Origin: Pseudocercospora fijiensis CIRAD86
Taxonomy: Eukaryota > Ascomycota > Dothideomycetes > Mycosphaerellales > Mycosphaerellaceae
NCBI RefSeq assembly: GCF_000340215.1
Contig: NW_006921550.1
Span: 529,923 to 593,922, forward strand
Direction of reading: 5' to 3'
DNA length: 64,000 bases
A program made the position numbers and the translations under genes. Shown here piece by piece: positions 1 through 64,000 of the stretch (its first letter is position 1; every line of letters begins with the position of its first letter). The notes beneath the pieces are model-generated. The model saw only the letters and a list, made by a program, of their open reading frames with translations. It did no database searches and had not been told where the DNA came from.

Positions 1-213
1 TTTGTCGTGGCAACGCATCTTCTTGTGTTCCGACTGGAGGTGTGTGAAGAGACCTTGAGGATTGGCATTGGAAGGTGCTTGGAATGCTGGTACGTTCCTT
101 AGCGGTAGATCCGGCAAAGGCGGGCCTGGTAGCTTTGTACGGCGTGGATCAAAGCCGATCAGGATTTCCAGTCCATCAGGGAGATTTCCCATGTTTATCA
201 CGCGCAGGACCAT
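1..213 (-). CDS. Partial unknown protein, N-terminal 71 codons
   Basis: An open frame on the minus strand begins at an ATG at 213 and runs without a stop off the left edge, giving at least 71 residues. It starts MVLRVINMGNLPDGLEIL and contains a proline-rich stretch around residues 34-50. I do not recognise the family. No intron is visible. A different minus-strand frame (506-198) overlaps its start but has low-complexity composition and no family resemblance. The ATG at 213 was chosen because it is the first in this frame and the frame stays open to the edge. It could also be an internal exon of a longer gene. The call rests on frame openness and plausible composition only. Confidence 0.4.
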   Translation of the reverse strand, partial: MVLRVINMGNLPDGLEILIGFDPRRTKLPGPPLPDLPLRNVPAFQAPSNANPQGLFTHLQSEHKKMRCHDK

Positions 214-1301
214 GATTTCTGATCGGCGATCGCGTTGGTGTATGTATGAGATGGCGGAGGAAGACTGGAAGAGCGCGCAGACGAAAGGAGAGGAGAGGAG
301 TCAAGGTTCCGCCGGAGCTCATATAGAGCGCCAAGCACATGGAGTTCTGGTCCGTGCATTCTTGTGACGAAGCCAGGAATCCTTGCTTTATTTGCTATTG
401 CTAAAATGAGAGCAGGTTCTCTCAAAAACACGCCATTCGCGTCTAGCGGCCCGGAGCAACAGGATCCAGACTCGCCGCCAGTAGGCCAGGGCTCGTGGCA
501 ACGCATGCTCGTAAGCCAGCCTCCAGTTCGAAGCTTGGGATATTATTACTACTGGTACACAATACGCTGTTCCTGTGGAGAGAAGCAGTATCGGGGGTAC
601 GACGGGCTTGTCCACGATAGGGTCACGCTGCATCATGATATGACTGCAGGAGATGTTGCAAAGGTTGGTTGCAAAACAGCCAGGCACAGCGCATGATATC
701 TGCGAACTGCACTCGTTCGAGGTGCGGATTTTTTCGCGACGGGTGATGATGATTCGAAGGTCGATCAGGAGCTAGAGGGATGGTAGTGGAAGTTGAAGAG
801 AGCCTGATTCGAAATGCTGTCAATGGTAGTTTGGAAGGAGAGGAGGGAGTGGTCAGCATTCAGGCATTCAGGCCGCAGCGCAAGCCAGACGGGCCGCCTC
901 TTTTCGCCTCCACTGAACCTTGATCATCCTTTAAGGCTGTGCCAACTGATCTTGGCCTAGCTGTGGCATCTTTCGTGGAGAGAATGGAGTTCCGTCTGCC
1001 AGCTCATTCTTGGAATATGGGAAATATCATATTGCAGATTGTTCGAAAAGAGAAGTTGCAACGCCTCTCCATGCATGACTCGCCTGGTACCGTCGGACTC
1101 ATTTCATCCAGCCTGAAAAACCACCCGTACCTTTCTAGCTATATCGCTCCCCTTGGCTTTGTACACACACATAATTTTTTAGATCCATTTCCTGTGCTTC
1201 TACTCCGCATCAAAAAGAGCAGGAAATTCACTTTCAACCATCGCCATCATCAATGCAAAAACGATGAAAGAAGACCAAAGGGTAATTTTCTCTGGGCCTT
1301 T
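214..1301. other. Intergenic, nothing supported
   Basis: Short overlapping frames occur on both strands, but none exceeds about 110 codons or resembles a family. The region should contain the 3' end of the glucosidase II beta transcript and the 5' flank of the partial gene at the left edge. Confidence 0.5.
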
Positions 1302-3019
1302 CTACAACTCATCCTTCCCCTTAACCTTCTTCGCACTGCCATTCCTGTTCTCACAAACAGCAGGTGTACCAACTTCCATGCGATAAATACACTTCTCCTC
1401 CTCGATAATCTTCCATATCTCATTCTTCTCGGCACAAGCCAGGACAATCGTCGTAGCACGATTCGGTCCATTCCAACAGTGTTGACCGTTCTCATGTTTC
1501 ATCGCAATCCTTTCTCCGCTCCCGACACCTTTGCCGTCGGTAGGAAGTTCTTCGTCCACCATAATCTTCTCCATGCGGACGTAATTTCCCATGCCGGTAT
1601 GACCGCCGCCTTTTTTGGATTTTTGCGTGGTCCTGTCGAGGAAGCAGTATTCGTAGGTATATTCTCCGCTATCCTTTTCGATGCATTGGCCCTTGAGGGC
1701 ACGGAAGACGTCATCTGGGCCGAAGTCTGTCTCAAGATCGGATTTGGAGTCTGAGAGGCTCTTTTGCGAGTTTTCGAGGGCTGTCTTGGCGTTCTCGAGG
1801 CGGTCGCGGGCCTCAATCACTTTCTTGCTTTGGCTGCCTGAGCGTGCTGGAGTCGATGCGAGGATACCGCCATCGACAAGGGTCTGGCGAAGTTCGCGAA
1901 GCTTGTCGTCAACCCAGCTTCGGAGGGTGGGTGGAAGGTAGTTGGTGACAGAGTACAAGACGTCTGTGTCGCTTGCTGCCTCCTCGTTGTACTCGTCCCA
2001 GTTCAGACCATTCTCGCTATCATCTTTGGTGATCTCATCCAAGTCACGCTCGACGGCAGAGTTTGGCTCTTGTGTAAGAGAGTGAGCGGCAATGTAGTCC
2101 TCCCAGCCTCGGACTGCCCGCTTCACGCCTTCGTCGTTGAAGTTGGGGTTGTACTCCTCCTTGAAAGTAGACAGAATTTGCTCCAGCTGTTGTAGGCGAG
2201 CACGAGTTTCGGTCAGCTCAGTCCTCGTCTTCACTAGGTGGTCCCTCAGCTCGTTCATCCTATTTCGTGCCAGCTCTACTAGTTGGCCGAGCTTGCCAGA
2301 GCCGGCACCAGCCTTGACTGTCTTGCCAGCCTCTTTCTTCTGGACGTCACGGAGCTCAGCTTCCATGCTCTTGACTCTGAGTTCTGCACCCTCAATTTCC
2401 GTGCCTAGGGTCTGTATCCGATCCTGGATCAATTGCCTTGCTCTTTGCGCCTCCTTCACCAACTCGGCTCTCTTCTTAAGTGCAGCACCTTCAGCTTTTC
2501 GCCTAGCCTCATCATGCTTTCTCCACTCCTTGCCAATCTCATCGCATCGATCTTTGCACTTCACAATGCCCTCCCACTCCTCGCTACCATCGCAGCAGAG
2601 CTCGTAATCGCAAATGCCATCATTGACGTTGGCAAATGGAACATATGAAGGAACATGGCCCTTGTTCTTGCAGTAGAAGCCAGGCAGTGCATTCGTCACA
2701 TTCGGTCTATCGTTCGTAATCGGAGACAATGGCGAGAGATGTGCGCATGCCGCCGAGCCAGGTTCGTCAGAGCCATCAGGGCAATCGCAGTAGTCGTCGT
2801 TCACGCGTGAGAAGGGAATCTTGGTCTGTGGATTTGATATACATGTGAACGACGTCGCCTCTTCGTAGAATTTGGCGACTGTGGACAGTCAGTATCTCGA
2901 CTTTTGAAGCACTGCCGTTAAGGAGAACGCTCACATTCAGGGCCTACACCTCGCGGTCGTGCCGCCGAGGCAGTTGATACATATTCGAGGGCTACCAGAG
3001 CCGCTACGACGGACTTCAT
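1302..3019 (-). CDS. GTB1: Glucosidase II beta subunit (PRKCSH/Gtb1)
   Basis: Regulatory beta subunit of ER glucosidase II, which trims the inner glucoses of N-glycans. I place two exons, 3019-2935 and 2878-1302. The intron of 56 bp (donor GTGAGC, acceptor CCACAG) joins in frame to give 553 residues. The start at 3019 gives a signal peptide (MKSVVAALVALEYVSTASA) followed by RGVGPEFAKFY, the usual mature start of this family. Two LDL-receptor-A-like cysteine/acidic repeats lie at about 42-72 (DDYCDCPDGSDEPG) and 95-130 (GICDYELCCDGSEE). A charged coiled coil spans about 133-275. A mannose-6-phosphate receptor homology domain (paired cysteines, NGQHCWNGPNR) lies at about 428-540. The protein ends in KDEL, an ER-retention signal. 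Length and domain order match the family. It is divergently oriented to the membrane-protein gene at 3498. Confidence 0.93.
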
Positions 3020-3497
3020 GATTTTCTGCTAAGCATGGATTGAAGAAACAGGGAGTCGAGAGCTAGAGGTGTTTGTTGATATGGCCAGCTTTCACATGCG
3101 GAGAGCTCCAGCTTCGCCGCCAAGACATCCTCGTCAGGGTCACTTCAACTTCCATCGACCTTTGCTCCAGTTGCATGCATCATCCTATGCCTACATATGT
3201 ACACATACATATGTATTCCAGGTTATCGCAGGCAGCATCATAACATCGACGTGGAAATTGACTCTGAGATGCCACATAAGCCACTCATACCGAGCTCCAA
3301 GGCAAGTATGACCACTATTTCTCATAGAGAGATCAACCGTTCCAGCTCGGCCTTCCTGAATCATACGACTATGCAGTACTAATATGCCTGCTGTCACCAT
3401 TCCATTCCACCGAATTGATATGCTGCTATATGTAAAATCAGTCTTGTCACTTTTCTCGGCATTTCTACCACACGCTCTCCCCCTTCCCAACCTTCCC
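3020..3497. promoter_or_regulatory. Divergent intergenic region between GTB1 and the membrane-protein gene
   Basis: About 480 bp separate the GTB1 start from the proposed start at 3498 on the other strand, so the promoters of both must lie here if the starts are right. It includes a TATGTACACATACATATGT stretch near 3195-3215. No binding site can be named with confidence. Confidence 0.3.
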
Positions 3498-6465
3498 ATG
3501 TCCGCTCCAATTCTACCAGGTATTGGTGATTAGCGGCCACCCACGACCATATGGTGTCAGTATAACGGCAAGCACGACGGGAGACCAGAAGGAAAGCATA
3601 TCCTCCACAAGCCCCAGCCCTGCGGCGAAGCTTTCTGGATCGCACCTGTGAAGACCTGTGGAAACACGACAAGACTTTCCGGTACTGGTTCAAGGTTCCA
3701 TTCTTCACGCTTCTCATTGCTACGACCCTCGTTGCCCTGGCGGTAGCTGTTCCCGTGTTGTGGCGGAAGTGGTGCAGAGCAAAGGCTCGGAAACACCGCG
3801 GACGCCACGACCAGCACGGAGTATATCTGACGGATACTAATGCCTCATGGCGAACTCATTCGACCGATTATCTTCCTCCCCGCACGTACAACCTACTGAT
3901 GAGGCACCGAAAGCCGTCAGGGACGAGCAAGATGCATTTATATCCCCGGGCTTAACGCCATGCAATACCTGGGGTACCGAAATATCCATGTCGGACGATG
4001 TAGAAGACCTGAGAGACAGCATACACTATCCGGCGGAGGAAACGGAGCGAGGGTCTGGTGAAGACGATCCTCTGCGTTTCTACGCGCGTCGCAACTACTA
4101 GGAGTATGGCACCCTTCATCCGTCCGCCACTCGGCACACATCCACGTTGACAGAAGCTTCGTTTTCACGAATATTATCTGGCGAGAAAGCTTCCTCCGAG
4201 CCACGTTCTGCGTCGGTCCCGCCTCTGGCACTCAAGAGCGCCCTCTGCACCAATCAGACGCGGACTTCACCTGAAGGCGCAAGTGATACTCCGAAACAGA
4301 AGAAGTCGGCACACTTTCCTGCAGATCTCTCAGAAGTTGATGCTGCTTTGCGGCGCACTGCAACTGACACTCTTCTTGACTTTGGTTCCCCGACAGATTG
4401 GGACGTAGGACAAGTGGATAGGCCGATCGTCACATCGGAACAGCCATTGCCTCGCACTTGGAGTGGTGTATCTGACAACCCGTGGCTTCACGAATCTTTC
4501 CAATACGACAACGGCCATGACGAGCATGCTCACCAACGAGAAGCAATTGACAAGTTTTATGGCCCAATGGATCGGCGGCCATCCCTGGCTGACGATAGTG
4601 AGGACTACGAAGATGAAACCTTGTTGCAATCTGCGGCAAGCGGAGCCAATTTTGGGGAAGAACACGACGATGCGTCAAACAGTGACGACCGTAGTGAAGA
4701 CTCGAGAGGTTCGGCGAGGACTATTTCCGATGATGAGGAAGCATGCAAAGGCTCAGACCGTGACGAAAATGACGACGATGGCCATTTCGAAGATCGTCGC
4801 CATCAACGGCGTTCAGGGTCGACTGCCGAACGTTATGTCACATCAGATATTGCCAGAGATGAAGCAGAAAGTCCCAGCTCGAAGAGTGACATGGAAGGTG
4901 AGGATGTGGTGTGCACACCTCGCTCAACAAAATCCTTTGGCGAGACCTACGAAATGCCCCCAATCCGTGAGGCGCCTGACGATATCCCTACATGTGACGA
5001 GACTGAGTACATTCCGTGTGGCTCGCAACCAATGGTGGAGCCAGGACCAATTCGCCGAGCTTCTTATACAGAGGCCGAGAAGCCGAAACGTGGGCGGCGG
5101 ATGACAAAGACCGATGATCATCGCCGCTACTCGTCTCTGACAGAGCTATGTCGAATGAAGTCGCGAATCCGATCACCATCTTACGTTGCCCCAAAAGCGA
5201 GTCCGGCCCGTCCAGCAGTCACGGCAATCAGTGTCCATCCCTCCGACTCTCCCCGCTTGACGACTGTTCATGAGCATCCTGCAACACCACAACGCACAGC
5301 GCAGACCGTGCAGTCTGATCTTGGATTGTATCAGATGCTATGGGAAGAGCCGCCACCATCGCGGAAGAGCAGCGTAGCCCCCACATATAAAGATCCGGAC
5401 AGCGGGGTTGAATTTATCCTGTTTGATGAGAACGACCCAGGCGCAACGACTCCGATGATCGACCACGTCAAGACAAAGCTTACCGCATGGAACTGGTCTC
5501 GCGAGGTTATGGACGAGTCTTCCGAGGACAGATTAGGATAGCGACCACTGCCACTCCTCGATGCCAATCGCCGTAGAGGAACGTCCTCTGATCAGACGCT
5601 GTCCGGAGATAAGCCGCCCAATCCACCTAACACTGCTCGTCACAGTGCCCCATCATCCGCGAAACCGTCACAGCCTCAGTCACCCATCGTAGAAGCTGCA
5701 GATGAAGATGATCTCGATGAATCTCCTGCTCCGATCGAGCTTAATGTAAGAGGGCTGTTGAATACTGGTCGATCGCAACCACAGACTGCGTATGCCAGCA
5801 CTGCGGCCGGTGATTACCTTAATGTCACACCCCGCGGAAACAGCCTTCCCGCATCACCCAGCATTCCGCGAAAGCTGTCGAATCTTGGCCAGGAAGAGCT
5901 CCATTTCCAGTCTCACCGCGACAGTGTCGAAATTGTCCGCGGTCACATCAGACGACAGGATTCCGAGACAGATCACCTTAGACCCAATAGCCTCCTTCTC
6001 ACCAGCAGAGATTCTTTCCTGCTCAACAAGAGCAAGCTGGAGCGAAAGCTGCCATCGGCATCGCGATCGCCTGTCAGACATTCAAGAGGCTCTAGCCCAG
6101 CCAATGCACCGATCCGCTGGAATCGTTCGGGAGGGTTGAGTCCAATCCCGGATGCAAGCCCACCAAATCAACTCACGAGTGGATGGCAGATTATGGAAGC
6201 GGGAGAACGGAGGAACAGAAGCAGAGGCTCGCCTAGGCCAGCGCCGACGAGCGACATGCCAGACCAGAAGGATGGAGGATGTGACCATGCTGAGCATATC
6301 GAGGATATCAGCGCTGTGGAACCGAGCGTGGACACTACATGTCCCAGACCTGAAGACCTACCACATCCTGAGCAACCTCAAGGCTGTCCAATCTGTACCC
6401 AAGACCAACCAAGAGGCTTCGCGAAGCGTGTCTCGCTGTGGAGGAAGAGGAGGAATCGGACCTGA
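3498..6465 (+). CDS. Single-pass membrane-anchored disordered protein, interrupted by two in-frame TAGs
   Basis: One plus-strand frame (3847, 4147, 5542 and 5758 all in phase) is open from about 3841 to 6465 apart from TAG at 4099 and TAG at 5539. Upstream, another frame encodes a basic segment and a transmembrane helix (FKVPFFTLLIATTLVALAVAV, about 3680-3745). A putative intron 3821-3903 joins it in phase 0. The TAG at 4099 can be spliced out by a GTGAAG...GACAG intron (4058-4153) that preserves frame. I find no good intron for 5539, which follows a conserved-looking block (EFILFDENDPGATT, KLTAWNWS). Downstream, 308 more codons include RPNSLLLTSRDSFLL and a CPIC pair before the stop. The rest is Ser/Pro/acidic low complexity. 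Function unknown. The start at 3498 (MSAPILP) and the first intron are weak. A pseudogene, a strain-specific nonsense allele or readthrough are all possible. Confidence 0.55.
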
Positions 6466-6586
6466 GAGATGTTGCATTCTTCTTTTTCTTTAGCTCTTTC
6501 AGCCAGACCTGACCTGAGGAATTCGAAATCTTTTTGCTCTCCCTGTGCTACCATGTCCTGCCGGCGCTTCCCACGTCTCTCTCTCT

Positions 6587-6984
6587 TTAATCTACAGTCA
6601 CCCCATTCGCTCTCAACTCTTTCCTCGCTTCATTGATCTGTCCCATCAATTCCTCGTGCGCTTCTGGTACATCGTTGAAGGTGAGGACTCCGTAGCCCAG
6701 TTTTGCGAGTAGGTAGGCGCCGAAGGTTATGAGGGTCCAGAAGGGGAGCTGGATAGGGCTTAGCGTTAGTGAAGGCATAAGATGTATTATGAAGGGCAAT
6801 GTCGTACCACTGGGATTATTTCATTTTGGATCTTGGAGGGAAAGGGTAGGAGGCCTAGGACGCAGATTGTGTAGATCTGGAAGTGAGACTCAATGTTAGT
6901 TCAGTTCGTTGGTGTGAGATGTGAGGTGGGGTTTACTGAGGCTACTAGAAGGCCTAGGGAGAGTTGTTGTTGGGCGCGTGTCAT
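6587..6984 (-). CDS. DPM3: Dolichol-phosphate mannosyltransferase subunit 3
   Basis: Small ER membrane subunit that stabilises the Dpm1 catalytic subunit, which makes dolichol-phosphate-mannose for GPI anchors, N-glycans and O-mannosylation. Three exons, 6984-6937, 6876-6808 and 6748-6587, with introns of 60 and 59 bp (GTAAAC...TTCCAG and GTACGA...ATCCAG) join in frame to 92 residues, the usual family length. An N-terminal hydrophobic segment (LSLGLLVAS then IYTICVLGLL) and a second one (LPFWTLITFGAYLLAKL) form two membrane spans. The C-terminal cytosolic signature FNDVPEAHEELMGQINEARKE is diagnostic of DPM3. It is convergent with the disordered-protein gene, whose stop lies about 120 bp away. 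Confidence 0.93.
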
Positions 6985-8081
6985 TTTTCTTGGTTTGGTT
7001 TGGGTTGAAGGAGTGTGGGCAATCTGCTGCGATGCTGGTGGTGTGGTGTGGTTGTAGGGAGGTGGTGGTGGTATAGCATACATGTGGTTGTTTTGGTGGC
7101 AGGACGCTATTGGTGCGGCTAAGATCGGCGCTAGTGGATGATTTTGCAGGGAATCAGCAAGGGCAGGGCAGGCAGGGAACTTGATCACGACACCAACGAT
7201 CTGATCTTGCGAAGACTTGGCGTGGCAGCTCGAATGTGCCTTCATTGAACTGGACAGCTGGACGGGACGGACATGGCACGGGTCCATACCAAAGATGTCA
7301 TCAATATGTCGCCAAGCCAAAGTCCGATCCACGCACAGTGCAGAATCTCTCGGAGCTCGTGAAGGCCGATTGATACCAGATCTGGAAGAAGCTCAACCCC
7401 AGTCGTCAATACACAATACTCAGAGTCTTGGATAGAATGAATCGATCGTTACCATATCCAGTCACAACCTCACGGAGCTGGCTTCGCTCTTTGGCAATAT
7501 ACCTGTGGACCCTTTCGAACTTGTTCTGTTGACCGAATCCTTCCGTGGAACATTAGACGACCAGAAGGTCACGAGGATTTGACTGTGCAACTCAATGACT
7601 CCTCGATAGAGTGCAAGACCGGGTGGACATTCAGAAAAGCTCTCTTCACGTCCGCATATGGCAGTTTGATCAGCATTATAGGCCTTCGTATTTTGGAAAG
7701 TTCACTGAACTAAAGGAATCCGTGGGAAGCATACTGATATCTTCGCGGGCTATGGATACCATTGTGGAGACTGCAACAAAATGGTTGGCGAGTGGCTGCA
7801 ATCGACGGTAACGACTCCTTGTGAAGCGCCGATGTCATATTGCGCTGAACCTGGTCCTATAAAACATACTGACTCCAGATGTCCTTAACCATGAGACTTC
7901 CACTGGGACTGTTACAAACCAGGAACCAAATCTTCACCCACCCAGAACGTTGCACATTGACATTCTTTGGTCCGTTGGCTAATCGACATACATAATGCTT
8001 GCATCTCCTCCTCTACTCCATCCTCTTCTAGTTCACCCTCCCGATTACCCTTTTCACTTTCATACAAGGACAGATCAAAGC
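6985..8081. other. Intergenic, no gene supported
   Basis: About 1.1 kb between the DPM3 start and the secreted-protein start, so it holds both divergent promoters. Several short frames are present (for example 7217-7435 and 7611-7811), but none shows family resemblance or intron structure. Confidence 0.45.
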
Positions 8082-9752
8082 ATGCGCGGATCCATCGTGG
8101 CAGGCGTCTTTGCCGCCTGTGCAGTCTACCATGCCAATGCGGCTCCCTTCAACAGTGCACCATCCACCCCCAGCGCATGCACTAACACTACCGCTGCTTC
8201 CTACAACGTCTCGGAATGCCAATCATCCTCATCGGCCACCAACACGGTGTGGCCTGACTGGGCCGGTCACGGTCCTAAGATCGACCCATCGGTCTCCCTA
8301 TTCCCAAAGCCATATGCTACCCCGGCCCCGGAGACCTACGATCCTACCGCGCCCCTACGCATTCAGTACCCTGATTCACGAGAAGCTCTGACTCCCATGG
8401 AAAAATGCGAATATCTGGAATACCTCAATGACGAGACCTTTACTCAAGGAATATTGGACAACATCAATGCTACTGAGAAAGACTTTTCCGAGGCCATTTC
8501 AGCTGGAAAGCTCATGCCGGTTGATATTGTCAGCATTCGGGCTCAATTACTGAAAGCATCGGACGACTTCGCCATCCTCGAAAACGAAACTAAAGCACTG
8601 ATGAGGGAACTACATCTCTGCAAGACCTCGGGTTCTCTGGACATGCAGTGGAGTAGCACTATGGTCGACAAGCTCAGGTATAAGCAGGGTGACATCGAGT
8701 ACAGACAATTAGAACTCACCCACGATCGCTTCGATAACATTGATTATCTGATTCAGAATGCTATCTTCAACAAGGTTCTTCCTGGCAATGGGTATTCTCG
8801 GCCGGACCTTCCTCAGATTCTGATCCCTCTAGATCTCTCGTTGCTCAATTCTTCTACGGTTCCCACAGCTGCATCGACGAACTACTCCCGGAGGTCTAGA
8901 ACTTCTAGCTACGATAAGACGACAGCGCTCTCTACTTCGACTACAATGACTCGGGATGTTGACATTATGGAGGATGATTCAGCTGAGAAGCGCAAGTGCC
9001 CCGGCCCGGCATATCACGAGAATTGCACACCCAAGTACGACCGGCAAATCGCCGGTTTGATGGCAAAAATCGGGCAAGAGAAGAACCAAGTGACGCGTCA
9101 GAGACTCGAGAAGCAACTGCAAGTCGTCAAGCTGGAACGAGTCCTTTCATGCGCCAAGCTGTGCCCGCTGCAGCCAAAGCATCCGAAGCAGTATCCAAAG
9201 CAGATCTGGGCGATTGTAAGCGGCATCATCAGGGGTCTTGCTGACCTGCTTGACCTCGATGGTGGATCTCGACATTCCGAGCATGGCAATCACCCATCGC
9301 CACCATCATACCATCCGATGAGCACCTCCAATAGCACTCTGCAAGCAGCACTTCAGTTCCCAAAGTCCACCGGGGCCGCCAATTACACCTCCACTCCTTA
9401 CCCTACCTCTTCGAACACAACCATTTCGACCGTCCACACAACTCCTGCACCAGATTGCACGTCCTCAACACACGGAACTGGAAACTCATCCGTTACGCAT
9501 CCAATCTTGAGCTCTTCTACTTCTGAGTCTTCGTCTTCGGTCGTCAGCACTTCGCACCCACAGCCTCATACGCCGTCTAGCACCGAGGTTTCTACTTCGT
9601 CGAACCCAGTCACTTCTGGTCCGGTGGTGCCTCAAACGAGTTCCATGTCAAGCAGCAACTCGGAGCCGACCAGTAGCCAAAGCTACGTGCCGAAGCCTCA
9701 CAGCACTACTCATGTCCAGCATACTTATGCTCCACAGCCTTCGCACGTTTGA
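8082..9752 (+). CDS. Secreted Ser/Thr-rich protein of unknown function
   Basis: The frame is open from 7995, but the ATG at 8082 gives a clean signal peptide (MRGSIVAGVFAACAVYHANA, cleavage before APF), so I start there: 556 residues. The middle, about residues 90-270, is predicted helical with charged repeats and several N-x-S/T sequons. A cysteine-containing block (KRKCPGPAYHENCTPKYD, about 305-322) is followed by a helical basic stretch and a pair of cysteines (SCAKLCPLQPKHPKQ). The last 150 residues are Ser/Thr/Pro-rich, as in O-glycosylated stalks. The C-terminus lacks a hydrophobic tail, so there is no GPI-anchor signal. I do not recognise the family. Secretion is inferred from the signal peptide alone. 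Confidence 0.75.
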   Translation: MRGSIVAGVFAACAVYHANAAPFNSAPSTPSACTNTTAASYNVSECQSSSSATNTVWPDWAGHGPKIDPSVSLFPKPYATPAPETYDPTAPLRIQYPDSREALTPMEKCEYLEYLNDETFTQGILDNINATEKDFSEAISAGKLMPVDIVSIRAQLLKASDDFAILENETKALMRELHLCKTSGSLDMQWSSTMVDKLRYKQGDIEYRQLELTHDRFDNIDYLIQNAIFNKVLPGNGYSRPDLPQILIPLDLSLLNSSTVPTAASTNYSRRSRTSSYDKTTALSTSTTMTRDVDIMEDDSAEKRKCPGPAYHENCTPKYDRQIAGLMAKIGQEKNQVTRQRLEKQLQVVKLERVLSCAKLCPLQPKHPKQYPKQIWAIVSGIIRGLADLLDLDGGSRHSEHGNHPSPPSYHPMSTSNSTLQAALQFPKSTGAANYTSTPYPTSSNTTISTVHTTPAPDCTSSTHGTGNSSVTHPILSSSTSESSSSVVSTSHPQPHTPSSTEVSTSSNPVTSGPVVPQTSSMSSSNSEPTSSQSYVPKPHSTTHVQHTYAPQPSHV

Positions 9753-10226
9753 CTAGCTCTTCATTCCCGGAAGGTCTGCCGACAATGGGCTAGTCACTCA
9801 GACGGTCTTTGGGCTTGGGAAGGTCGGGGAAAAGGAAAAGATAAGGTGACCCGTTTTTCTAACCAATCTGCAATCCGTGATCAGAGCTAGTCAATAAACA
9901 CGTAGATAGCCCTCGAACGTCGATTTCGGTTCATACTTGATCAGTCCCATGTAACAGTCGTGGCGAGTGTATGCCCACGTCTGTGACCGTCACGGCGAAT
10001 CGCGACTTCTAGTCTCTCGCCGCTTGTAGAAGGAGAAACGATCAATTCATCAGGCTGGATAATGCATATCTCGAATGAATGCCAGCCTTGACCTTCCAGC
10101 AGACGACGGGTGTCGCGAAAGTCTGCTTCTTTATGCCTTGTTCGCGCCAGCCGAGCCGATTTCTTACGCCATAACACCTCGCTCGTGAATCTCATAACCT
10201 CCGCCCGTATGCTGGAGTAAGGGTTT
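9753..10226. other. Convergent intergenic region, nothing supported
   Basis: Lies between the stops of the secreted-protein gene and RPB10. A minus-strand frame of 84 codons (10195-9941) sits just past the RPB10 stop. It has no homology I can see and is probably untranslated 3' sequence. Confidence 0.45.
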
Positions 10227-10735
10227 CTATCGCTGGCCGCTCTTGATGATGTCGCGCTCTGCAGGGTTGTATCTTTTCCCCTTGGTCAGCATCCTTTCTC
10301 TCGAAGCGAAGTAGTACTGTACAGCACATACCTGAGCAACTTCTCGATCAGATCCACATGTGTAAGCATCATTCTTCTGCAGCAGTAGCGATTCAGGCCG
10401 AGCTGGTCCATTGCATCGCTGTTGATAAGATGTCAGCCATCTTTTAGAATTCGTTTGGTTCCTTCACGTCTTAGGTAGTGTGCTTTGCCTTGCCCTTCTC
10501 TTTCTCTGCGCGCAGGCGCTCCGATTGCATGTTTCCCCATTTCACGCCAGCATTTTGACATACCCGTCTGATATGGTGTCCCCATTCTCTTGAACCGTGC
10601 CAATTAATTCGACGTAGCGCTCGTAAAGGTCTGCAATGACCTGCGAACAATCCTTTGTCAGTATGCGCTTTGCGATCGCGGACGAAGTAGTAAATGTACC
10701 TTGCCGCAGGAGAAGCAGCGAATTGGAATGATCAT
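10227..10735 (-). CDS. RPB10: RNA polymerases I, II and III subunit RPB10 (ABC10-beta)
   Basis: Small zinc-binding subunit shared by the three nuclear RNA polymerases. Four exons: 10735-10700, 10640-10564, 10418-10332 and 10272-10227. The total is 246 nt, 81 residues. All three junctions are GT...AG and restore frame. The N-terminus [13 protein letters not shown] carries the first CxxC pair. The second pair is in [23 protein letters not shown]. All four zinc-binding cysteines of the family are present. The C-terminus is about ten residues longer than yeast Rpb10. Longer frames overlapping exons 1 and 2 are intron read-through and should be ignored. It is divergently transcribed from UTP17, with about 270 bp between the two starts. 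Confidence 0.95.
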
Positions 10736-11003
10736 GTTGGCGGTCGCGAGCTGGATTTCCGAGTATTGAATGCCAGCCTCTAGTGTTCCGGGTATGTTGT
10801 CGTTGTCGCAAAGAAAGTTGAAGTCGGTCTTCTTCGACAAAGAATCCCGCGTCTGGCACTTGCCCTGCAGAAGCCGGAACCCTGAAGCTTATTCGTGCAC
10901 GGACCCTTCACGAAACTTTTAGAGCTTTTTTGGAAGCAACAGCCTGTAGACGGCGACATTCACATGCACTTTTCATTTTTGTCGCATGTGACAGTGAGAG
11001 AAG
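10736..11003. promoter_or_regulatory. Divergent promoter region of RPB10 and UTP17
   Basis: Only 268 bp separate the two start codons, which face away from each other, so the transcripts share one short promoter region. Both products serve the transcription and ribosome-assembly machinery, so co-regulation is plausible. No specific motif is claimed. Confidence 0.5.
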
Positions 11004-14000
11004 ATGGCGAAAGATACGGAGAGAAAGAGGAAGTTGGAGGAGCAGACGGAGCACACACCGAAGAGGTTGAAGCAATCGCAGGCGGACTCGGCGAAGAAGA
11101 CGAATAGTAGAGGCAATGCAAGTCCGCAGGTTCAGGTACCGAGACATGATGGTTCAAAGAAAGTCACAAAAGGCTCTACATCTTCGAAGAAAGGAGCGCC
11201 CGCCGATGCGCATGATTCTCCTGGCCCAAATGCTGCTGTCAAGCAAGCAACCCCAAATTCGAGAAAGAGCGACATGGGTGTAGCAGAGCAAGAGAGTGAC
11301 CCATCCTCCAACGCGGCTCCCGTGGAGAACCGAAATGTCAAAGTGGTGGAAAGAAAGAACAAGAAAGAAAGGAGGAGAGAATCGGTGCAGGCGAGCGAGG
11401 ACATTTCAATCGTGTCAAACGCAGACGAGGATACATCTATGGTCGATTCTGTAACGCCAAAAGCCAATGCGAAGTTGTCGAAGAAAGTAGAGGAAGGCGT
11501 TGAAGCAGATGCAGGCGCATCGACGAGATTCAGATCGAAAGAAGACAAGAAGCAACGATTACGCGACAAGAAGGCTAGGCGGAAGGCAGAGCGAGAGGTT
11601 AAGGCCGGTATCAAAGAGGATGAGCAGCTGTCTGCACCCAATGAACATGGCTGGTGGCTCTCTCCGCCCTCGGCAGGACGCTATATCAGCCACGATCCCA
11701 TTTTCGTTACAGACGAGAATGGTGACGAGTGTTTGATTGCAGCAACCATCCGAGAAGTGCAACTCCTGCATCTTGACAACTCATTGGTCTCGCGTACACA
11801 CATCGTCCCTGACGGCAGAGCTGTGCAATGCTTCTCGCTGAGCGCCAAGTACGCTGACCATGTGGATATTGCCTACGACAATGGAGCGAAGATTCAATGG
11901 AACTGGACTACTGGCGTAACCTCTGACTCAACGTACCCCGGACAAGAGGCTGTCATAGCCAGCACTACAGCACAGGTCTTAGATGGCGTACCCGAATCAT
12001 TTTATATCAGCCATGCACAGGGCAGCTACAACATCAATGGTGGACGGAAGCTGCTTTATTCCACATATCGCCCGATTCGAAGTATCCAGGTGACGCAGAA
12101 CGCATCCTTCATCATCTGCTTTGGCACCACCGCCCTCATTCTTGGCAGGAGGAAGGAGCAGACAGACACATACGTCTGGCTGGAGATGCCAATGACGGTT
12201 CCGCCTCAGTGTGTGGATGCTAAAGCAATTCTCACAACGTCAAAGAAGAATAAAGTGCAGCCAGCGGAATTGGTGTTTGCAGTCGGCAATGCAGATGGCA
12301 AGATTCACGTCTACTCAGACCTTGCCTCTCTCTTCGGCAAGCCTCACACTGCGGCATTGCCTGCGCCTCGAATCCTGCATTGGCATCGGGAGGCAGTATC
12401 CACAGTCAAATTTTCGCGAGATGGCAACTACCTCATATCAGGTGGCAAAGAGTCCGTCATGGTGATCTGGCAACTCGAAACAGGTCACAAGCAGTTCGTG
12501 CCCCATCTTACTGCCGAGGTCGAGCGAATTGTTGTTTCGCCGGATGGTACTCGCTACGCCGTGCAGATGGGTGACAACTCCATCATGGTCTTGAGCACCA
12601 CCGAGCTGAAACCTGTGGCCAACTTTGCGGGCCTGCAGCTTCCGGTTCAGACCGAAACTGGCCTGGTAGATGGCGTTCAGATGCCAGTCACAGCTGCTGT
12701 TCTTCACCCTAGCGATCCCACTCAGCTGCTCTTGACTGTGCCATCAACCCAGCCAAAGAACGCACGAGATATAAGTACGCGACCTTTCCTGCAAACCTTT
12801 GATGTACGCGATTCTCGCCACATCAGCCGACAAGCCCTGTCGCGAAACAACGTGACTGATTTCAACCTTGGACCTGAAGGTACGCCAATCATGCCTCCAG
12901 ATGTATCGCACCTCGCTGTAAGCGCCGATGGCCAATGGCTTGCAACCATCGACGAGTGGATTATCCCCGGAAGCGACCTAGAGCATGCTGTGGCGAAGAC
13001 TACTGCACTTGGACCCCATGATATCATGGAGCTGAAGGAGCAACAGGCGAAGAGGCGCGAAGTCTATCTCAAGTTCTGGAAATGGAACGCCAATCAAGAA
13101 ATGTGGACGTTGAGTACAAGAGTCGACGGGCCACATGACCGTGCGGCGAATGCTGATCTTGGCGCGGGTGCTGGGAGCGTCCTGCAATTGAAGTCCGACC
13201 CGGTCTCAAATAGCTTCGCGACTGTCGGCCAAGATGGCGCTGTCAAGTTATGGAAACCCCGAATCAGAATGAGGCATGGCGTGCCTGTAAAGGAAGAGGA
13301 TGGATCTGACTTTGTCGAATGGGCCTGCAAAAAGACCGTTGCACTGCCAGTCACTGCAGAGGTTGATGATGACCCGGCCGATTCTGCAGTCGAAATGTCA
13401 GATGGACCAGAGGACGCGCCAAAGACCTTGGCGACTGTCGTCACGTCCTTCCCCTCGAGAACACTTTCAGTCGTGGATGCTGGCTTAGCCTTTTCTCCCG
13501 ATGGCTCCACGATCGCCTGCAGCACAAGAACTACCGACGAGCCAATGCACCCTCTCGTCCACTTTCTCGACGCAACGACTGGCGCCATCACTGCCACAAA
13601 GTCCGGCATCGTGCCTTCAGACCAAGAAGTGAAAGACCTGGGCTTCCTCGACCGCTACCTCATCGTCCTAAACTACAGTTCCATCCGTGTCTGGAACCTA
13701 GTCGACGATAGCCAACACTATACAATCGCCCTGCAAGGCCACGCTGAAGATCAACAAGAAGCCAAGCTAGCCATCAACCAAACAGACGGCACCTTCGCCG
13801 TCGTCTCATCGATTTTAAATGAAGAAGACAACTCCGAAATACTCCCACAAATCGCCGTGTATCGTCCCAAACACACCGATGCCCTTTTCGAAGCAGCTCT
13901 CGAATGCGTGCCTAGCGCTCTTCTAGCCGGGAACAATGTCAGAGGTTACACCATCCTCTTCGAAGACGGCACGATTCGATCACTTAGCAGTGCTGTACCT

Positions 14001-14312
14001 ACCACTCGTCGTTTATCCCTTGCACTCGACGCAGCAGAGGAAAACGCCATCGAAGAAGGCGATACCACGGCTACAACATCCGCACTATCCCTTCTCCAAG
14101 AAGACACAAACGCAGAAGAAATTCAATCTGCCACCGCACAACTCACACTCGGAGGTGAACCTGAAGACGACAGAAGTGTCGTACGACCAGAGCAATTATC
14201 GAGCATTTTCGATGTCGGAGGAATCCCCCCTGTGCGGGATATCTTTCATGCTGTTGTTGGACTTTATGCTAGGAAGCCTCGAAAATTGGCAATGGAGATG
14301 GAGTTGGCTTAG
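11004..14312 (+). CDS. UTP17: U3 snoRNP / t-UTP WD40 protein Utp17 (Nan1, WDR75)
   Basis: Component of the t-UTP subcomplex of the small-subunit processome, needed for rDNA transcription and early 18S pre-rRNA processing in the nucleolus. A single uninterrupted frame of 1,102 residues. The first 215 residues are lysine/serine-rich and basic, as expected of a nucleolar protein. WD40 propellers follow, with recognisable blades such as TVKFSRDGNYLISGGKESV (about 464-482) and NSFATVGQDGAVKLWKPR (about 734-751). The opening WWLSPPSAGRYISHDPIF and the ending PVRDIFHAVVGLYARKP are typical of fungal Nan1. The start at 11004 is the first ATG and gives the basic tail at once. No intron is needed. Confidence 0.88.
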   Translation: MAKDTERKRKLEEQTEHTPKRLKQSQADSAKKTNSRGNASPQVQVPRHDGSKKVTKGSTSSKKGAPADAHDSPGPNAAVKQATPNSRKSDMGVAEQESDPSSNAAPVENRNVKVVERKNKKERRRESVQASEDISIVSNADEDTSMVDSVTPKANAKLSKKVEEGVEADAGASTRFRSKEDKKQRLRDKKARRKAEREVKAGIKEDEQLSAPNEHGWWLSPPSAGRYISHDPIFVTDENGDECLIAATIREVQLLHLDNSLVSRTHIVPDGRAVQCFSLSAKYADHVDIAYDNGAKIQWNWTTGVTSDSTYPGQEAVIASTTAQVLDGVPESFYISHAQGSYNINGGRKLLYSTYRPIRSIQVTQNASFIICFGTTALILGRRKEQTDTYVWLEMPMTVPPQCVDAKAILTTSKKNKVQPAELVFAVGNADGKIHVYSDLASLFGKPHTAALPAPRILHWHREAVSTVKFSRDGNYLISGGKESVMVIWQLETGHKQFVPHLTAEVERIVVSPDGTRYAVQMGDNSIMVLSTTELKPVANFAGLQLPVQTETGLVDGVQMPVTAAVLHPSDPTQLLLTVPSTQPKNARDISTRPFLQTFDVRDSRHISRQALSRNNVTDFNLGPEGTPIMPPDVSHLAVSADGQWLATIDEWIIPGSDLEHAVAKTTALGPHDIMELKEQQAKRREVYLKFWKWNANQEMWTLSTRVDGPHDRAANADLGAGAGSVLQLKSDPVSNSFATVGQDGAVKLWKPRIRMRHGVPVKEEDGSDFVEWACKKTVALPVTAEVDDDPADSAVEMSDGPEDAPKTLATVVTSFPSRTLSVVDAGLAFSPDGSTIACSTRTTDEPMHPLVHFLDATTGAITATKSGIVPSDQEVKDLGFLDRYLIVLNYSSIRVWNLVDDSQHYTIALQGHAEDQQEAKLAINQTDGTFAVVSSILNEEDNSEILPQIAVYRPKHTDALFEAALECVPSALLAGNNVRGYTILFEDGTIRSLSSAVPTTRRLSLALDAAEENAIEEGDTTATTSALSLLQEDTNAEEIQSATAQLTLGGEPEDDRSVVRPEQLSSIFDVGGIPPVRDIFHAVVGLYARKPRKLAMEMELA

Positions 14313-14956
14313 GTGTATGAAAAGCATGTATATACGTCTATACGTTTCTTACCCCGTTCGTGTACTTGTTCAGACCAGCTAGCCTGCACGCCAGGAGTTT
14401 CTTTGGCGCCGGTAATGGCAGGAAAGTCCATGTCTCTCCCATCAAGTACCCGCTTCCCCGCCCGCCATTCGCTTCATGAAGATCAAACACGATTCAAATA
14501 ACGTGTGCAAGGCGGATTTCGTGACTCCAGCTCCTGGTTAGTGCCGGCTCTCGGCGAATACGATTTTCCGTTTTCCTTTACGAGCGAATCAAAGAAGCCT
14601 CTAGCGAAAAGGTGGAAACACGAAATCCTCCTTGCACACGTTACGTGCCCAGCTAGCTAGAAGACGAACAACCGCTTTCCACTACCTTATGCGAACCAGA
14701 GGGTAGGTGGAAGATAGCCTCAAAGGCCTCGGAATGAATACTTCTTCTTCAAGCCTTCTGTCCGATAGTATTCGAACACACTAATCTTACAATTCCTCCT
14801 CGGAAAAACCCTAGGTATACAGCAGCAGCAACTCATATCATACAACATCATACCGGTGTTCGAAGGCATGATTGTTTCAAAAGAATCAACATTACAAGTT
14901 GTTGGATGATCGTACCGTATCAATTCCGTCTTCCACTCCGATCAATCAATCAATCA
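14313..14956. repeat. Convergent intergenic region with a near-perfect inverted repeat
   Basis: Between the stops of UTP17 and the hydrolase gene. Two 25-bp arms, 14499-14523 and 14619-14643, are reverse complements with one mismatch (TAACGTGTGCAAGG...). They enclose 95 bp, for a total of 145 bp. This could be a tiny MITE-like element or a hairpin at the transcript ends. No coding sequence is supported here. Confidence 0.7.
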
Positions 14957-17900
14957 TTAGAATTTCTGTCCCTCCTTCATCCCAAGATCCAAAGCTTCTT
15001 GTGCTGTTATAAATGTTTCTAGAGGAGGCCGTGGAGTACTAGTAGTGTTCGTGTTTTCCGCCATCGTTGTCGCATCACCAAAGTCTCCTTTCACTGGTGA
15101 GCGCTCGAAGCTCAGATTTCCGATAGTGGGTGCTGGTGCCGCTGCTGGAGGGTCGATTTGTAGCTTCTCTTTGGGCGACGAAGAGGCAGCAGGAGAGAAT
15201 TTGCTAAGGGGAAGGACTCCGAACTCGGGTCGCATTCCGGAGTTGTTGCAAGCAACGCTTGCGGCAGATACCGCCTGGTTGTCATATGATGTCCCTTCCG
15301 AACTCCCGCTCGTCTCTGCACTCGCTGATCTCGCCCTTACTCCAGCTAATGCCGCTGCTGCACCGGCTGGTAGCGAAGGTGCGTTGCCATAGCTGCTGAG
15401 ATTCTCGTTGCTCCTCGAGAATTTGCTCGTTGGCACTGCCACTGGCTTTCTCTTCGTTGACGATATAGTGTTGTCATCAGGACCACTAATGCTTCCGTCG
15501 CTCCCCTTCAGATTGTCCCGAGATCTTCCCTGAGCCAGACTCTTCGCTGGAAGTATAGGGTGCGCTTCCTTCTCCAATTTGGGAGGGTCTTTTGGTGGCG
15601 GCGTTGGTGGTGGACCGCTCGAGCTCGGCCTGACCGGCGGCGCGGGGCGTGAAAGAATATTCCCGGTTGGCTGAGTGGTGTTGTTGGTCTGCGGAAAATC
15701 ACGGTTAGCGTTGTTATGTGAGAAGTGCACCACCTCCTTTTCATCATCAATGGGAGATGCTGTCGAATTTGTTGAGACGGATCTGGCCGCGGCATGCTGA
15801 GCAGCTACCACAGCAGCGGCTGTTGCAGCAGGTGATGTCACTGCCGTGCCTGGCAGAGCTTGGGCATCAGATGAAAGTGAAGTCTCGCTCTTACTTGAGC
15901 CATTGGCTGCAACAGAGGCTGCCGCTTCGGCATCAGACCCTGGGGGTTTGCTGCCAACAGGCGCAACTCTCGCGTCGTACACAACATGCCTCATCTTGAA
16001 GGGTGCCGGCTTCGATGCGTCAAGCGGTTGACTCTGCTCATCCACTGTCTGCCCTGTGACATCCGCCGATGCTCGATTGTCGTACACAGGATTGCGTATC
16101 TTGAATGGAGCCGGCCGAGAAGCACTGCTCGTTTCTGGAAATGCTTGTGTAGGCATTCCGTCCGCACCTAGTTGACCTAGCCTTGAATCTCGATATTCGA
16201 CTCTGCCTTGTCGGTGTTTCGCGGTGGTCGTTGCAATCGGATCCTGCTGCTCGGATGGGCTCAATGGACCGACTGGATTTTCTTCGGGGCTTTTCAAGTG
16301 AGAGACACGAACATTTTCCGGGAGCATTGACACCGGACGAGACGAGGCGGAAGAAGAATTTCCGTCCTGCACATTACCAGTTTCATGGAAAGCAGCTGGT
16401 GACACTTCCAGGGTCGGGATCATATCGGTTTCAGACCCTGATCGATGCTCGTCCGGGGATGCTGTGGAGCCCGGATCCCGCTTTGCGCCATTCGTGCCGC
16501 CAGCGCCAGATGTTCCTGGCAGATCGCTTGGAAGCTCCATGGGAGATACGCCGAGGATGCGCGCGGCCTTCAACCTAGACGATTCCGTGCTTCTGGTAGA
16601 CGCCCGATCGCTTCCGTCGACCGATTCTAGAGTCATGGTGGAAGCATTTGGACTTGGCGATCTCTTGTTGGCGGCTGCTTTGCCAATATTCTTGAGCTTG
16701 AATGGATATGCGACGACGCCATTGTGAGGTCGGCTGTTCTCAGGATTCAAGAATGTGTGATCGCTGCCAGGCACTTTCACGGCTTCCTTGCCTGTTGACG
16801 AGGCTTCCGACATGGTTGGCGCTGTAGATCCACGGTCCGCGCCAGGCGCTGTTACAGTCGGCGATGGCGGGATTTCAGAGGCAGGCGGCACAGCTCCTAC
16901 CACGCTCACTGGTCTTGCTCCAGAATTCAACATCCCCGACGCTGCACTAGAACGCCGACTCAAATCGAAAAACCCTCTGCGACCACCAAACATTGGTGAA
17001 TCACCTCCTTGCGGTGATATGGGCGAGACTGCCGAAGATCTGTCGGCAGAAGCCTGTCCGGCATCCTGGACCTGGCGATAAGAACTTCTTGGCCTTGCTG
17101 GCTCGTCACGATCCTTTCTGCTCCAAGGCGTCGACAATATGCTCGCACTTGATCTTCTCCGTCCGTTCTTCGTGTCGGCATCCATCTCGTGATCAGGCAC
17201 CGTAAGTGTGGCAGGTGATGGTGATGATGCTCGGTTGCTTCCGGCAATCGACTGGTTTCGTGGAGTGAGCATGCTGCTATCGGTTCGTGCGAATCCAGCT
17301 GCCGCAAGGACATCGTTGGCTTCGTTTCCCCCATTTTCTGCCTTCTCTCTTTCTTCGACCGCCTTCTCCTCTCGATGTATTGTGCTTTCGTCGTGAGAGC
17401 TGCCCCATCCACTCCACATTGCCAGACCCCATGACTTGCCCTTCTTCTTTTGCTCTGGCGCAACACCAGCTTGCCTCCTGTTGATAAGTGCTGTAGGAGG
17501 TGGATTCTCGCCTGCTTGCACCCTATCCCAATCTTTCTGCTCCTTTATCTTCTTTTTGACAATCTTCTTGTATTCACTGGCAAACTTTTGCTCGTTCTCT
17601 GCTCTTTTAGCTAGCCATTTTCGTACTGGTCCTGGTTTGATGGCACCAATAGTGTTGGGATCCAGGTGTAGACACTTGATATCCGATTGACGCGGCAGAG
17701 GAAAAATGGTGCCGTGGCGATTGACTCGTTGTCGGATCATGTGGTCCTTGAATGGAGGTAATTCATCGCCTGCTTTACCAACGGCTCCCGTGGAGGTCAG
17801 CTTGAACTGTGTCGAGGTAACACCTTCATCACCAATGCTACCAAATGACGCAGTGTTACCATTCTGCTCCTTGAACTCATCCGCATCCTCACCTTCGCTG

Positions 17901-19411
17901 ATCACAGAAATTGCATCATCGTCGAGAATTTCGATGGATTTATGCTGAGCCCGTGCCAATGCCCAGGCGCCGAATTGTGCTACTGCTCGGTACATATATT
18001 TGGCCGGCCGGGTGAAAGAGAGCGTATGTGGTACGTGGCAGAGATCTTCCCACACTTGTAATTGCACATCTGTAGGCGGGTATAAGTTCAGAACGCTTCG
18101 GTCGGGGTCGTATACGTCCAGAATGACATGGCTGGGAGGATATGCCGTGGGGTTTGCTGCCTTGTGGGCCAGATAGATCTGCTCGTCTCTCAGGAGCTCT
18201 GCGCCTCCGACTTGAATCAGCATCGGAGGCAAGCCTCCCAACGAAGGCTGCTGTACCGCTGACACTAACGGATGTGTCAAGAGATCATTTCTCGCGTACA
18301 TCTGGATCTGCTCTCGAATGATCACAAGCTTGTCATCAATAGCGAGCTCGAGGCGAAGCGAGCTGCCGGGTATAGCTGGAATTGGCTCGGCCTTCTTCCT
18401 GTCCTCTTTTGCTAGATCGCGAAGATTGTCTCTGCTGGGCCTTGTGGTGACAGACATTGATTCAATGTCTGCAGGTAGCTCGACCACGTCAAATGGCTGC
18501 TCGACTGGCTGCGTGAATTTGCGCTCCGCTTTCTTCGGCTCTTCATCGCTGACCGGAGGAGGTGGCCACGCCATGCTTGGTTTGTGGTGAAAGCCACAAG
18601 GTGGAATATAATCCCCTACACCATCGCCAGATGTGCTTGGAAATGAATGGGTGAGATCGACCCAAGGCGACAAGAGTATAGTGCCTGCGGGAAGCGGGCA
18701 GCCTTGATCTCGAAGGGTGACTAGCATAGCAAGGACCATGCCGCCTCCAGCACTGTCTCCCGCGATCAAGACCTGATTTGGCTCGAAGTGCTCCAGCAAA
18801 TAGAAATAGGTAGCGATGCAGTCATGCAGGCCACAAGGGAAAGGAAATTGTGGTGCCAATCTGTATCGTGGAGCAAGCACGCGTGCCTTCAGTTTCCGAG
18901 CATGTCGCTGCATTTGGTATCGGTGCTCGTCCACAGAGCCAAAGTAATATGCTCCGCCATGCACGTAGAGAATGACTCGGTCGCATCTCGTGCCTGCCCG
19001 TTTCCTCTCATTATGATGCTTCTTCATCTCAATCCATTCTGCATGGAGCGGACTCTCAGGTCGGCGCCACTGCCACCACTTCTCGCCTCCGACTTTCTCG
19101 ATTCCTTGAGGACCGAGTTGTTTCTGCAAGACATTGGCACTTCGAGTGAGGAACTGAGGCGGGATTTCCACATCCTGCGTTCTCACCCAGGTTGGAACGG
19201 GCACCGATTGCGCTGTGAAGGCCTGCAGGTCTTCTATGGTGTGCTTGGAGCTGTAGTCGAGGAATTGGCGAATCAATCGCAGACCCTCATGGTAGGAGAT
19301 GTGGGCGGTCGGCTTCTGCTTGAGGGGTTTGCGATTGAGGTAGTGAGAGAAGTAGGTCTCGATGAGCGACGGCGTGACTGCGGACGCGACGGTGAGGGTG
19401 TTGAAAGGCAT
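14957..19411 (-). CDS. Alpha/beta-hydrolase (HSL/GDXG lipase-esterase family) with a long disordered C-terminus
   Basis: A single frame of 1,484 residues. The first 490 form an alpha/beta-hydrolase-3 domain: oxyanion-hole motif HGGAYYFGS at 151-159, nucleophile motif GDSAGGG at 218-224 (Ser220), LSPWVDLTHS at 247-256, an acidic residue near 409 in GGAELLRDEQ, and a likely catalytic His459 in DLCHVPHTLSF. Residues 265-345 are a charged insertion inside the catalytic fold. After about 500 the chain is disordered, rich in Ser/Pro/Ala, with a repeated short motif (APFKIRNPVYDNRAS and APFKMRHVVYDARVA). The substrate is probably a short-chain ester or acylglycerol, from family knowledge. The disordered tail is far longer than in typical HSL-type esterases and suggests scaffold or regulatory contacts. 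The start at 19411 is the first ATG. Confidence 0.82.
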   Translation of the reverse strand: MPFNTLTVASAVTPSLIETYFSHYLNRKPLKQKPTAHISYHEGLRLIRQFLDYSSKHTIEDLQAFTAQSVPVPTWVRTQDVEIPPQFLTRSANVLQKQLGPQGIEKVGGEKWWQWRRPESPLHAEWIEMKKHHNERKRAGTRCDRVILYVHGGAYYFGSVDEHRYQMQRHARKLKARVLAPRYRLAPQFPFPCGLHDCIATYFYLLEHFEPNQVLIAGDSAGGGMVLAMLVTLRDQGCPLPAGTILLSPWVDLTHSFPSTSGDGVGDYIPPCGFHHKPSMAWPPPPVSDEEPKKAERKFTQPVEQPFDVVELPADIESMSVTTRPSRDNLRDLAKEDRKKAEPIPAIPGSSLRLELAIDDKLVIIREQIQMYARNDLLTHPLVSAVQQPSLGGLPPMLIQVGGAELLRDEQIYLAHKAANPTAYPPSHVILDVYDPDRSVLNLYPPTDVQLQVWEDLCHVPHTLSFTRPAKYMYRAVAQFGAWALARAQHKSIEILDDDAISVISEGEDADEFKEQNGNTASFGSIGDEGVTSTQFKLTSTGAVGKAGDELPPFKDHMIRQRVNRHGTIFPLPRQSDIKCLHLDPNTIGAIKPGPVRKWLAKRAENEQKFASEYKKIVKKKIKEQKDWDRVQAGENPPPTALINRRQAGVAPEQKKKGKSWGLAMWSGWGSSHDESTIHREEKAVEEREKAENGGNEANDVLAAAGFARTDSSMLTPRNQSIAGSNRASSPSPATLTVPDHEMDADTKNGRRRSSASILSTPWSRKDRDEPARPRSSYRQVQDAGQASADRSSAVSPISPQGGDSPMFGGRRGFFDLSRRSSAASGMLNSGARPVSVVGAVPPASEIPPSPTVTAPGADRGSTAPTMSEASSTGKEAVKVPGSDHTFLNPENSRPHNGVVAYPFKLKNIGKAAANKRSPSPNASTMTLESVDGSDRASTRSTESSRLKAARILGVSPMELPSDLPGTSGAGGTNGAKRDPGSTASPDEHRSGSETDMIPTLEVSPAAFHETGNVQDGNSSSASSRPVSMLPENVRVSHLKSPEENPVGPLSPSEQQDPIATTTAKHRQGRVEYRDSRLGQLGADGMPTQAFPETSSASRPAPFKIRNPVYDNRASADVTGQTVDEQSQPLDASKPAPFKMRHVVYDARVAPVGSKPPGSDAEAAASVAANGSSKSETSLSSDAQALPGTAVTSPAATAAAVVAAQHAAARSVSTNSTASPIDDEKEVVHFSHNNANRDFPQTNNTTQPTGNILSRPAPPVRPSSSGPPPTPPPKDPPKLEKEAHPILPAKSLAQGRSRDNLKGSDGSISGPDDNTISSTKRKPVAVPTSKFSRSNENLSSYGNAPSLPAGAAAALAGVRARSASAETSGSSEGTSYDNQAVSAASVACNNSGMRPEFGVLPLSKFSPAASSSPKEKLQIDPPAAAPAPTIGNLSFERSPVKGDFGDATTMAENTNTTSTPRPPLETFITAQEALDLGMKEGQKF

Positions 19412-20233
19412 CGTCGGTGAGGGCGGAGTGGCAGCCCGCTATGCTGGTGTCCAACGAGTTCCGATGCCTATGCCTATGCCTATGCCTATGCCGTCAATGC
19501 CGCCATCGTGGCGAGAGTATTGGGGCGTGGACGTGGTTCGGATCAATCGGACACATAGCAACACTTGATGCAGTCTATTCAAATCTTCGCCCAATATCGT
19601 AACCCAAGCACGTAGGTAGTGAGAGGAGGGGAATGACTCCAGAAGCCGAAGCAGTCGTTGCCCAACGCTGTGCACAACGAGTCAGTCAGGCCTGGAGGTT
19701 GGCCGTGTCAGATATCCAGGATATTCTAGTGTCCCTCCTGAGACGCTGGGCTTCAACACAGAAACAATCGCCGGGTTGTGAAAAGGAGCGCCAGACTTTC
19801 ACACAAGTCGAACTTAGGCACGAGCGCGTCATGTCATCACAGCACACTGAGCACAGGCACATCTGGAACGGAACGATATGCACCCCAGACTGCTCTCCCT
19901 GCAAAGTGAGATGCCTAACTGTCCTGGCGGCACCAGGGGGAATGATGCGAGAATAGCCTTGGCATGCAGTGGCTTTGGCGTCCAAAAAATTGTTTGCCTT
20001 GGTCTCGGTGATTGATCGGTCCAACGGCCAACGACATCCACATCTCTACCACTGCTTCCCTACATGTTTGCATTGCCATACAGCAGCCCTGAGGCAATCT
20101 CCACCTCGAGTAACTTGTGACCGCACTCCCGATCCGCACCGCTCGAAAGCAGCGCGACTCGAGAAACTCTGGCTAGACTGCAACGCCAATACCCATTCAA
20201 GCCACACATCAATACCTCAAGCACATCGCAAAT
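19412..20233. promoter_or_regulatory. Divergent intergenic region with a hexanucleotide microsatellite
   Basis: About 820 bp separate the starts of the hydrolase (-) and TSR2 (+). At 19464-19492 there is a tandem ATGCCT repeat of just under five units, 50 bp upstream of the hydrolase ATG. Short frames here are not supported as genes. Confidence 0.5.
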
Positions 20234-20875
20234 ATGGCCGCGCCTGCACAAAATGGCCCTGTGCCCGCGGGCGCCCCTGCAAAAGCGACAGAAGCGCAAC
20301 TCATCACTGCCTTTGACAACTCAATATGGTATCTACTTGACCTATGGCAACCGCTATCCATCGCAGTGGATAATGGCTGGGGCGGAGGGAATTCTTCAGA
20401 CAAGCGCGACTGGTTCGCCGGCGCAGTTTCCGATTTCTTGAATCAACCGCAGTATATCAATCCTGCTCCGGGTGCTGTGCTCACCTTCGCCGACATGCAA
20501 GAAGATCTCGAAGTTTTCCTCCTACAAATCATGCAGGACGAGTTTGACTGCAACATCGAAGACGAATCGGAAGTGGAGCTTGCGAACGGCATCCTCAGAG
20601 TGCGAAAAGCCATGACTGAGACCTTAAGCACGGCTGCGGCGGACGAGGTGAAACAGAGATGGGAGAATCGAGGAAGCAAAAAGCATGAAAAGATTGTGGT
20701 TCAGGAAACGAACCAGGAAGTTGGCGACGACGAAGAGTGGGATGGTTTTGATGAGGACGAGGATATGGACGAGGCGCCACAGCTCCTGCAAGCGCCTGCA
20801 CAGCCGCGAGAAAAGCCTATACCTGAGGTTGACGAGGACGGATTCACAAAAGTCCCGAGCAAGAAAAAGAGATGA
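20234..20875 (+). CDS. TSR2: Pre-rRNA-processing protein TSR2
   Basis: Chaperone of ribosomal protein eS26 that acts in 20S pre-rRNA processing. 213 residues in one frame from the ATG at 20234. The TSR2 domain occupies about 20-125, with the signature LWQPLSIAVDNGWGG (about 38-52) followed by KRDWFAGAVSDFL and an acidic helix around EDLEVFLLQIMQDEFD. The C-terminal third is acidic (DDEEWDGFDEDEDMDEAPQ) and ends with the family-typical EVDEDGFTKVPSKKKR. Length and architecture match fungal orthologues. It is divergent from the hydrolase gene. Confidence 0.93.
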   Translation: MAAPAQNGPVPAGAPAKATEAQLITAFDNSIWYLLDLWQPLSIAVDNGWGGGNSSDKRDWFAGAVSDFLNQPQYINPAPGAVLTFADMQEDLEVFLLQIMQDEFDCNIEDESEVELANGILRVRKAMTETLSTAAADEVKQRWENRGSKKHEKIVVQETNQEVGDDEEWDGFDEDEDMDEAPQLLQAPAQPREKPIPEVDEDGFTKVPSKKKR

Positions 20876-21821
20876 GATGGGTCATGTGGAAGTAATTGAG
20901 GGAAAGATACATCTTCGAGCTGAGCAGCGGCAGATTCGGCGCCGCACAGCGCAGTAGTCGATGGGAATCTTCGACCGCCATTTCAGACACCAGGCGCCAT
21001 TGGTGCTCGGCTCATACTCAGGCATAGACACCCGATATTGCAGCGCGCGTCCTTTGTCCGAACTTCGAAGAGACAGGACGAGCCGATCGCCAGAACCCAC
21101 TAAGAACCTTCGCCGTCCTCACATGCAGTAGGCAAATCTTAGTCGAGGAGCATACGATAAAGATAGGCCAGAGTGATCTCTCGCTCAGATGCAATAGGGA
21201 AAACGACTTGACGACGCCTCTACTACATTTGATCCAAGTGGTGGCAAATGTGCAACCCAAGCCTTATGAATTTCTCTCCGTGTACGACTAGCGACTGGCC
21301 GAATTTCGTTATATCAGCCTTGTACGTGTGTTTCCCGACATTAATGCCGCTGCACATCTCTGCTACCATGCTCAACAAGATGGTCAGTTCCTGCGCACGT
21401 ACTTCTTCCCATCGACCACGTCGGCGTGACGTCGCACAGCAACAAATATTTCCAAACGCACGGTACCTGATCAGCGGCTATTGCGGAGTTATTGAGCCTC
21501 CGCAAAATCCTGTCCTCAAATGTTGTTCACCTCATTGGCCGCTCGTGGCACGTTTGCTCGTCCAACCTTCCATTTTCACTTTTTTGTGGGGTAGACCTCT
21601 GCTCTCGGGGAAGAGGAAGGCGAGAGGTGAAGCCGCGGACGATGAGGCTGGACGCATGCTACGCCATCGAGCGCTTCGAGGAGTATTAAGATCGCCAATA
21701 GTCAAGGGTCACTGAACATCATATTGACCTGGGGCGTTGCCATCTTGTGCGACTGCTTTTCTTCTCCCATTCCTCTCTCATTGTGATACCCTGTACTATC
21801 TACCATTCTCATTCAGTCAAG
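20876..21821. other. Intergenic, no gene supported
   Basis: Between TSR2 and the dehydrogenase. A 155-codon plus frame (21248-21715) has no family resemblance and an unlikely composition. The part nearest 21822 must be the promoter and leader of the dehydrogenase. Confidence 0.45.
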
Positions 21822-23456
21822 ATGAATCACGAGGATCCGAACAAGCAGCCCAAGAGCAAGCAGCTTACTGGTGAAGAGATCGCACAGCACAACAGCAGAG
21901 AGTCTTGCTGGGTCATTATCCATGGCAAGGGATACGATGTTACGGAATGTCAGTATACTCCAGTACAGACATGCTCTCTACACATGCTAATATCAATCTA
22001 GTCTTGCCCGAACACCCAGGCGGCCCCAAGATCATCCTCAAATATGCCGGTAAAGACGCCACCGAAGAATACGAACCTATCCATCCACCGGACACCCTCG
22101 ACAAGTACCTAGACAAGAGCAAGCATTTGGGTGAGGTAAACATGCAGACCGTCGAGAAGGAAGAGAAAGAAGAAGATCCCTTCGAGGTGGAACGACAAGA
22201 GCGCATCAAACATATGCCGATCCTGGAACAATGCTACAACATGATGGACTTCGAAGCCGTAGCCCGAAGAGTCATGAAGAAGACGGCATGGGCATACTAT
22301 TCAAGCGGTGCCGACGATGAGATTGTGAGCACCATACAACGACTCTCCTCTCAGACCCAAGCTAATGCGTGCGCTTCAGACCATGCGAGAAAACCACTCA
22401 GCCTTCCACAAAATCTGGTTCCGCCCCAAAGTCCTCGTAAACGTCGAAAACGTCGACCTCAGCACAACCATGCTCGGAACAAAAGTCAGCATCCCCTTCT
22501 ACGTAACCGCCACAGCTCTCGGAAAACTCGGAAACCCCGAAGGCGAAGTCGTACTGACACGAGGCGCGAAAAAACACAATGTCATCCAAATGATCCCGAC
22601 ATTAGCCTCGTGCTCTTTCGACGAAATCGTAGATGCAAGAGAAGGCGATCAGGTGCAATGGCTGCAATTGTATGTGAACAAGAATCGGGATATCACGAAG
22701 AGGATTGTTCAACATGCGGAGCAAAGAGGTTGTAAAGGACTGTTCATCACCGTCGACGCTCCGCAGTTGGGTCGAAGGGAAAAAGATATGCGTTCGAAAT
22801 TCGACGATACGGGATCTAATGTGCAGAACACGGGTGGAGATCAGGTCGATCGATCACAAGGCGCGGCGCGTGCGATCAGCTCTTTCATCGATCCGGCATT
22901 GTGTTGGGACGATATCCCTTGGTTCTTGAGGATCACGAAAATGCCGATTATTCTGAAAGGGGTGCAGAGGGTGGAGGATGTGATGAAAGCGGTGAGTTAC
23001 GGGGTGCATGGCGTCGTGCTTTCGAATCACGGGGGGAGACAATTAGACACCGCACGGAGTGGGATAGAGATTTTGGCAGAGGTTATGCCGGAGTTGAGGA
23101 GACATGGGTTGGAAGGGAAACTCGAAGTTTTCATCGACGGGGGGATTCGAAGGGCGAGCGATATTATTAAGGCGGTGTGTTTGGGTGCGAAAGGTGTGGG
23201 TATTGGTCGACCGTTTTTGTATGCCATGTCGGCGTACGGACTTCCAGGTGTGGACCGGGCGATGCAGTTGTTGAAGGATGAGATGGAGATGAATATGAGG
23301 TTGATTGGGGCGAGTAAGATTGAGGAGTTGGAGCCGAGTATGGTTGATAGCAGGGCTTTGAGTATGCATACGACGCCTGTGCCGAATGACATTTTGAGCT
23401 ATAATGTTTATGATAGCTTGAGCGGGCCGGTTTGGCAGAAGGGTGCGAAGTTGTAG
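21822..23456 (+). CDS. Cytochrome b2-like FMN-dependent L-lactate dehydrogenase
   Basis: Oxidises an L-2-hydroxy acid, most likely L-lactate, with FMN and passes electrons to an N-terminal heme b5 domain. Exons 21822-21948, 22002-22324 and 22380-23456 (introns of 53 and 55 bp) give 508 residues. The cytochrome b5 domain spans about 15-90, with axial histidines in LPEHPGG (His47) and EPIHPPD (His70). The FMN domain follows, with SSGADDEI, PFYVTATALGKLGNP, LYVNKNRDI, FITVDAPQLGRREKDM, PIILKGVQRVED (flavin Lys), VVLSNHGGRQLD (catalytic His) and FIDGGIRRASDIIKA. The N-terminus (MNHEDPNKQPKSK) lacks an obvious mitochondrial presequence, unlike yeast Cyb2, so it may be cytosolic. The first donor is GTCAGT, weaker than usual but frame-consistent. 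Another hydroxy-acid substrate cannot be excluded. Confidence 0.9.
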
Positions 23457-24836
23457 AAGGAATGGGACAGGTGGCTTTGTGTATATTGTAGAGATTGAGC
23501 GCGGAATTGATTGTTATAGATGAAGCTCTTCTTGTTGTTGAGCATTGTTTGGTGAAGGGGTCCTGTGCAATTCGGCAACATTCCGCGTTCTAGACTCTAG
23601 ACGGCATATGCGGTTGATGGAAATAGGAGACGAGACATCCATCATGAACGACCGTCGATTATGATGTAAATGACTCGGGAGATGGATCTTACGGTGGTAG
23701 CGGACAAACGGGCTTATCATGGTGTGGTTCGCGTGAGCCATCTCCGTCTCCGCGCCTTCCTCATTATTGAACGCAAGCCGTAGAGGCAGGCAATATACGT
23801 CGATACTGTAATCTAAGCCGACCGCCGCGATTTATAGTCACCGAGCGTGGTTTGCTATCTATGATATGATCGGGACCCGAAGTTGTCGGAGCGGGGTGGT
23901 TCCGGGGACATGCGCACAAGCATACGGACTGGCATGCGGACCAGCAATGCACGTCGCCACGGCCGGAAACGGACAGGACAAGTCGTCGATGGGTGCGATG
24001 GGCGTCCATGATGGTAATATTGGTCGAAGCCGATGCTGGGCGGGGTCTCGATCGCGGCATAGAATGCTCGAGTGTGCGCCGATCGATTCGCGCCGATATA
24101 GCGCGGGGCACGGCGGGCAGGCATCAGAGTTTGCGGAAGGCCACCCACTCTGCTGCTCTGCACTGCACTGCAGCGAACAACTTGTTGCTGCGAGATTATT
24201 ATTGGCATGGCATGGCGAGAATTATTGATGTTCGCTGCCAAGCCCAGCGGTGCACGACGCTGCATCTCATCATGATTCGCACTTTCGCCCGCGGATCCCT
24301 GCTGATCCGCCATCGCGCGTGGCCATTGGCCCCCCGGACCTGACCTGAGGAGTGCTGCGTGCTCCATGACCACCACACTACTACTCTCGGGAACGTCTTC
24401 CTCCACGTCGACGTCTCACTCTCACACGCCACCGCTCTTTTCTGCACAGAGACCCTCTTCGGCTGTCCAGCATTGCCACTGCCTTCCATTCTTCCCACCC
24501 TGACCTGTGTCGCCTCCGAGCTTTCTGATTCATACCCGCTGTCCGTGCTCAGCCTTGGGCCCTTCGAACTGGCTGCACCGCGTCCCCGAAGACGTCATTC
24601 CCAGCACAAGTACCTCCCACCACTTCACTGCTCACCTGAGTAGTCCATCATCGCACAACACCTCAGCCTCTCGACCGTCTCACCAGAGCTTGCCGAACAA
24701 CACCTGCAATACATGGAGGAGTGGCGCCGTCACATAGGCTGCGTATGAGACCGCGACACGCAGCAAGCTGGATACCTCATACCTCGCCCCGCCAGCAGGC
24801 CAACCCTTCAACCTGGCGACAAAATCCGACGACTTC
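23457..24836. other. Intergenic, possible upstream exon of the LON/RING gene
   Basis: 1.4 kb without a supported gene. Overlapping frames at 23855-24406 (-) and 23993-24343 (+) mirror each other and look spurious. Immediately before 24837 the frame of the next gene stays open back to a GTCACATAG at about 24731-24739. This could be a splice acceptor for an upstream exon. Confidence 0.4.
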
Positions 24837-26387
24837 ATGCGCCAAGATGGCGTGCAATTGGAGAAGAGTGCGCCGCCCGCTGCCTTAGCAGCACATGAAG
24901 ATGCGAGGCAGCTGGTGCGCTTGATCCAATGCACGCAGTGTTCGCGGCCGTTCCGGAATCCAGTCACCCTTCCATGTGGCAACTCGCTATGCAAACACTG
25001 TCTACCCGCAACTCATCAGCGAGAATACATCTCCTACCCGGACTTGCCTGGTCGTCGCCATGGAATCCAGTGTCCATTCCGAGACTGCGGATTGGAACAT
25101 CCCGCGTCCGATTGCAATATCGATGTGGTCTTGACCAAAGTCATGGAATCCATAGCGGAAGTGGTTGCGAAGCATGAATCGCTTAGGCAAAGCAGTCCCA
25201 TGTTGATTGAGGAAGGAGCGCGCTGGGATGAAGTGGTCAGTTCCCAGCCTGCAACCGAGAAGCCGAAAGTTGATCAGTCACGTGGCGGAAGACTAGTCGC
25301 GACATATTCCTTGGCTGCCAGAGGTGACCTGGATTACAATACCGATTTGACATATTCTGCTTCGTCCGAGACCGATGGGACAACCAAAGCTTTGGACATC
25401 AGCGTACTCCATGAGCTTCTGGAAGCCACCCAGAAAGAGGTCGATTGCCAGGTCTGCTACAACATCATGCTGGATCCGGTCACAACTTTCTGTGGCCACA
25501 CCTTGTGCCGTGAGTGCATGGCAAGAGTTCTCGATCATTCGCTCCATTGCCCTGTGTGTCGTCGGGATCTTGCGCTGCCCCCTGCTCTCTTCAGGCAGCC
25601 CAGCAACAAGACCCTGGTCAGTCTGCTCAATGGACTTTGCCCGGAAATGATTAGCTCGCGAGCGGAAGCTGTGGCTGCTGAAGAGAGAGGTAGTCGTGGC
25701 CTCTCCAACGTACCGCTGTTCGTGTGCGCCCTCGGCTTCCCACACCAACCGACCTTTTTGCGGATATTCGAACCTAGATATCGATTGATGCTGCGGCGAG
25801 CCCTAGAAGGGAATCGACAATTTGGCATGCTGATGTACAACCGATACGGAGAGCCCCAGGGCGACCTTGGCACTGTCCACTTCTATCAGTACGGAACCAT
25901 GCTCCACATCGTTCACGCACAACTGTTGGCAGATGGCACCAGTCTGATCGAAACTCGTGGACTTTATCGTTTCCGCGTGAAGAGCCACGGATCCCTGGAC
26001 GGATACACAGTGGGCGATATTGAGCGATTGGACGATGTCAGTCTGGTGGAAGAAGAGCGAATAGAAGCGGAGGAGACCTCGTTGCCACCCGCTCAAGATG
26101 GCGACATTGCCGGTCAGGTTACTAGGATGTCGACGCAAGAGCTGCACATGCTCGGTCAAACATTCATCACGCGCATGCAAGGCAGGAGTGCGAATTGGCT
26201 CCAGCAAAGAGTCTTGGACATTCACGGACAGCCACCAGAAGATGCAGCATTGTTTCCTTACTGGTTTGCAAGTGTCCTCCCCATCAGTGAGGAAGAGAAG
26301 TACAAGCTTCTTGGAACGCGAACGGTGCGAGAGCGATTAAAGATCACGGCAACGTGGATTCGAAGGATGGAGACGCAAAGATGGTAA
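24837..26387 (+). CDS. LON-substrate-binding and RING-finger protein (LONRF-type E3)
   Basis: Probable ubiquitin ligase. 516 residues from the ATG at 24837. A first RING-like cluster at about 32-56 (CTQCSRPFRNPVTLPCGNSLCKHCL) has CPF..C pairs after it. A canonical C3HC4 RING lies at about 204-242 (CQVCYNIMLDPVTTFCGHTL, CPVCR). A LON N-terminal substrate-binding domain lies at about 291-510 (FVCALGFPHQPTFLRIFEPR at its start). This arrangement is that of LONRF proteins. The upstream sequence is in frame for about 30 codons back to a likely acceptor (TAG before GCTGCGTATG), so the true protein may begin in an earlier exon. Substrates are unknown. Confidence 0.85.
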   Translation: MRQDGVQLEKSAPPAALAAHEDARQLVRLIQCTQCSRPFRNPVTLPCGNSLCKHCLPATHQREYISYPDLPGRRHGIQCPFRDCGLEHPASDCNIDVVLTKVMESIAEVVAKHESLRQSSPMLIEEGARWDEVVSSQPATEKPKVDQSRGGRLVATYSLAARGDLDYNTDLTYSASSETDGTTKALDISVLHELLEATQKEVDCQVCYNIMLDPVTTFCGHTLCRECMARVLDHSLHCPVCRRDLALPPALFRQPSNKTLVSLLNGLCPEMISSRAEAVAAEERGSRGLSNVPLFVCALGFPHQPTFLRIFEPRYRLMLRRALEGNRQFGMLMYNRYGEPQGDLGTVHFYQYGTMLHIVHAQLLADGTSLIETRGLYRFRVKSHGSLDGYTVGDIERLDDVSLVEEERIEAEETSLPPAQDGDIAGQVTRMSTQELHMLGQTFITRMQGRSANWLQQRVLDIHGQPPEDAALFPYWFASVLPISEEEKYKLLGTRTVRERLKITATWIRRMETQRW

Positions 26388-27660
26388 GCTTCCCTTCTTC
26401 TTATTCTTGCTACGTTGATCCAGCGATGTTTCCGCATGTCTGTCTATCATCGGAACATCACTGACAACATCTTCAAGGCAATTAATATTCGAGTTTGATG
26501 AAGACTGACTGTAGTTGATTAGGTATCAAAGCAATTCATGCCGCATTCTATGACTAGCCGCTTTGAACGGTCTTGGTCCGACGATCTTTATCGTGATTGC
26601 TCTTGCCATGACCTGGTTTCGCGATCCCCGAAATATACACATATCATCCTAGATATACCCCAAACGGCGTGGGAGGGAAGCATGTGCATTGGACGGCGCA
26701 TGGGCAGGCGCATTGATGAGCATCTTCTGGGAGAAGGCATTTTTTTCGGCGTTGCACTAAATCATGGTAGCTGTGGCTACTAGGCCGGCATACACATGTG
26801 ATCCATGTATCGAACGACGACTACGAGAGCATTGCTAGAGGGGGGCCGGTAGCATTCACCCAAGTTCATCAAATCATCTCTAGCCTCACGATGTATGCGA
26901 CGCTGCAAATCGTTTGACCAAGCTGAAGCGAGACGTCTCGCCAGGCTGGTAGATGTGCAAGCCAGCATCAAATCACATCAGCTTCACATTGATACCCTCT
27001 CCTAGACTCGCTCAAGAAGCGACCAGCCAGAAGTTGCTTGCTTGTGACGAGATGAAGCCCAGCCGCGTGTCAATTGTGATCAAGTGCACATTTCATGCCG
27101 TCAAGCGATGCACATGGAGCTGCACAGTGCAGAGGATGTGTCGTGCGCCGTCTACGGATGTGGTGTGATTGAGCAGGAGACGGTGACTTGGCGTACAGGA
27201 AATGCCGTTCCTGCATGAGCAGCGACCAATTCGGAGAGATGGTTGACGGTGCTCAACTTGGTGGCTCGCTCGGCGAAGAAATGTCGACGGCCAGCACGAC
27301 ATGTCATTGGCGTCTCGGACATGTCACGTGGGCCGAGACGAATCCCACATCGTGGTTAAGCGCTGGGAGGTGGGCACCAAGCGCCGCTCCGTCTTCACGC
27401 TTCGCTTCGTCGATACATTACGCGCTCCGCACTTGGTAGGACGGCATGGGACTTGTATATCGTCGCAGACTCCCTGTCGTGAGTTCTTCTCTCCTTGTCC
27501 GTCTCCACTCCACCTCCTCTCGTGAGTCTGCACTGCCAATGCGAAAAGCACCGTTCCCACCTTAGATGCCTGACGCAAGCTCCAGCCGCCGGAGTACCTC
27601 GTCAGGTGTCGACCCGGAGCCATTGATCCTGGGAAGATTGAGTCGCAGCGCATCTTCGCC
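26388..27660. other. Intergenic, no gene supported
   Basis: 1.27 kb between two tandem plus-strand genes. It must contain the noxR promoter. A run rich in CTCC/CACC lies just upstream of the noxR start. Minus-strand frames at 27324-27888 are shadows that extend into noxR. Confidence 0.45.
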
Positions 27661-29289
27661 ATGTCGCTCAAGCAAGAGATAGAGACCTGGGTCGCAGCGC
27701 TGGCTGCGTACGACAACAATGAGTTCGACAATGCCATCAAATGCTTCGAGCAGATAGCGGACACGTCCAAGATCTTGTTCAACTGTGGGGTGATACATGC
27801 GACGTTGGGCGAACACGCGAAGGCTGTGGAGTGCTACCAGCGCGCAGTCCAGCTCGACCAGTACCTTGCCATTTCGTACTTCCAGCAAGGCGTCAGTAAC
27901 TTCCTCATGGGCGACTTTGAAGAGGCTCTGGCCAACTTCAACGATACTCTGCTATATCTTCGAGGCAACAACAACATCGACTACGAGCAGCTGGGCCTCA
28001 AGTTCAAGCTGTACTCCTGCGAAGTCCTGTTCAACCGAGGCCTGTGCTACATCTACCTCCAGCAGAAAGACGCTGGCATGCAAGATCTCATCTTTGCGAC
28101 AAGAGAAAAGATGGTGCCGGATCACGACGTGATTGACGAAGCCATTCGCGAGCAGGCCGAGGGGTATACGGTGTTTTCCATCCCAGTCGGCCTTGTCTAC
28201 AGACCAAACGAGGCCAAGGTGAAGAATCTCAAGGCCAAGGACTACCTTGGGAGAGCGAGATTGGTCGCTGCGCAGGACTATCAAAGCTCAGATCCACGCC
28301 GGCAAGCTGCTCTTGCGGCTGCCGGAATCGACGACCGGCCTGGTGAGAAGCTCTCGTATGCTGCGCTCAACCTCGTGAGACCAGATTTGCGCAGTCGGGG
28401 CGCAAGACAACAGTCAGAGCCGCCCATTCACCGCAATGTATTCCCTCCAACGCCACCACCTGAGCTCGAGCGGCCCGATTCTGCCCACGGCAAGAGAAAA
28501 TCTTCCGAAAGCACCAGCTCTGAAAGATCAAATCTCCAAGCCGCCCGGCCCTCGGCGAAGCCATTACGGCTGGAACTCGGCGTGGCAGCTTTTGAGCAGA
28601 AAACCAGCCCAGCCGAGCGACCACGGCTAGGCACAAAACGATCGGAGTCCGAACGTCCTCCCATGAGACGAGAATTTTCAGGTGGATCAACAACACGAGG
28701 CAGAGAAGGAAAGAGTGCGCGTGAGCAGCAAAGAAGTGTGCAGCATCGAGAAATCCCGGAAGTGCGGATCGAGGAAGACCCGATTGAGGCATACAGTGAA
28801 CAGGTCATCACGCAACAACAGCAACAACAAGCCTCATCACATCAGCGCTCGCGATCAAGTGCGCACCGCAGTCAGCCGGTCGCAATCGAAGAAGAAGACG
28901 AGGATGATGTGATCTCACCCTCCGATTCAATCCATTCCCCCCTCGCCTTCGAAATAATCCTCCCTCCCAAGCAGCAGTCACACTCCCACCGCTCCCACTC
29001 TTCTCGTCGTGCGCCGGAACTTCGGAAACTTCGCATCAAAGTGCATGCCGAAGATATGCGATATGTCATGACTTCCCCTTCTGTCACTTACGGCGACCTT
29101 TCATCACAAATCCGATCGAAGTTCGCTTTGCAAGGTGCTTTTAAACTTAAGATTCGCGATGAGGATGGCGATTTGGTGACTTTGGCTGACCAGGATGATC
29201 TTGATATGGCTGTCGCTATGTGTAAGGCTGTTGCTGTCAAGGATCGGGCTGATATGGGGAAGATGGAGATGTGGGTGCAGGAGATTTGA
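27661..29289 (+). CDS. noxR: NADPH oxidase regulator NoxR (p67phox-like)
   Basis: Cytosolic activator of fungal NoxA/NoxB complexes with the Rac GTPase, controlling localised superoxide in development. 542 residues in one frame. The N-terminus carries tetratricopeptide repeats at about 3-155 (ILFNCGVIHATLGEHAKAVE, YFQQGVSNFLMGDFEEALAN), which bind Rac. An activation-domain-like segment (GYTVFSIPVGLVYRPNEAK) follows at about 178-196. The middle is low-complexity with a glutamine run. A PB1 domain lies at about 451-540, with the acidic motif DEDGDLVTLADQDDL, where scaffold proteins such as Cdc24 or Bem1 dock. As usual in fungal NoxR, I see no SH3 domain. The start MSLKQEIETW is the conserved one. 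Confidence 0.93.
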   Translation: MSLKQEIETWVAALAAYDNNEFDNAIKCFEQIADTSKILFNCGVIHATLGEHAKAVECYQRAVQLDQYLAISYFQQGVSNFLMGDFEEALANFNDTLLYLRGNNNIDYEQLGLKFKLYSCEVLFNRGLCYIYLQQKDAGMQDLIFATREKMVPDHDVIDEAIREQAEGYTVFSIPVGLVYRPNEAKVKNLKAKDYLGRARLVAAQDYQSSDPRRQAALAAAGIDDRPGEKLSYAALNLVRPDLRSRGARQQSEPPIHRNVFPPTPPPELERPDSAHGKRKSSESTSSERSNLQAARPSAKPLRLELGVAAFEQKTSPAERPRLGTKRSESERPPMRREFSGGSTTRGREGKSAREQQRSVQHREIPEVRIEEDPIEAYSEQVITQQQQQQASSHQRSRSSAHRSQPVAIEEEDEDDVISPSDSIHSPLAFEIILPPKQQSHSHRSHSSRRAPELRKLRIKVHAEDMRYVMTSPSVTYGDLSSQIRSKFALQGAFKLKIRDEDGDLVTLADQDDLDMAVAMCKAVAVKDRADMGKMEMWVQEI

Positions 29290-29842
29290 TGTGTGTGTGT
29301 GATGTGATGTGATTTGATACCCTTTCTTGAAAATGAATGAGTGGGGTTGATATATATTTTTTTTCTTCTGGCATTTGCATACGAAACGACAGGATTTGTA
29401 CTATGTACTTATTATATCTTCTAGAATCTCAGGTCTAGATTATATAAAACTGGTTTTTTTTTCTATATCAAGAACTCCTGCCTGCATCTAGTTGTTACGG
29501 GTCAAAATGTTTCAAAAATCGTTCACATGCGGTGCGGAGCGATGTTCCGACTTCCATGTGGTTGTTGATGAGACGTCTACAGAAAAAAAAAAGTTGGAAG
29601 TTTCATCAAGCTCCAAGTTCGCATCTCTGCCTGATTTTTTTGTTAACTCAACTACAAGCATCAATCCTGTGGAATTTTCGGTTGCTCGAGAAACCTTTCA
29701 TTCATAAGAAAACCCAACTTCCTACATGGTTTATCGATGTCATCGCAGACGTCCTAATGAGTAGCAGATCCACGTGTACCTTGCAGTTCAAGGTTGGTTC
29801 CATTGTTTTCAAGTTTACATGTACATGTGATGGCAGCCATTG

Positions 29843-29876
<34 letters not shown>

Positions 29877-30852
29877 AAGGGGAGTAGTGACGTCTTTGCC
29901 TCGTGGCATACCGGTATGGTGTATGTATGTGCTTTTTGGATGGCATGGAAGTTGGAAGAAGAGGATTGATCTTTGCGTCTAGGCGCTTGCAGCCGAGTCG
30001 TTACTGCTGTTGTTTTGGAAAAAAGAAAAAGAGTAAAAGTATCGAGTCTCGTACCAACATGCTCTCACACCATTCTTCTACACGTGGCTCTGCTCTACAC
30101 CTTGGCAAGTTGAAACGAAAAACGAAAAGGTCAAACTAGTCGGCGACATGATCAACCCTTCGTACAGATCACAAAACTCCCCTGCTGTTCTAATAATCAT
30201 GGAGTGGAGTCCGGACGCCGGAAACATTTCATCAGTGCATAATCTCATGATCTGTGGTTGTGCGAGTTTGCGGCCGGCTCGCCGCCCCCGGCCCGGCTAG
30301 GCAGGGGAGCTTATGCAGGCAAGCAAGCAAGCAGCTTTTTTTTTTCTTTCGTTTCGGCCCGTGCGGACGAAACGTTCCGTAGAGGGGCGTGGTCGCCGAG
30401 GTACCTACGTACTGTACTGTACTGTATTGCGGTGAATGAGAAGTGATTGTTTTTTTTTTTGCATGAGGAGATCATCTGGAGGGATGATTCGGCGATGCAA
30501 AGGAAGGATCAGCGAGAGGGGGGAGGGAGAGAGAGGGTGAATAGAGAGACAGACAGAGATGAGAGTGATGATGTTCGAATGTTTTGATTGTTATTATTCC
30601 ATTCCATTCCATCTTCCAACCAAGCGTTCTTCTACCTCTGACTGGTGAGAGGGAGAACCGCCAATGTAACTGGTGTATGTGTTTGTATGAACATAAAAAA
30701 TTCCTTTCCTTGCTTCTGAGATGAGATGAGATCGCGCTCAACAAAAATGTTCTGTTTTCCCTTCATGATTTATGGCCCCCCCACAAAAATGCTCGCTTCG
30801 CTGAGAACGCTGGATGATAACAACAAGAACAACAAGACTTGGTGAGAAGCGC
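29290..30852. repeat. Intergenic with (GAT)n and homopolymer microsatellites
   Basis: 1.56 kb between two convergent genes. It contains (GAT)11 at about 29844-29877, poly-T runs near 29453 and 30335, a GC-rich patch near 30271-30300, and ACTGT repeats near 30410-30427. The frame of 145 codons at 29532 translates the GAT tract and is not supported as a gene. Confidence 0.55.
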
Positions 30853-31593
30853 TTAGCACGCCGCGATCATGGGCTGCTGATGTTGCTGCGCTAGCAGATT
30901 CTCAATCGATTGAGGTTTTGAGTAGAAGTCTGTAGTTGTGATTGCTTGTCGTTCCTTTTCGCTGAGCTCGAAAGGCGGTTGTTCTGGCGAAGGGATCGAC
31001 TCGTCTTCGGAATCTGATTCGGAGTCGAGAGTAAGCTCTGGCGGAGAGTGTTGTGATGGGACGCGAATCAAAGCGTGCTCGTCGTCAAACTCGTCATCAG
31101 AGTCGGCTTCATCGTCAATTTCTTCTGATGAGATCTCGACGGGTGGTGATCGGATCTTCTTGAGGGGGATGTTGAACATGTCTGCGTCCTCGTCGTAGAT
31201 GTCTGAGCCATCGTCGGACTCCATGTCGTCATCGTCATCGTCATCGTCATCCTCCTCAGCAATGGTGTCGATCCATTGCACATGTCGTGGCTCTTCTGGC
31301 GTGGATGCCTTGTTGACGGACTGGTTGAACCATGCCTCTTGCTCCCGCTCGGCATCGGCGAGCTCGACCATTAGAGAGTCCAAGAGGTTGGCGTGTCCGA
31401 CGAGTAGTCGTAGATCGTGGTCTGCTCGTCCAGCTTCGCGACCGAGCTTGGTCCTCGCGGTCGAGGCGATGTAGTATGTTTGTGTGAGAGACATCTTCTG
31501 CTTCTTGACTGGTGGCAGAGTTGGGGCAGTCTGGTAGGTAGCGTTGGCCGTGAATGGCTCGAAGGAAGCTTGAAGCCTCAGATGAGAAGTCAT
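30853..31593 (-). CDS. Conserved acidic protein of unknown function
   Basis: The minus frame is open from 31872, but the ATG at 31593 begins the segment that looks conserved (MTSHLRLQASFEPFTANATY), so I choose it: 246 residues. Residues about 35-100 form a helical region (SLTQTYYIASTARTKLGREA, LRLLVGHANLLDSLMVELAD) that I believe recurs in other filamentous ascomycetes, from memory only. A run of nine or more aspartates follows WIDTIAEE, then an acidic disordered region. A short end contains IENLLAQQHQQPMIAAC. No catalytic motif is visible. Function unknown. The upstream extension (31872-31594) is proline- and threonine-rich and probably 5' leader. Confidence 0.7.
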   Translation of the reverse strand: MTSHLRLQASFEPFTANATYQTAPTLPPVKKQKMSLTQTYYIASTARTKLGREAGRADHDLRLLVGHANLLDSLMVELADAEREQEAWFNQSVNKASTPEEPRHVQWIDTIAEEDDDDDDDDDMESDDGSDIYDEDADMFNIPLKKIRSPPVEISSEEIDDEADSDDEFDDEHALIRVPSQHSPPELTLDSESDSEDESIPSPEQPPFELSEKERQAITTTDFYSKPQSIENLLAQQHQQPMIAAC

Positions 31594-34500
31594 GTTGTAT
31601 GTATGCGTCCGGTGAGTCAGATACTGCTGTGATGGCGAAAGGGTTCTGCCTGAGTCACCCCGAACAATAAAGTTATCGGGTGGAGAGCTAGGCTGGTGAA
31701 GTCCGAAGTTGTTCAAAGGCGATGGTGTTCTTGGTCGTTGTTGGTGATTGACAATGATTGTCTTGAGTGCGTGTTGTGTTGATGTTGTGGAGTAGGGAAG
31801 CTGAACAGACAACAACGGGACGAAGGAGTATAGAGATATATCCTCAAAGCAGCAGTGCCTTGGAAGCCGCAAGCTCCGTCGTCAGCGTTCCTAAACACCG
31901 TCTTCGGTCTTCCGCACGCCGTCCGGTCCCTGCTCGCCTGCCTGCCTGTCCGAGCGCAGAGGCCCCTGCAAACTCAGTTTCTGGAGTTTAGTCACCTAAC
32001 GGCCGCAGCACACACCCTGGCTCCGGTGGTCTTGTGCGTCAGTCGCAAAGGATTCGTCTGCCTGGCCAATCGCACAACGGAGCTGCGCGTTTCCGGCTGC
32101 ATGATTACTTCGCTGCTCTTTCATCACCAAGGGCAGAAGGCAGTGCTTCTGCGAGCTGTCCGTAGTCATCCTGCTGAATGTGGTAATCAATGCTCGCAGC
32201 CACTTGACTTGACTCCTGTCACTTGAGACAGCGGAGACATTATTATTTCGTAGAGTTGCTTGAGGCCCTCTTGAGACATGGCCCAGAAAGGATCATGGGC
32301 ATCCGCGTGGCATGCGCAATCATAATTTCTCCAGGCCGCAGTGGAGCGCAAGGAATCAGGCAACGCAATAATGGGAAATGCGATCGCATTCGTATCTCGT
32401 CCCACAGCGAGCGTATACAGCCAGCCCTATGCTGTGCTACTGACGGCCTGACCGTCTGACGGGAGATTCGGGGTGTATGTGTGGCTTGAATTGCATGTTA
32501 CAGCGCAGTATCCACGCAGCAAATTAAGATGCTGTGCTTCTTCGCTGTCGTACGAGCAAGCGAGTGCGATGTACCTGCGTACCTTACCGACATGTGTTCG
32601 GTCACTACTCGGATGCTATGCACACCTGCGGCCGAACACACAACTCCGCTCAAAAAATTGTTCGGGACTGTGACTGCGAGCGAATCACAACGTCTGAATC
32701 TCGGGTAGATTCGTTGCTCCACACCGGACACAACGTGCTGAGTATACAACGTACGAGCACGAGCACAATTCGCACATCGGACACTTCCGCATAGCGCTCG
32801 GTCTGTGAGGCATTGTTCAGGCGCCAACATTGCATTTGACAGCAACAATTTGTGCACTGCCCGAACACTAGATGCAGCTGCCGCTGGAGCAATGCGCTTT
32901 CGTAGGAAGTAGGTCGGAATCTAGTGCCAAGGGGGTAACCAAGGCGGACACCGTGGTCCTGTGCTATAAGTTATGGGTGCAGAAGAGACGGTGGCCAGGA
33001 TTACTCACCTGCACAAACCATGCGACGGGAAGATTCACACGCCGTTCCTTCAGCTTGACCCCTTCGCTGGAATCATGTTCGCACACGTGAAGGAGCAGAT
33101 CTCTCCGAGGTGATGACATCTCTGATCGCCGCTGACAAAACTGTTTCAATCTTGCAAAAAGTCAATATAATATGTGCTGATGAATCCGGCGCTCGATTAG
33201 TTGCTACACCATTCGAATCTTCCTGCTTCTCGCGAGAAGTCATGGCAGCAATCAGCGATTCCCAGACACTGCTGTCACAGAGAAGCCGCTCGAGCACAGC
33301 ACGATTGGCTTGTGTGAGGCTCACACGGATACACGTTTCATCCGCAGCCTCAGCAGTCCTGGTCAGCCAAACACTCTCACAGAAGTACCTTTCCTGCACC
33401 CTAGAACTAGCCTGCACGCGGCTGCCAGGCCTGTCCTCCTCGCTTCGCTTACCACAAACAAAGATCTCACTGCTGTTCTGCACGTGGAAATGGCAGGCCC
33501 AATCCTTTTTAAGAGGGACAGAGCCCCTACACACGCCATTATTTGACAGTGTCAGCTGTATTGATTTTTCTCAGATGACACGGCGTGTGTCCAATTCGCA
33601 ATTGGCCAGCGCCCGCAGAGGATCGAGCGCACCGCAACAGACTTCTGCCAGGCAGCTCGACGACTCCTCTCCCCTCGGCTTGGAAGTTGGCTGCTCGCCG
33701 AATCCTCCCTGCGAGTCTGCGACACCTCCGCAATAATGCACTTCTCCTGAGAAAGCCAGCCTTCGGCGACCGGCGACCATGCAAAAGCTTGTCGTGTGGA
33801 GGTAATATACCATGAAAGAGTGTCACCAGGCTTCGCCGGAAGTGTTTCTCGGCAGTGCCAAGGATAGCATTTTTGTTCTTTTATGCCAGCATGTATCCCC
33901 AAATAGGACAAGCCCAGCTACAAGCAGTGTCCAAGTGCGGAGATTGCTTGCTGCACTGGAACCTCAGGACATCTTCCCACTGCCTCCGGAGTCTTGAATC
34001 GGTATCGGGATACAATTTTGTACCTTTGAGCTTCCGTGGCCCGCTGCGGACAGCTTTGCAATACAGATAGCTTCCGGCGCAGAACACGGGAGGTGAAATA
34101 CGAACATTCCGATAGTCCTGGTATACTGACCGAGTACGAAGACGTAGGGATAGAGAGCCACACCTTCCGAATCTTCCTCCGGCATGGTTGTAATGCGGAC
34201 GTGATATGCAGTCTGCTTATTGAAGCTCTGTCAAAGCAAGGCATCTGCAGCACTGAAACCGTTGCGTGCTGGTCATGTTTGCACACCATGCGAGTTACAC
34301 CCGCGAGCTCAAGATCATGAAAAAGCAGCAGCATTCTGGTGAAGAACGCTTCTCTGACATGCAATCGTGAACAGCCTTCTAGAACTGACAGCTATAGATC
34401 TCACCTGGCCGCTCAGATGCTATCGCCATAATCCGAAGAAGGCCAGGAATATTGAAACAATCGACGCGAAGCTGCTGCTCAAAGTGGCAAATAAGTTTTG

Positions 34501-35040
34501 AGTTGAGCCATCTTCTCTGCTACGATTGGCTTTTTGTTCTGACCATAATGGTTCCTGCCATCTCAGCACACTCCGAGCCATCTCACTCTCCCAACATTTG
34601 CGGAAGAGATAGTTGGCCATCCAATCAGTGAATCTTGACAGACGGACGCAAAGGTAGCAATCCGACTATGCACGCTATGCTCTGCTTTGAAACGATGGGG
34701 TGAGGTTACTCAGGACTCCAGCAATACCAACTGAGGCGAAAGGCAGTGGACGTCGATCTAGCAAGAACCTCGTCTTCATTCTCTCTGGCTGGAAGAAACG
34801 ACGCCATTGCAGCTGTTCGCAAACGAAACCTCCCAAACGCAATCACTAACCTACCGTATCTCCCATAAGCAACTTCACGAGACAGCATGTCCCTACACAC
34901 AGTAGGGTGCTGTTGCCTTAGCAAACCCATCCTGTCTCTCTAACTCATGAGTCGTTAGCACATCGTCTTGATCCCCACCCCTGTGAGAATTCGCGGCTGC
35001 TTTATCTCTGATAAAACGAGAGCGACACGTGAGCGCCAGA
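31594..35040. other. 3.4 kb gene-poor buffer next to the AT-rich block
   Basis: Base composition is still balanced, but I can support no gene. The longest frame (33110-33736, 208 codons, +) is matched by an antisense frame of 153 codons and has no family resemblance. A frame at 33918-34364 (-) is likewise unsupported. This may be decayed sequence or hold an unrecognised noncoding RNA. Confidence 0.45.
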
Positions 35041-35048
35041 GATGCAAA

Positions 35049-35225
35049 AACCTTAGTAATTGTAATAGTAATAGTAAATAGTAAATAGTAAAGTTAAATT
35101 GGCAATAGTAATAGTAATAGTAATAGTAATTCTACAGAAAAGTCTATAGTAATAGTAATAGTAACAGTAATAGTAATTACTATTTAGTAATTACTATTAC
35201 TATAGTAATTACTATTATACTATTT
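35049..35225. repeat. AGTAAT-type microsatellite at the composition boundary
   Basis: Runs of TAGTAA/AGTAAT units, partly in inverted orientation (AGTAATTACTATT), mark the abrupt change from balanced to AT-rich sequence. Confidence 0.85.
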
Positions 35226-36160
35226 AGTATAGTGAGTTGTATTCTATACGAGTCCTAGTATTTATTTTTCTAGAATATATTATAATATTTACTATAGATA
35301 TATCTAGTAAAACTATAGAGATATTAATTTTTAAAATTCCAATAATAAATTCTTATAGAAATTAATATCTTTATAGTTTTTATAGATGAACTATTAAAAC
35401 AAAGTCTATATATAGTTAAAAAAATCTAGTTTTTTTTAAGATTTAAACGAAGTAGATTATATTACTAATACTAGTAAATTAAACAAAACAGAATTTAGAA
35501 AGAACTGCTTATTTATTAGGAATTACTATTATACTACTTATTATAGTAAAGTGTATTATATATAAGTCCTAATACTTTTTTTTCTATAATATATTACAAT
35601 ATTTACTAGAGCTATATCTAGTAAAACTATAGAGAACTTAATTTTTAAACGTTTTAGAATATATTTTTAAAGAAATTAATATCTTTATAGTTTTACTAGA
35701 TACACTATTTAAAAAAAATCTATATATAGCTAAAAAAAATCTATTTTTTTATATCTAAACTAAGTAGGTTATATTACTAATACTAATAAACTAAAATATA
35801 TTAAATAAATTAATATTTAAAGAGAATTAATTATTTATTAGTAATTACTATTATACTATTAATTATAATAAAGTGCATCCTATATAAGTCCTTATTTTGA
35901 TTTCTTTTAAATATATTATAATGTTTTCTAAAGCTATATCTAGTAAACCTAGAGAGATATTAATTTTTAAATATATTAGAATATATTATTAGGGAAATTA
36001 ATATCTATATAGTTTTACTAGTTATAGTATAAAAAAAAATTCTATATATAGTTAAAAAAAAATCTAATTTTTTTACTACCTAACGGTACTAGATTATATT
36101 ACTAATACTAATAAATCAAATGGGACAAAATTTGGAGAGAACTGCTGACTCTTTAGATAT
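35219..36160. repeat. Degenerate tandem repeat, about 3 units of 314-322 bp
   Basis: Landmarks recur at 35231, 35545 and 35867: an AGTRARGTG followed by TATA(C/T)RAGTCCTWRTA. Later in each unit come ATATCTAGTAAAACTATAGAGA and a run TCTATATATAG with poly-A then CTA. The units differ largely by transitions. The DNA is extremely AT-rich and non-coding in all frames. It may be a RIP-decayed satellite or element fragment. Confidence 0.75.
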
Positions 36161-36795
36161 GGTAGCTATAAATAGAAGTATTAAAATATTAATATATATA
36201 CTAAAAAAATAAGAAATCTCGTAATATAATATATCTAATTATATAGATATAGGGAAAGCTAAAAAAAATAATAGTGTTTAAAAAGCAATTTTGTAATATA
36301 GCTTAAAAAAGCTATATATATAAGAATTAGAAAAATAAAAAATAGTTTTTTATATACTTAAAAAATTATATAATTTATTATAAAGCTATCTAGTTATTTA
36401 GAATTCGCTAGGAAAAAAGATATTTTTAATAATTTAAAATACATCTTACTTTAAATCTAAATATCTAAACGAATACTATACCTATTAAGCTAATATTAAA
36501 AATATAGACTAGTTAGTATATACCGCATCTATTTATAACTTTCTTTTTTAGAGTTTCCTACTAACCGGTCTTACAGAATTCCGTACGATATTCGAAGCTT
36601 TTTAAAGTTATTTCCTAATTTAGTAGCTCTAAATTAGGAAAGTTTCTACGAGCGGAGTAAGAGCGGGGTATACAGGGTATTACTATACGTCTTGTACGAC
36701 CGTATAGCGTAGTCTCTTTGTCTAAACAAACTCGAAACGCAGATAAAGAATACAGAACAACTCGACAAATTCTAAACAAATCTCTGCCTTTCGAG
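36161..36795. other. AT-rich sequence, nothing supported
   Basis: Non-coding, AT-rich sequence leading into the less mutated island at 36.6-37.3 kb. No repeat unit or element end was recognised. Confidence 0.4.
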
Positions 36796-37330
36796 ATGTC
36801 TCGACAGCGCCGCTTCTACTACCCGCACGGCTTTAACGCCTACGATTACCGTCACGACTTTGCTAGGTCCCTCGGTGAACGTATTACGCTAAAGAAGTAC
36901 GTTGTTATACTGCGATACTCGGATTCGTTCGCTAATTCTGTCTAAAAGCCCGACTTAGCGTCGCGACTTCTTTGCTCTTAAGTATGCCCTTCGTAAGGTT
37001 CAGAAATATATGGACAAAGTGAAGGACCTTAAGGCCGAGATTCGGACTCTAAACGAGCGCATTCACGACTTGGAAACGCGCCGTACGTACGCTGGTTTTT
37101 AGATATACTTTTCTAACGGTTTTAGTCGCCGTTTAGTACAACGAGAACCTGCCGACACCTATGCCGGGTCCTCTCCCTCTTCCGGAGCTCGAACTCGAGG
37201 ATTTGCTGACTCCAAACTTCGAAGAATTTACCGCCGAACGTAAGTACAAATAGGAATACCGAAACGAGTACTAATTTTTGTTTCAGAAATCGAAGAAATT
37301 CTCGGAGGCTTGGACATTCAGAGCTTCTAA
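36796..37330 (+). pseudogene. RIP-damaged small intron-containing gene, unknown function
   Basis: An island with much higher GC than its surroundings. An ATG at 36796 opens MSRQRRFYYPHGFNAYDYRH. A coiled-coil-like exon (RKVQKYMDKVKDLKAEIRTL, about 36980-37082) follows. Then comes an intron 37083-37125 (GTACGT donor, TCTAAC branch, TTTTAG acceptor). Next is an acidic/proline-rich exon (PELELEDLLTPNFEEF). A second clear intron 37240-37286 (GTAAGT, ACTAAT, TTTCAG) leads to a last exon IEEILGGLDIQSF ending at TAA 37328-37330. A TAG just after the 37125 junction sits where CAG would keep the frame open, consistent with a RIP-type C-to-T change. The first intron (ending TTAG before 36961) cannot be placed exactly. 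I do not recognise the protein. A cargo gene or a relocated host gene are both possible. Confidence 0.5.
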
Positions 37331-37498
37331 TGTCGCTCTCAGATAGGCTGTATATAGCCTATATAACTATAAAACACTATCGTTAGTTGGGGGTAATCTA
37401 AAACCCTACCAAAAATCTGTTCTAAGACTTGTTTTTTTTTTATTCTTTAAGATTCAAAGAAATTATTAGGTATATTAAGAAAATAAATAATTAGATTT

Positions 37499-37899
37499 AG
37501 TATAAATCTATTCTATATATTAACAGAATTTATATCGTATACGTAGGAAGGCTATAAAAGCCCTAGAAGCCGGGGGGCCCCGACATTAGACTTTTGGAAA
37601 TCCAACGCAATCCAACGCCGAAGTAGTATAGATTCGGGACTAAATAGTAGTATTCTAGGTCGGATCTAGTATAAATCTGTCCTATATATTAATATAATTT
37701 AGATCGTATACGTAGGAAGGCTATAAAAGCCCTAGAAGCCGGGGGGCCCCGACATTAGACTTTTGGAAATCCAACGCAATCCAACGCCGAAGTAGTATAG
37801 ATTCGGGACTAAATAGTAGTATTCTAGGTCGGATCTAGTATAAATCTGTCCTATATATTAATATAATTTAGATCGTATACGTAGGAAGGCTATCGATCT
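37499..37899. repeat. 169-bp tandem repeat, two full units and a partial third
   Basis: The landmark AGTATAAATCT recurs at 37499, 37668 and 37837, exactly 169 bp apart. Units 1 and 2 are nearly identical and include a GC-rich core (GCCGGGGGGCCCCGAC) and TCCAACGCAATCCAACGCCG. The third copy breaks off after GGAAGGCTAT near 37899. The near-identity suggests a recent duplication. Confidence 0.88.
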
Positions 37900-38471
37900 C
37901 TAATATAAAGGTTTCTAGTAGTTAAATAGAATAAGCCTTAATTATAAAATAGTATCCTATCTAGATCTTAGTATTAGTACATTTTTTTCCTATACTATAA
38001 TATTAAACTAACCTAGTACTATTAGTACTTATAAAGCTAATATCTAGTATTATAGTACTATATTTCCCTATTATTCTCTATATTCGTACTATAAGCTATA
38101 CTAAATTCTATTCTAATTAAACCCTATTTCAGCGTCTAGGTCTATATCTATATTATCCATATCTAAAGCATCGTAGTCTTTATCTTCACTAGATAATTCA
38201 TCGTCTTCGCTTAGAAGCCCTATAGTTTGTTCTAATTCCTCTAAATCTAAATCTTCCTTAGTAGCCTTTTCTTTTCCTTTATTACTCGAACTAAATGCTT
38301 CTAGAATGTTTTCCGTAGCTACTTCTTTATCTTTTATTATATCTTCTTCGTCTTTAATAACCCCTAGACTCTTTAATATAATAAGTTTCTTAAAATTCTC
38401 CGAGCTAAGTCTATTACGTTTCTTTGTTAATATATCGACTGCTATAGAGAACTGCGACTCGCTAGGTACCG

Positions 38472-38490
38472 AGGTTGCTAATATAGATAG
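38472..38490. repeat. 19-bp target-site duplication of LINE copy 1 (3' side)
   Basis: AGGTTGCTAATATAGATAG, identical to 43368-43386, bounds the LINE within the hAT transposase frame. Confidence 0.9.
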
Positions 38491-41400
38491 ATAGATAGAT
38501 ATTTCATTTGCCTGTTGTAGTGCCTTCCGGCCTATGTAGGTCTGTTTCTATGTATTGTTTTGGATAGGAAACTAACTTAGTTAGTAAAAACCTCCCTCCT
38601 GTCCTATTTATAAGTGCTAATCTTCCTCGTTTCCTTGTTTTCCTTCCTCTAGGGTATACTAGTGTTATAGTTGTTACCCTCTAACTACCTTGCCTACTGC
38701 CCTACCCTTCTTTCCCCCTCTTCTTCCCTCCTTCTTATCTACTCTTTAGTTTCCTTTACTAGTACGAATTGTTATACAAATCCCTATTTAATAATCTACT
38801 TTACTATCCTCTTTAGGTCTTCTTTACTCTAGATTAGCTTGTCGTATTCCCTTTCTATTACTTTTAGTCTCTAATTACTTCTGCCTTCTAACTATTAAGG
38901 GCAGACTAGTAGTATATGCTTAGGGTTCTAAGATTAGTAGCTATATTAGTAAGCTCTGCTTTCAATTCCTAGGACGTTTCTTCTAAATAGGTAAGATCTA
39001 AGTCTAATGTGTTTAGATCTGATTTGGATAGCTAGGCTTACCTCGGCCCTATTTAGGTCCTTATAGAGCTAGTAGTTATATTAACTAAATTTGATTAGTG
39101 CCTTTAGGGTTCCTAGTCTAACTTGTGTTTTGTTCTATTCCTGCTCCTATAGGTATCTAGCAATTGATTCTGCTAGGCTTTGTTTCTCTCCCTTTAGCTT
39201 ATCTTCCTTTAGCCTTATATTTAGTCCCTAAAGCTCTTTCTCTAGCATTTCTCTTGTTAAGACTCTATATTGCTCTAGGTCTTTAACTTTCTAAGGAGTC
39301 ATTTATAGTCTATCTCGCCTCCTAGTCCTAATACACTAGGTTTTTATCTTATCTAGTGCCTTTTGAATAGTCTGTTAGGCTAGGTATTCTATTGTCTTTA
39401 CTGTATATTGGTGTCTTAGTCCCTTAAAGTATTGTTTAACTAATAGGATCCCTAATTCCATTTCTACTACTTTTATTAATATAGTTTTATATGCTCCTAG
39501 GATTTTCTTTAGGCTTTAGGTTTAGGACCTGCTAATTGGTTGCTTAATCCTCTTTAGTGTTTTCTCCTAGGCTGTCTATATCTATGCTCTATATAGTATT
39601 GCTAGCTTAACAATTGCTTTGTATATAACTTTAGCTTTCTCGAATGTAGCCCCCTATATAGAGGCTATAAGCCTATTAATAGATTATATATTAGCATCTA
39701 CCCTCTGCTTTGCCTTCTTTACTTATAGTCCCTAATTTAGTTTTAGATCTAGCTAGATCCCTAGTACCCTAAGCTCTGCTAATAGTTGGGTTTCAAAGCC
39801 TTAGATAGTGATTAATTGCTTTATATTATAGGTTGATTTAGCCTTACTAAAGTGGATAAGCTAGTACTTTTCTAGGGCGAATTTTGCTCTATACCTCCTT
39901 GCCTATTTTTTATACTCTTAGTGCTTCTCTTCTAGGATCTTGCAGTTAGTTTCTATTGTCTTAGACTAGGCTAGGATATTTGTATCATCTATAAACCCTA
40001 ATACTAATATGTTTTTTAATTCTAGGAGTAGGAGTAGGTCTGCTATAAAGATAAAGAAGAGGATTAGGGAGAGTATTAATCCTTAGGGGATTCCCTTTTT
40101 AGTTAGCATTAGGTCTAATTTGAATTTGCCTAGAATGAGCTGTATTAATCTTTCCTATAAGAAGGACTAGATAAATTAGACTATCTAGTTTAGTATAGCT
40201 TTTTATTTAAGTATATATAGGAGCCTTTTATAGGAGACATTGTTAAAGGCTCCTAAGATATCGAGGGAGAGGAGGGTAGCTACCTAGTTTTAACTATAGT
40301 GCTAGATATACTTAATCTATTCTATAATTAGTTCTATAGCTATTAGTATTGACCTCTTCTTTCTTCCTCCTATCTAGCCTTTAGGAAGGATGTTCCTTTC
40401 CTCGGCAAAGGTTGTTAGCCTTTTAGCGACAATTTTTTCTAGTACCTTGCCTATTATATTAAGTAGGGCTATTAGTCTATAGGCCTTAAGCTATATATAG
40501 TCTTCCTTCTAGGGCTTCCTTAGTACTACTATTAGGGACTTCCTAAATAGTCTTAGATAGTATCCTAGTACTAGGCTTTATAAAAAGATATTAGCTAGTG
40601 CTAGGGCTAGCCCCTTCCTATATGCTTTTAGGAGTTTGTTATAGATCTTATCTTCTCCTAGTGCCTTATTGCCTAGAATTTTCTTTAGGATCCTTTTAAT
40701 AGTTTCGCATTTGACCTAGGTATCTCTTAGTATACCTAGTAGTAGAGTCTCTTGTTCTTTCTCCTTTATATCTAATAGGTCTGCTTATACTTCTCTATAG
40801 AAGAAGTAGTAGCCTAGGGCTCTTACTTTCCCTTCTATTATAGTCTACATTTGTCCTTATTAGTCTATAATATCCGGGAATTGTAGTAGTATGTCCTTAT
40901 CCTGTTTAAGTCTCCTTGCCTATTTAGCTATCCTCTATATCTCCTCTAGTTTCTTTATAATTATTCCTATTATAGATCTCTATTCTTGTATCTTATCTTT
41001 CTTAATCTAGATCTTCTTTTCCTAGTAGGCTTTGTTATAGTTGTCCTATGCTTCCTAGATATAGGTTTATATCTACTGTCTCCTAGCCTTCCTTGCTACT
41101 TTAACCTTCCTTATATACTTACTAGTCTAGTATAGTTGCTAGTATAGTAAATGTTTCTTTACTATGGTATGCTTTCTAGCTACCTATTTTAGGATTCCTA
41201 TTAGTTCTTCTACTGCCTTATTAATATCCTCTAGCCTTAGTAGGTACTTTATTAAGAGTTCCTCTAGTTTTAGGTCCCTTTCTAGTTCCTCCCTAATCCT
41301 ACCCTATTAAGTACCTTTCTAGTTAAGCTTCTCCTCTAGTTCCCTTTCTTAATTAGCTTAGATATTTAGCTTAATCTATACCGGGAAGTAGTCTAATAAT

Positions 41401-43367
41401 TCTTCTAGTTCCTAGTTAACCCTATATCTTGTAATCCTATTCCTAATCTGATATAATGCAAAGTATAGGTCTAGTATGCTACTGCTTCCTCTTGCCTCCT
41501 AAGTAATTAGTCCCTTTAGGGTAACAATTTCTATTCCTTCCCTCTCTAATATATTAATTAGTCTTCCTACTAGGAAGTAGTAAGCTAGGGTAAAGTCTGA
41601 GCCTTAGAGGGGGTAGTAGAGGTTGAAATCCTTAAGTAGGATTTAGTAGGTGTTCCCCTAGATAACTCTAGGTAGTCTTTCTAGGGTTTTCAGTTAGGTA
41701 CTGCTTCTTAAGTCTAGTAGTAGGTTGTATATATAGTAGACTTGGAGTGTACCTTAGGATATCTCTACTTGAACTAATATTAGGTCCCTATCCTCCTATA
41801 GTATAGCCTACTAGGTTTCTGTATCTATCTCCTTACTAATATAGATATATGTCCTTAGGGCTCCCTAGTTATAGATAATTAGGTAGTATCTTAGGTCTTT
41901 AACTGTTGCTAGTCTCTTTATATATAGGTTAAGCTAGGGCTCTTAGATTGCAATAATATAATGTTCTTTTAAGTTTAGTACTTAAAGGAAGCTCCTCTAT
42001 ACCTTGTCTTTACTCTTGTTGATATTGTACTATATAATGTTTAGTAATGTTGCAATGTTTATTGGGTTTCATCTATATTATTTCCCTATAAGTTTTCCTT
42101 TAGTCTTCCCTTACTTTAGACTAATATTTGACTAAGCTTTATCTGCCCTGCTTCCTTTCCTATAATGTTAAGGTATCTTAGTCTCCCTAGTTGCTAGTAA
42201 CTCTCTTATGCTAGTAAGGCCCTAAATGTGAACCTATTATCTTGCCTAGACCTCTTTTATAGTACTTAGCTAGGTTGCTTCTGCACCTAGCTGCCCTAGC
42301 TTGTTATATATCTTTTTAGTGTATTGATTCTAGCTTCCTTTGCTTTCCTAGCTGCCTATATTCTTACTAGGTATTCCTTCGCCTAAGAGGGGTGTCTTTT
42401 AGTATAGTATATATATCTTGCTTCTCCCTTATATACTTTGCATTCTTTAACCTAGTGCTCCCCTATATAATAGGAGTAGGTATTAGTTGTCTTTGTATAT
42501 TTAGCTACTAAGTATCTATAGTATTGACATTTGAAGCACTGTATTATCCTATAGTTGCTTCTATATATCTCTGTTTCTAATCTTTTAAAGTCCTAAAACA
42601 ACCCCTAGTCTAGTACTATATTAGCCTGCTCTACACTCCCTACCTAGATAATTAGGGAAGACTGCTTCTTAGTCTCTTCGATTTTCCTTTTAATCTATAC
42701 TACTTTTATAATCTTTAGGCCTAGGTATATAGCTTAGTTTTGTCTCTATAGGCTCTTAATATCCTATTCTTCCTTAAAGCTTCTTATTATACTATAGGCT
42801 ATAATTATAAATTGCTATTAGGAGACCTTTGCTATTTTCCCTATCTTAGTTGTCTATTCTTTTTATGTTTCTAGCTTCTTTTTGTCCTGCTCTTATACTA
42901 TAAATAGCTTGATTACCCCTTTACCTTCGTTCCTAGCCCTAATTACCTCTTTAACTATAATTCTTTCTATAATCTCTTTCCCTATAAGTCCTTAGATTTC
43001 CTTTTACTCCCGTAGGTCCGTAATATAGACTCGAACTACTATCCTCGGGGGTTTTAGCGCCTCCTAACTAGCTACTGCTACCTAGGTACGGTAGTTTAGG
43101 CTTATCTCCTATTGTTTCTTCGTAATCTTTGCTACGACTATATTAGCTACCTTTGTAATTACGTAGCTTGCCTAGTTGTAGATTGCTTTTAGTCCTCTAA
43201 GGAGTTCTAAAATTATTATCCTATATGCCCTCTTAGGGGTTCTTCTATCTTCTGCCTTTAGCACCTCCTCTACCCTAGTATATAGTGCTTTCTATTCGTC
43301 CTCCCTTCCTTCTTAACTATCTTCCCTTCGTCTCTAATTGTTCGCTGCTATCGCTCTTCTAAGCATA
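38491..43367 (-). mobile_element. Tad1-like non-LTR retrotransposon (LINE), copy 1
   Basis: About 4.9 kb inserted in the hAT transposase gene, flanked by a 19-bp direct repeat (AGGTTGCTAATATAGATAG at 38472-38490 and 43368-43386). Its sense strand is minus. ORF1 begins near 43366 (MLRRAIAANN) and reaches a zinc-knuckle-like CFKCQYYRY block near 42540-42450. ORF2 has an endonuclease segment (DFNLYYPL, GSDFTLAYYF, about 41660-41590). It also has a reverse transcriptase with GIP-GLILSLILFFIF and the catalytic box GFIDDTNILA at about 40000-39970 (usual YADD). The 3' end carries a short (GATA)n tail next to the left duplication. Trp and Gln positions are mostly TAG/TAA, the RIP pattern. Confidence 0.88.
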
Positions 43368-43386
43368 AGGTTGCTAATATAGATAG
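43368..43386. repeat. 19-bp target-site duplication of LINE copy 1 (5' side)
   Basis: Second copy of the duplication. The transposase reading frame (WLSILAT) runs across it. Confidence 0.9.
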
Positions 43387-45543
43387 CCAATCTCGAGCTA
43401 TATTATAAATAATAGGTAGTCTATACTCTATACTTCTATAATAATCTTCTAGTAAATTTCTATTATTTCTATCTTTCGGTACTCTAGGCTCGGATAAGTA
43501 GGTCTCTAACTCGTCCGTTTCTAATCGTACTTTATTATCTTTAATATAGAATTCGTCGTCGTCGCTATCGTTATTATTCGTTCTAGAACTACTAGCAACC
43601 GTAACTTGCGATTCGTTATAAATATCTGTACGGCCTCTAGTATTATTATACTCGCTTTTATAACTATTATATATTTCTCTTAGGTAATCTTTTACTTCGT
43701 CTATTATAATAGAGCTAAAGTTAAGTGGATGACTTTCTAAAACTTGTAACTTAAAACACGGATTTAGAACCGTTATAACTAGTAAGTCTTTTAGTTTATT
43801 AAATGTAACTGTTTTACTATTACTATCTAAAACGGTCGTATCTTTAATAGGATAATACTCTAAGGCTTTTGTAATAGCCTGTTCTACTCCGTATTTTAGA
43901 AACGGATTAGCTTTAACACTAGGGTTTTTTAAGGTCTTTTCTAAACTCCTTATAATTTTAAATATTTCTAATATAGTCTTTGATATAGTCTCGTAGTCTC
44001 GGGCTTGAAATAGCTTAGTAGGATGTTTAAATATCTCTAGAATATCTCTTAATATAATAAGATAGTCGAACTCTTCGTTACTAATAGTAAAATTATCTAT
44101 ATTTAAGCTACGTCTCTGTTTATTAGGTAATCTAGTAGCGGTATCTAAGACTTTATTAATTTCACTAAAATGATATATTATACTAGTAATCATATTATAT
44201 TTAGATAGCTATCTAGTAACATTATCGCCTTTAAGCCTCTCGGAACCTCCTTTAGTATTATATAGCTTTTTATTCTCTTTTACTACTCGACTAAAAGTGT
44301 TTTTTAGAAAGTGATTTGTTTTAAAAGCTCTAATAATCTTTCGTAAGTTATTAGGTAGTATTTTCATACTAGAAGTAAAAGAATAAGTAGGATTATTTTT
44401 AATTATATTATCTATAGTATTTATAAAGGCTTTACTTGTATTAGGTATAAAAAAGCAATATAATAGAATAGAGTTACTTATTAAATTAATGATATGTGCT
44501 ACGCACCTTATATCTACGATATAATTACCCCATTGCTGTTTATATTCGGATTTAATTTGTGAAACTAAGGTATTAATAGGGCTAGCGTTATCCCTAGTTA
44601 CTCCTAGAATCCTATTTCTAATACTATATTGTTGAAGTAGGCTATCTAATTCTTTAAATAAAAAATCTCCGGTATAGGACGTAGCGCTATTTAATACTTC
44701 AAATCCGATTAAATAACTCTCTAATTTAAATTTTTTATTTATAAAATGTAAGGTAATACCTAAATAATCGTTACTATTATTAGGAGAGTTCCATTCGTCG
44801 AAGGTTAACGAGAATCTACTAGTATTTTTATTTACAATTCGTATACATTTCTCAATTTCCTTATTATAAAAAGTATTAAAAGCTTTAGTAATAAGATATC
44901 TAGAAGGTAGCTCGTCTATTTCACTATTTAAATAATTTAGTAGGTTAAAAAAGCTCTTACTTTGAACTATAGTAAATGGCTCGTTATTATTAATAATAAA
45001 TAGTAATAGTAATCTTGTAAATTCGTCGGTATTAAATAAACTATAACTTTTTCGCTTTCTAAGATTAGGTACTGTCTCTATACTTAGATGCTTATCTAAA
45101 GTAGTCTGACTATTATTTGAAGTATTATTATCGTTATTATCGCTATTATAATCGGAATCCTTAGACGTAAGTATATCTTTATGTTTTTGACTATAGTGGT
45201 TATATAGATTACTCGTGTTAAAAGGCCAGGTTCTATTCTTATAGATATAATTATATATAGTACAAGAAATTGTAAAGGTCCGTACTTTATTTTCAATATA
45301 GGGATCTAAAGTATAAGTAAAAAGCCGTTCCCTAATAGGAGGCGGCGCGTCTTTAAGCGCCGGTAATTTAGCGTCCGGGGTATTAAAATTAAATCTAGGA
45401 GGCATATTTAAGACAATTATTAAGATTTATAATTATTCTAGGTATAAGATATTATATATATATAAAGACTAATAGAATAATAAATGATAGTTTTTTTTAA
45501 TATTAGTAGTATATAAGAGTTAAGTATATAGTAGAGTATATAG

Positions 45544-46670
45544 ATAGATAGATATTTCATTTGCCTATTATAGTGCCTTTCGGCCTATATAGGTCTGTTT
45601 CTATATATTGTTTTAGGTAGGAAACCAACTTAGTTAGTAAAAACCTCCTTCCTATCCTATTTATAAGTATTGATCTTCTTCGTTTCCTTATTTTCCTTCC
45701 TCTAGGGTATACTAGTATTATAGTTGTTACCCTCTAACTACCTTGCCTACTACCCTGCCCTTCTTTCCCTCTCTTCTTCCCTCCTTCTTATCTACTCCTC
45801 GGTTTCCTTTACTAGTACGAATTGTTATATAAATCCCTATTTAATAATCTACTTTACTATCCTCTTTAGGTCTTCTTTACTCTAGATTAGCTTATCGTAT
45901 TCCCTTTCTATTGCTTTTAGTCTCTAATCACTTCTGCCTTCTAACTATTAAAGGTAGACTAGCAGTATATACTTAGGATTCTAAGATTAGTAGCTATATT
46001 AGCAAGCTCTGCTTTTAATTCCTAGGACGTTTCTTCTAAATAGGTAAGATCTGAGTCTAATGTATTTAGATCTGATTTAGATAGCTAGGCTTGCCTCGGC
46101 CCTATTTAGGTCCTTATAGAGCTAGTAGTTGTATTGACTAAATTTAATTAGTGCCTTTAGGGTTCCTAGTCTAACTTGTGTTTTATTCTATTCCTACTCC
46201 TATAGGTATCTAGTAATTGATTCTACTAGGCTTTGTTTCTCTCCCTTTAGCTTGTCTTCCTTTAGCCTTATATTTAGTCCCTAAAGCTCTTTCTCTAGCA
46301 TTTCTCTTATTAAGACTCTATATTGCTCTAGGTCTTTGACTTTCTAGGGAGTTATTTATAGTCTATCTCGCCTCCTAGTCCTAATATACTAGGCTTTTAT
46401 CTTGTCTATTACCTTTTAGATAGTCTATTAGGCTAGGTATTCTATTGTCTTTGCTATATATTAGTGTCTTAGTCCCTTGAAGTATTATTTAACTAGTAGG
46501 ATCCCTAATTCTATTTCTACTACCCTTATTAGTATAGTTTTGTATGCTCCTAGGATTTTCTTTAGGCTTTAGGTTTAGGACCTACTAATTGGTTGCTTAA
46601 TCCTCTTTAGTGTTTTCTCTTAGGCTGTCTATATCTATACTCTATATAGCATTGCTAGCTTAATAATTGC
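45544..46670 (-). mobile_element. Tad1-like LINE, copy 2, 3' part
   Basis: Collinear with 38495-39620 of copy 1, from the GATA tail and ATTTCATTTGCCT through the 3' region and the end of ORF2. Differences are almost all transitions, chiefly TG/TA and CA/TA pairs. It lies directly upstream of the hAT transposase start. The copy is cut at 46670 by the 17-kb hAT element and resumes at 63683. Confidence 0.9.
46663..46670. repeat. 8-bp target-site duplication, left
   Basis: ATAATTGC, repeated at 63675-63682 just outside the other inverted repeat. Confidence 0.88.
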
Positions 46671-46800
46671 TAGACCCCGCAGTGGTTCGGTTTCCGAACC
46701 ACTAAACGTATATAGTTTGGTTTCTTAGCGGCGAACCAGCTCCCTAGTTCCGGTTTGGTTTTTTCGAACTATATAGATTCCTAGTTTGAACTAGAGACTG

Positions 46801-47105
46801 TATTAGTTTTACTACAAGGACACTCTTATTCGACTGCCGGCTACGATTGCCGGCTATAATAGTAACTCTGTTATATTTACTACGCTCTTTTGCCGTTGCT
46901 AGGGCGTGGTTGCCGTTGCTAGGGCGTGGTTTTGCTACAAGGACACTCTTATTCGACTGCCGGCTACGATTGCCGGCCATAATAGTTACTAGGTTGTATT
47001 TACTACGCTTTATTACCGTTGCTAGGGCGTAGTTGCCGTTGCTAGGGCGTAGTTGCCGTTGCTAGGGCGTAGTTACTATTGCCGGGGCGTAGTTGCCGTA
47101 GTTGC
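46801..47105. repeat. Subterminal tandem repeats of the hAT element
   Basis: A unit of about 127 bp (TACAAGGACACTCTTATTCG ... GCCGTTGCTAGGGCG) occurs twice (from about 46811 and 46937). A 20-bp subunit GCCGTTGCTAGGGCGTAGTT then recurs several times to 47100. Subterminal arrays like this commonly bind hAT transposases. Here that role is inference. Confidence 0.8.
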
Positions 47106-47289
47106 GAAAGCTTACCTATATAACGTTACGTAGGCGGCAATAATTAGGGCTTCGCGATATTCTTACACTTTCAACTTCTTCCTCTATACCTATACCGATA
47201 ATAACTACTATACGCTGCGCCCCCGCCCCTTTCCCTTATAATAGCAAGAGAGAAGCGCGCCGCGCGCTAAACAAAAGATAGAACTAAAG

Positions 47290-48630
47290 ACCGCGAGTTT
47301 GTTTTACCTAAGCGTCTAACTAAAAAGCGTAAGACTAAAGAGGAGTACTCTACGAAGAAGAATTCCGTACGAGACCGCGAGAGAAAGGACAAGATAGATA
47401 AGGATAAAAAAGCTAAGGATAAGAGAAGAAAGGCGCGGAATAAGGCATTCTATCGATAGCTAGCGCCTATAGAAAAAAGTAAAGGTTAGAATAAGAAGAC
47501 AACCTAAGAGAAGGCTAAGAGGAGGAAAGAATTGCGGCTAGTTTTCGAGCGTATAGTTCTAGTAGCGTAAGTCAATCTAGCTAGCGGCCGTAGCTAGCAG
47601 CTATAGCCGGCAGCCGTAGCCGGCAGCTATAGCCGGCATATTTTTCTTTAATACGTTAACTAATAGCATTTAGACCTATAGTCGCTACCTCTATCGATAC
47701 GACCGATAGTAACGGAGATGTTTAGATAGCCGAGAACAACAATACTAGAGTTTAGGATGCCGCGATAGAGCTTAATACTACGAATAAAGGAACTGAAAAA
47801 AGCGAGGAGATACTATACGTCGATCTAGTAACAGGTACAGTCTTAGGGCCTAACGCTATAGACGATAAGCGCTAGGAGTAGATCGAGTATAGTTAAAGAG
47901 ACGAGATACTAGTAAAGGGCTAAGGTATAAGTCCTATTAATCTAGAAAATTATAGTTAAAGCTACTACGAAAAGCTAGCAAGGATTAGAATCGAGACTAG
48001 TCGTCTTTATATCCTCGATATAGAGTAGAAGTTTCTTTATTAGTATTAGAGCGAAGCCTTTACGTCTATAAAGGCAAAGTAGCTTACGATTAATGCGATC
48101 GGGGCTAGGTATCTAGGGACGGCAGAAGTATTACTATAGGAGGAAGGGGTATAGGTAATTATTCTATACTCGGTATATATAGCCGGCGTTCGTAGCCGGT
48201 AGATACTAATAGTTAAACAGAAAGCGTTTCTCGAAGGTAGAGTGCTACTACTATATAAAATCTTTACTAAGGTAGAGAGGGCTTATATCCGGAATCTAAG
48301 CTGCTAGTAGGATGGGTTAGCGTTAGAATTCTCTGAATCTCTATATAAGCCTCCGAAGGATTACCTATTTTAGCGATACGGCTTTATCTCGACTACTCCG
48401 TAGGTACCCGAAGAAGCTCGAGCGCTCTTTAAGGTCTTTACTAAGAAGCGGAAGGAGTTCGAGGATTAGGATTAGTTAATAGAGCTATTAGTTAGTCTTA
48501 GGTTTCGTAGTTAAACTCGGCCTAAGCATTTACTTATCGAGTGTTTTATACCGAAAGAGGATAGATTGAGACTGAAAACGAGCTTAGATTCGTTAGGTAT
48601 AGTAGCTCGGTTCCGTTAGTAGGAGAGAGC
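47290..48630 (+). pseudogene. Unknown RIP-damaged cargo gene 1 of the hAT element
   Basis: A basic first exon (KRLTKKRKTKEEYSTKKNSV, then lysine/arginine-rich) runs to 47566. It is followed by an intron 47567-47673 with GTAAGT donor, TTAACTAAT branch and TTTAG acceptor. The second exon continues as a long frame broken only by TAG/TAA, with recognisable protein-like text (SLYKPPKDYLF, LIECFIPKEDRLRLK). I do not recognise a family. It could be an N-terminal part of the transposase or an independent gene. The intron contains several CCGGC motifs. Confidence 0.4.
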
Positions 48631-48653
48631 CGCCGTATAGAAGGCAAAATTCA

Positions 48654-48775
48654 GGTAGTTAGGGTAGCTAGGAAAGAAATTCTAGTAGTTAGGCTAGCTA
48701 GGGTAGCTAGGAAAGAAAATCTAGTAGTTAGGTAGCTAGGAAACAAAAAAAAAAGGTAGCTAGCTATTTACTACC
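48654..48775. repeat. Short tandem repeat (GTAGCTAGGAAAGAAA type)
   Basis: About three imperfect copies of a 30-50 bp unit containing TAGGGTAGCTAGGAAAGAAA and TCTAGTAGTTAGG, between cargo gene 1 and the transposase. Confidence 0.7.
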
Positions 48776-48949
48776 TAGCTGTTCCTAACGATACGATACT
48801 ATAAAAGAAAGGGTGTTTCTCTATAGCTACTAGTATACATCTACTACTCCTAAGTCCTTACCTTACCGTACGAAACCTTAAAACATACCGACCGACATTG
48901 TATATATACTAGGCGCTATACTAGGAAGGGTAATAACGAAACGATAGTC

Positions 48950-51900
48950 GAAACAGTCTAGTATACGAGCGAGATTGCGACAACGTCGAGAGGAGGTCGT
49001 ATACTTACCTTCGAGCCTATCGAGTCCTAGACGACGATTAGGGCTAGATTTATCCTCTCCGAATCCTAGTAGTAGGAATTTATTATAGGGTACTACTACC
49101 TAGTCCTTACCTTTACGGAGTTTAAGTAGAAGGTTGTTCGGAGATATAAGAACATCGAGTATTAACCTAGAAATCTTCGAAAAGGCTAGCTAGGCGTATC
49201 TTTAGAAACCCGAGTATATAGAGCAGTTTAATTAATAGGTCTATAAGATATAGTTCCCTTTATACTTACGTTCGAAGGAGTATAAACTCCGGAAGTACTC
49301 GATACGATAGGGGAGTAAGGAGCGAACGGATACATTCTAGAAGTTCTTTATAAAGGGGGCATTGTACCGTTATACGACTTCTCGACTTAAAGGTTAACTA
49401 GTAATTGTCTACAACTTCTACGGTTCAATCTTAAAATACCCGAAACTAGGGGATAGGAACTTATCGCCTACGAACTATCTCTATTCTAAACGGTATCGGG
49501 AATCTTAAAGAGAGAGGAGAGTTAATATAGATATAGCGTTCTAGAAAGAGGTATATCTTCTAAAATGCCGGCTATAGCTACCGGCTATAGCTGCCGGCTA
49601 TAGATTCCGGCTACCTAAATTAACCGTAGAGATCTAGCTAATTATTATAGGCTACGCTTAAGGAAGCTCTAGGATTAAAGGCTACCGATTTCTCCCCCGA
49701 AGACTTTAAGTAACTAGCAAACGAAATGCTAGCTATAAACGGTCTTCTAGAAGACTTCTACGAAAGGGAGTCTATATAGAAGATATACCTATATCTTATA
49801 AACTACCCTCCCCTATTTCTCGGCGCGACAACCTAGCGTATTATATTCGAAAAGAATAAAGAGGCTACGTTAGACGATATTCGGGAGATCCTCCGTAATA
49901 CTCGCCGAGTAGCTATTACTATCGATAGCTAGTTAAGCCGGACTATAAGAGCCTCCTTCCTCTCGATTATACTATACTTTATCAATTCGGATTAGAAACT
50001 CTAGGAACTTATAATCGGATTCCCTAAAATTCTAGGTTCCTATACTAGTAAGGATATAGCGAAGCTTATCTATACGGCAATAGATAGGGTTAGCGTAATA
50101 ACGAAACTAATCTCAATTACTGCGGATAACGCTAGTAATAATCGAACATTGTATAAGGCGTTATATATACAATTCACTCGCATATATCTTTAAAATTACT
50201 AATTATATCGATAGGGTCGAGTACGTAGAGGAGATTATAAGGTCTATAATCTAGCTTAATCTTCCGAATATTAAGCTCGCTACGATTCCGGATACGTACG
50301 ACAATACGTACGATAATAACGATAAAGAGGAGCCTATTAATAGCCCTAGCCCTATTAAATCGGAGCCGACGTCGTTGCTAGTTGCATCCCTATAGAAGTT
50401 TCCTTACCTCGCTTATATAGTTTAAATCGCGATCCGAGCCCTCTTTGAGACGCTTAAAATTGCACTATTAAACAACGACTAATAGAAGATCCTAGATAAG
50501 GATAAAGCAAAGTCGAAAGTCGAGAAACTTATTATAGTAATAAGACGGGATAAGGTAGAGAGCCTCGCTCTCGTTTTATATAAGGTATAACTTTTATCCG
50601 TAGCCGGCACCTATAGCCGGCAACCTAGTATAGTTCTAACTCTTTTTCTCTAGCTTCGTCGTCTAGCAATATATACGAACTCGAGCTTATAGAGATATAA
50701 CCGATTCGAGGCTATTTAAAAGAACCTAATCGAGCGCCCTAAAACCGATGCCTAGAATATCGTATAGAATAAGCGATAGCAAAAGCGGCCTCCTTAGCGC
50801 CTACTCCGTTTTACCTAAGACGTTAAGACCCGGTTCGATTCGACTTTCTATATAGTTACGAGGGGATGTACTTTACGTACCGCTCTCGAGATCTATTAGA
50901 GTTCCGAGGGTATTAAGTAGCTCGGCCTTACCGCCGCCGAATAGCGCTAAGTAGAGTATCTCGTCGATATTAGTAAGTATTACGCGAAGGTTACTACTAC
51001 GATTAGAAGAACCCGAGGACCGACGATCTACCTTATCTTTATGTACTATAACTAGCTCTTTAACGAGCTCGAGGAAACCGTAGCTAAGCTAGCTAAGAAG
51101 AGCGTTCCCTAGAAAGTAGCTATAACGAAAGCTATAGACACCTCCTATACTAAGTTATATAAATATTATAGTGCTACCTTTAACTCGTTCGGGGATATCT
51201 ATAGCGTTACGTGCTTGCTTAACCCGGTAGAAAAGGATATATACTAGCAGAGGCCGGAATAGAAGGCGGACGAGGTATAGCCGAAGTATTACTAGACTAT
51301 TCTAGAAAAGATGTTCTACGAGTATCGGAAAGAAACTAGTCTAAATACAGCTTCTATAAAGAAAAAGAAGGTTTAGAAGGCTCCGATATTATACCTGTTT
51401 TATAGGTAGGAAGTAGAGGTAGAAGAGGAAGCAACTACTAAAGTAAATAAGGAAGAGTTCGATCTCTATCGGCGCGCGAGTAAGTATAAACCCGTAGGCT
51501 CGGAAAGAGGGCTAATAATCTCTAGATCTTACCGGTCTTCTAAACGAATTCAGAGACGATATTCTCGCTATATAGTAGCGGTTAGAGCCTAAGTTTCTAA
51601 CGATAGCGTCGGTCGCTCGGGACGTCCTCGCTATCCCGAGCGTAGGTATAGGCTATAAGAGGTCTTTTAGTATCGCTCGTTACTAGGGCCGCTTTAATCG
51701 AACATACTCGCCTACTACCTTCGAATCTATTATAGTATTCCGATACTATCTCCTCTACTAGAATCGCTAAGGTAGGTTACTAAAGATTATACTAAAGGAG
51801 TTAATCGAGGAATTAGAAAACCTTAAGATCGAAGAAACCTAGGAGCGCGAAGAGAATACGAAATTTAGTCTAAGCGAAACCCTAATTAGCGATAACGAAG

Positions 51901-51960
51901 AGGAGGAAGGCGGAGGTAGAAGGCGATACCGGGTCGAGAAGCGGAAACGTATATAGGCTT
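48950..51960 (+). pseudogene. hAT transposase of the 17-kb element, RIP-damaged
   Basis: Plus-strand frames broken mainly by TAG at Trp/Gln positions. Landmarks in order: a possible BED-region block near 49.0-49.2 kb; RRVAITIDS-LSRTIRASFL (about 49900-49950); LIIGFPKILGSYTSKDIA (about 50010-50060) and ITADNASNN (about 50118-50145), the hAT catalytic-core hallmarks; then a C-terminal block with SVARDVLAIPSVGIG (about 51608-51655), equivalent to the hAT dimerisation motif. Several intron-like CCGGC-rich gaps (49565-49612, 50597-50625) separate exons. It belongs to the same superfamily as the split gene at 38-45 kb, but the two proteins are clearly different. No intact copy exists in the window. 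Confidence 0.8.
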
Positions 51961-52312
51961 AGAGTAGCTTTAAGGAGACGAAGCGTTTACGTATAAGGTA
52001 ATATAGCCGGCGTATATAGCCGGCATATATCCGAAATGTGTTTCGAATTCCTAGGACCTAAACAGACTAGTTGCTATAGCAACCGACCCCGCTTACCTAC
52101 GGACTATTTCTAATTCTCTATTCGCTCTTCCTCTCCTTCTTCCCTTTCCCTATATTCTTAAAGACAAACATACCTTAAGGATTCGGCTCTTCGGGCCTTC
52201 CTAAGCCGGCTGCCTCCCCTTCCTTAAGCTACTATCCTTTATTCGAATCTAACGATAACCTAATAAGGCGGTTTAATAGAAGACTATTTATTCTAGAAGG
52301 TAAGAAGCATTA

Positions 52313-52954
52313 ATGTCTCCCTACGATTATATACTTATTAATTTTCTAGGTCCTACCGATATACCCTCGTCGCCTAAACGCGTAGATAAATATCTTTAGA
52401 GGCTAAAGGGCAAGGGTAAAGCAAGCTAAGTATAGGGAGACCGTAGCGAGAACGAGATATCGGAAGAGCAAGGCTCTCCGTAGTATATACGAAGGAAGGG
52501 GGTTCCTTAGAAAACAGTACCGAAAAACAAGAAGGCTATAGGTAGATAGGAGAAGGCTAAAAAGAGTAGGCGGACGAAGACTATCGCGAAGAAAAGTTAT
52601 CTTTCTATTAAAAGAAAGGGAATAAGGCAGGACTCGACGATAAAGAAGCGGCGCTTTAAACTAGGTACTATTGCCCTTCGCTAGATCCGGCTTTTCTAAA
52701 ATAAAAGAGGGACCGAGCTTTTAATCCCTAAGACTCCCTTCTAGCGACTCGTCCGAGAAATTATATTAGATTTTCGGTCTAGTATACGATTTACGGCTAA
52801 GGCGATTAGTACTCTTTAGGAAGCTACGGAGGCATTTCTCGTAACCGAGCTTAAGCTTTTAAACCTCCTTGCTATCTATACGAAGCGGGTTACTCTTTAA
52901 AATAAAGATATACAGCTTCTAGCTAAAATTCGGCGTCGGTTTATAGCGGATTAG
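52313..52954 (+). pseudogene. Histone H3-fold gene A (CENP-A-like), RIP-damaged
   Basis: From an ATG at 52313 one frame reaches a stop at 52952-52954, 213 codons, with internal TAG/TAA at likely Trp/Gln codons. The first 114 residues are a basic, Lys/Arg-rich tail with no clear H3-tail motif. The last 100 are an H3 fold: KLGTIALR (H3 PGTVALR), GTELLIPKTPF (STELLIRKLPF), RLVREI, DFRSSIRF, EATEAFLV, LLAIYTKRVTL and NKDIQLLAKIR (PKDIQLARRIR). The long tail, EAFLV instead of EAYLV, RVTL instead of RVTI, and a two-residue insertion before GTELLI recall centromeric CENP-A variants. The gene lies between the transposase and the Gypsy insertion in the 17-kb hAT. An in-frame open stretch continues after the stop at 53042. 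Confidence 0.82.
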
Positions 52955-53041
52955 TTAGAAATTGTATTTAGTCGTTAGATTAACCTAGGAGGAGGCCTAT
53001 TTTCGTATCCTTTTGCCGGCTATAGGTGCCGGCTACATTTC

Positions 53042-53440
53042 TGATTTTATCTCCGCGCCGTCCCTAAATCTAAGGTACGAAGTAGAAACCTAGCGCTCTA
53101 TATTTACCCGGCTCTTATAGAGACGAGCTATATTTAGATTAGTTTCTTCGTATATCGCGACCTAGCGGGTAGTAAGCGAAAGGGCGATAGAACGTTTATA
53201 ATACGTCTCTATTTAGACCTAAAATATAAAGGTCCTAAGGAGCCCTAGCATCCTAACTATAAGGAGATTCTTTAGTATTAGTACTTTAATCCTCTGTACT
53301 ACGAGGCAGATAGCAAGCCTACGAGAGAGAAACTTTAACGAGAAATTCTCTATAATACGTAGCGCTATTATATAGCTATAGATACGCACTAAGTCCGGCA
53401 ACTCGAAGAAGAATTAAGACAGCGTATTAGCGACTAAGGA
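53042..53440 (+). pseudogene. Unrecognised RIP-damaged frame downstream of H3-like gene A
   Basis: The same plus frame as gene A carries protein-like text with TAG/TAA mainly at probable Trp/Gln codons: LRAVPKSKVRSRNLALYIYP, RTFIIRLYLDLKYKGPKEP, YFNPLYYEADSKPTREKL, then QLEEELRQRISD and a stop. A CCGGC-rich spacer (52985-53040) separates it from the H3 fold and resembles the introns of this element. It may be a C-terminal exon of gene A or a separate gene. No family recognised. Confidence 0.35.
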
Positions 53441-53705
53441 GGAGATCGATAGTATACTAGTAGAGTCGAGGTCTTATAAGCGAAGCATAAGATAATATAG
53501 GCTCTTAGTCGTATAGAGTAACGTACTATATAAATAACTAGGCGTACTACTCTTATTTACTTACGACCTATATCCTAGGATACTCTTATCGTACTTTTTA
53601 TACTCTTTTCTAATACCTTACCTATAATCGCTCCGCGACAACCGAGTAAATATAAGCTATAGGATTTCCGCTCGGTACCTTAGCCTTCGAGATACGGCGG
53701 AGTTG
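53346..53705. repeat. Tandem duplication of about 360 bp, unit 1
   Basis: Begins ATTCTCTATAATACGTAGCG and ends at CGGAGTTG. Unit 2 starts with the same sequence at 53706 and is split by the Gypsy insertion, continuing at 60866-61106. Confidence 0.85.
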
Positions 53706-53823
53706 ATTCTCTATAATACGTAGCGCTATTATATAGCTACAGATACGCACTAAGTCCGGCAACTCGAAGAAGATTTAAGACAGCGACCGAGCAGGAGAAT
53801 AATAGTATATTAGTAGAGTCGAG

Positions 53824-54021
53824 TGTTAGGACTAAAGAGGTTACACGTAATTAGTATGTGACTAGGCTCGAGTGAAGCTAGGGTCTTAATGCCTTAGGCA
53901 GGGCTTGGCGCTTGGCGTTAGGCTAACTAGCCTGCCTTCCTCCCTCTTCTCTTAGATCTCTATCGAATACTACCTGTACCCACTACTACCCTATCTACCT
54001 ACTAATATAACCCTTCTTACA
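53824..54021 (+). repeat. Gypsy 5' LTR
   Basis: 198 bp, TG...CA ends, preceded by TCGAG. It contains the internal sequence ATCGAATACTA at 53962-53972, complementary to the adjacent primer-binding site. Confidence 0.92.
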
Positions 54022-54032
54022 TAGTATTCGAT
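54022..54032 (+). other. Self-priming primer-binding site
   Basis: TAGTATTCGAT directly follows the 5' LTR and is the exact complement of ATCGAATACTA inside the LTR (53962-53972). This is the arrangement of Tf1/sushi-type elements that prime with their own RNA 5' end rather than a tRNA. Confidence 0.72.
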
Positions 54033-54239
54033 CTACCCTTTAAGGGCAGCAGCTAGATAGTCCTTATTTCAAGCTTTTAGCGGTATAGCTACGAATAAGA
54101 CTAATCTAACTATATTGCGCCCGAAGAACGGGACCTATATATACTACTCTATCGAAGCAACCGTACCAATTATTAAGCAAGGCCTTCTATACGGCCTACT
54201 ATACTAAGTTAATCGTACTAGACCGATATCTACTAATTC

Positions 54240-55640
54240 CGCTACATCCGCATCTTAGGGGCTAACAATACATTATTAGTGTTACCCCCTATTACAATAG
54301 CCGGTTTATTACGAAACAACAACCGTGCTACCGCTAGCAGCGCTAGCAACGACAACGCTAGTAGCACAGCGCCTACTAAAGTGCCTACTAAGGTTCCTAC
54401 TAAAGTGCCTCCTGCTAAAGGGCCTGCTACTAAGCCTGCTAAAGAAGAACCTGTAATTCCAGGTAACGATCTAGAATTGCCTGTTAATGACATTCTTAAC
54501 AACATTGTCAATCGACGATATAGCTAGCTAGCCTTTAGGCCCTAGCTAGTAGCGAGACTTTAAGAAGCTACCTAAAATAGGCTTACTGCCTTGCGCTAAG
54601 AACAATAGCTAAAGGATAATCTCCTCGAAATTCGCCGCCTTTAGGAGGCCCTAACAACTAATACTAAGCCGATAGTAGGGCCTTCCTTACTATCAGTCCT
54701 AGTCTAGAAGAAGGATGCTAAACTTAAGGACTGTACCGTATTTAATAGCTCTAGCCGCAAGCAGTACAATGATTATATACGTGACTATAAGCTTAACTAA
54801 CGAAATGCACTAAGGGCCCTGCTAGACGACTATTCGCTAGTCGTCTATGCTATGCAATACATTAATAGAGACCTAAAGCGTACCTAGGATAACCACTTTG
54901 ACTCCCTTACTGATTAGACCGCTGTTTAGTAGCAAACCTACAAAACCATTATGCTAGACACCCTTAGAAACCCTATACTAAGGCAACAATACGCTTAGGA
55001 CTAGTACCTTCGGGCTAAGTAAAAGACTGATCAATCAGCCCGTTTATTTAAGGCCTATTTAAAGACCCTCGAAGACGATTTGCTAGCTAAGACCGACTCT
55101 ATCTAGATTTCCGAAACACGCCCTAAATTGCGATAGGAATTAGTCCTTGAATTAGACCGCCGTCGCGTGTTCGAATAGACTAATCTTACACGCATTCAAT
55201 TCATAGTCGAAGTCGAAACTGCTAAACGAGCTGTCTAGCTCTAGCAACGACTAGAATTAAGGATCCGACCTACTAACAACCGTAGCAACCGTAGCCGCGG
55301 AGGAAACTAAGGTTCCTACTAAGACAACAATGCTAACAATAGGAATAGTAACAACGACCGTAGTAGAAGCCGTAGCCGGCGGCTATATAGAGGAGGCCGT
55401 AATAGGGGCCGTAGAAGGGGCTCGTATCCCTATAGTACTAATCGCTCGGCTAACAATAGCGGCAACAGCTACAGCAATCCCCTAACCGGACTAAAGTGCT
55501 TCAATTGTGATAGTACTAGCTATCTACTAGGCTAATGCGACAAACCTAAGGACTAGGCCCGAATCGACCGTACTGCCGCTAAATACCGAAAGCACCTTTT
55601 AGCAGCTAACGCTATCCCTATAGGCCAACCTTCGAAAAAA
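54240..55640 (+). pseudogene. Gypsy gag region
   Basis: Plus-strand frames with a repetitive Ala/Lys/Pro/Val segment (TKVPTKVPTKVPPAKGPATK, 54378-54437), a capsid-like helical region, a basic Arg/Ser/Asn stretch (55300-55480) and a zinc knuckle CFNCDSTSYLLG-CDKP near 55505. Interrupted by TAG at Trp codons. Confidence 0.75.
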
Positions 55641-55669
55641 GAGTAAGCGCCGCACTAACTGTTAGCCTC

Positions 55670-58600
55670 GTGCAGCGTAAGACTATCGACATTGTGCTAG
55701 CTATTATACGTACCTGTCTTATATCTAGGCCCGACACTAACTATAAGGCAAAGATTATACTAGACCCCGGAAATTCAGTTAGTGCCCTTATTAGCTATCG
55801 CCTAGCTAAGCAATTAGACCTTCGACAACTGCCTAGGACTGACCTACTAACCCTTGCTTAGTTTAATAACGCTCGGTACTTGACCTATAGGGCCTACTAT
55901 ATCTATATAGCCCTAAAGGACGACCTCGGCAATAAGCGCCTACTAAACTTTACTACCTACGCGGTAGATATAGACAGCCTCCTATCTAAGATTGTTATTA
56001 GCAACCCTGTTCTTAAGTACTATACTATAGTTATAGACTTAGGTAGTTAACAATAGCGATTTAGAATCGCTAGGAAAGAGGACATTAAATATATTAATGT
56101 TAGCGAGTGCCCTAATAATATTAGGGTCCTGTTCATTAGCAACCTAACTCTAGCCGATCCGACGGCCGACCTACTCGGTAGTAATAACGATGAACCTGTA
56201 CCCCCTAATGATCCTAATCAGCTTGCTCGTATACTAGAGCCTATCCGAGAGACCTACATTAATGTGTTTAAACACTACTTAGCATCGACATTGCCTATGT
56301 TCAAAGAGACGGATTATAAGATTGATATTATAGAGGGTAAAGAGGTTCCTTTTAGTCCCCTCTACAACCTTAGTGAACGAGAGCTTGCTATGCTGCGTAA
56401 GTACCTAGAGGAAAACCTAGCTAATAGTCGCATTCGATATAGTAATAGCCCTACTAGTGCACCTATCCTCTTTGTACTAAAGAAGGATAGTAGCCTACGC
56501 CTCTATATCGATTATCGTAGGCTTAACGCTGTTACTATTAAAGATCGCTGTCCACTTCCTCTTATTAATAAGACCCTCGATCGCCTTTCTAGTGCCTATT
56601 ACTACACTATATTAGACATTAAGGACGCCTATTACCGCATCCGTATTCGTAAGGGCGATGAATAGAAGACAGCCTTTCGCACTCGTTATAGGCATTTCGA
56701 GTACTTAGTTATACTATTCGGCTTAGCTAATGCCCCTATAACATTCTAGTCCTATATCAATCGGGCCCTTTCGGGCCTATTAGATCACCTTTGTATAGTT
56801 TACCTAGATAACATCCTGGTTTATACACACTCTCCTAATATTGCGGAACACTAGGCTATAGTCCGTAAGGTACTCGATCGCCTAAGGGCCTATAGCTTGT
56901 ACTACAAACCCTCTAAATGCACCTTTGCTACTAAAGAGGTGTCCTTCCTTAGCTTCCTCGTATTAACCGAGGGTATTAAGGCTAATCCTAATCGGATTAA
57001 AACTATTACTGAATAGCCTGTTCCTACGTCAATTAAGGAGCTGCAGTCGTTCCTCGGTTTTGCTAACTTCTATCGCCGATTTATTAAGGGCTATTCGAGG
57101 CATGTAATGCTACTAACTAAGCTTACTAAAACTAAGGCCAACCCGACTAGAGAGTTCAAATAGACTAACAGAGCACAAGCCGCTTTTAACGGTCTAAAGC
57201 AGCGCTTTACTAAAGTCCCCTTGTTATACTATTTTGTACTAAGTAAGCAGATCCGCATTGAGACTAACGCTTTACAGTTTACTATATCAGCCATTATGTT
57301 ATAACAGGCTAATAACAATCACTAGCACCCGATTGCCTTCTTTTCGAGGAAGATAATCGATGCTAAGCGTCGCTATAAGACCTACGAGCAAGAGCTCTTA
57401 GCTATTGTCGAGGCCTTTAAGTATTAGAGGCATTACCTCGATAGGGCCTAATATACGATATAGGTCTATACAGACTATAACAACCTCCGTAGCATTACTA
57501 AGGTTACTAGAGTCATAGGTCGATAGGCTAGATAGGCCGTCTACCTCGCTAGGTTTGATTTTAATATATTATACCGGCTAGGCGTAAGTAACCCTGCCGA
57601 TAGCCTATCGAGGCGACCTAATTACGATAGCGAGACCTAACACATTAATTCTTTGTTTCTAACCCTGTAGCATAAGATTGCTATAGCCCGTATTGTTAAT
57701 AAGCAAGCGTAGGATAAGCGGCTTACCGGACTCCGCGACGGCTTAAAGCATATTAATACTCTTGCTATATTAATAGTACGTATTAAGGCAAGAGCTAAGG
57801 ACACAGATAGGAGAAGTTATAATAACTCCCTAGTCGATATCGCAATATACAGTAACAGCGATAGCACTAATGCAGTTGATCCGGCTACTAGTGCTATTAG
57901 ATATATACAATGCGTACCTCGTTTAACCGCGAGGGTACTATTGAATAACCTTGCAAATAGGGATAGTCAATCGTTTATAGATAAGCTGTTATAGGCTCAG
58001 CGGAGGGACGCCTTTGCTACTAAACGTATAGACAAGCTTGTAAGTAGGCGAAAGACTCGATCTAGTAAGAGTAATTAGTCGATCGACGACAAAGGTCACT
58101 TAAGGTTTAAGGGCAGATACTATGTCCCCGCTAAACATTCGATCCGATAAGAGCTTCTTAAGCGACACTATAATAGTGAGCTTGCCGGTCACTATAGTAC
58201 AGAGAGGTCGTACGAGCTACTATCGCGCACATACTACTAGCTAAATAGTAAGCGGGATATAAAGGACTACGTAAACACGTATGCCGTATGTTAACGAGTT
58301 AAAGCACTAAAGTACTTACTATTTAGCGAGTTGTCTTTACTCCCTATTCTAAAGAAGCTATTTGTAGAGCTTATAATAGACTTTATTATAGGCCTTCTAC
58401 CTGCTAAACGTAGGGGCAGTAAGGACATCTTCGATACTATCCTTATTATAGTAGATCGGTTTACTAAAGGCGCTCGATATATCCCGGCACGGAAGGATTA
58501 GACTGCTATTAACATAGTAGAGGCTCTGTAGAGCAACATCTTCTATACCTATTAGGGGACCCCTAAGGGGATAGTCTCTAACCGGGGCACGACATTCACA

Positions 58601-59510
58601 TCCTATTATTAGAGCGAGATATACCTACAGCTAAGACTAAAGCATCGGCTATTAACAGCCTTCTATCTATAGACTAACGGTTAAACAGAGAGGCAGAATG
58701 CTACCCTATAGCAGTACCTGCGTAGTTACATCAACGAGAACCCTAACGACTAGGTTAACCTCCTACAGCCTACAGAATTCGTATACAATAACAGTGTACA
58801 CTCATCTACTAAGGTTTTACTATATATAGCTATAATAGGCTAGAACGCCGCCTTACTACAAGATCTATTTACCTCGCTCGAGGCCGAGCGTAAGGAAAGG
58901 GAAGCGCGTCAAGTACCCGAAACACTAGCGGCTATTAAGAGGGTTTAGAAGATGCGAGAAATCTATGCTAAGATAGCCGAGAAGTTGATAAAGGCTTAAG
59001 AGTACTAAAAGACCTACTACGACAAGCACTATACGCTAATAACCTTCAAACAAGGCGATATAGTTATACTAAGCACTAAGAACCTCCGCATCCGCAAATA
59101 CCTATTACCTAATAGTAAAACAAGGCCCAAGCTCGCACTAAGATATATTGGCCCATTTCGTATCCGAGAACCGAAGGGCAGTAGCTAGGCCTATTAGTTG
59201 TAGCTTCTACCTTATTATACCATCTACGATACCTTCTATGTATCCCTCCTTAAGCCGTACTACCTACGCGAAGGGGATGAAGCCCCTATAGAATACGAAG
59301 ACATACTAGCGGACGGTAAAGAGCTATAGTCTATAGAACGTATCTTGTAGCACCGGACTAGGTAAGGCAAGAAGGAGTACCTACTAAGATAGTAAGGCTA
59401 TCTACCTGAATGGGACTCGTAGGAAGCTGAAGGTTCCTTTAAAGATATAACCGAGTTGTTAGATAAGTATTAGACTAGTATAAAGAACAAGAAGAAGGCT
59501 AAGGGCCTAT
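55670..59510 (+). pseudogene. Gypsy pol: protease, RT, RNase H, integrase, chromodomain
   Basis: Protease core ILDPGNSVSALIS (55760-55800; the usual D-S/T-G is D-P-G). RT from 56264 to about 57000 with [29 protein letters not shown] and VYLDNILVYT (YLDD box near 56800). RNase H at 57240-57600 (IETNALQFTISAIM, YEQELLAIVEAFKY, SNPADSLSRRP). Integrase zinc finger at about 58140-58300 and core LIIDFIIGLLPAKRRGSKDI, TILIIVDRFTKGARYIP. A GPFRIREPKG / PYYLREGDEA region and a chromodomain end the frame at about 59510. Trp codons are TAG nearly throughout. The longest surviving open stretch is 56264-56665. Confidence 0.88.
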
Positions 59511-60667
59511 AATGTCGCCTAGGAACAATGCTACCCCCGGGGTGCTATTAGCTAACTAATTAGAGGCCGGCAAACTAGGACAATAAGACTATACTACTAT
59601 AGTAAACGCGCGCCGAGTGTTAACAAGCGCGCTATAACGCGTCAACTATCTACTGCTCTTTTAGGAAACCGCCTCTCTACTAACGCGCCCTATAAGGCCC
59701 TTCTCCTAGTGTTTAGGTCCCCCTCTTGTTCCCTTATTCTGTCGAGGCCTCGAGGCCTAGGTAATCGGCGAGGACGGCGCGGCCGGCGCGGCTATATTAG
59801 TAACAGTGTTGCGGAGTGTATTGTTAGCCGAAGAAGGAAATCGAAAGCAAGGTAAAGTTAGCGCTAAGACGACTAGCGCCGCTATTGTTAATATTACTTG
59901 CTGTTGTCGCTGCGCCTACAGATACAACCTTACCTACACTACGAGCCTAAGGTACCTTAATTAAACGTTAATCAAAACTTTAATTAAAACTTTAAGCCGC
60001 TTAAAGGATTAAGCGACTAATAGACTAGCTAACTAAGGGTAAAACTATAGAGCTAAGCTAGCCGGGGTCGATCTTACGGACAATAGGTTACTCCTCGATC
60101 TATCTAACCCTTTAAGCGAGGCGAACCTCTACTACTACACTTATAATAGCCTTTACCTATAGAAACTAGACGAGCTGTGTTTTTTAAAAAGATAAGATAA
60201 GATTGACACTTGAAGGCTACTAAACCTGACTAATTAGGGCTAGCGAAACTACGAACAATAATAGCCCTCGTAACAATAAGAACAAACCCTCGGAGCGGAC
60301 ATTTCTAGGTCTTTTAAGAGTAGACGCAAAGAACTCGGTACGACATTACTTAGAGCGGAGGTAGGGCTATAATACCTCGTACGTCTACCTATTATAGCAG
60401 GGAAGACGCGCTCGTATTATAATTAGTCGATAGCCCTCAATTCTTATAGTTTTATATCCCTTTACTTTATTGTATACAAGGATAGCGCAGTTAGAGTTAG
60501 ACGTTGTATTAGAAAGTGAGGTTTGACATAGTTATATAATTAGGTAGTTAAGTGTTTAATTTAGCGCGGACTAAGAAGCTTGCTAGACCTGCTAAGTTAG
60601 TAGCGACAGAGGTTAAGAATAGAACATAGACCGGCTACGAGGGCGCGGCCTTTAGAAGGGAAGCGTA
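59511..60667. other. Gypsy 3' untranslated region
   Basis: 1.15 kb between the chromodomain end and the 3' LTR, without a supported frame. The last bases include the purine tract. Confidence 0.55.
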
Positions 60668-60865
60668 TATTAGGACTAAAGAGGTTACACGTAATTAGTA
60701 TGTAACTAGGCTCGAGTGAAGCTAGGGTCTTAATGCCTCAGGCAGGGCTTGGCGCTTAGCGTTAGGCTAACTAGCCTGCCTTCCTCCCTCTCCTCTTAGA
60801 TCTCTATCGAATACTACCTATAACTACCACCACCCTATCTACCTACTAATATAACCCTTCTTATA
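60668..60865 (+). repeat. Gypsy 3' LTR
   Basis: 198 bp, matching the 5' LTR apart from mostly G-to-A and C-to-T differences (its ends are TA...TA). It is preceded by a purine-rich tract AGAAGGGAAGCG at about 60653-60664 and followed by TCGAG. Confidence 0.92.
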
Positions 60866-61397
60866 TCGAGGTCTTACAAGCGAAGCACGAGATAATATAG
60901 GCTCTTAGTCGTATAGAGTAACGTACTATATAAATAACTAGGCGTGCTACTCTTATTCACTTACGACCTATATCCTAGGATACTCTTCTCGTACTTTTTA
61001 TACTCTTTTCTAATACCTTACCTGTAAGCGCTCCGCGACAACCGAGTGAATATAAGCTATAGGGTTTCCGCTCGGTACCTTAGCCTCCGAGATAGGGCGG
61101 AGTTGAATTTAGAGCGATAGCCGGCACTCGTAGCCGGCTATCGTAGCCGGCATATAGAGACGGTAGTAGGCCTTTTCCTGCTAAATAACTAGCTTGTTTA
61201 GTATAGCCTACCTAATATTTCTTATATTTACTAGCAATAGGCCTAGGTTACTTATAAGATTACTATAGCTAGTAAAGGCATTACTAAAGAATATCTATAC
61301 TATAGTAGGATACTATTATCACGCCGGCTATTTATTAAAAGGAGGCTTTCGCCTATTACTATACCGGCTACATATGCCGGCTATATTTCAAAGTCTG

Positions 61398-61473
61398 CCG
61401 TACCTGCCTTTTTTAGCCGTACCTGCCTTTTTTAGCCGTGCCTGCCTTTTTTAGCCGTGCCTGCCTTCTTTCC
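61398..61473. repeat. 19-bp tandem repeat, four copies
   Basis: CCGTACCTGCCTTTTTTAG repeated four times with small changes (A/G at the fourth or fifth base, last copy ending CTTTCC). It lies about 200 bp upstream of H3-like gene B and could be part of its promoter. Confidence 0.85.
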
Positions 61474-61678
61474 TTACTCTAACGTTACTATAATATAGGC
61501 TTGCGCGAAGCTTACTCTGTTGCCTAGCGACACCGCGACACTACCGCTATATTCAACCTTCGTATCGATACCTATACCTCTACGCTCTATATCTACTACC
61601 TCCGCAATATCCTCGCTCCGCGCGCGCCTTCGTATACCTTCGTAACGTACTTTTTTCCTTAATTCGACGACTTTTATA

Positions 61679-62378
61679 ATAGCGAGTCTACTTAACTAAG
61701 TTACGACGCCTCGTAAGAAGGGACCTACTACTTCTACGGGTCGTAACAAGATCGGAAATAGTAGAACGAGTATAGTACATCAACGTAAGATAGCTACTAC
61801 TACTGCCGCTAGCTCCGGTACTAGAAAGGGCGTCGCGAGTAAGGCTCCGCGTAAGACAACGGCGGGCAAGGCTCCGCGTAAGACAACGGCGGGCAAGGCT
61901 CTACGTAAGACGACAACTAGCGCTTCTACTGCTAGTAGCAATCGTGCGAAGCGTCGATAGCGCCTAGGAAGTAAGTCCTATTTATAGCTAGCAGCGTAGC
62001 CGGTAGCGTAGCCGGCAGCGTAGCCGGTATTCTTACTGTCTTTTTACTAATCCTTCTTTAGCCGTAGCCCTCCGTAAGATTCGGTAGTATTAGAAGAGTT
62101 CTTAGCTCCTAATCCGCAAAACTCCTTTCTAACGACTTGTTCGCGAAATTGCCTAGAATTATAGAACGGACCTTCGCTTCTAAGCCTCCGCGATAGGCGC
62201 CCTTTAAGAGGCTATAGAAGCCTACCTAGTTCGTATCTTCGAATATATATTTCTCTTCTACCTCTTTTCGGACTATGCTAATACTATTTTAGCGGTTAAC
62301 CTTATAGCTATCTACGCGAAGCGTATAACGATTATAGACAAGGATTTCAAAGTACTCGATTAGATTCTAAAAGGCTAG
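61679..62378 (+). pseudogene. Histone H3-fold gene B with H3-tail motifs and an intron, RIP-damaged
   Basis: Exon 1 (about 61679-61970) encodes a basic tail. From 61841 it reads KAPRKTTAGKAPRKTTAGK, repeating the H3 tail motif G-K-A-P-R-K (H3 residues 13-18) two and a half times. The intron 61971-62061 has GTAAGT, TTACTAAT and TTTAG. Exon 2 (62062-62378) is an H3 fold: VALRKIR, LLIRKTPF, RLVREIA, YRTDLRF, ASAIGAL, EAIEAYLVRIFE, then, after a probable second intron with a damaged donor (about 62250-62300), NLIAIYAKRITI and DKDFKVL. Internal TAG/TAA stand mostly where Gln is expected. The start is uncertain: no ATG remains, and ATA at 61679 may be a mutated ATG. EAYLV and RTDLRF make this copy closer to canonical H3 than gene A. 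Confidence 0.85.
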
Positions 62379-62602
62379 AATGTCTATATTCGAGACGGTG
62401 CTAGGTAGGATAGATATTCTAGTAGAAAGGATGTTCGTAGTGTTATCTATAAGCTTTTCTGTATACGAAATAAGCCGCTGTTATACGGCGCTATATACCG
62501 CGCTCTAAATACTGTCTAAGTATATATATATAGTATAGTATACTTTATTAGCCGTACGGAATAGAAGTCTCCCAAAATCCCGTTAATACTAAGGAGTAAA
62601 AA

Positions 62603-62656
62603 GGCCGGCTACGCTGCCGGCTACGCTGCCGGCTACGCTACTAGCTACGCTGCTAG
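62603..62656. repeat. 12-bp GCCGGCTACGCT tandem repeat
   Basis: Four to five copies of GCCGGCTACGCT, the last ones mutated (CTAGCTACGCT). The same motif recurs elsewhere in the 17-kb element, including near 63471-63493, and as AGCCGGC in the left half. Confidence 0.85.
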
Positions 62657-62789
62657 GTTTTTTAAAGAACTAAAAGAAGATAGACATTCCGGTTGATTTG
62701 TATTAGTTTAGATTTTTATAAAAAGAAAATAGGGAAAAATAAGGAAGGTTGAAGAGCCTAATAGTTATAGTTATAGGCACTATCCCTGT

Positions 62790-63242
62790 TTTCTAGAGCA
62801 TATTATACACCTGCCTTCGCAACTCTACCTAATACTCCTTTTAAATATCCTTATACTCTACCTACTAAAAATTCAACTAGGTACCTAGACCTATAGCTGC
62901 CTCTATATCTTTTACTATCTTCTATAGGTTGAAGGCCTCTTCTATAGTAGCCTCTACCTCCTTATATAATACGAAGTTACTACCTACCCTACCCTTTATA
63001 TCTCCTAAATAACTAAGAGTTCTAAGGAACGAACTAGTATTCGGCCTTAGTATAGCGAGTAACTAGTAGAACGTTCTATAGAGCTGCCTTATAGCTCTTT
63101 TATATACTATGCCGATACCGAGGGAGGAGCTATCCTAGTACTTAATGTTATCGAATAGTTCGGTAGGAAAGTGTATAAACTTCTTAAGGAGGAGGACTTC
63201 TAGGGAAATCGATAAGTTCTGCCTAGATCTAGATAAAGACAT
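62790..63242 (-). pseudogene. Unknown minus-strand cargo gene of the hAT element, RIP-damaged
   Basis: Starts at an ATG at 63242 (MSLSRSRQNLSISLEVLLLK) and continues KFIHFPTELFDNIKY, DSSSLGIGIVYKRAIRQLYR, SYLGDIKGRVGSNFVLYKEV, IVKDIEAAIGLGT and a final helix with VELRRQVYNML. TAG/TAA stands at likely Trp/Gln positions. About 150 codons. The composition is helical. No family recognised. It is convergent with H3-like gene B and lies next to the right inverted repeat. Confidence 0.5.
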
Positions 63243-63674
63243 TCTACTAAGCAGTTAGGGAATTGAACCGTAAACGAAAGGATGAAATTCATACCTAAGG
63301 AGTATAGTTTCCGAACTAAACTATAATGCCTTATATGTATATATATATGCTTTTGATTGGTTAGTGCCCTTAGCTGATTGTCTATAGATTTGAGGTTATA
63401 TAAGTACCTTTATACAACTACGTAGCCTAAGTAGGATTCGAAAATTCTATAAGTACTAAGGACTAAAAATGCCGGCTACGCTGCCGGCTACACTGCTAAG
63501 TCTTACAAAGGGCTTGCTTAAAGCTACGTATACATTCGTACACTTCTTAAAAACCGATAAATTATATAGTTCGAACCAGCTACTTATATAGTTGCTTAGC
63601 AAACCAACTCAAACCAAACTAGAGTTTCGGCTTAGCAAACCAAACCAAACCAACCCGAACCACTGCGGGGTCTA

Positions 63675-63682
63675 ATAATTGC
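63675..63682. repeat. 8-bp target-site duplication, right
   Basis: ATAATTGC, immediately followed by the continuation of the interrupted LINE. Confidence 0.88.
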
Positions 63683-64000
63683 TTTATATATAACTTTAGC
63701 TTTCTCGAATGTAGCCCCCTATATAGAGGCTATAAGCCTATTAATGGATTGTATATTAGCATCTGCCTTCTACTTTGCCTTCTTTACTTATAGTCCCTAA
63801 TTCAGTTTTGGATCTAGCTAGATCCCTAGTACCCTAAGCTCTGCTAATAGTTGGGTTTTAAAGCCTTAGATAGTAATTAATTGCTTTATATTATAGGTTG
63901 ATTTAGCCTTACTAAAGTGGATAAGCTAGTACTTTTCTAGGGCGAATTTTGCTCTATACCTCCTTGCCTATTTTTTATACTCCTAGTACTTCTCTTCTAC
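63683..64000 (-). mobile_element. Tad1-like LINE, copy 2, continuation beyond the 17-kb insertion
   Basis: Matches copy 1 near 39620-39930 (CTTTAGCTTTCTCGAATGTA and following). It continues the segment ending at 46670 and runs off the window edge, so the 5' end of this LINE is not visible. Confidence 0.9.

Follow-up and report, generated by a model that had tools for sequence, protein, structure and literature searches.

The window, that is, the whole stretch of 64,000 nucleotides that was analysed, contains a hAT DNA transposon, mutated by RIP, and this copy carries two different histone H3 genes, A and B. The following features were located.

46663..46670, unstranded: left 8-bp target-site duplication ATAATTGC, from flank comparison
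46671..63674, unstranded: hAT element copy, defined by a pair of terminal inverted repeats (TIRs) and an 8-bp target duplication; 17,004 bp with a nested retrotransposon, about 9.96 kb without it (53824-60865 subtracted)
46671..46690, + strand: left TIR, 20 bp, from the TIR search
46836..63490, unstranded: a 12-13-bp motif with the core TAGCCGGC/T is clustered here, in either orientation; the halves of the element hold 32 cores together and the nested retrotransposon 4
49672..51770, + strand: transposase remains, with a change of frame between several probable exons; deduced from read-through translations of the corresponding region of copy L007, boundaries approximate and set by eye
51558..51719, + strand: hAT C-terminal dimerisation domain, matched here by PF05699 (E 1.5e-4; 21.9 bits against a cut-off of 21.4)
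52313..52954, + strand: gene A, whose product has an H3 fold and a tail of about 114 residues; the fold shows no intron; PF00125 E 9.1e-23; stops all TAG or TAA
53819-53823 and 60866-60870: target duplication TCGAG of the retrotransposon, from its flanks
53824..60865, unstranded: nested LTR retrotransposon between genes A and B, LTRs of about 200 bp, from repeats
61679..61970, + strand: gene B exon 1, tail; the presumed start codon is ATA in the window copy
61971..62061, + strand: gene B predicted intron 1, 91 nt, GTAAGT...TTTAG, containing motif repeats
62062..62244, + strand: gene B exon 2, αN to most of α2; PF00125 E 1.3e-21
62245..62292, + strand: gene B predicted intron 2, 48 nt; the donor GT is AT in the window copy
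62293..62378, + strand: gene B exon 3, end of α2 to α3, plus the stop
63655..63674, - strand: right TIR, 20 bp, from the TIR search
63675..63682, unstranded: right 8-bp target-site duplication ATAATTGC, from flank comparison

The TIR TAGACCCCGCAGTGGTTCGG has exactly two matches in the 64-kb window when up to three mismatches are permitted: they are inverted, both are free of mismatches, and 100 shuffles gave no match at all. In the genome, the 20-bp TIR has 362 forward and 358 reverse matches at up to two mismatches, and the H3-carrying element is present in hundreds of copies. Among the first 100 TIR matches listed, 13 copies whose paired TIRs are spaced 9.5-10 kb were chosen and fetched; a further pair, whose spacing reached the full 10-kb limit, was excluded. 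All 13, like the window copy, are flanked by identical 8-bp target duplications; judged by their lengths, they have no room for the same nested retrotransposon. Genes A and B are both present, in a single order, in 12 of the 13, and the other copy (L010) has 5.9 kb of N where both genes would sit. Since all 12 readable TIR-paired copies hold both, the H3 genes are not separate insertions; a chance arrangement is ruled out in the same way. The first-pass annotation had described two different H3 folds within one hAT at 52313-62378. Its central claim stands: read-through translations of both genes hit the Pfam Histone profile, and the alternative of separate insertions that it had named does not hold. 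The element itself, however, is longer than the interval it gave.

The 8-bp target-site duplication, the short TIRs and the C-terminal dimerisation domain place the element in the hAT superfamily. The dimerisation domain of the window copy was overlooked in a whole-frame scan at E 0.1; in L007 it is also above the cut-off (E 1.8e-5, 24.9 bits). For the RNase H-like core, the best relevant match among six further pieces of L007 was TNP-like_RNaseH_N, below the cut-off (E 0.12). Genome-wide, the dimerisation profile gave 47 matches and the DUF659 profile 21, none of which fell within the 13 fetched copies by coordinates. Examination of the minus frames of the element gave nothing of note.

Both A and B have an H3-type histone fold according to PF00125, and the PDB chains matched by A are histone H3 (1.5e-27). 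In comparison with the host H3, 48 of 88 residues are identical in the fold of A and 58 of 84 in that of B. The fold of A has no intron at the site of host intron 2; it measures 297 nt in all 23 aligned rows, and the frame of the A tail is lost in 7 of them. The tail encoded by exon 1 of gene B contains three nine-residue units, which by eye resemble residues 9-18 of H3.

Gene B is not intronless: it consists of three exons and two introns with GT-AG signals, and is predicted to be spliced. The first-pass annotation had recognised the H3-type fold of B correctly, but had read as one frame what is predicted to be three exons. Intron 1 is in phase 1 and lies one codon 3' of host H3 intron 2, which is also in phase 1 (phases assigned by eye). 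Across 22 rows it has nine lengths, falling in all three residues modulo 3. Exon 1, which lies before it, has five lengths (235-295 nt), every one of them 1 modulo 3, and exon 2 is 183 nt in all 22. In 21 of 22 rows, exon 3 reaches its stop after 83 nt; in L019 it continues into other sequence. The donor GT of intron 2 is retained in 94 of 292 genomic matches; by subfamily, it is seen in 8 of 14 rows of subfamily I and 0 of 8 of subfamilies II-IV. The "16-residue insertion" published for B is accordingly replaced here by the predicted 48-nt intron. A retrocopy captured from a transcript has no introns. Because B contains two stretches with GT-AG intron signals, and shows frame evidence besides, the published intronless capture does not fit this gene.

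The in-frame stops of A and B are exclusively TAG and TAA. Within the folds, a glutamine of host H3 faces 3 of the 5 stops of A and 5 of the 9 of B, which is what the conversion of CAG/CAA to TAG/TAA by RIP predicts. Of 772 candidate histone matches in the genome 150 were scored; 148 contained stops, and the only two without were host exons. Signs of selection were sought by transversion parsimony, since RIP cannot produce transversions. L010 is absent from the A rows, and L001 (N run) and L010 (N run, no match) from the B rows. The fold of A shows 22 changes over 297 sites, with depletion at codon position 2 (3 changes; p 0.035), and its tail 104 over 336; neither the A tail nor the B tail gave a significant codon pattern. 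In exon 3 of B, which was tested after the whole B fold, the transversions at codon positions 1, 2 and 3 number 3, 4 and 15 (p 0.001). They are 24, 16 and 16 in exon 2, and 27, 20 and 31 in the whole fold, which is not significant (p 0.15 for position 3 and 0.09 for position 2). Pairwise counts by codon position were mostly not significant. The exons of B carry more transversions (133 over 528 sites) than its introns (8 over 138 sites). This is not given by simple purifying selection, and mosaic exchange may be responsible. The B tail and the stretch from αN to loop 1, a block delimited after the alignment was viewed, are the parts most variable between subfamilies.

Both H3 genes are found in several subfamilies. 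When one copy each of subfamilies I and III is compared, A and B can be aligned and the spacer between them cannot: the blocks containing A and B show 0.01-0.14 transversions per site, and the A-B spacer and the right end 0.20-0.33. In the comparison with subfamily II, the spacer is unalignable only in part. It should be mentioned that the left block of the element, its non-coding parts included, is kept as well as A, so that retention there is not special to histones. Furthermore, the copies of subfamilies II-IV were fetched via a histone-profile match, and copies without a histone would go unseen.

The first-pass annotation had spoken of an H3 or CENP-A variant and had proposed a phylogeny. 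B is placed among the H3s, and loop 1 has the canonical H3 length in both genes, without gaps against host H3; that of host CENP-A is longer. A groups with an unnamed protein (P0002) and a Drepanopeziza H3 (P0045) with support of 96/93, apart from the host-like H3s. In the best tree these three adjoin CENP-A, with weak support (72/62), and their line may be nearer to H3 or to CENP-A. Three long-branch rows were excluded from the AU tests: H3_P0035, most of whose fold is lost by cutting, H3_P0088 and H3like_Eremomyces. Once the relatives of A are admitted, nothing is rejected: neither the A line with host-like H3s (p 0.18), nor the A line with B (p 0.37), nor B with host-like H3s (p 0.41). Constraints that shut out the two relatives of A gave lower values: joining the A rows to four host-like H3s leads to rejection (p 0.036), A and B together with these four reach p 0.081, and A inside or beside CENP-A gives p 0.0044, which says little. 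The same holds for narrow constraints that shut out near-identical H3s or the relatives of A (A with host H3, 0.025; A and B with host H3, 0.006). A profile search with alignment A1 gave 6640 matches among 7970 scored, with no Pyrenophora H3L among the 120 matches listed; the search was probably unhelpful owing to the biased N-terminus of one row.

The motif clusters extend over nearly the whole element. Elements of subfamily I contain 31-32 cores, of II 25 and of III 24, against shuffle means of 1.3-1.8. The subfamily IV region has only 5, positions 1-46670 of the window have none, and in L007 no core lies in A or in the exons of B. A protein encoded by the element would be a plausible ligand of this array.

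The changes in A and B suggest that these were likely working genes of the element rather than accidental copies of host genes. We consider, with a probability of about 0.45, that they belong to the element itself and encode predicted H3 variants that would enter nucleosomes and aid its expression or spread. When it reached a new genome or broke free of silencing, the element would express transposase, A and B, and the two proteins, presumably translated at that stage, might take the place of H3 on element DNA. Silencing that depends on the H3 tail would then be weakened, until RIP mutated the copies and ended the phase. Indirect support for such an H3 serving the element comes from frame keeping, from retention of the genes, from the introns and from some of the codon pattern; selection on A and B would have acted for the sake of the element. 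A more far-reaching form seems rather doubtful: the transposon would bring its own chromatin, depositing two H3 variants on DNA marked by the motif array and so forming nucleosomes unreadable to the silencing enzymes of the host. In this form, A would come from the line with the Drepanopeziza relative, and B would combine a fast-changing tail and DNA-contact region with a conserved core.

Use by the element has to be weighed against three other explanations. The published one is passenger transduplication, in which a transcript copy of the host H3, free of introns, was captured, amplified as dead cargo and destroyed by RIP. It was put forward for a genome that is almost certainly the one analysed here (PMC6710886), and it accommodates the stops in all 148 non-host matches, the A fold without an intron at the host site and the AU test in which the A line with host-like H3s was not rejected. 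The two intron-like stretches of B, and the maintenance of frame in exons 1 and 2 while the length of intron 1 drifts, are nevertheless difficult to reconcile with it; the rejection of the A rows alone with host-like H3s also speaks against it, but in a test that shut out A's two relatives. We regard it as unlikely. Another explanation is two captures without use: B would come from an ancestral host H3 that bore introns, A would descend from a divergent variant of H3, and the success of the element would have carried both along by hitchhiking. The position of B intron 1, one codon off the host intron in identical phase, the AU result for B with host-like H3s, the existence of relatives of A and the neutral look of the tails and of B exon 2 are all consistent with this. 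It appears doubtful, since frame keeping and the third-position pattern of exon 3 are hard to obtain without use.

Finally, A or B might derive from CENP-A, recruit components of the kinetochore and thereby bias transmission of the element. In CENP-A, the tail and the region from αN to loop 1 evolve fast. The variability of the same parts of B and the weak adjacency of A and its relatives to CENP-A would fit such centromeric mimicry. However, loop 1 is of H3 length in both genes, B lies among the H3s, and A inside or beside CENP-A was rejected, though with A's relatives shut out. This explanation seems very unlikely.

The first-pass annotation had stated that no hAT carrying H3 was known, and this was mistaken: the phenomenon is already published (PMC6710886, PMC3538342). 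Dhillon et al. 2019 (PMC6710886) described an H3-carrying hAT family in Pseudocercospora fijiensis, Cercospora and Sphaerulina, and the element of the window almost certainly belongs to that family in the same species. According to the available text of that paper, the two share a full length of 9.5-9.9 kb, the 20-bp TIR, the 8-bp target duplication, one or two H3-like domains (two here), hundreds of H3-like copies, CpA-to-TpA RIP and a genome near 73 Mb (3 Mb is stated as 4.1%). The original three-exon host H3 is on scaffold 6 there and contig 6 here, in assemblies of 56 scaffolds and 30 contigs, respectively. The accounts differ in several points. Dhillon et al. read the element as the capture of an intronless host H3 transcript and called the extra stretch of B an insertion of 16 residues, whereas two intron-like stretches are seen here; the predicted introns would correct the capture route for B. 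They reported DUF659 but were unable to locate a dimerisation domain, which was found here, and, unlike in that account, A and B are different H3 types. Our literature search found no paper on the introns of B, the relatives of A or the motif array, and the available text of PMC4994206 and PMC3562529 added nothing on the H3-hAT element.

The H3L element of Pyrenophora tritici-repentis, termed transduplication by Manning et al. 2013 (PMC3538342), is likewise a hAT whose TIRs enclose an H3-like gene along with the transposase and one more reading frame, H3L being likened to A and B by its published description. As far as the available text goes, it differs from the present element in its 5.6- and 2.3-kb forms with one H3L, and in its 26 copies, mostly intact and with ESTs; Dhillon et al. 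(PMC6710886) saw no similarity between it and their element. Repeat R25 of Parastagonospora nodorum, which Hane and Oliver 2010 (PMC3017866) read as an endogenous gene region, also appears from the available text to be a RIPed repeat with weak similarity to DNA transposons and an H3 match after deRIP. Extra genes of transposons that act on chromatin or DNA methylation are described for the VANC anti-silencing proteins of Arabidopsis (PMC5735166) and the TET/JBP genes of fungal transposons (PMC12730594). As far as described there, those systems use other genes and no H3, and an anti-silencing role of the present element is putative. The targets of VANC often form tandem repeats, of which the element-wide motif array is reminiscent. 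If A and B are resident genes under selection, it need not be by accident that H3 has been reported three times from repeats of Dothideomycetes (Pyrenophora, Parastagonospora and the Pseudocercospora group), and these cases could represent a class of transposon genes aimed at the nucleosome, alongside the TET/JBP, SET and VANC genes of other transposons.

Two different H3-type folds lie within one hAT element, between a shared pair of terminal inverted repeats (TIRs), as the first-pass annotation had proposed. In the profile search of the translations, the histone family PF00125 matched gene A (E 9.1e-23) and exon 2 of gene B (E 1.3e-21). The features are as follows, in window positions.

46671-46690 and 63655-63674, inverted: TIR pair TAGACCCCGCAGTGGTTCGG, from a sequence search of the window
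Both flanks of the hAT element: 8-bp target-site duplication ATAATTGC, identical left and right
52313-52954: gene A, an H3 fold (PF00125) behind a tail of about 114 residues
53824-60865: nested 7-kb LTR retrotransposon inside the hAT element, with 5-bp target duplication TCGAG
61971-62061: predicted intron 1 of B, phase 1; starts with GTAAGT, ends with TACTAAT then TTTAG
62245-62292: predicted intron 2 of B, 48 nt; starts with GTATGT in some copies, ends with CTAAT then TTTTAG

The phenomenon is already published. The premise that no hAT carrying H3 was known was wrong, as the available parts of PMC6710886 and PMC3538342 describe such elements. In the banana pathogen Pseudocercospora fijiensis, an H3-carrying hAT has 20-bp TIRs, 8-bp target-site duplications and a full length of 9.5-9.9 kb; each element carries one or two H3-like domains, there are 784 H3-like copies, and the original H3 is on scaffold 6; the same event is reported in five further species (Dhillon et al. 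2019, PMC6710886). A hAT with H3L is described in Pyrenophora (Manning et al. 2013, PMC3538342), and the Parastagonospora repeat R25 has an H3 match (Hane and Oliver 2010, PMC3017866). By its matching features, the window element is almost certainly the H3-carrying hAT of Dhillon et al. in the genome they studied, although their assembly comprises 56 scaffolds and the present one 30 contigs.

The window copy spans 17,004 bp because the retrotransposon was inserted in it. The TIR matched 362 forward and 358 reverse places in the genome (up to 2 mismatches; 73.9 Mb, 30 contigs). Thirteen other copies, taken as TIR pairs 9.5-10 kb apart among the first 100 TIR places, were 9,529-9,961 bp long, each with an identical 8-bp duplication. 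A and B were both present in one order in 12 of the 13, the thirteenth being N over 5.9 kb; in other words, the H3 pieces are not separate insertions. Of the readings considered, the likeliest is that A and B are H3 genes resident in the element. Within the element, a stretch of about 361 bp is also tandemly duplicated (53345-53823 and 60866-61106), and the retrotransposon splits this duplication. In the two LTRs, a 197-nt stretch is 95% alike, and the dinucleotides are RIP-like.

The hAT element is plainly RIP-mutated. TpA/ApT was 1.83 in its left part versus 0.52 in window 1-33900, and (CpA+TpG)/(ApC+GpT) was 0.25 versus 1.36. The histone family profile gave 772 first-look candidates in the genome, and all 150 that were scored matched. 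Only two of these were stop-free, and both were host genes: an exon of the three-exon H3 on contig 6 and an exon of CENP-A on contig 5. A non-autonomous relative of 373 bp that shares the element's TIRs (L014, C7:1843900-1844330; L015, C14:62350-62780) seems to be less RIPed, because its GC (0.54-0.56) and (CpA+TpG)/(ApC+GpT) (0.65-0.78 versus 0.25-0.38 in the full element) stay high. Its length is just below the RIP limit of about 400 bp given in the available text of Dhillon et al. (PMC6710886).

A and B are different H3 types. Across the fold, 48 of 88 compared residues of A and 58 of 84 of B are identical to host H3. Of the stops in the fold, 3 of the 5 in A and 5 of the 9 in B face a host H3 glutamine. 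The B tail contains three tandem nine-residue units, which by eye resemble H3 residues 9-18. The corresponding 27-nt unit (61835-61915; three copies in the window) varies in number among element copies, and each unit, by eye, is like H3 around K9, K14 and K18. A and B were separate in the trees. In the tree without three long rows, A grouped with the database protein P0002 and the Drepanopeziza protein P0045 at 96/93, and this line adjoined CENP-A with weak support (72/62). In topology tests, with groups defined after the first tree had been viewed, joining the A line to four host-like H3s (p 0.18), the A line to B (p 0.37) or B to host-like H3s (p 0.41) was not rejected; joining the A rows alone, without P0002 and P0045, to host-like H3s was rejected (p 0.036). 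From the grouping and these tests, it is unlikely that A was copied recently from the H3 of this host.

In a 23-row alignment, fungal-type intron signals mark two stretches that interrupt B. Intron 1, in phase 1 by eye, sits one codon downstream of the site of intron 2 in host H3, which by eye has that phase too. Intron 2 resembled an insertion because its 48 nt are divisible by three and hold no stop; by its GT-AG signals, the 16-residue insertion of the paper in the second H3 domain is this predicted intron. Its donor is AT instead of GT in the window copy. GT was found in 94 of 292 exact genomic matches (either letter allowed) and AT in the rest, and by subfamily GT was found in 8 of 14 rows of I and 0 of 8 others (22 aligned rows). 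The AT donors fit a TpG-to-TpA change. Removal of both predicted introns gave a 186-residue H3 reading. Over 22 rows, exon 1 had five lengths, every one 1 mod 3, and exon 2 was always 183 nt; intron 1 had nine lengths, representing all residues mod 3. These signals and lengths indicate that B is intron-bearing. The A fold was 297 nt in all 23 rows, and the A tail was out of frame in 7 of them.

RIP yields transitions only, and transversions are therefore a record of change before RIP. Between the subfamily I copy L007 and the subfamily III copy L028 (copies of II-IV were obtained via their histone matches), element positions 1-6400 and 7600-8800 showed, by 200-bp bin, 0.01-0.14 transversions per site, whereas the A-B spacer (6400-7600) and the part beyond 8800 showed 0.20-0.33, like unrelated sequence. 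This means that A and B were retained although the spacer and the DNA following B were replaced. The entire left block, non-coding DNA included, was as well conserved as A, and against subfamily II the spacer was replaced only in part. Subfamily III (L018-L022, L028, L031, L032, L034) is a related family containing both A and B; one of its ends bears a TIR variant particular to it, TAGACGCCGTAGTAGTTCGG.

Transversions on the copy trees show coding constraint in part of each fold. Counted by codon position (1, 2 and 3), changes numbered 9, 3 and 10 in the A fold (position 2 depleted, p 0.035) and 35, 34 and 35 in its tail; without L027 they were 7, 3, 9 and 17, 16, 19. The pattern over the whole B fold was not significant (27, 20, 31). 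Exon 3 of B gave 3, 4 and 15 (p 0.001), exon 2 gave 24, 16 and 16, and the B tail 15, 26 and 14. B exons had 133 changes in 528 sites versus 8 in 138 for the introns, and exon 2 position 2 (16/61) differed from the introns with p 0.0002, which is approximate as one site may change twice. A conserved fold end beneath a rapidly changing tail and a likewise fast stretch from alphaN to loop 1 could be the pattern of a histone in conflict, but block divergence could also be raised by mosaic exchange, and the repeats of intron 1 may be homogenised; positive selection is not claimed.

The hAT dimerisation domain PF05699 was found within 51471-51800 (E 1.5e-4, 21.9 bits) and in L007 (E 1.8e-5, 24.9 bits; cut-off 21.4 for both). 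Another hAT lies on the minus strand of an AT-rich block, with PF05699 at 38368-38499 (E 1.2e-7, 31.8 bits). Two long open frames of 281 and 398 aa (minus strand, 43348-45405) were assigned to it, the former with a weak match below the cut-off (E 0.0014). GC falls sharply near 34000, from about 0.52 in DNA rich in long open frames to 0.34 in AT-rich DNA.

The H3-carrying element has a motif array. The core TAGCCGGC/T, counted on both strands against shuffles, occurred 31 times in L007, 32 across both halves of the window element, 25 in L029 (subfamily II), 24 in L028 and 5 in the L030 region (subfamily IV), with shuffle means of 1.3-1.8 and a largest value of 7. The nested retrotransposon had 4 (shuffle mean 1.0, largest 6), and window 1-33900 and 34001-46670 had none. 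In L007, gene A and the exons of B contain no core, and intron 1 of B holds four; by eye, the motifs cluster in intergenic stretches and in what are probably introns of the transposase.

The B introns, the distinct H3 types of A and B, the part-fold constraint, the dimerisation domain and the motif array are additions to the published account. In its available text, PMC6710886 infers capture of an intronless transcript, whereas B has two predicted introns, and it failed to find the dimerisation domain that is present here. Other transposons provide further comparisons: TET/JBP genes are carried by fungal transposons (available text of PMC12730594), and targets of Arabidopsis VANC proteins are often tandem repeats (available text of PMC5735166). 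The likeness of the motif array to VANC targets is a lead.
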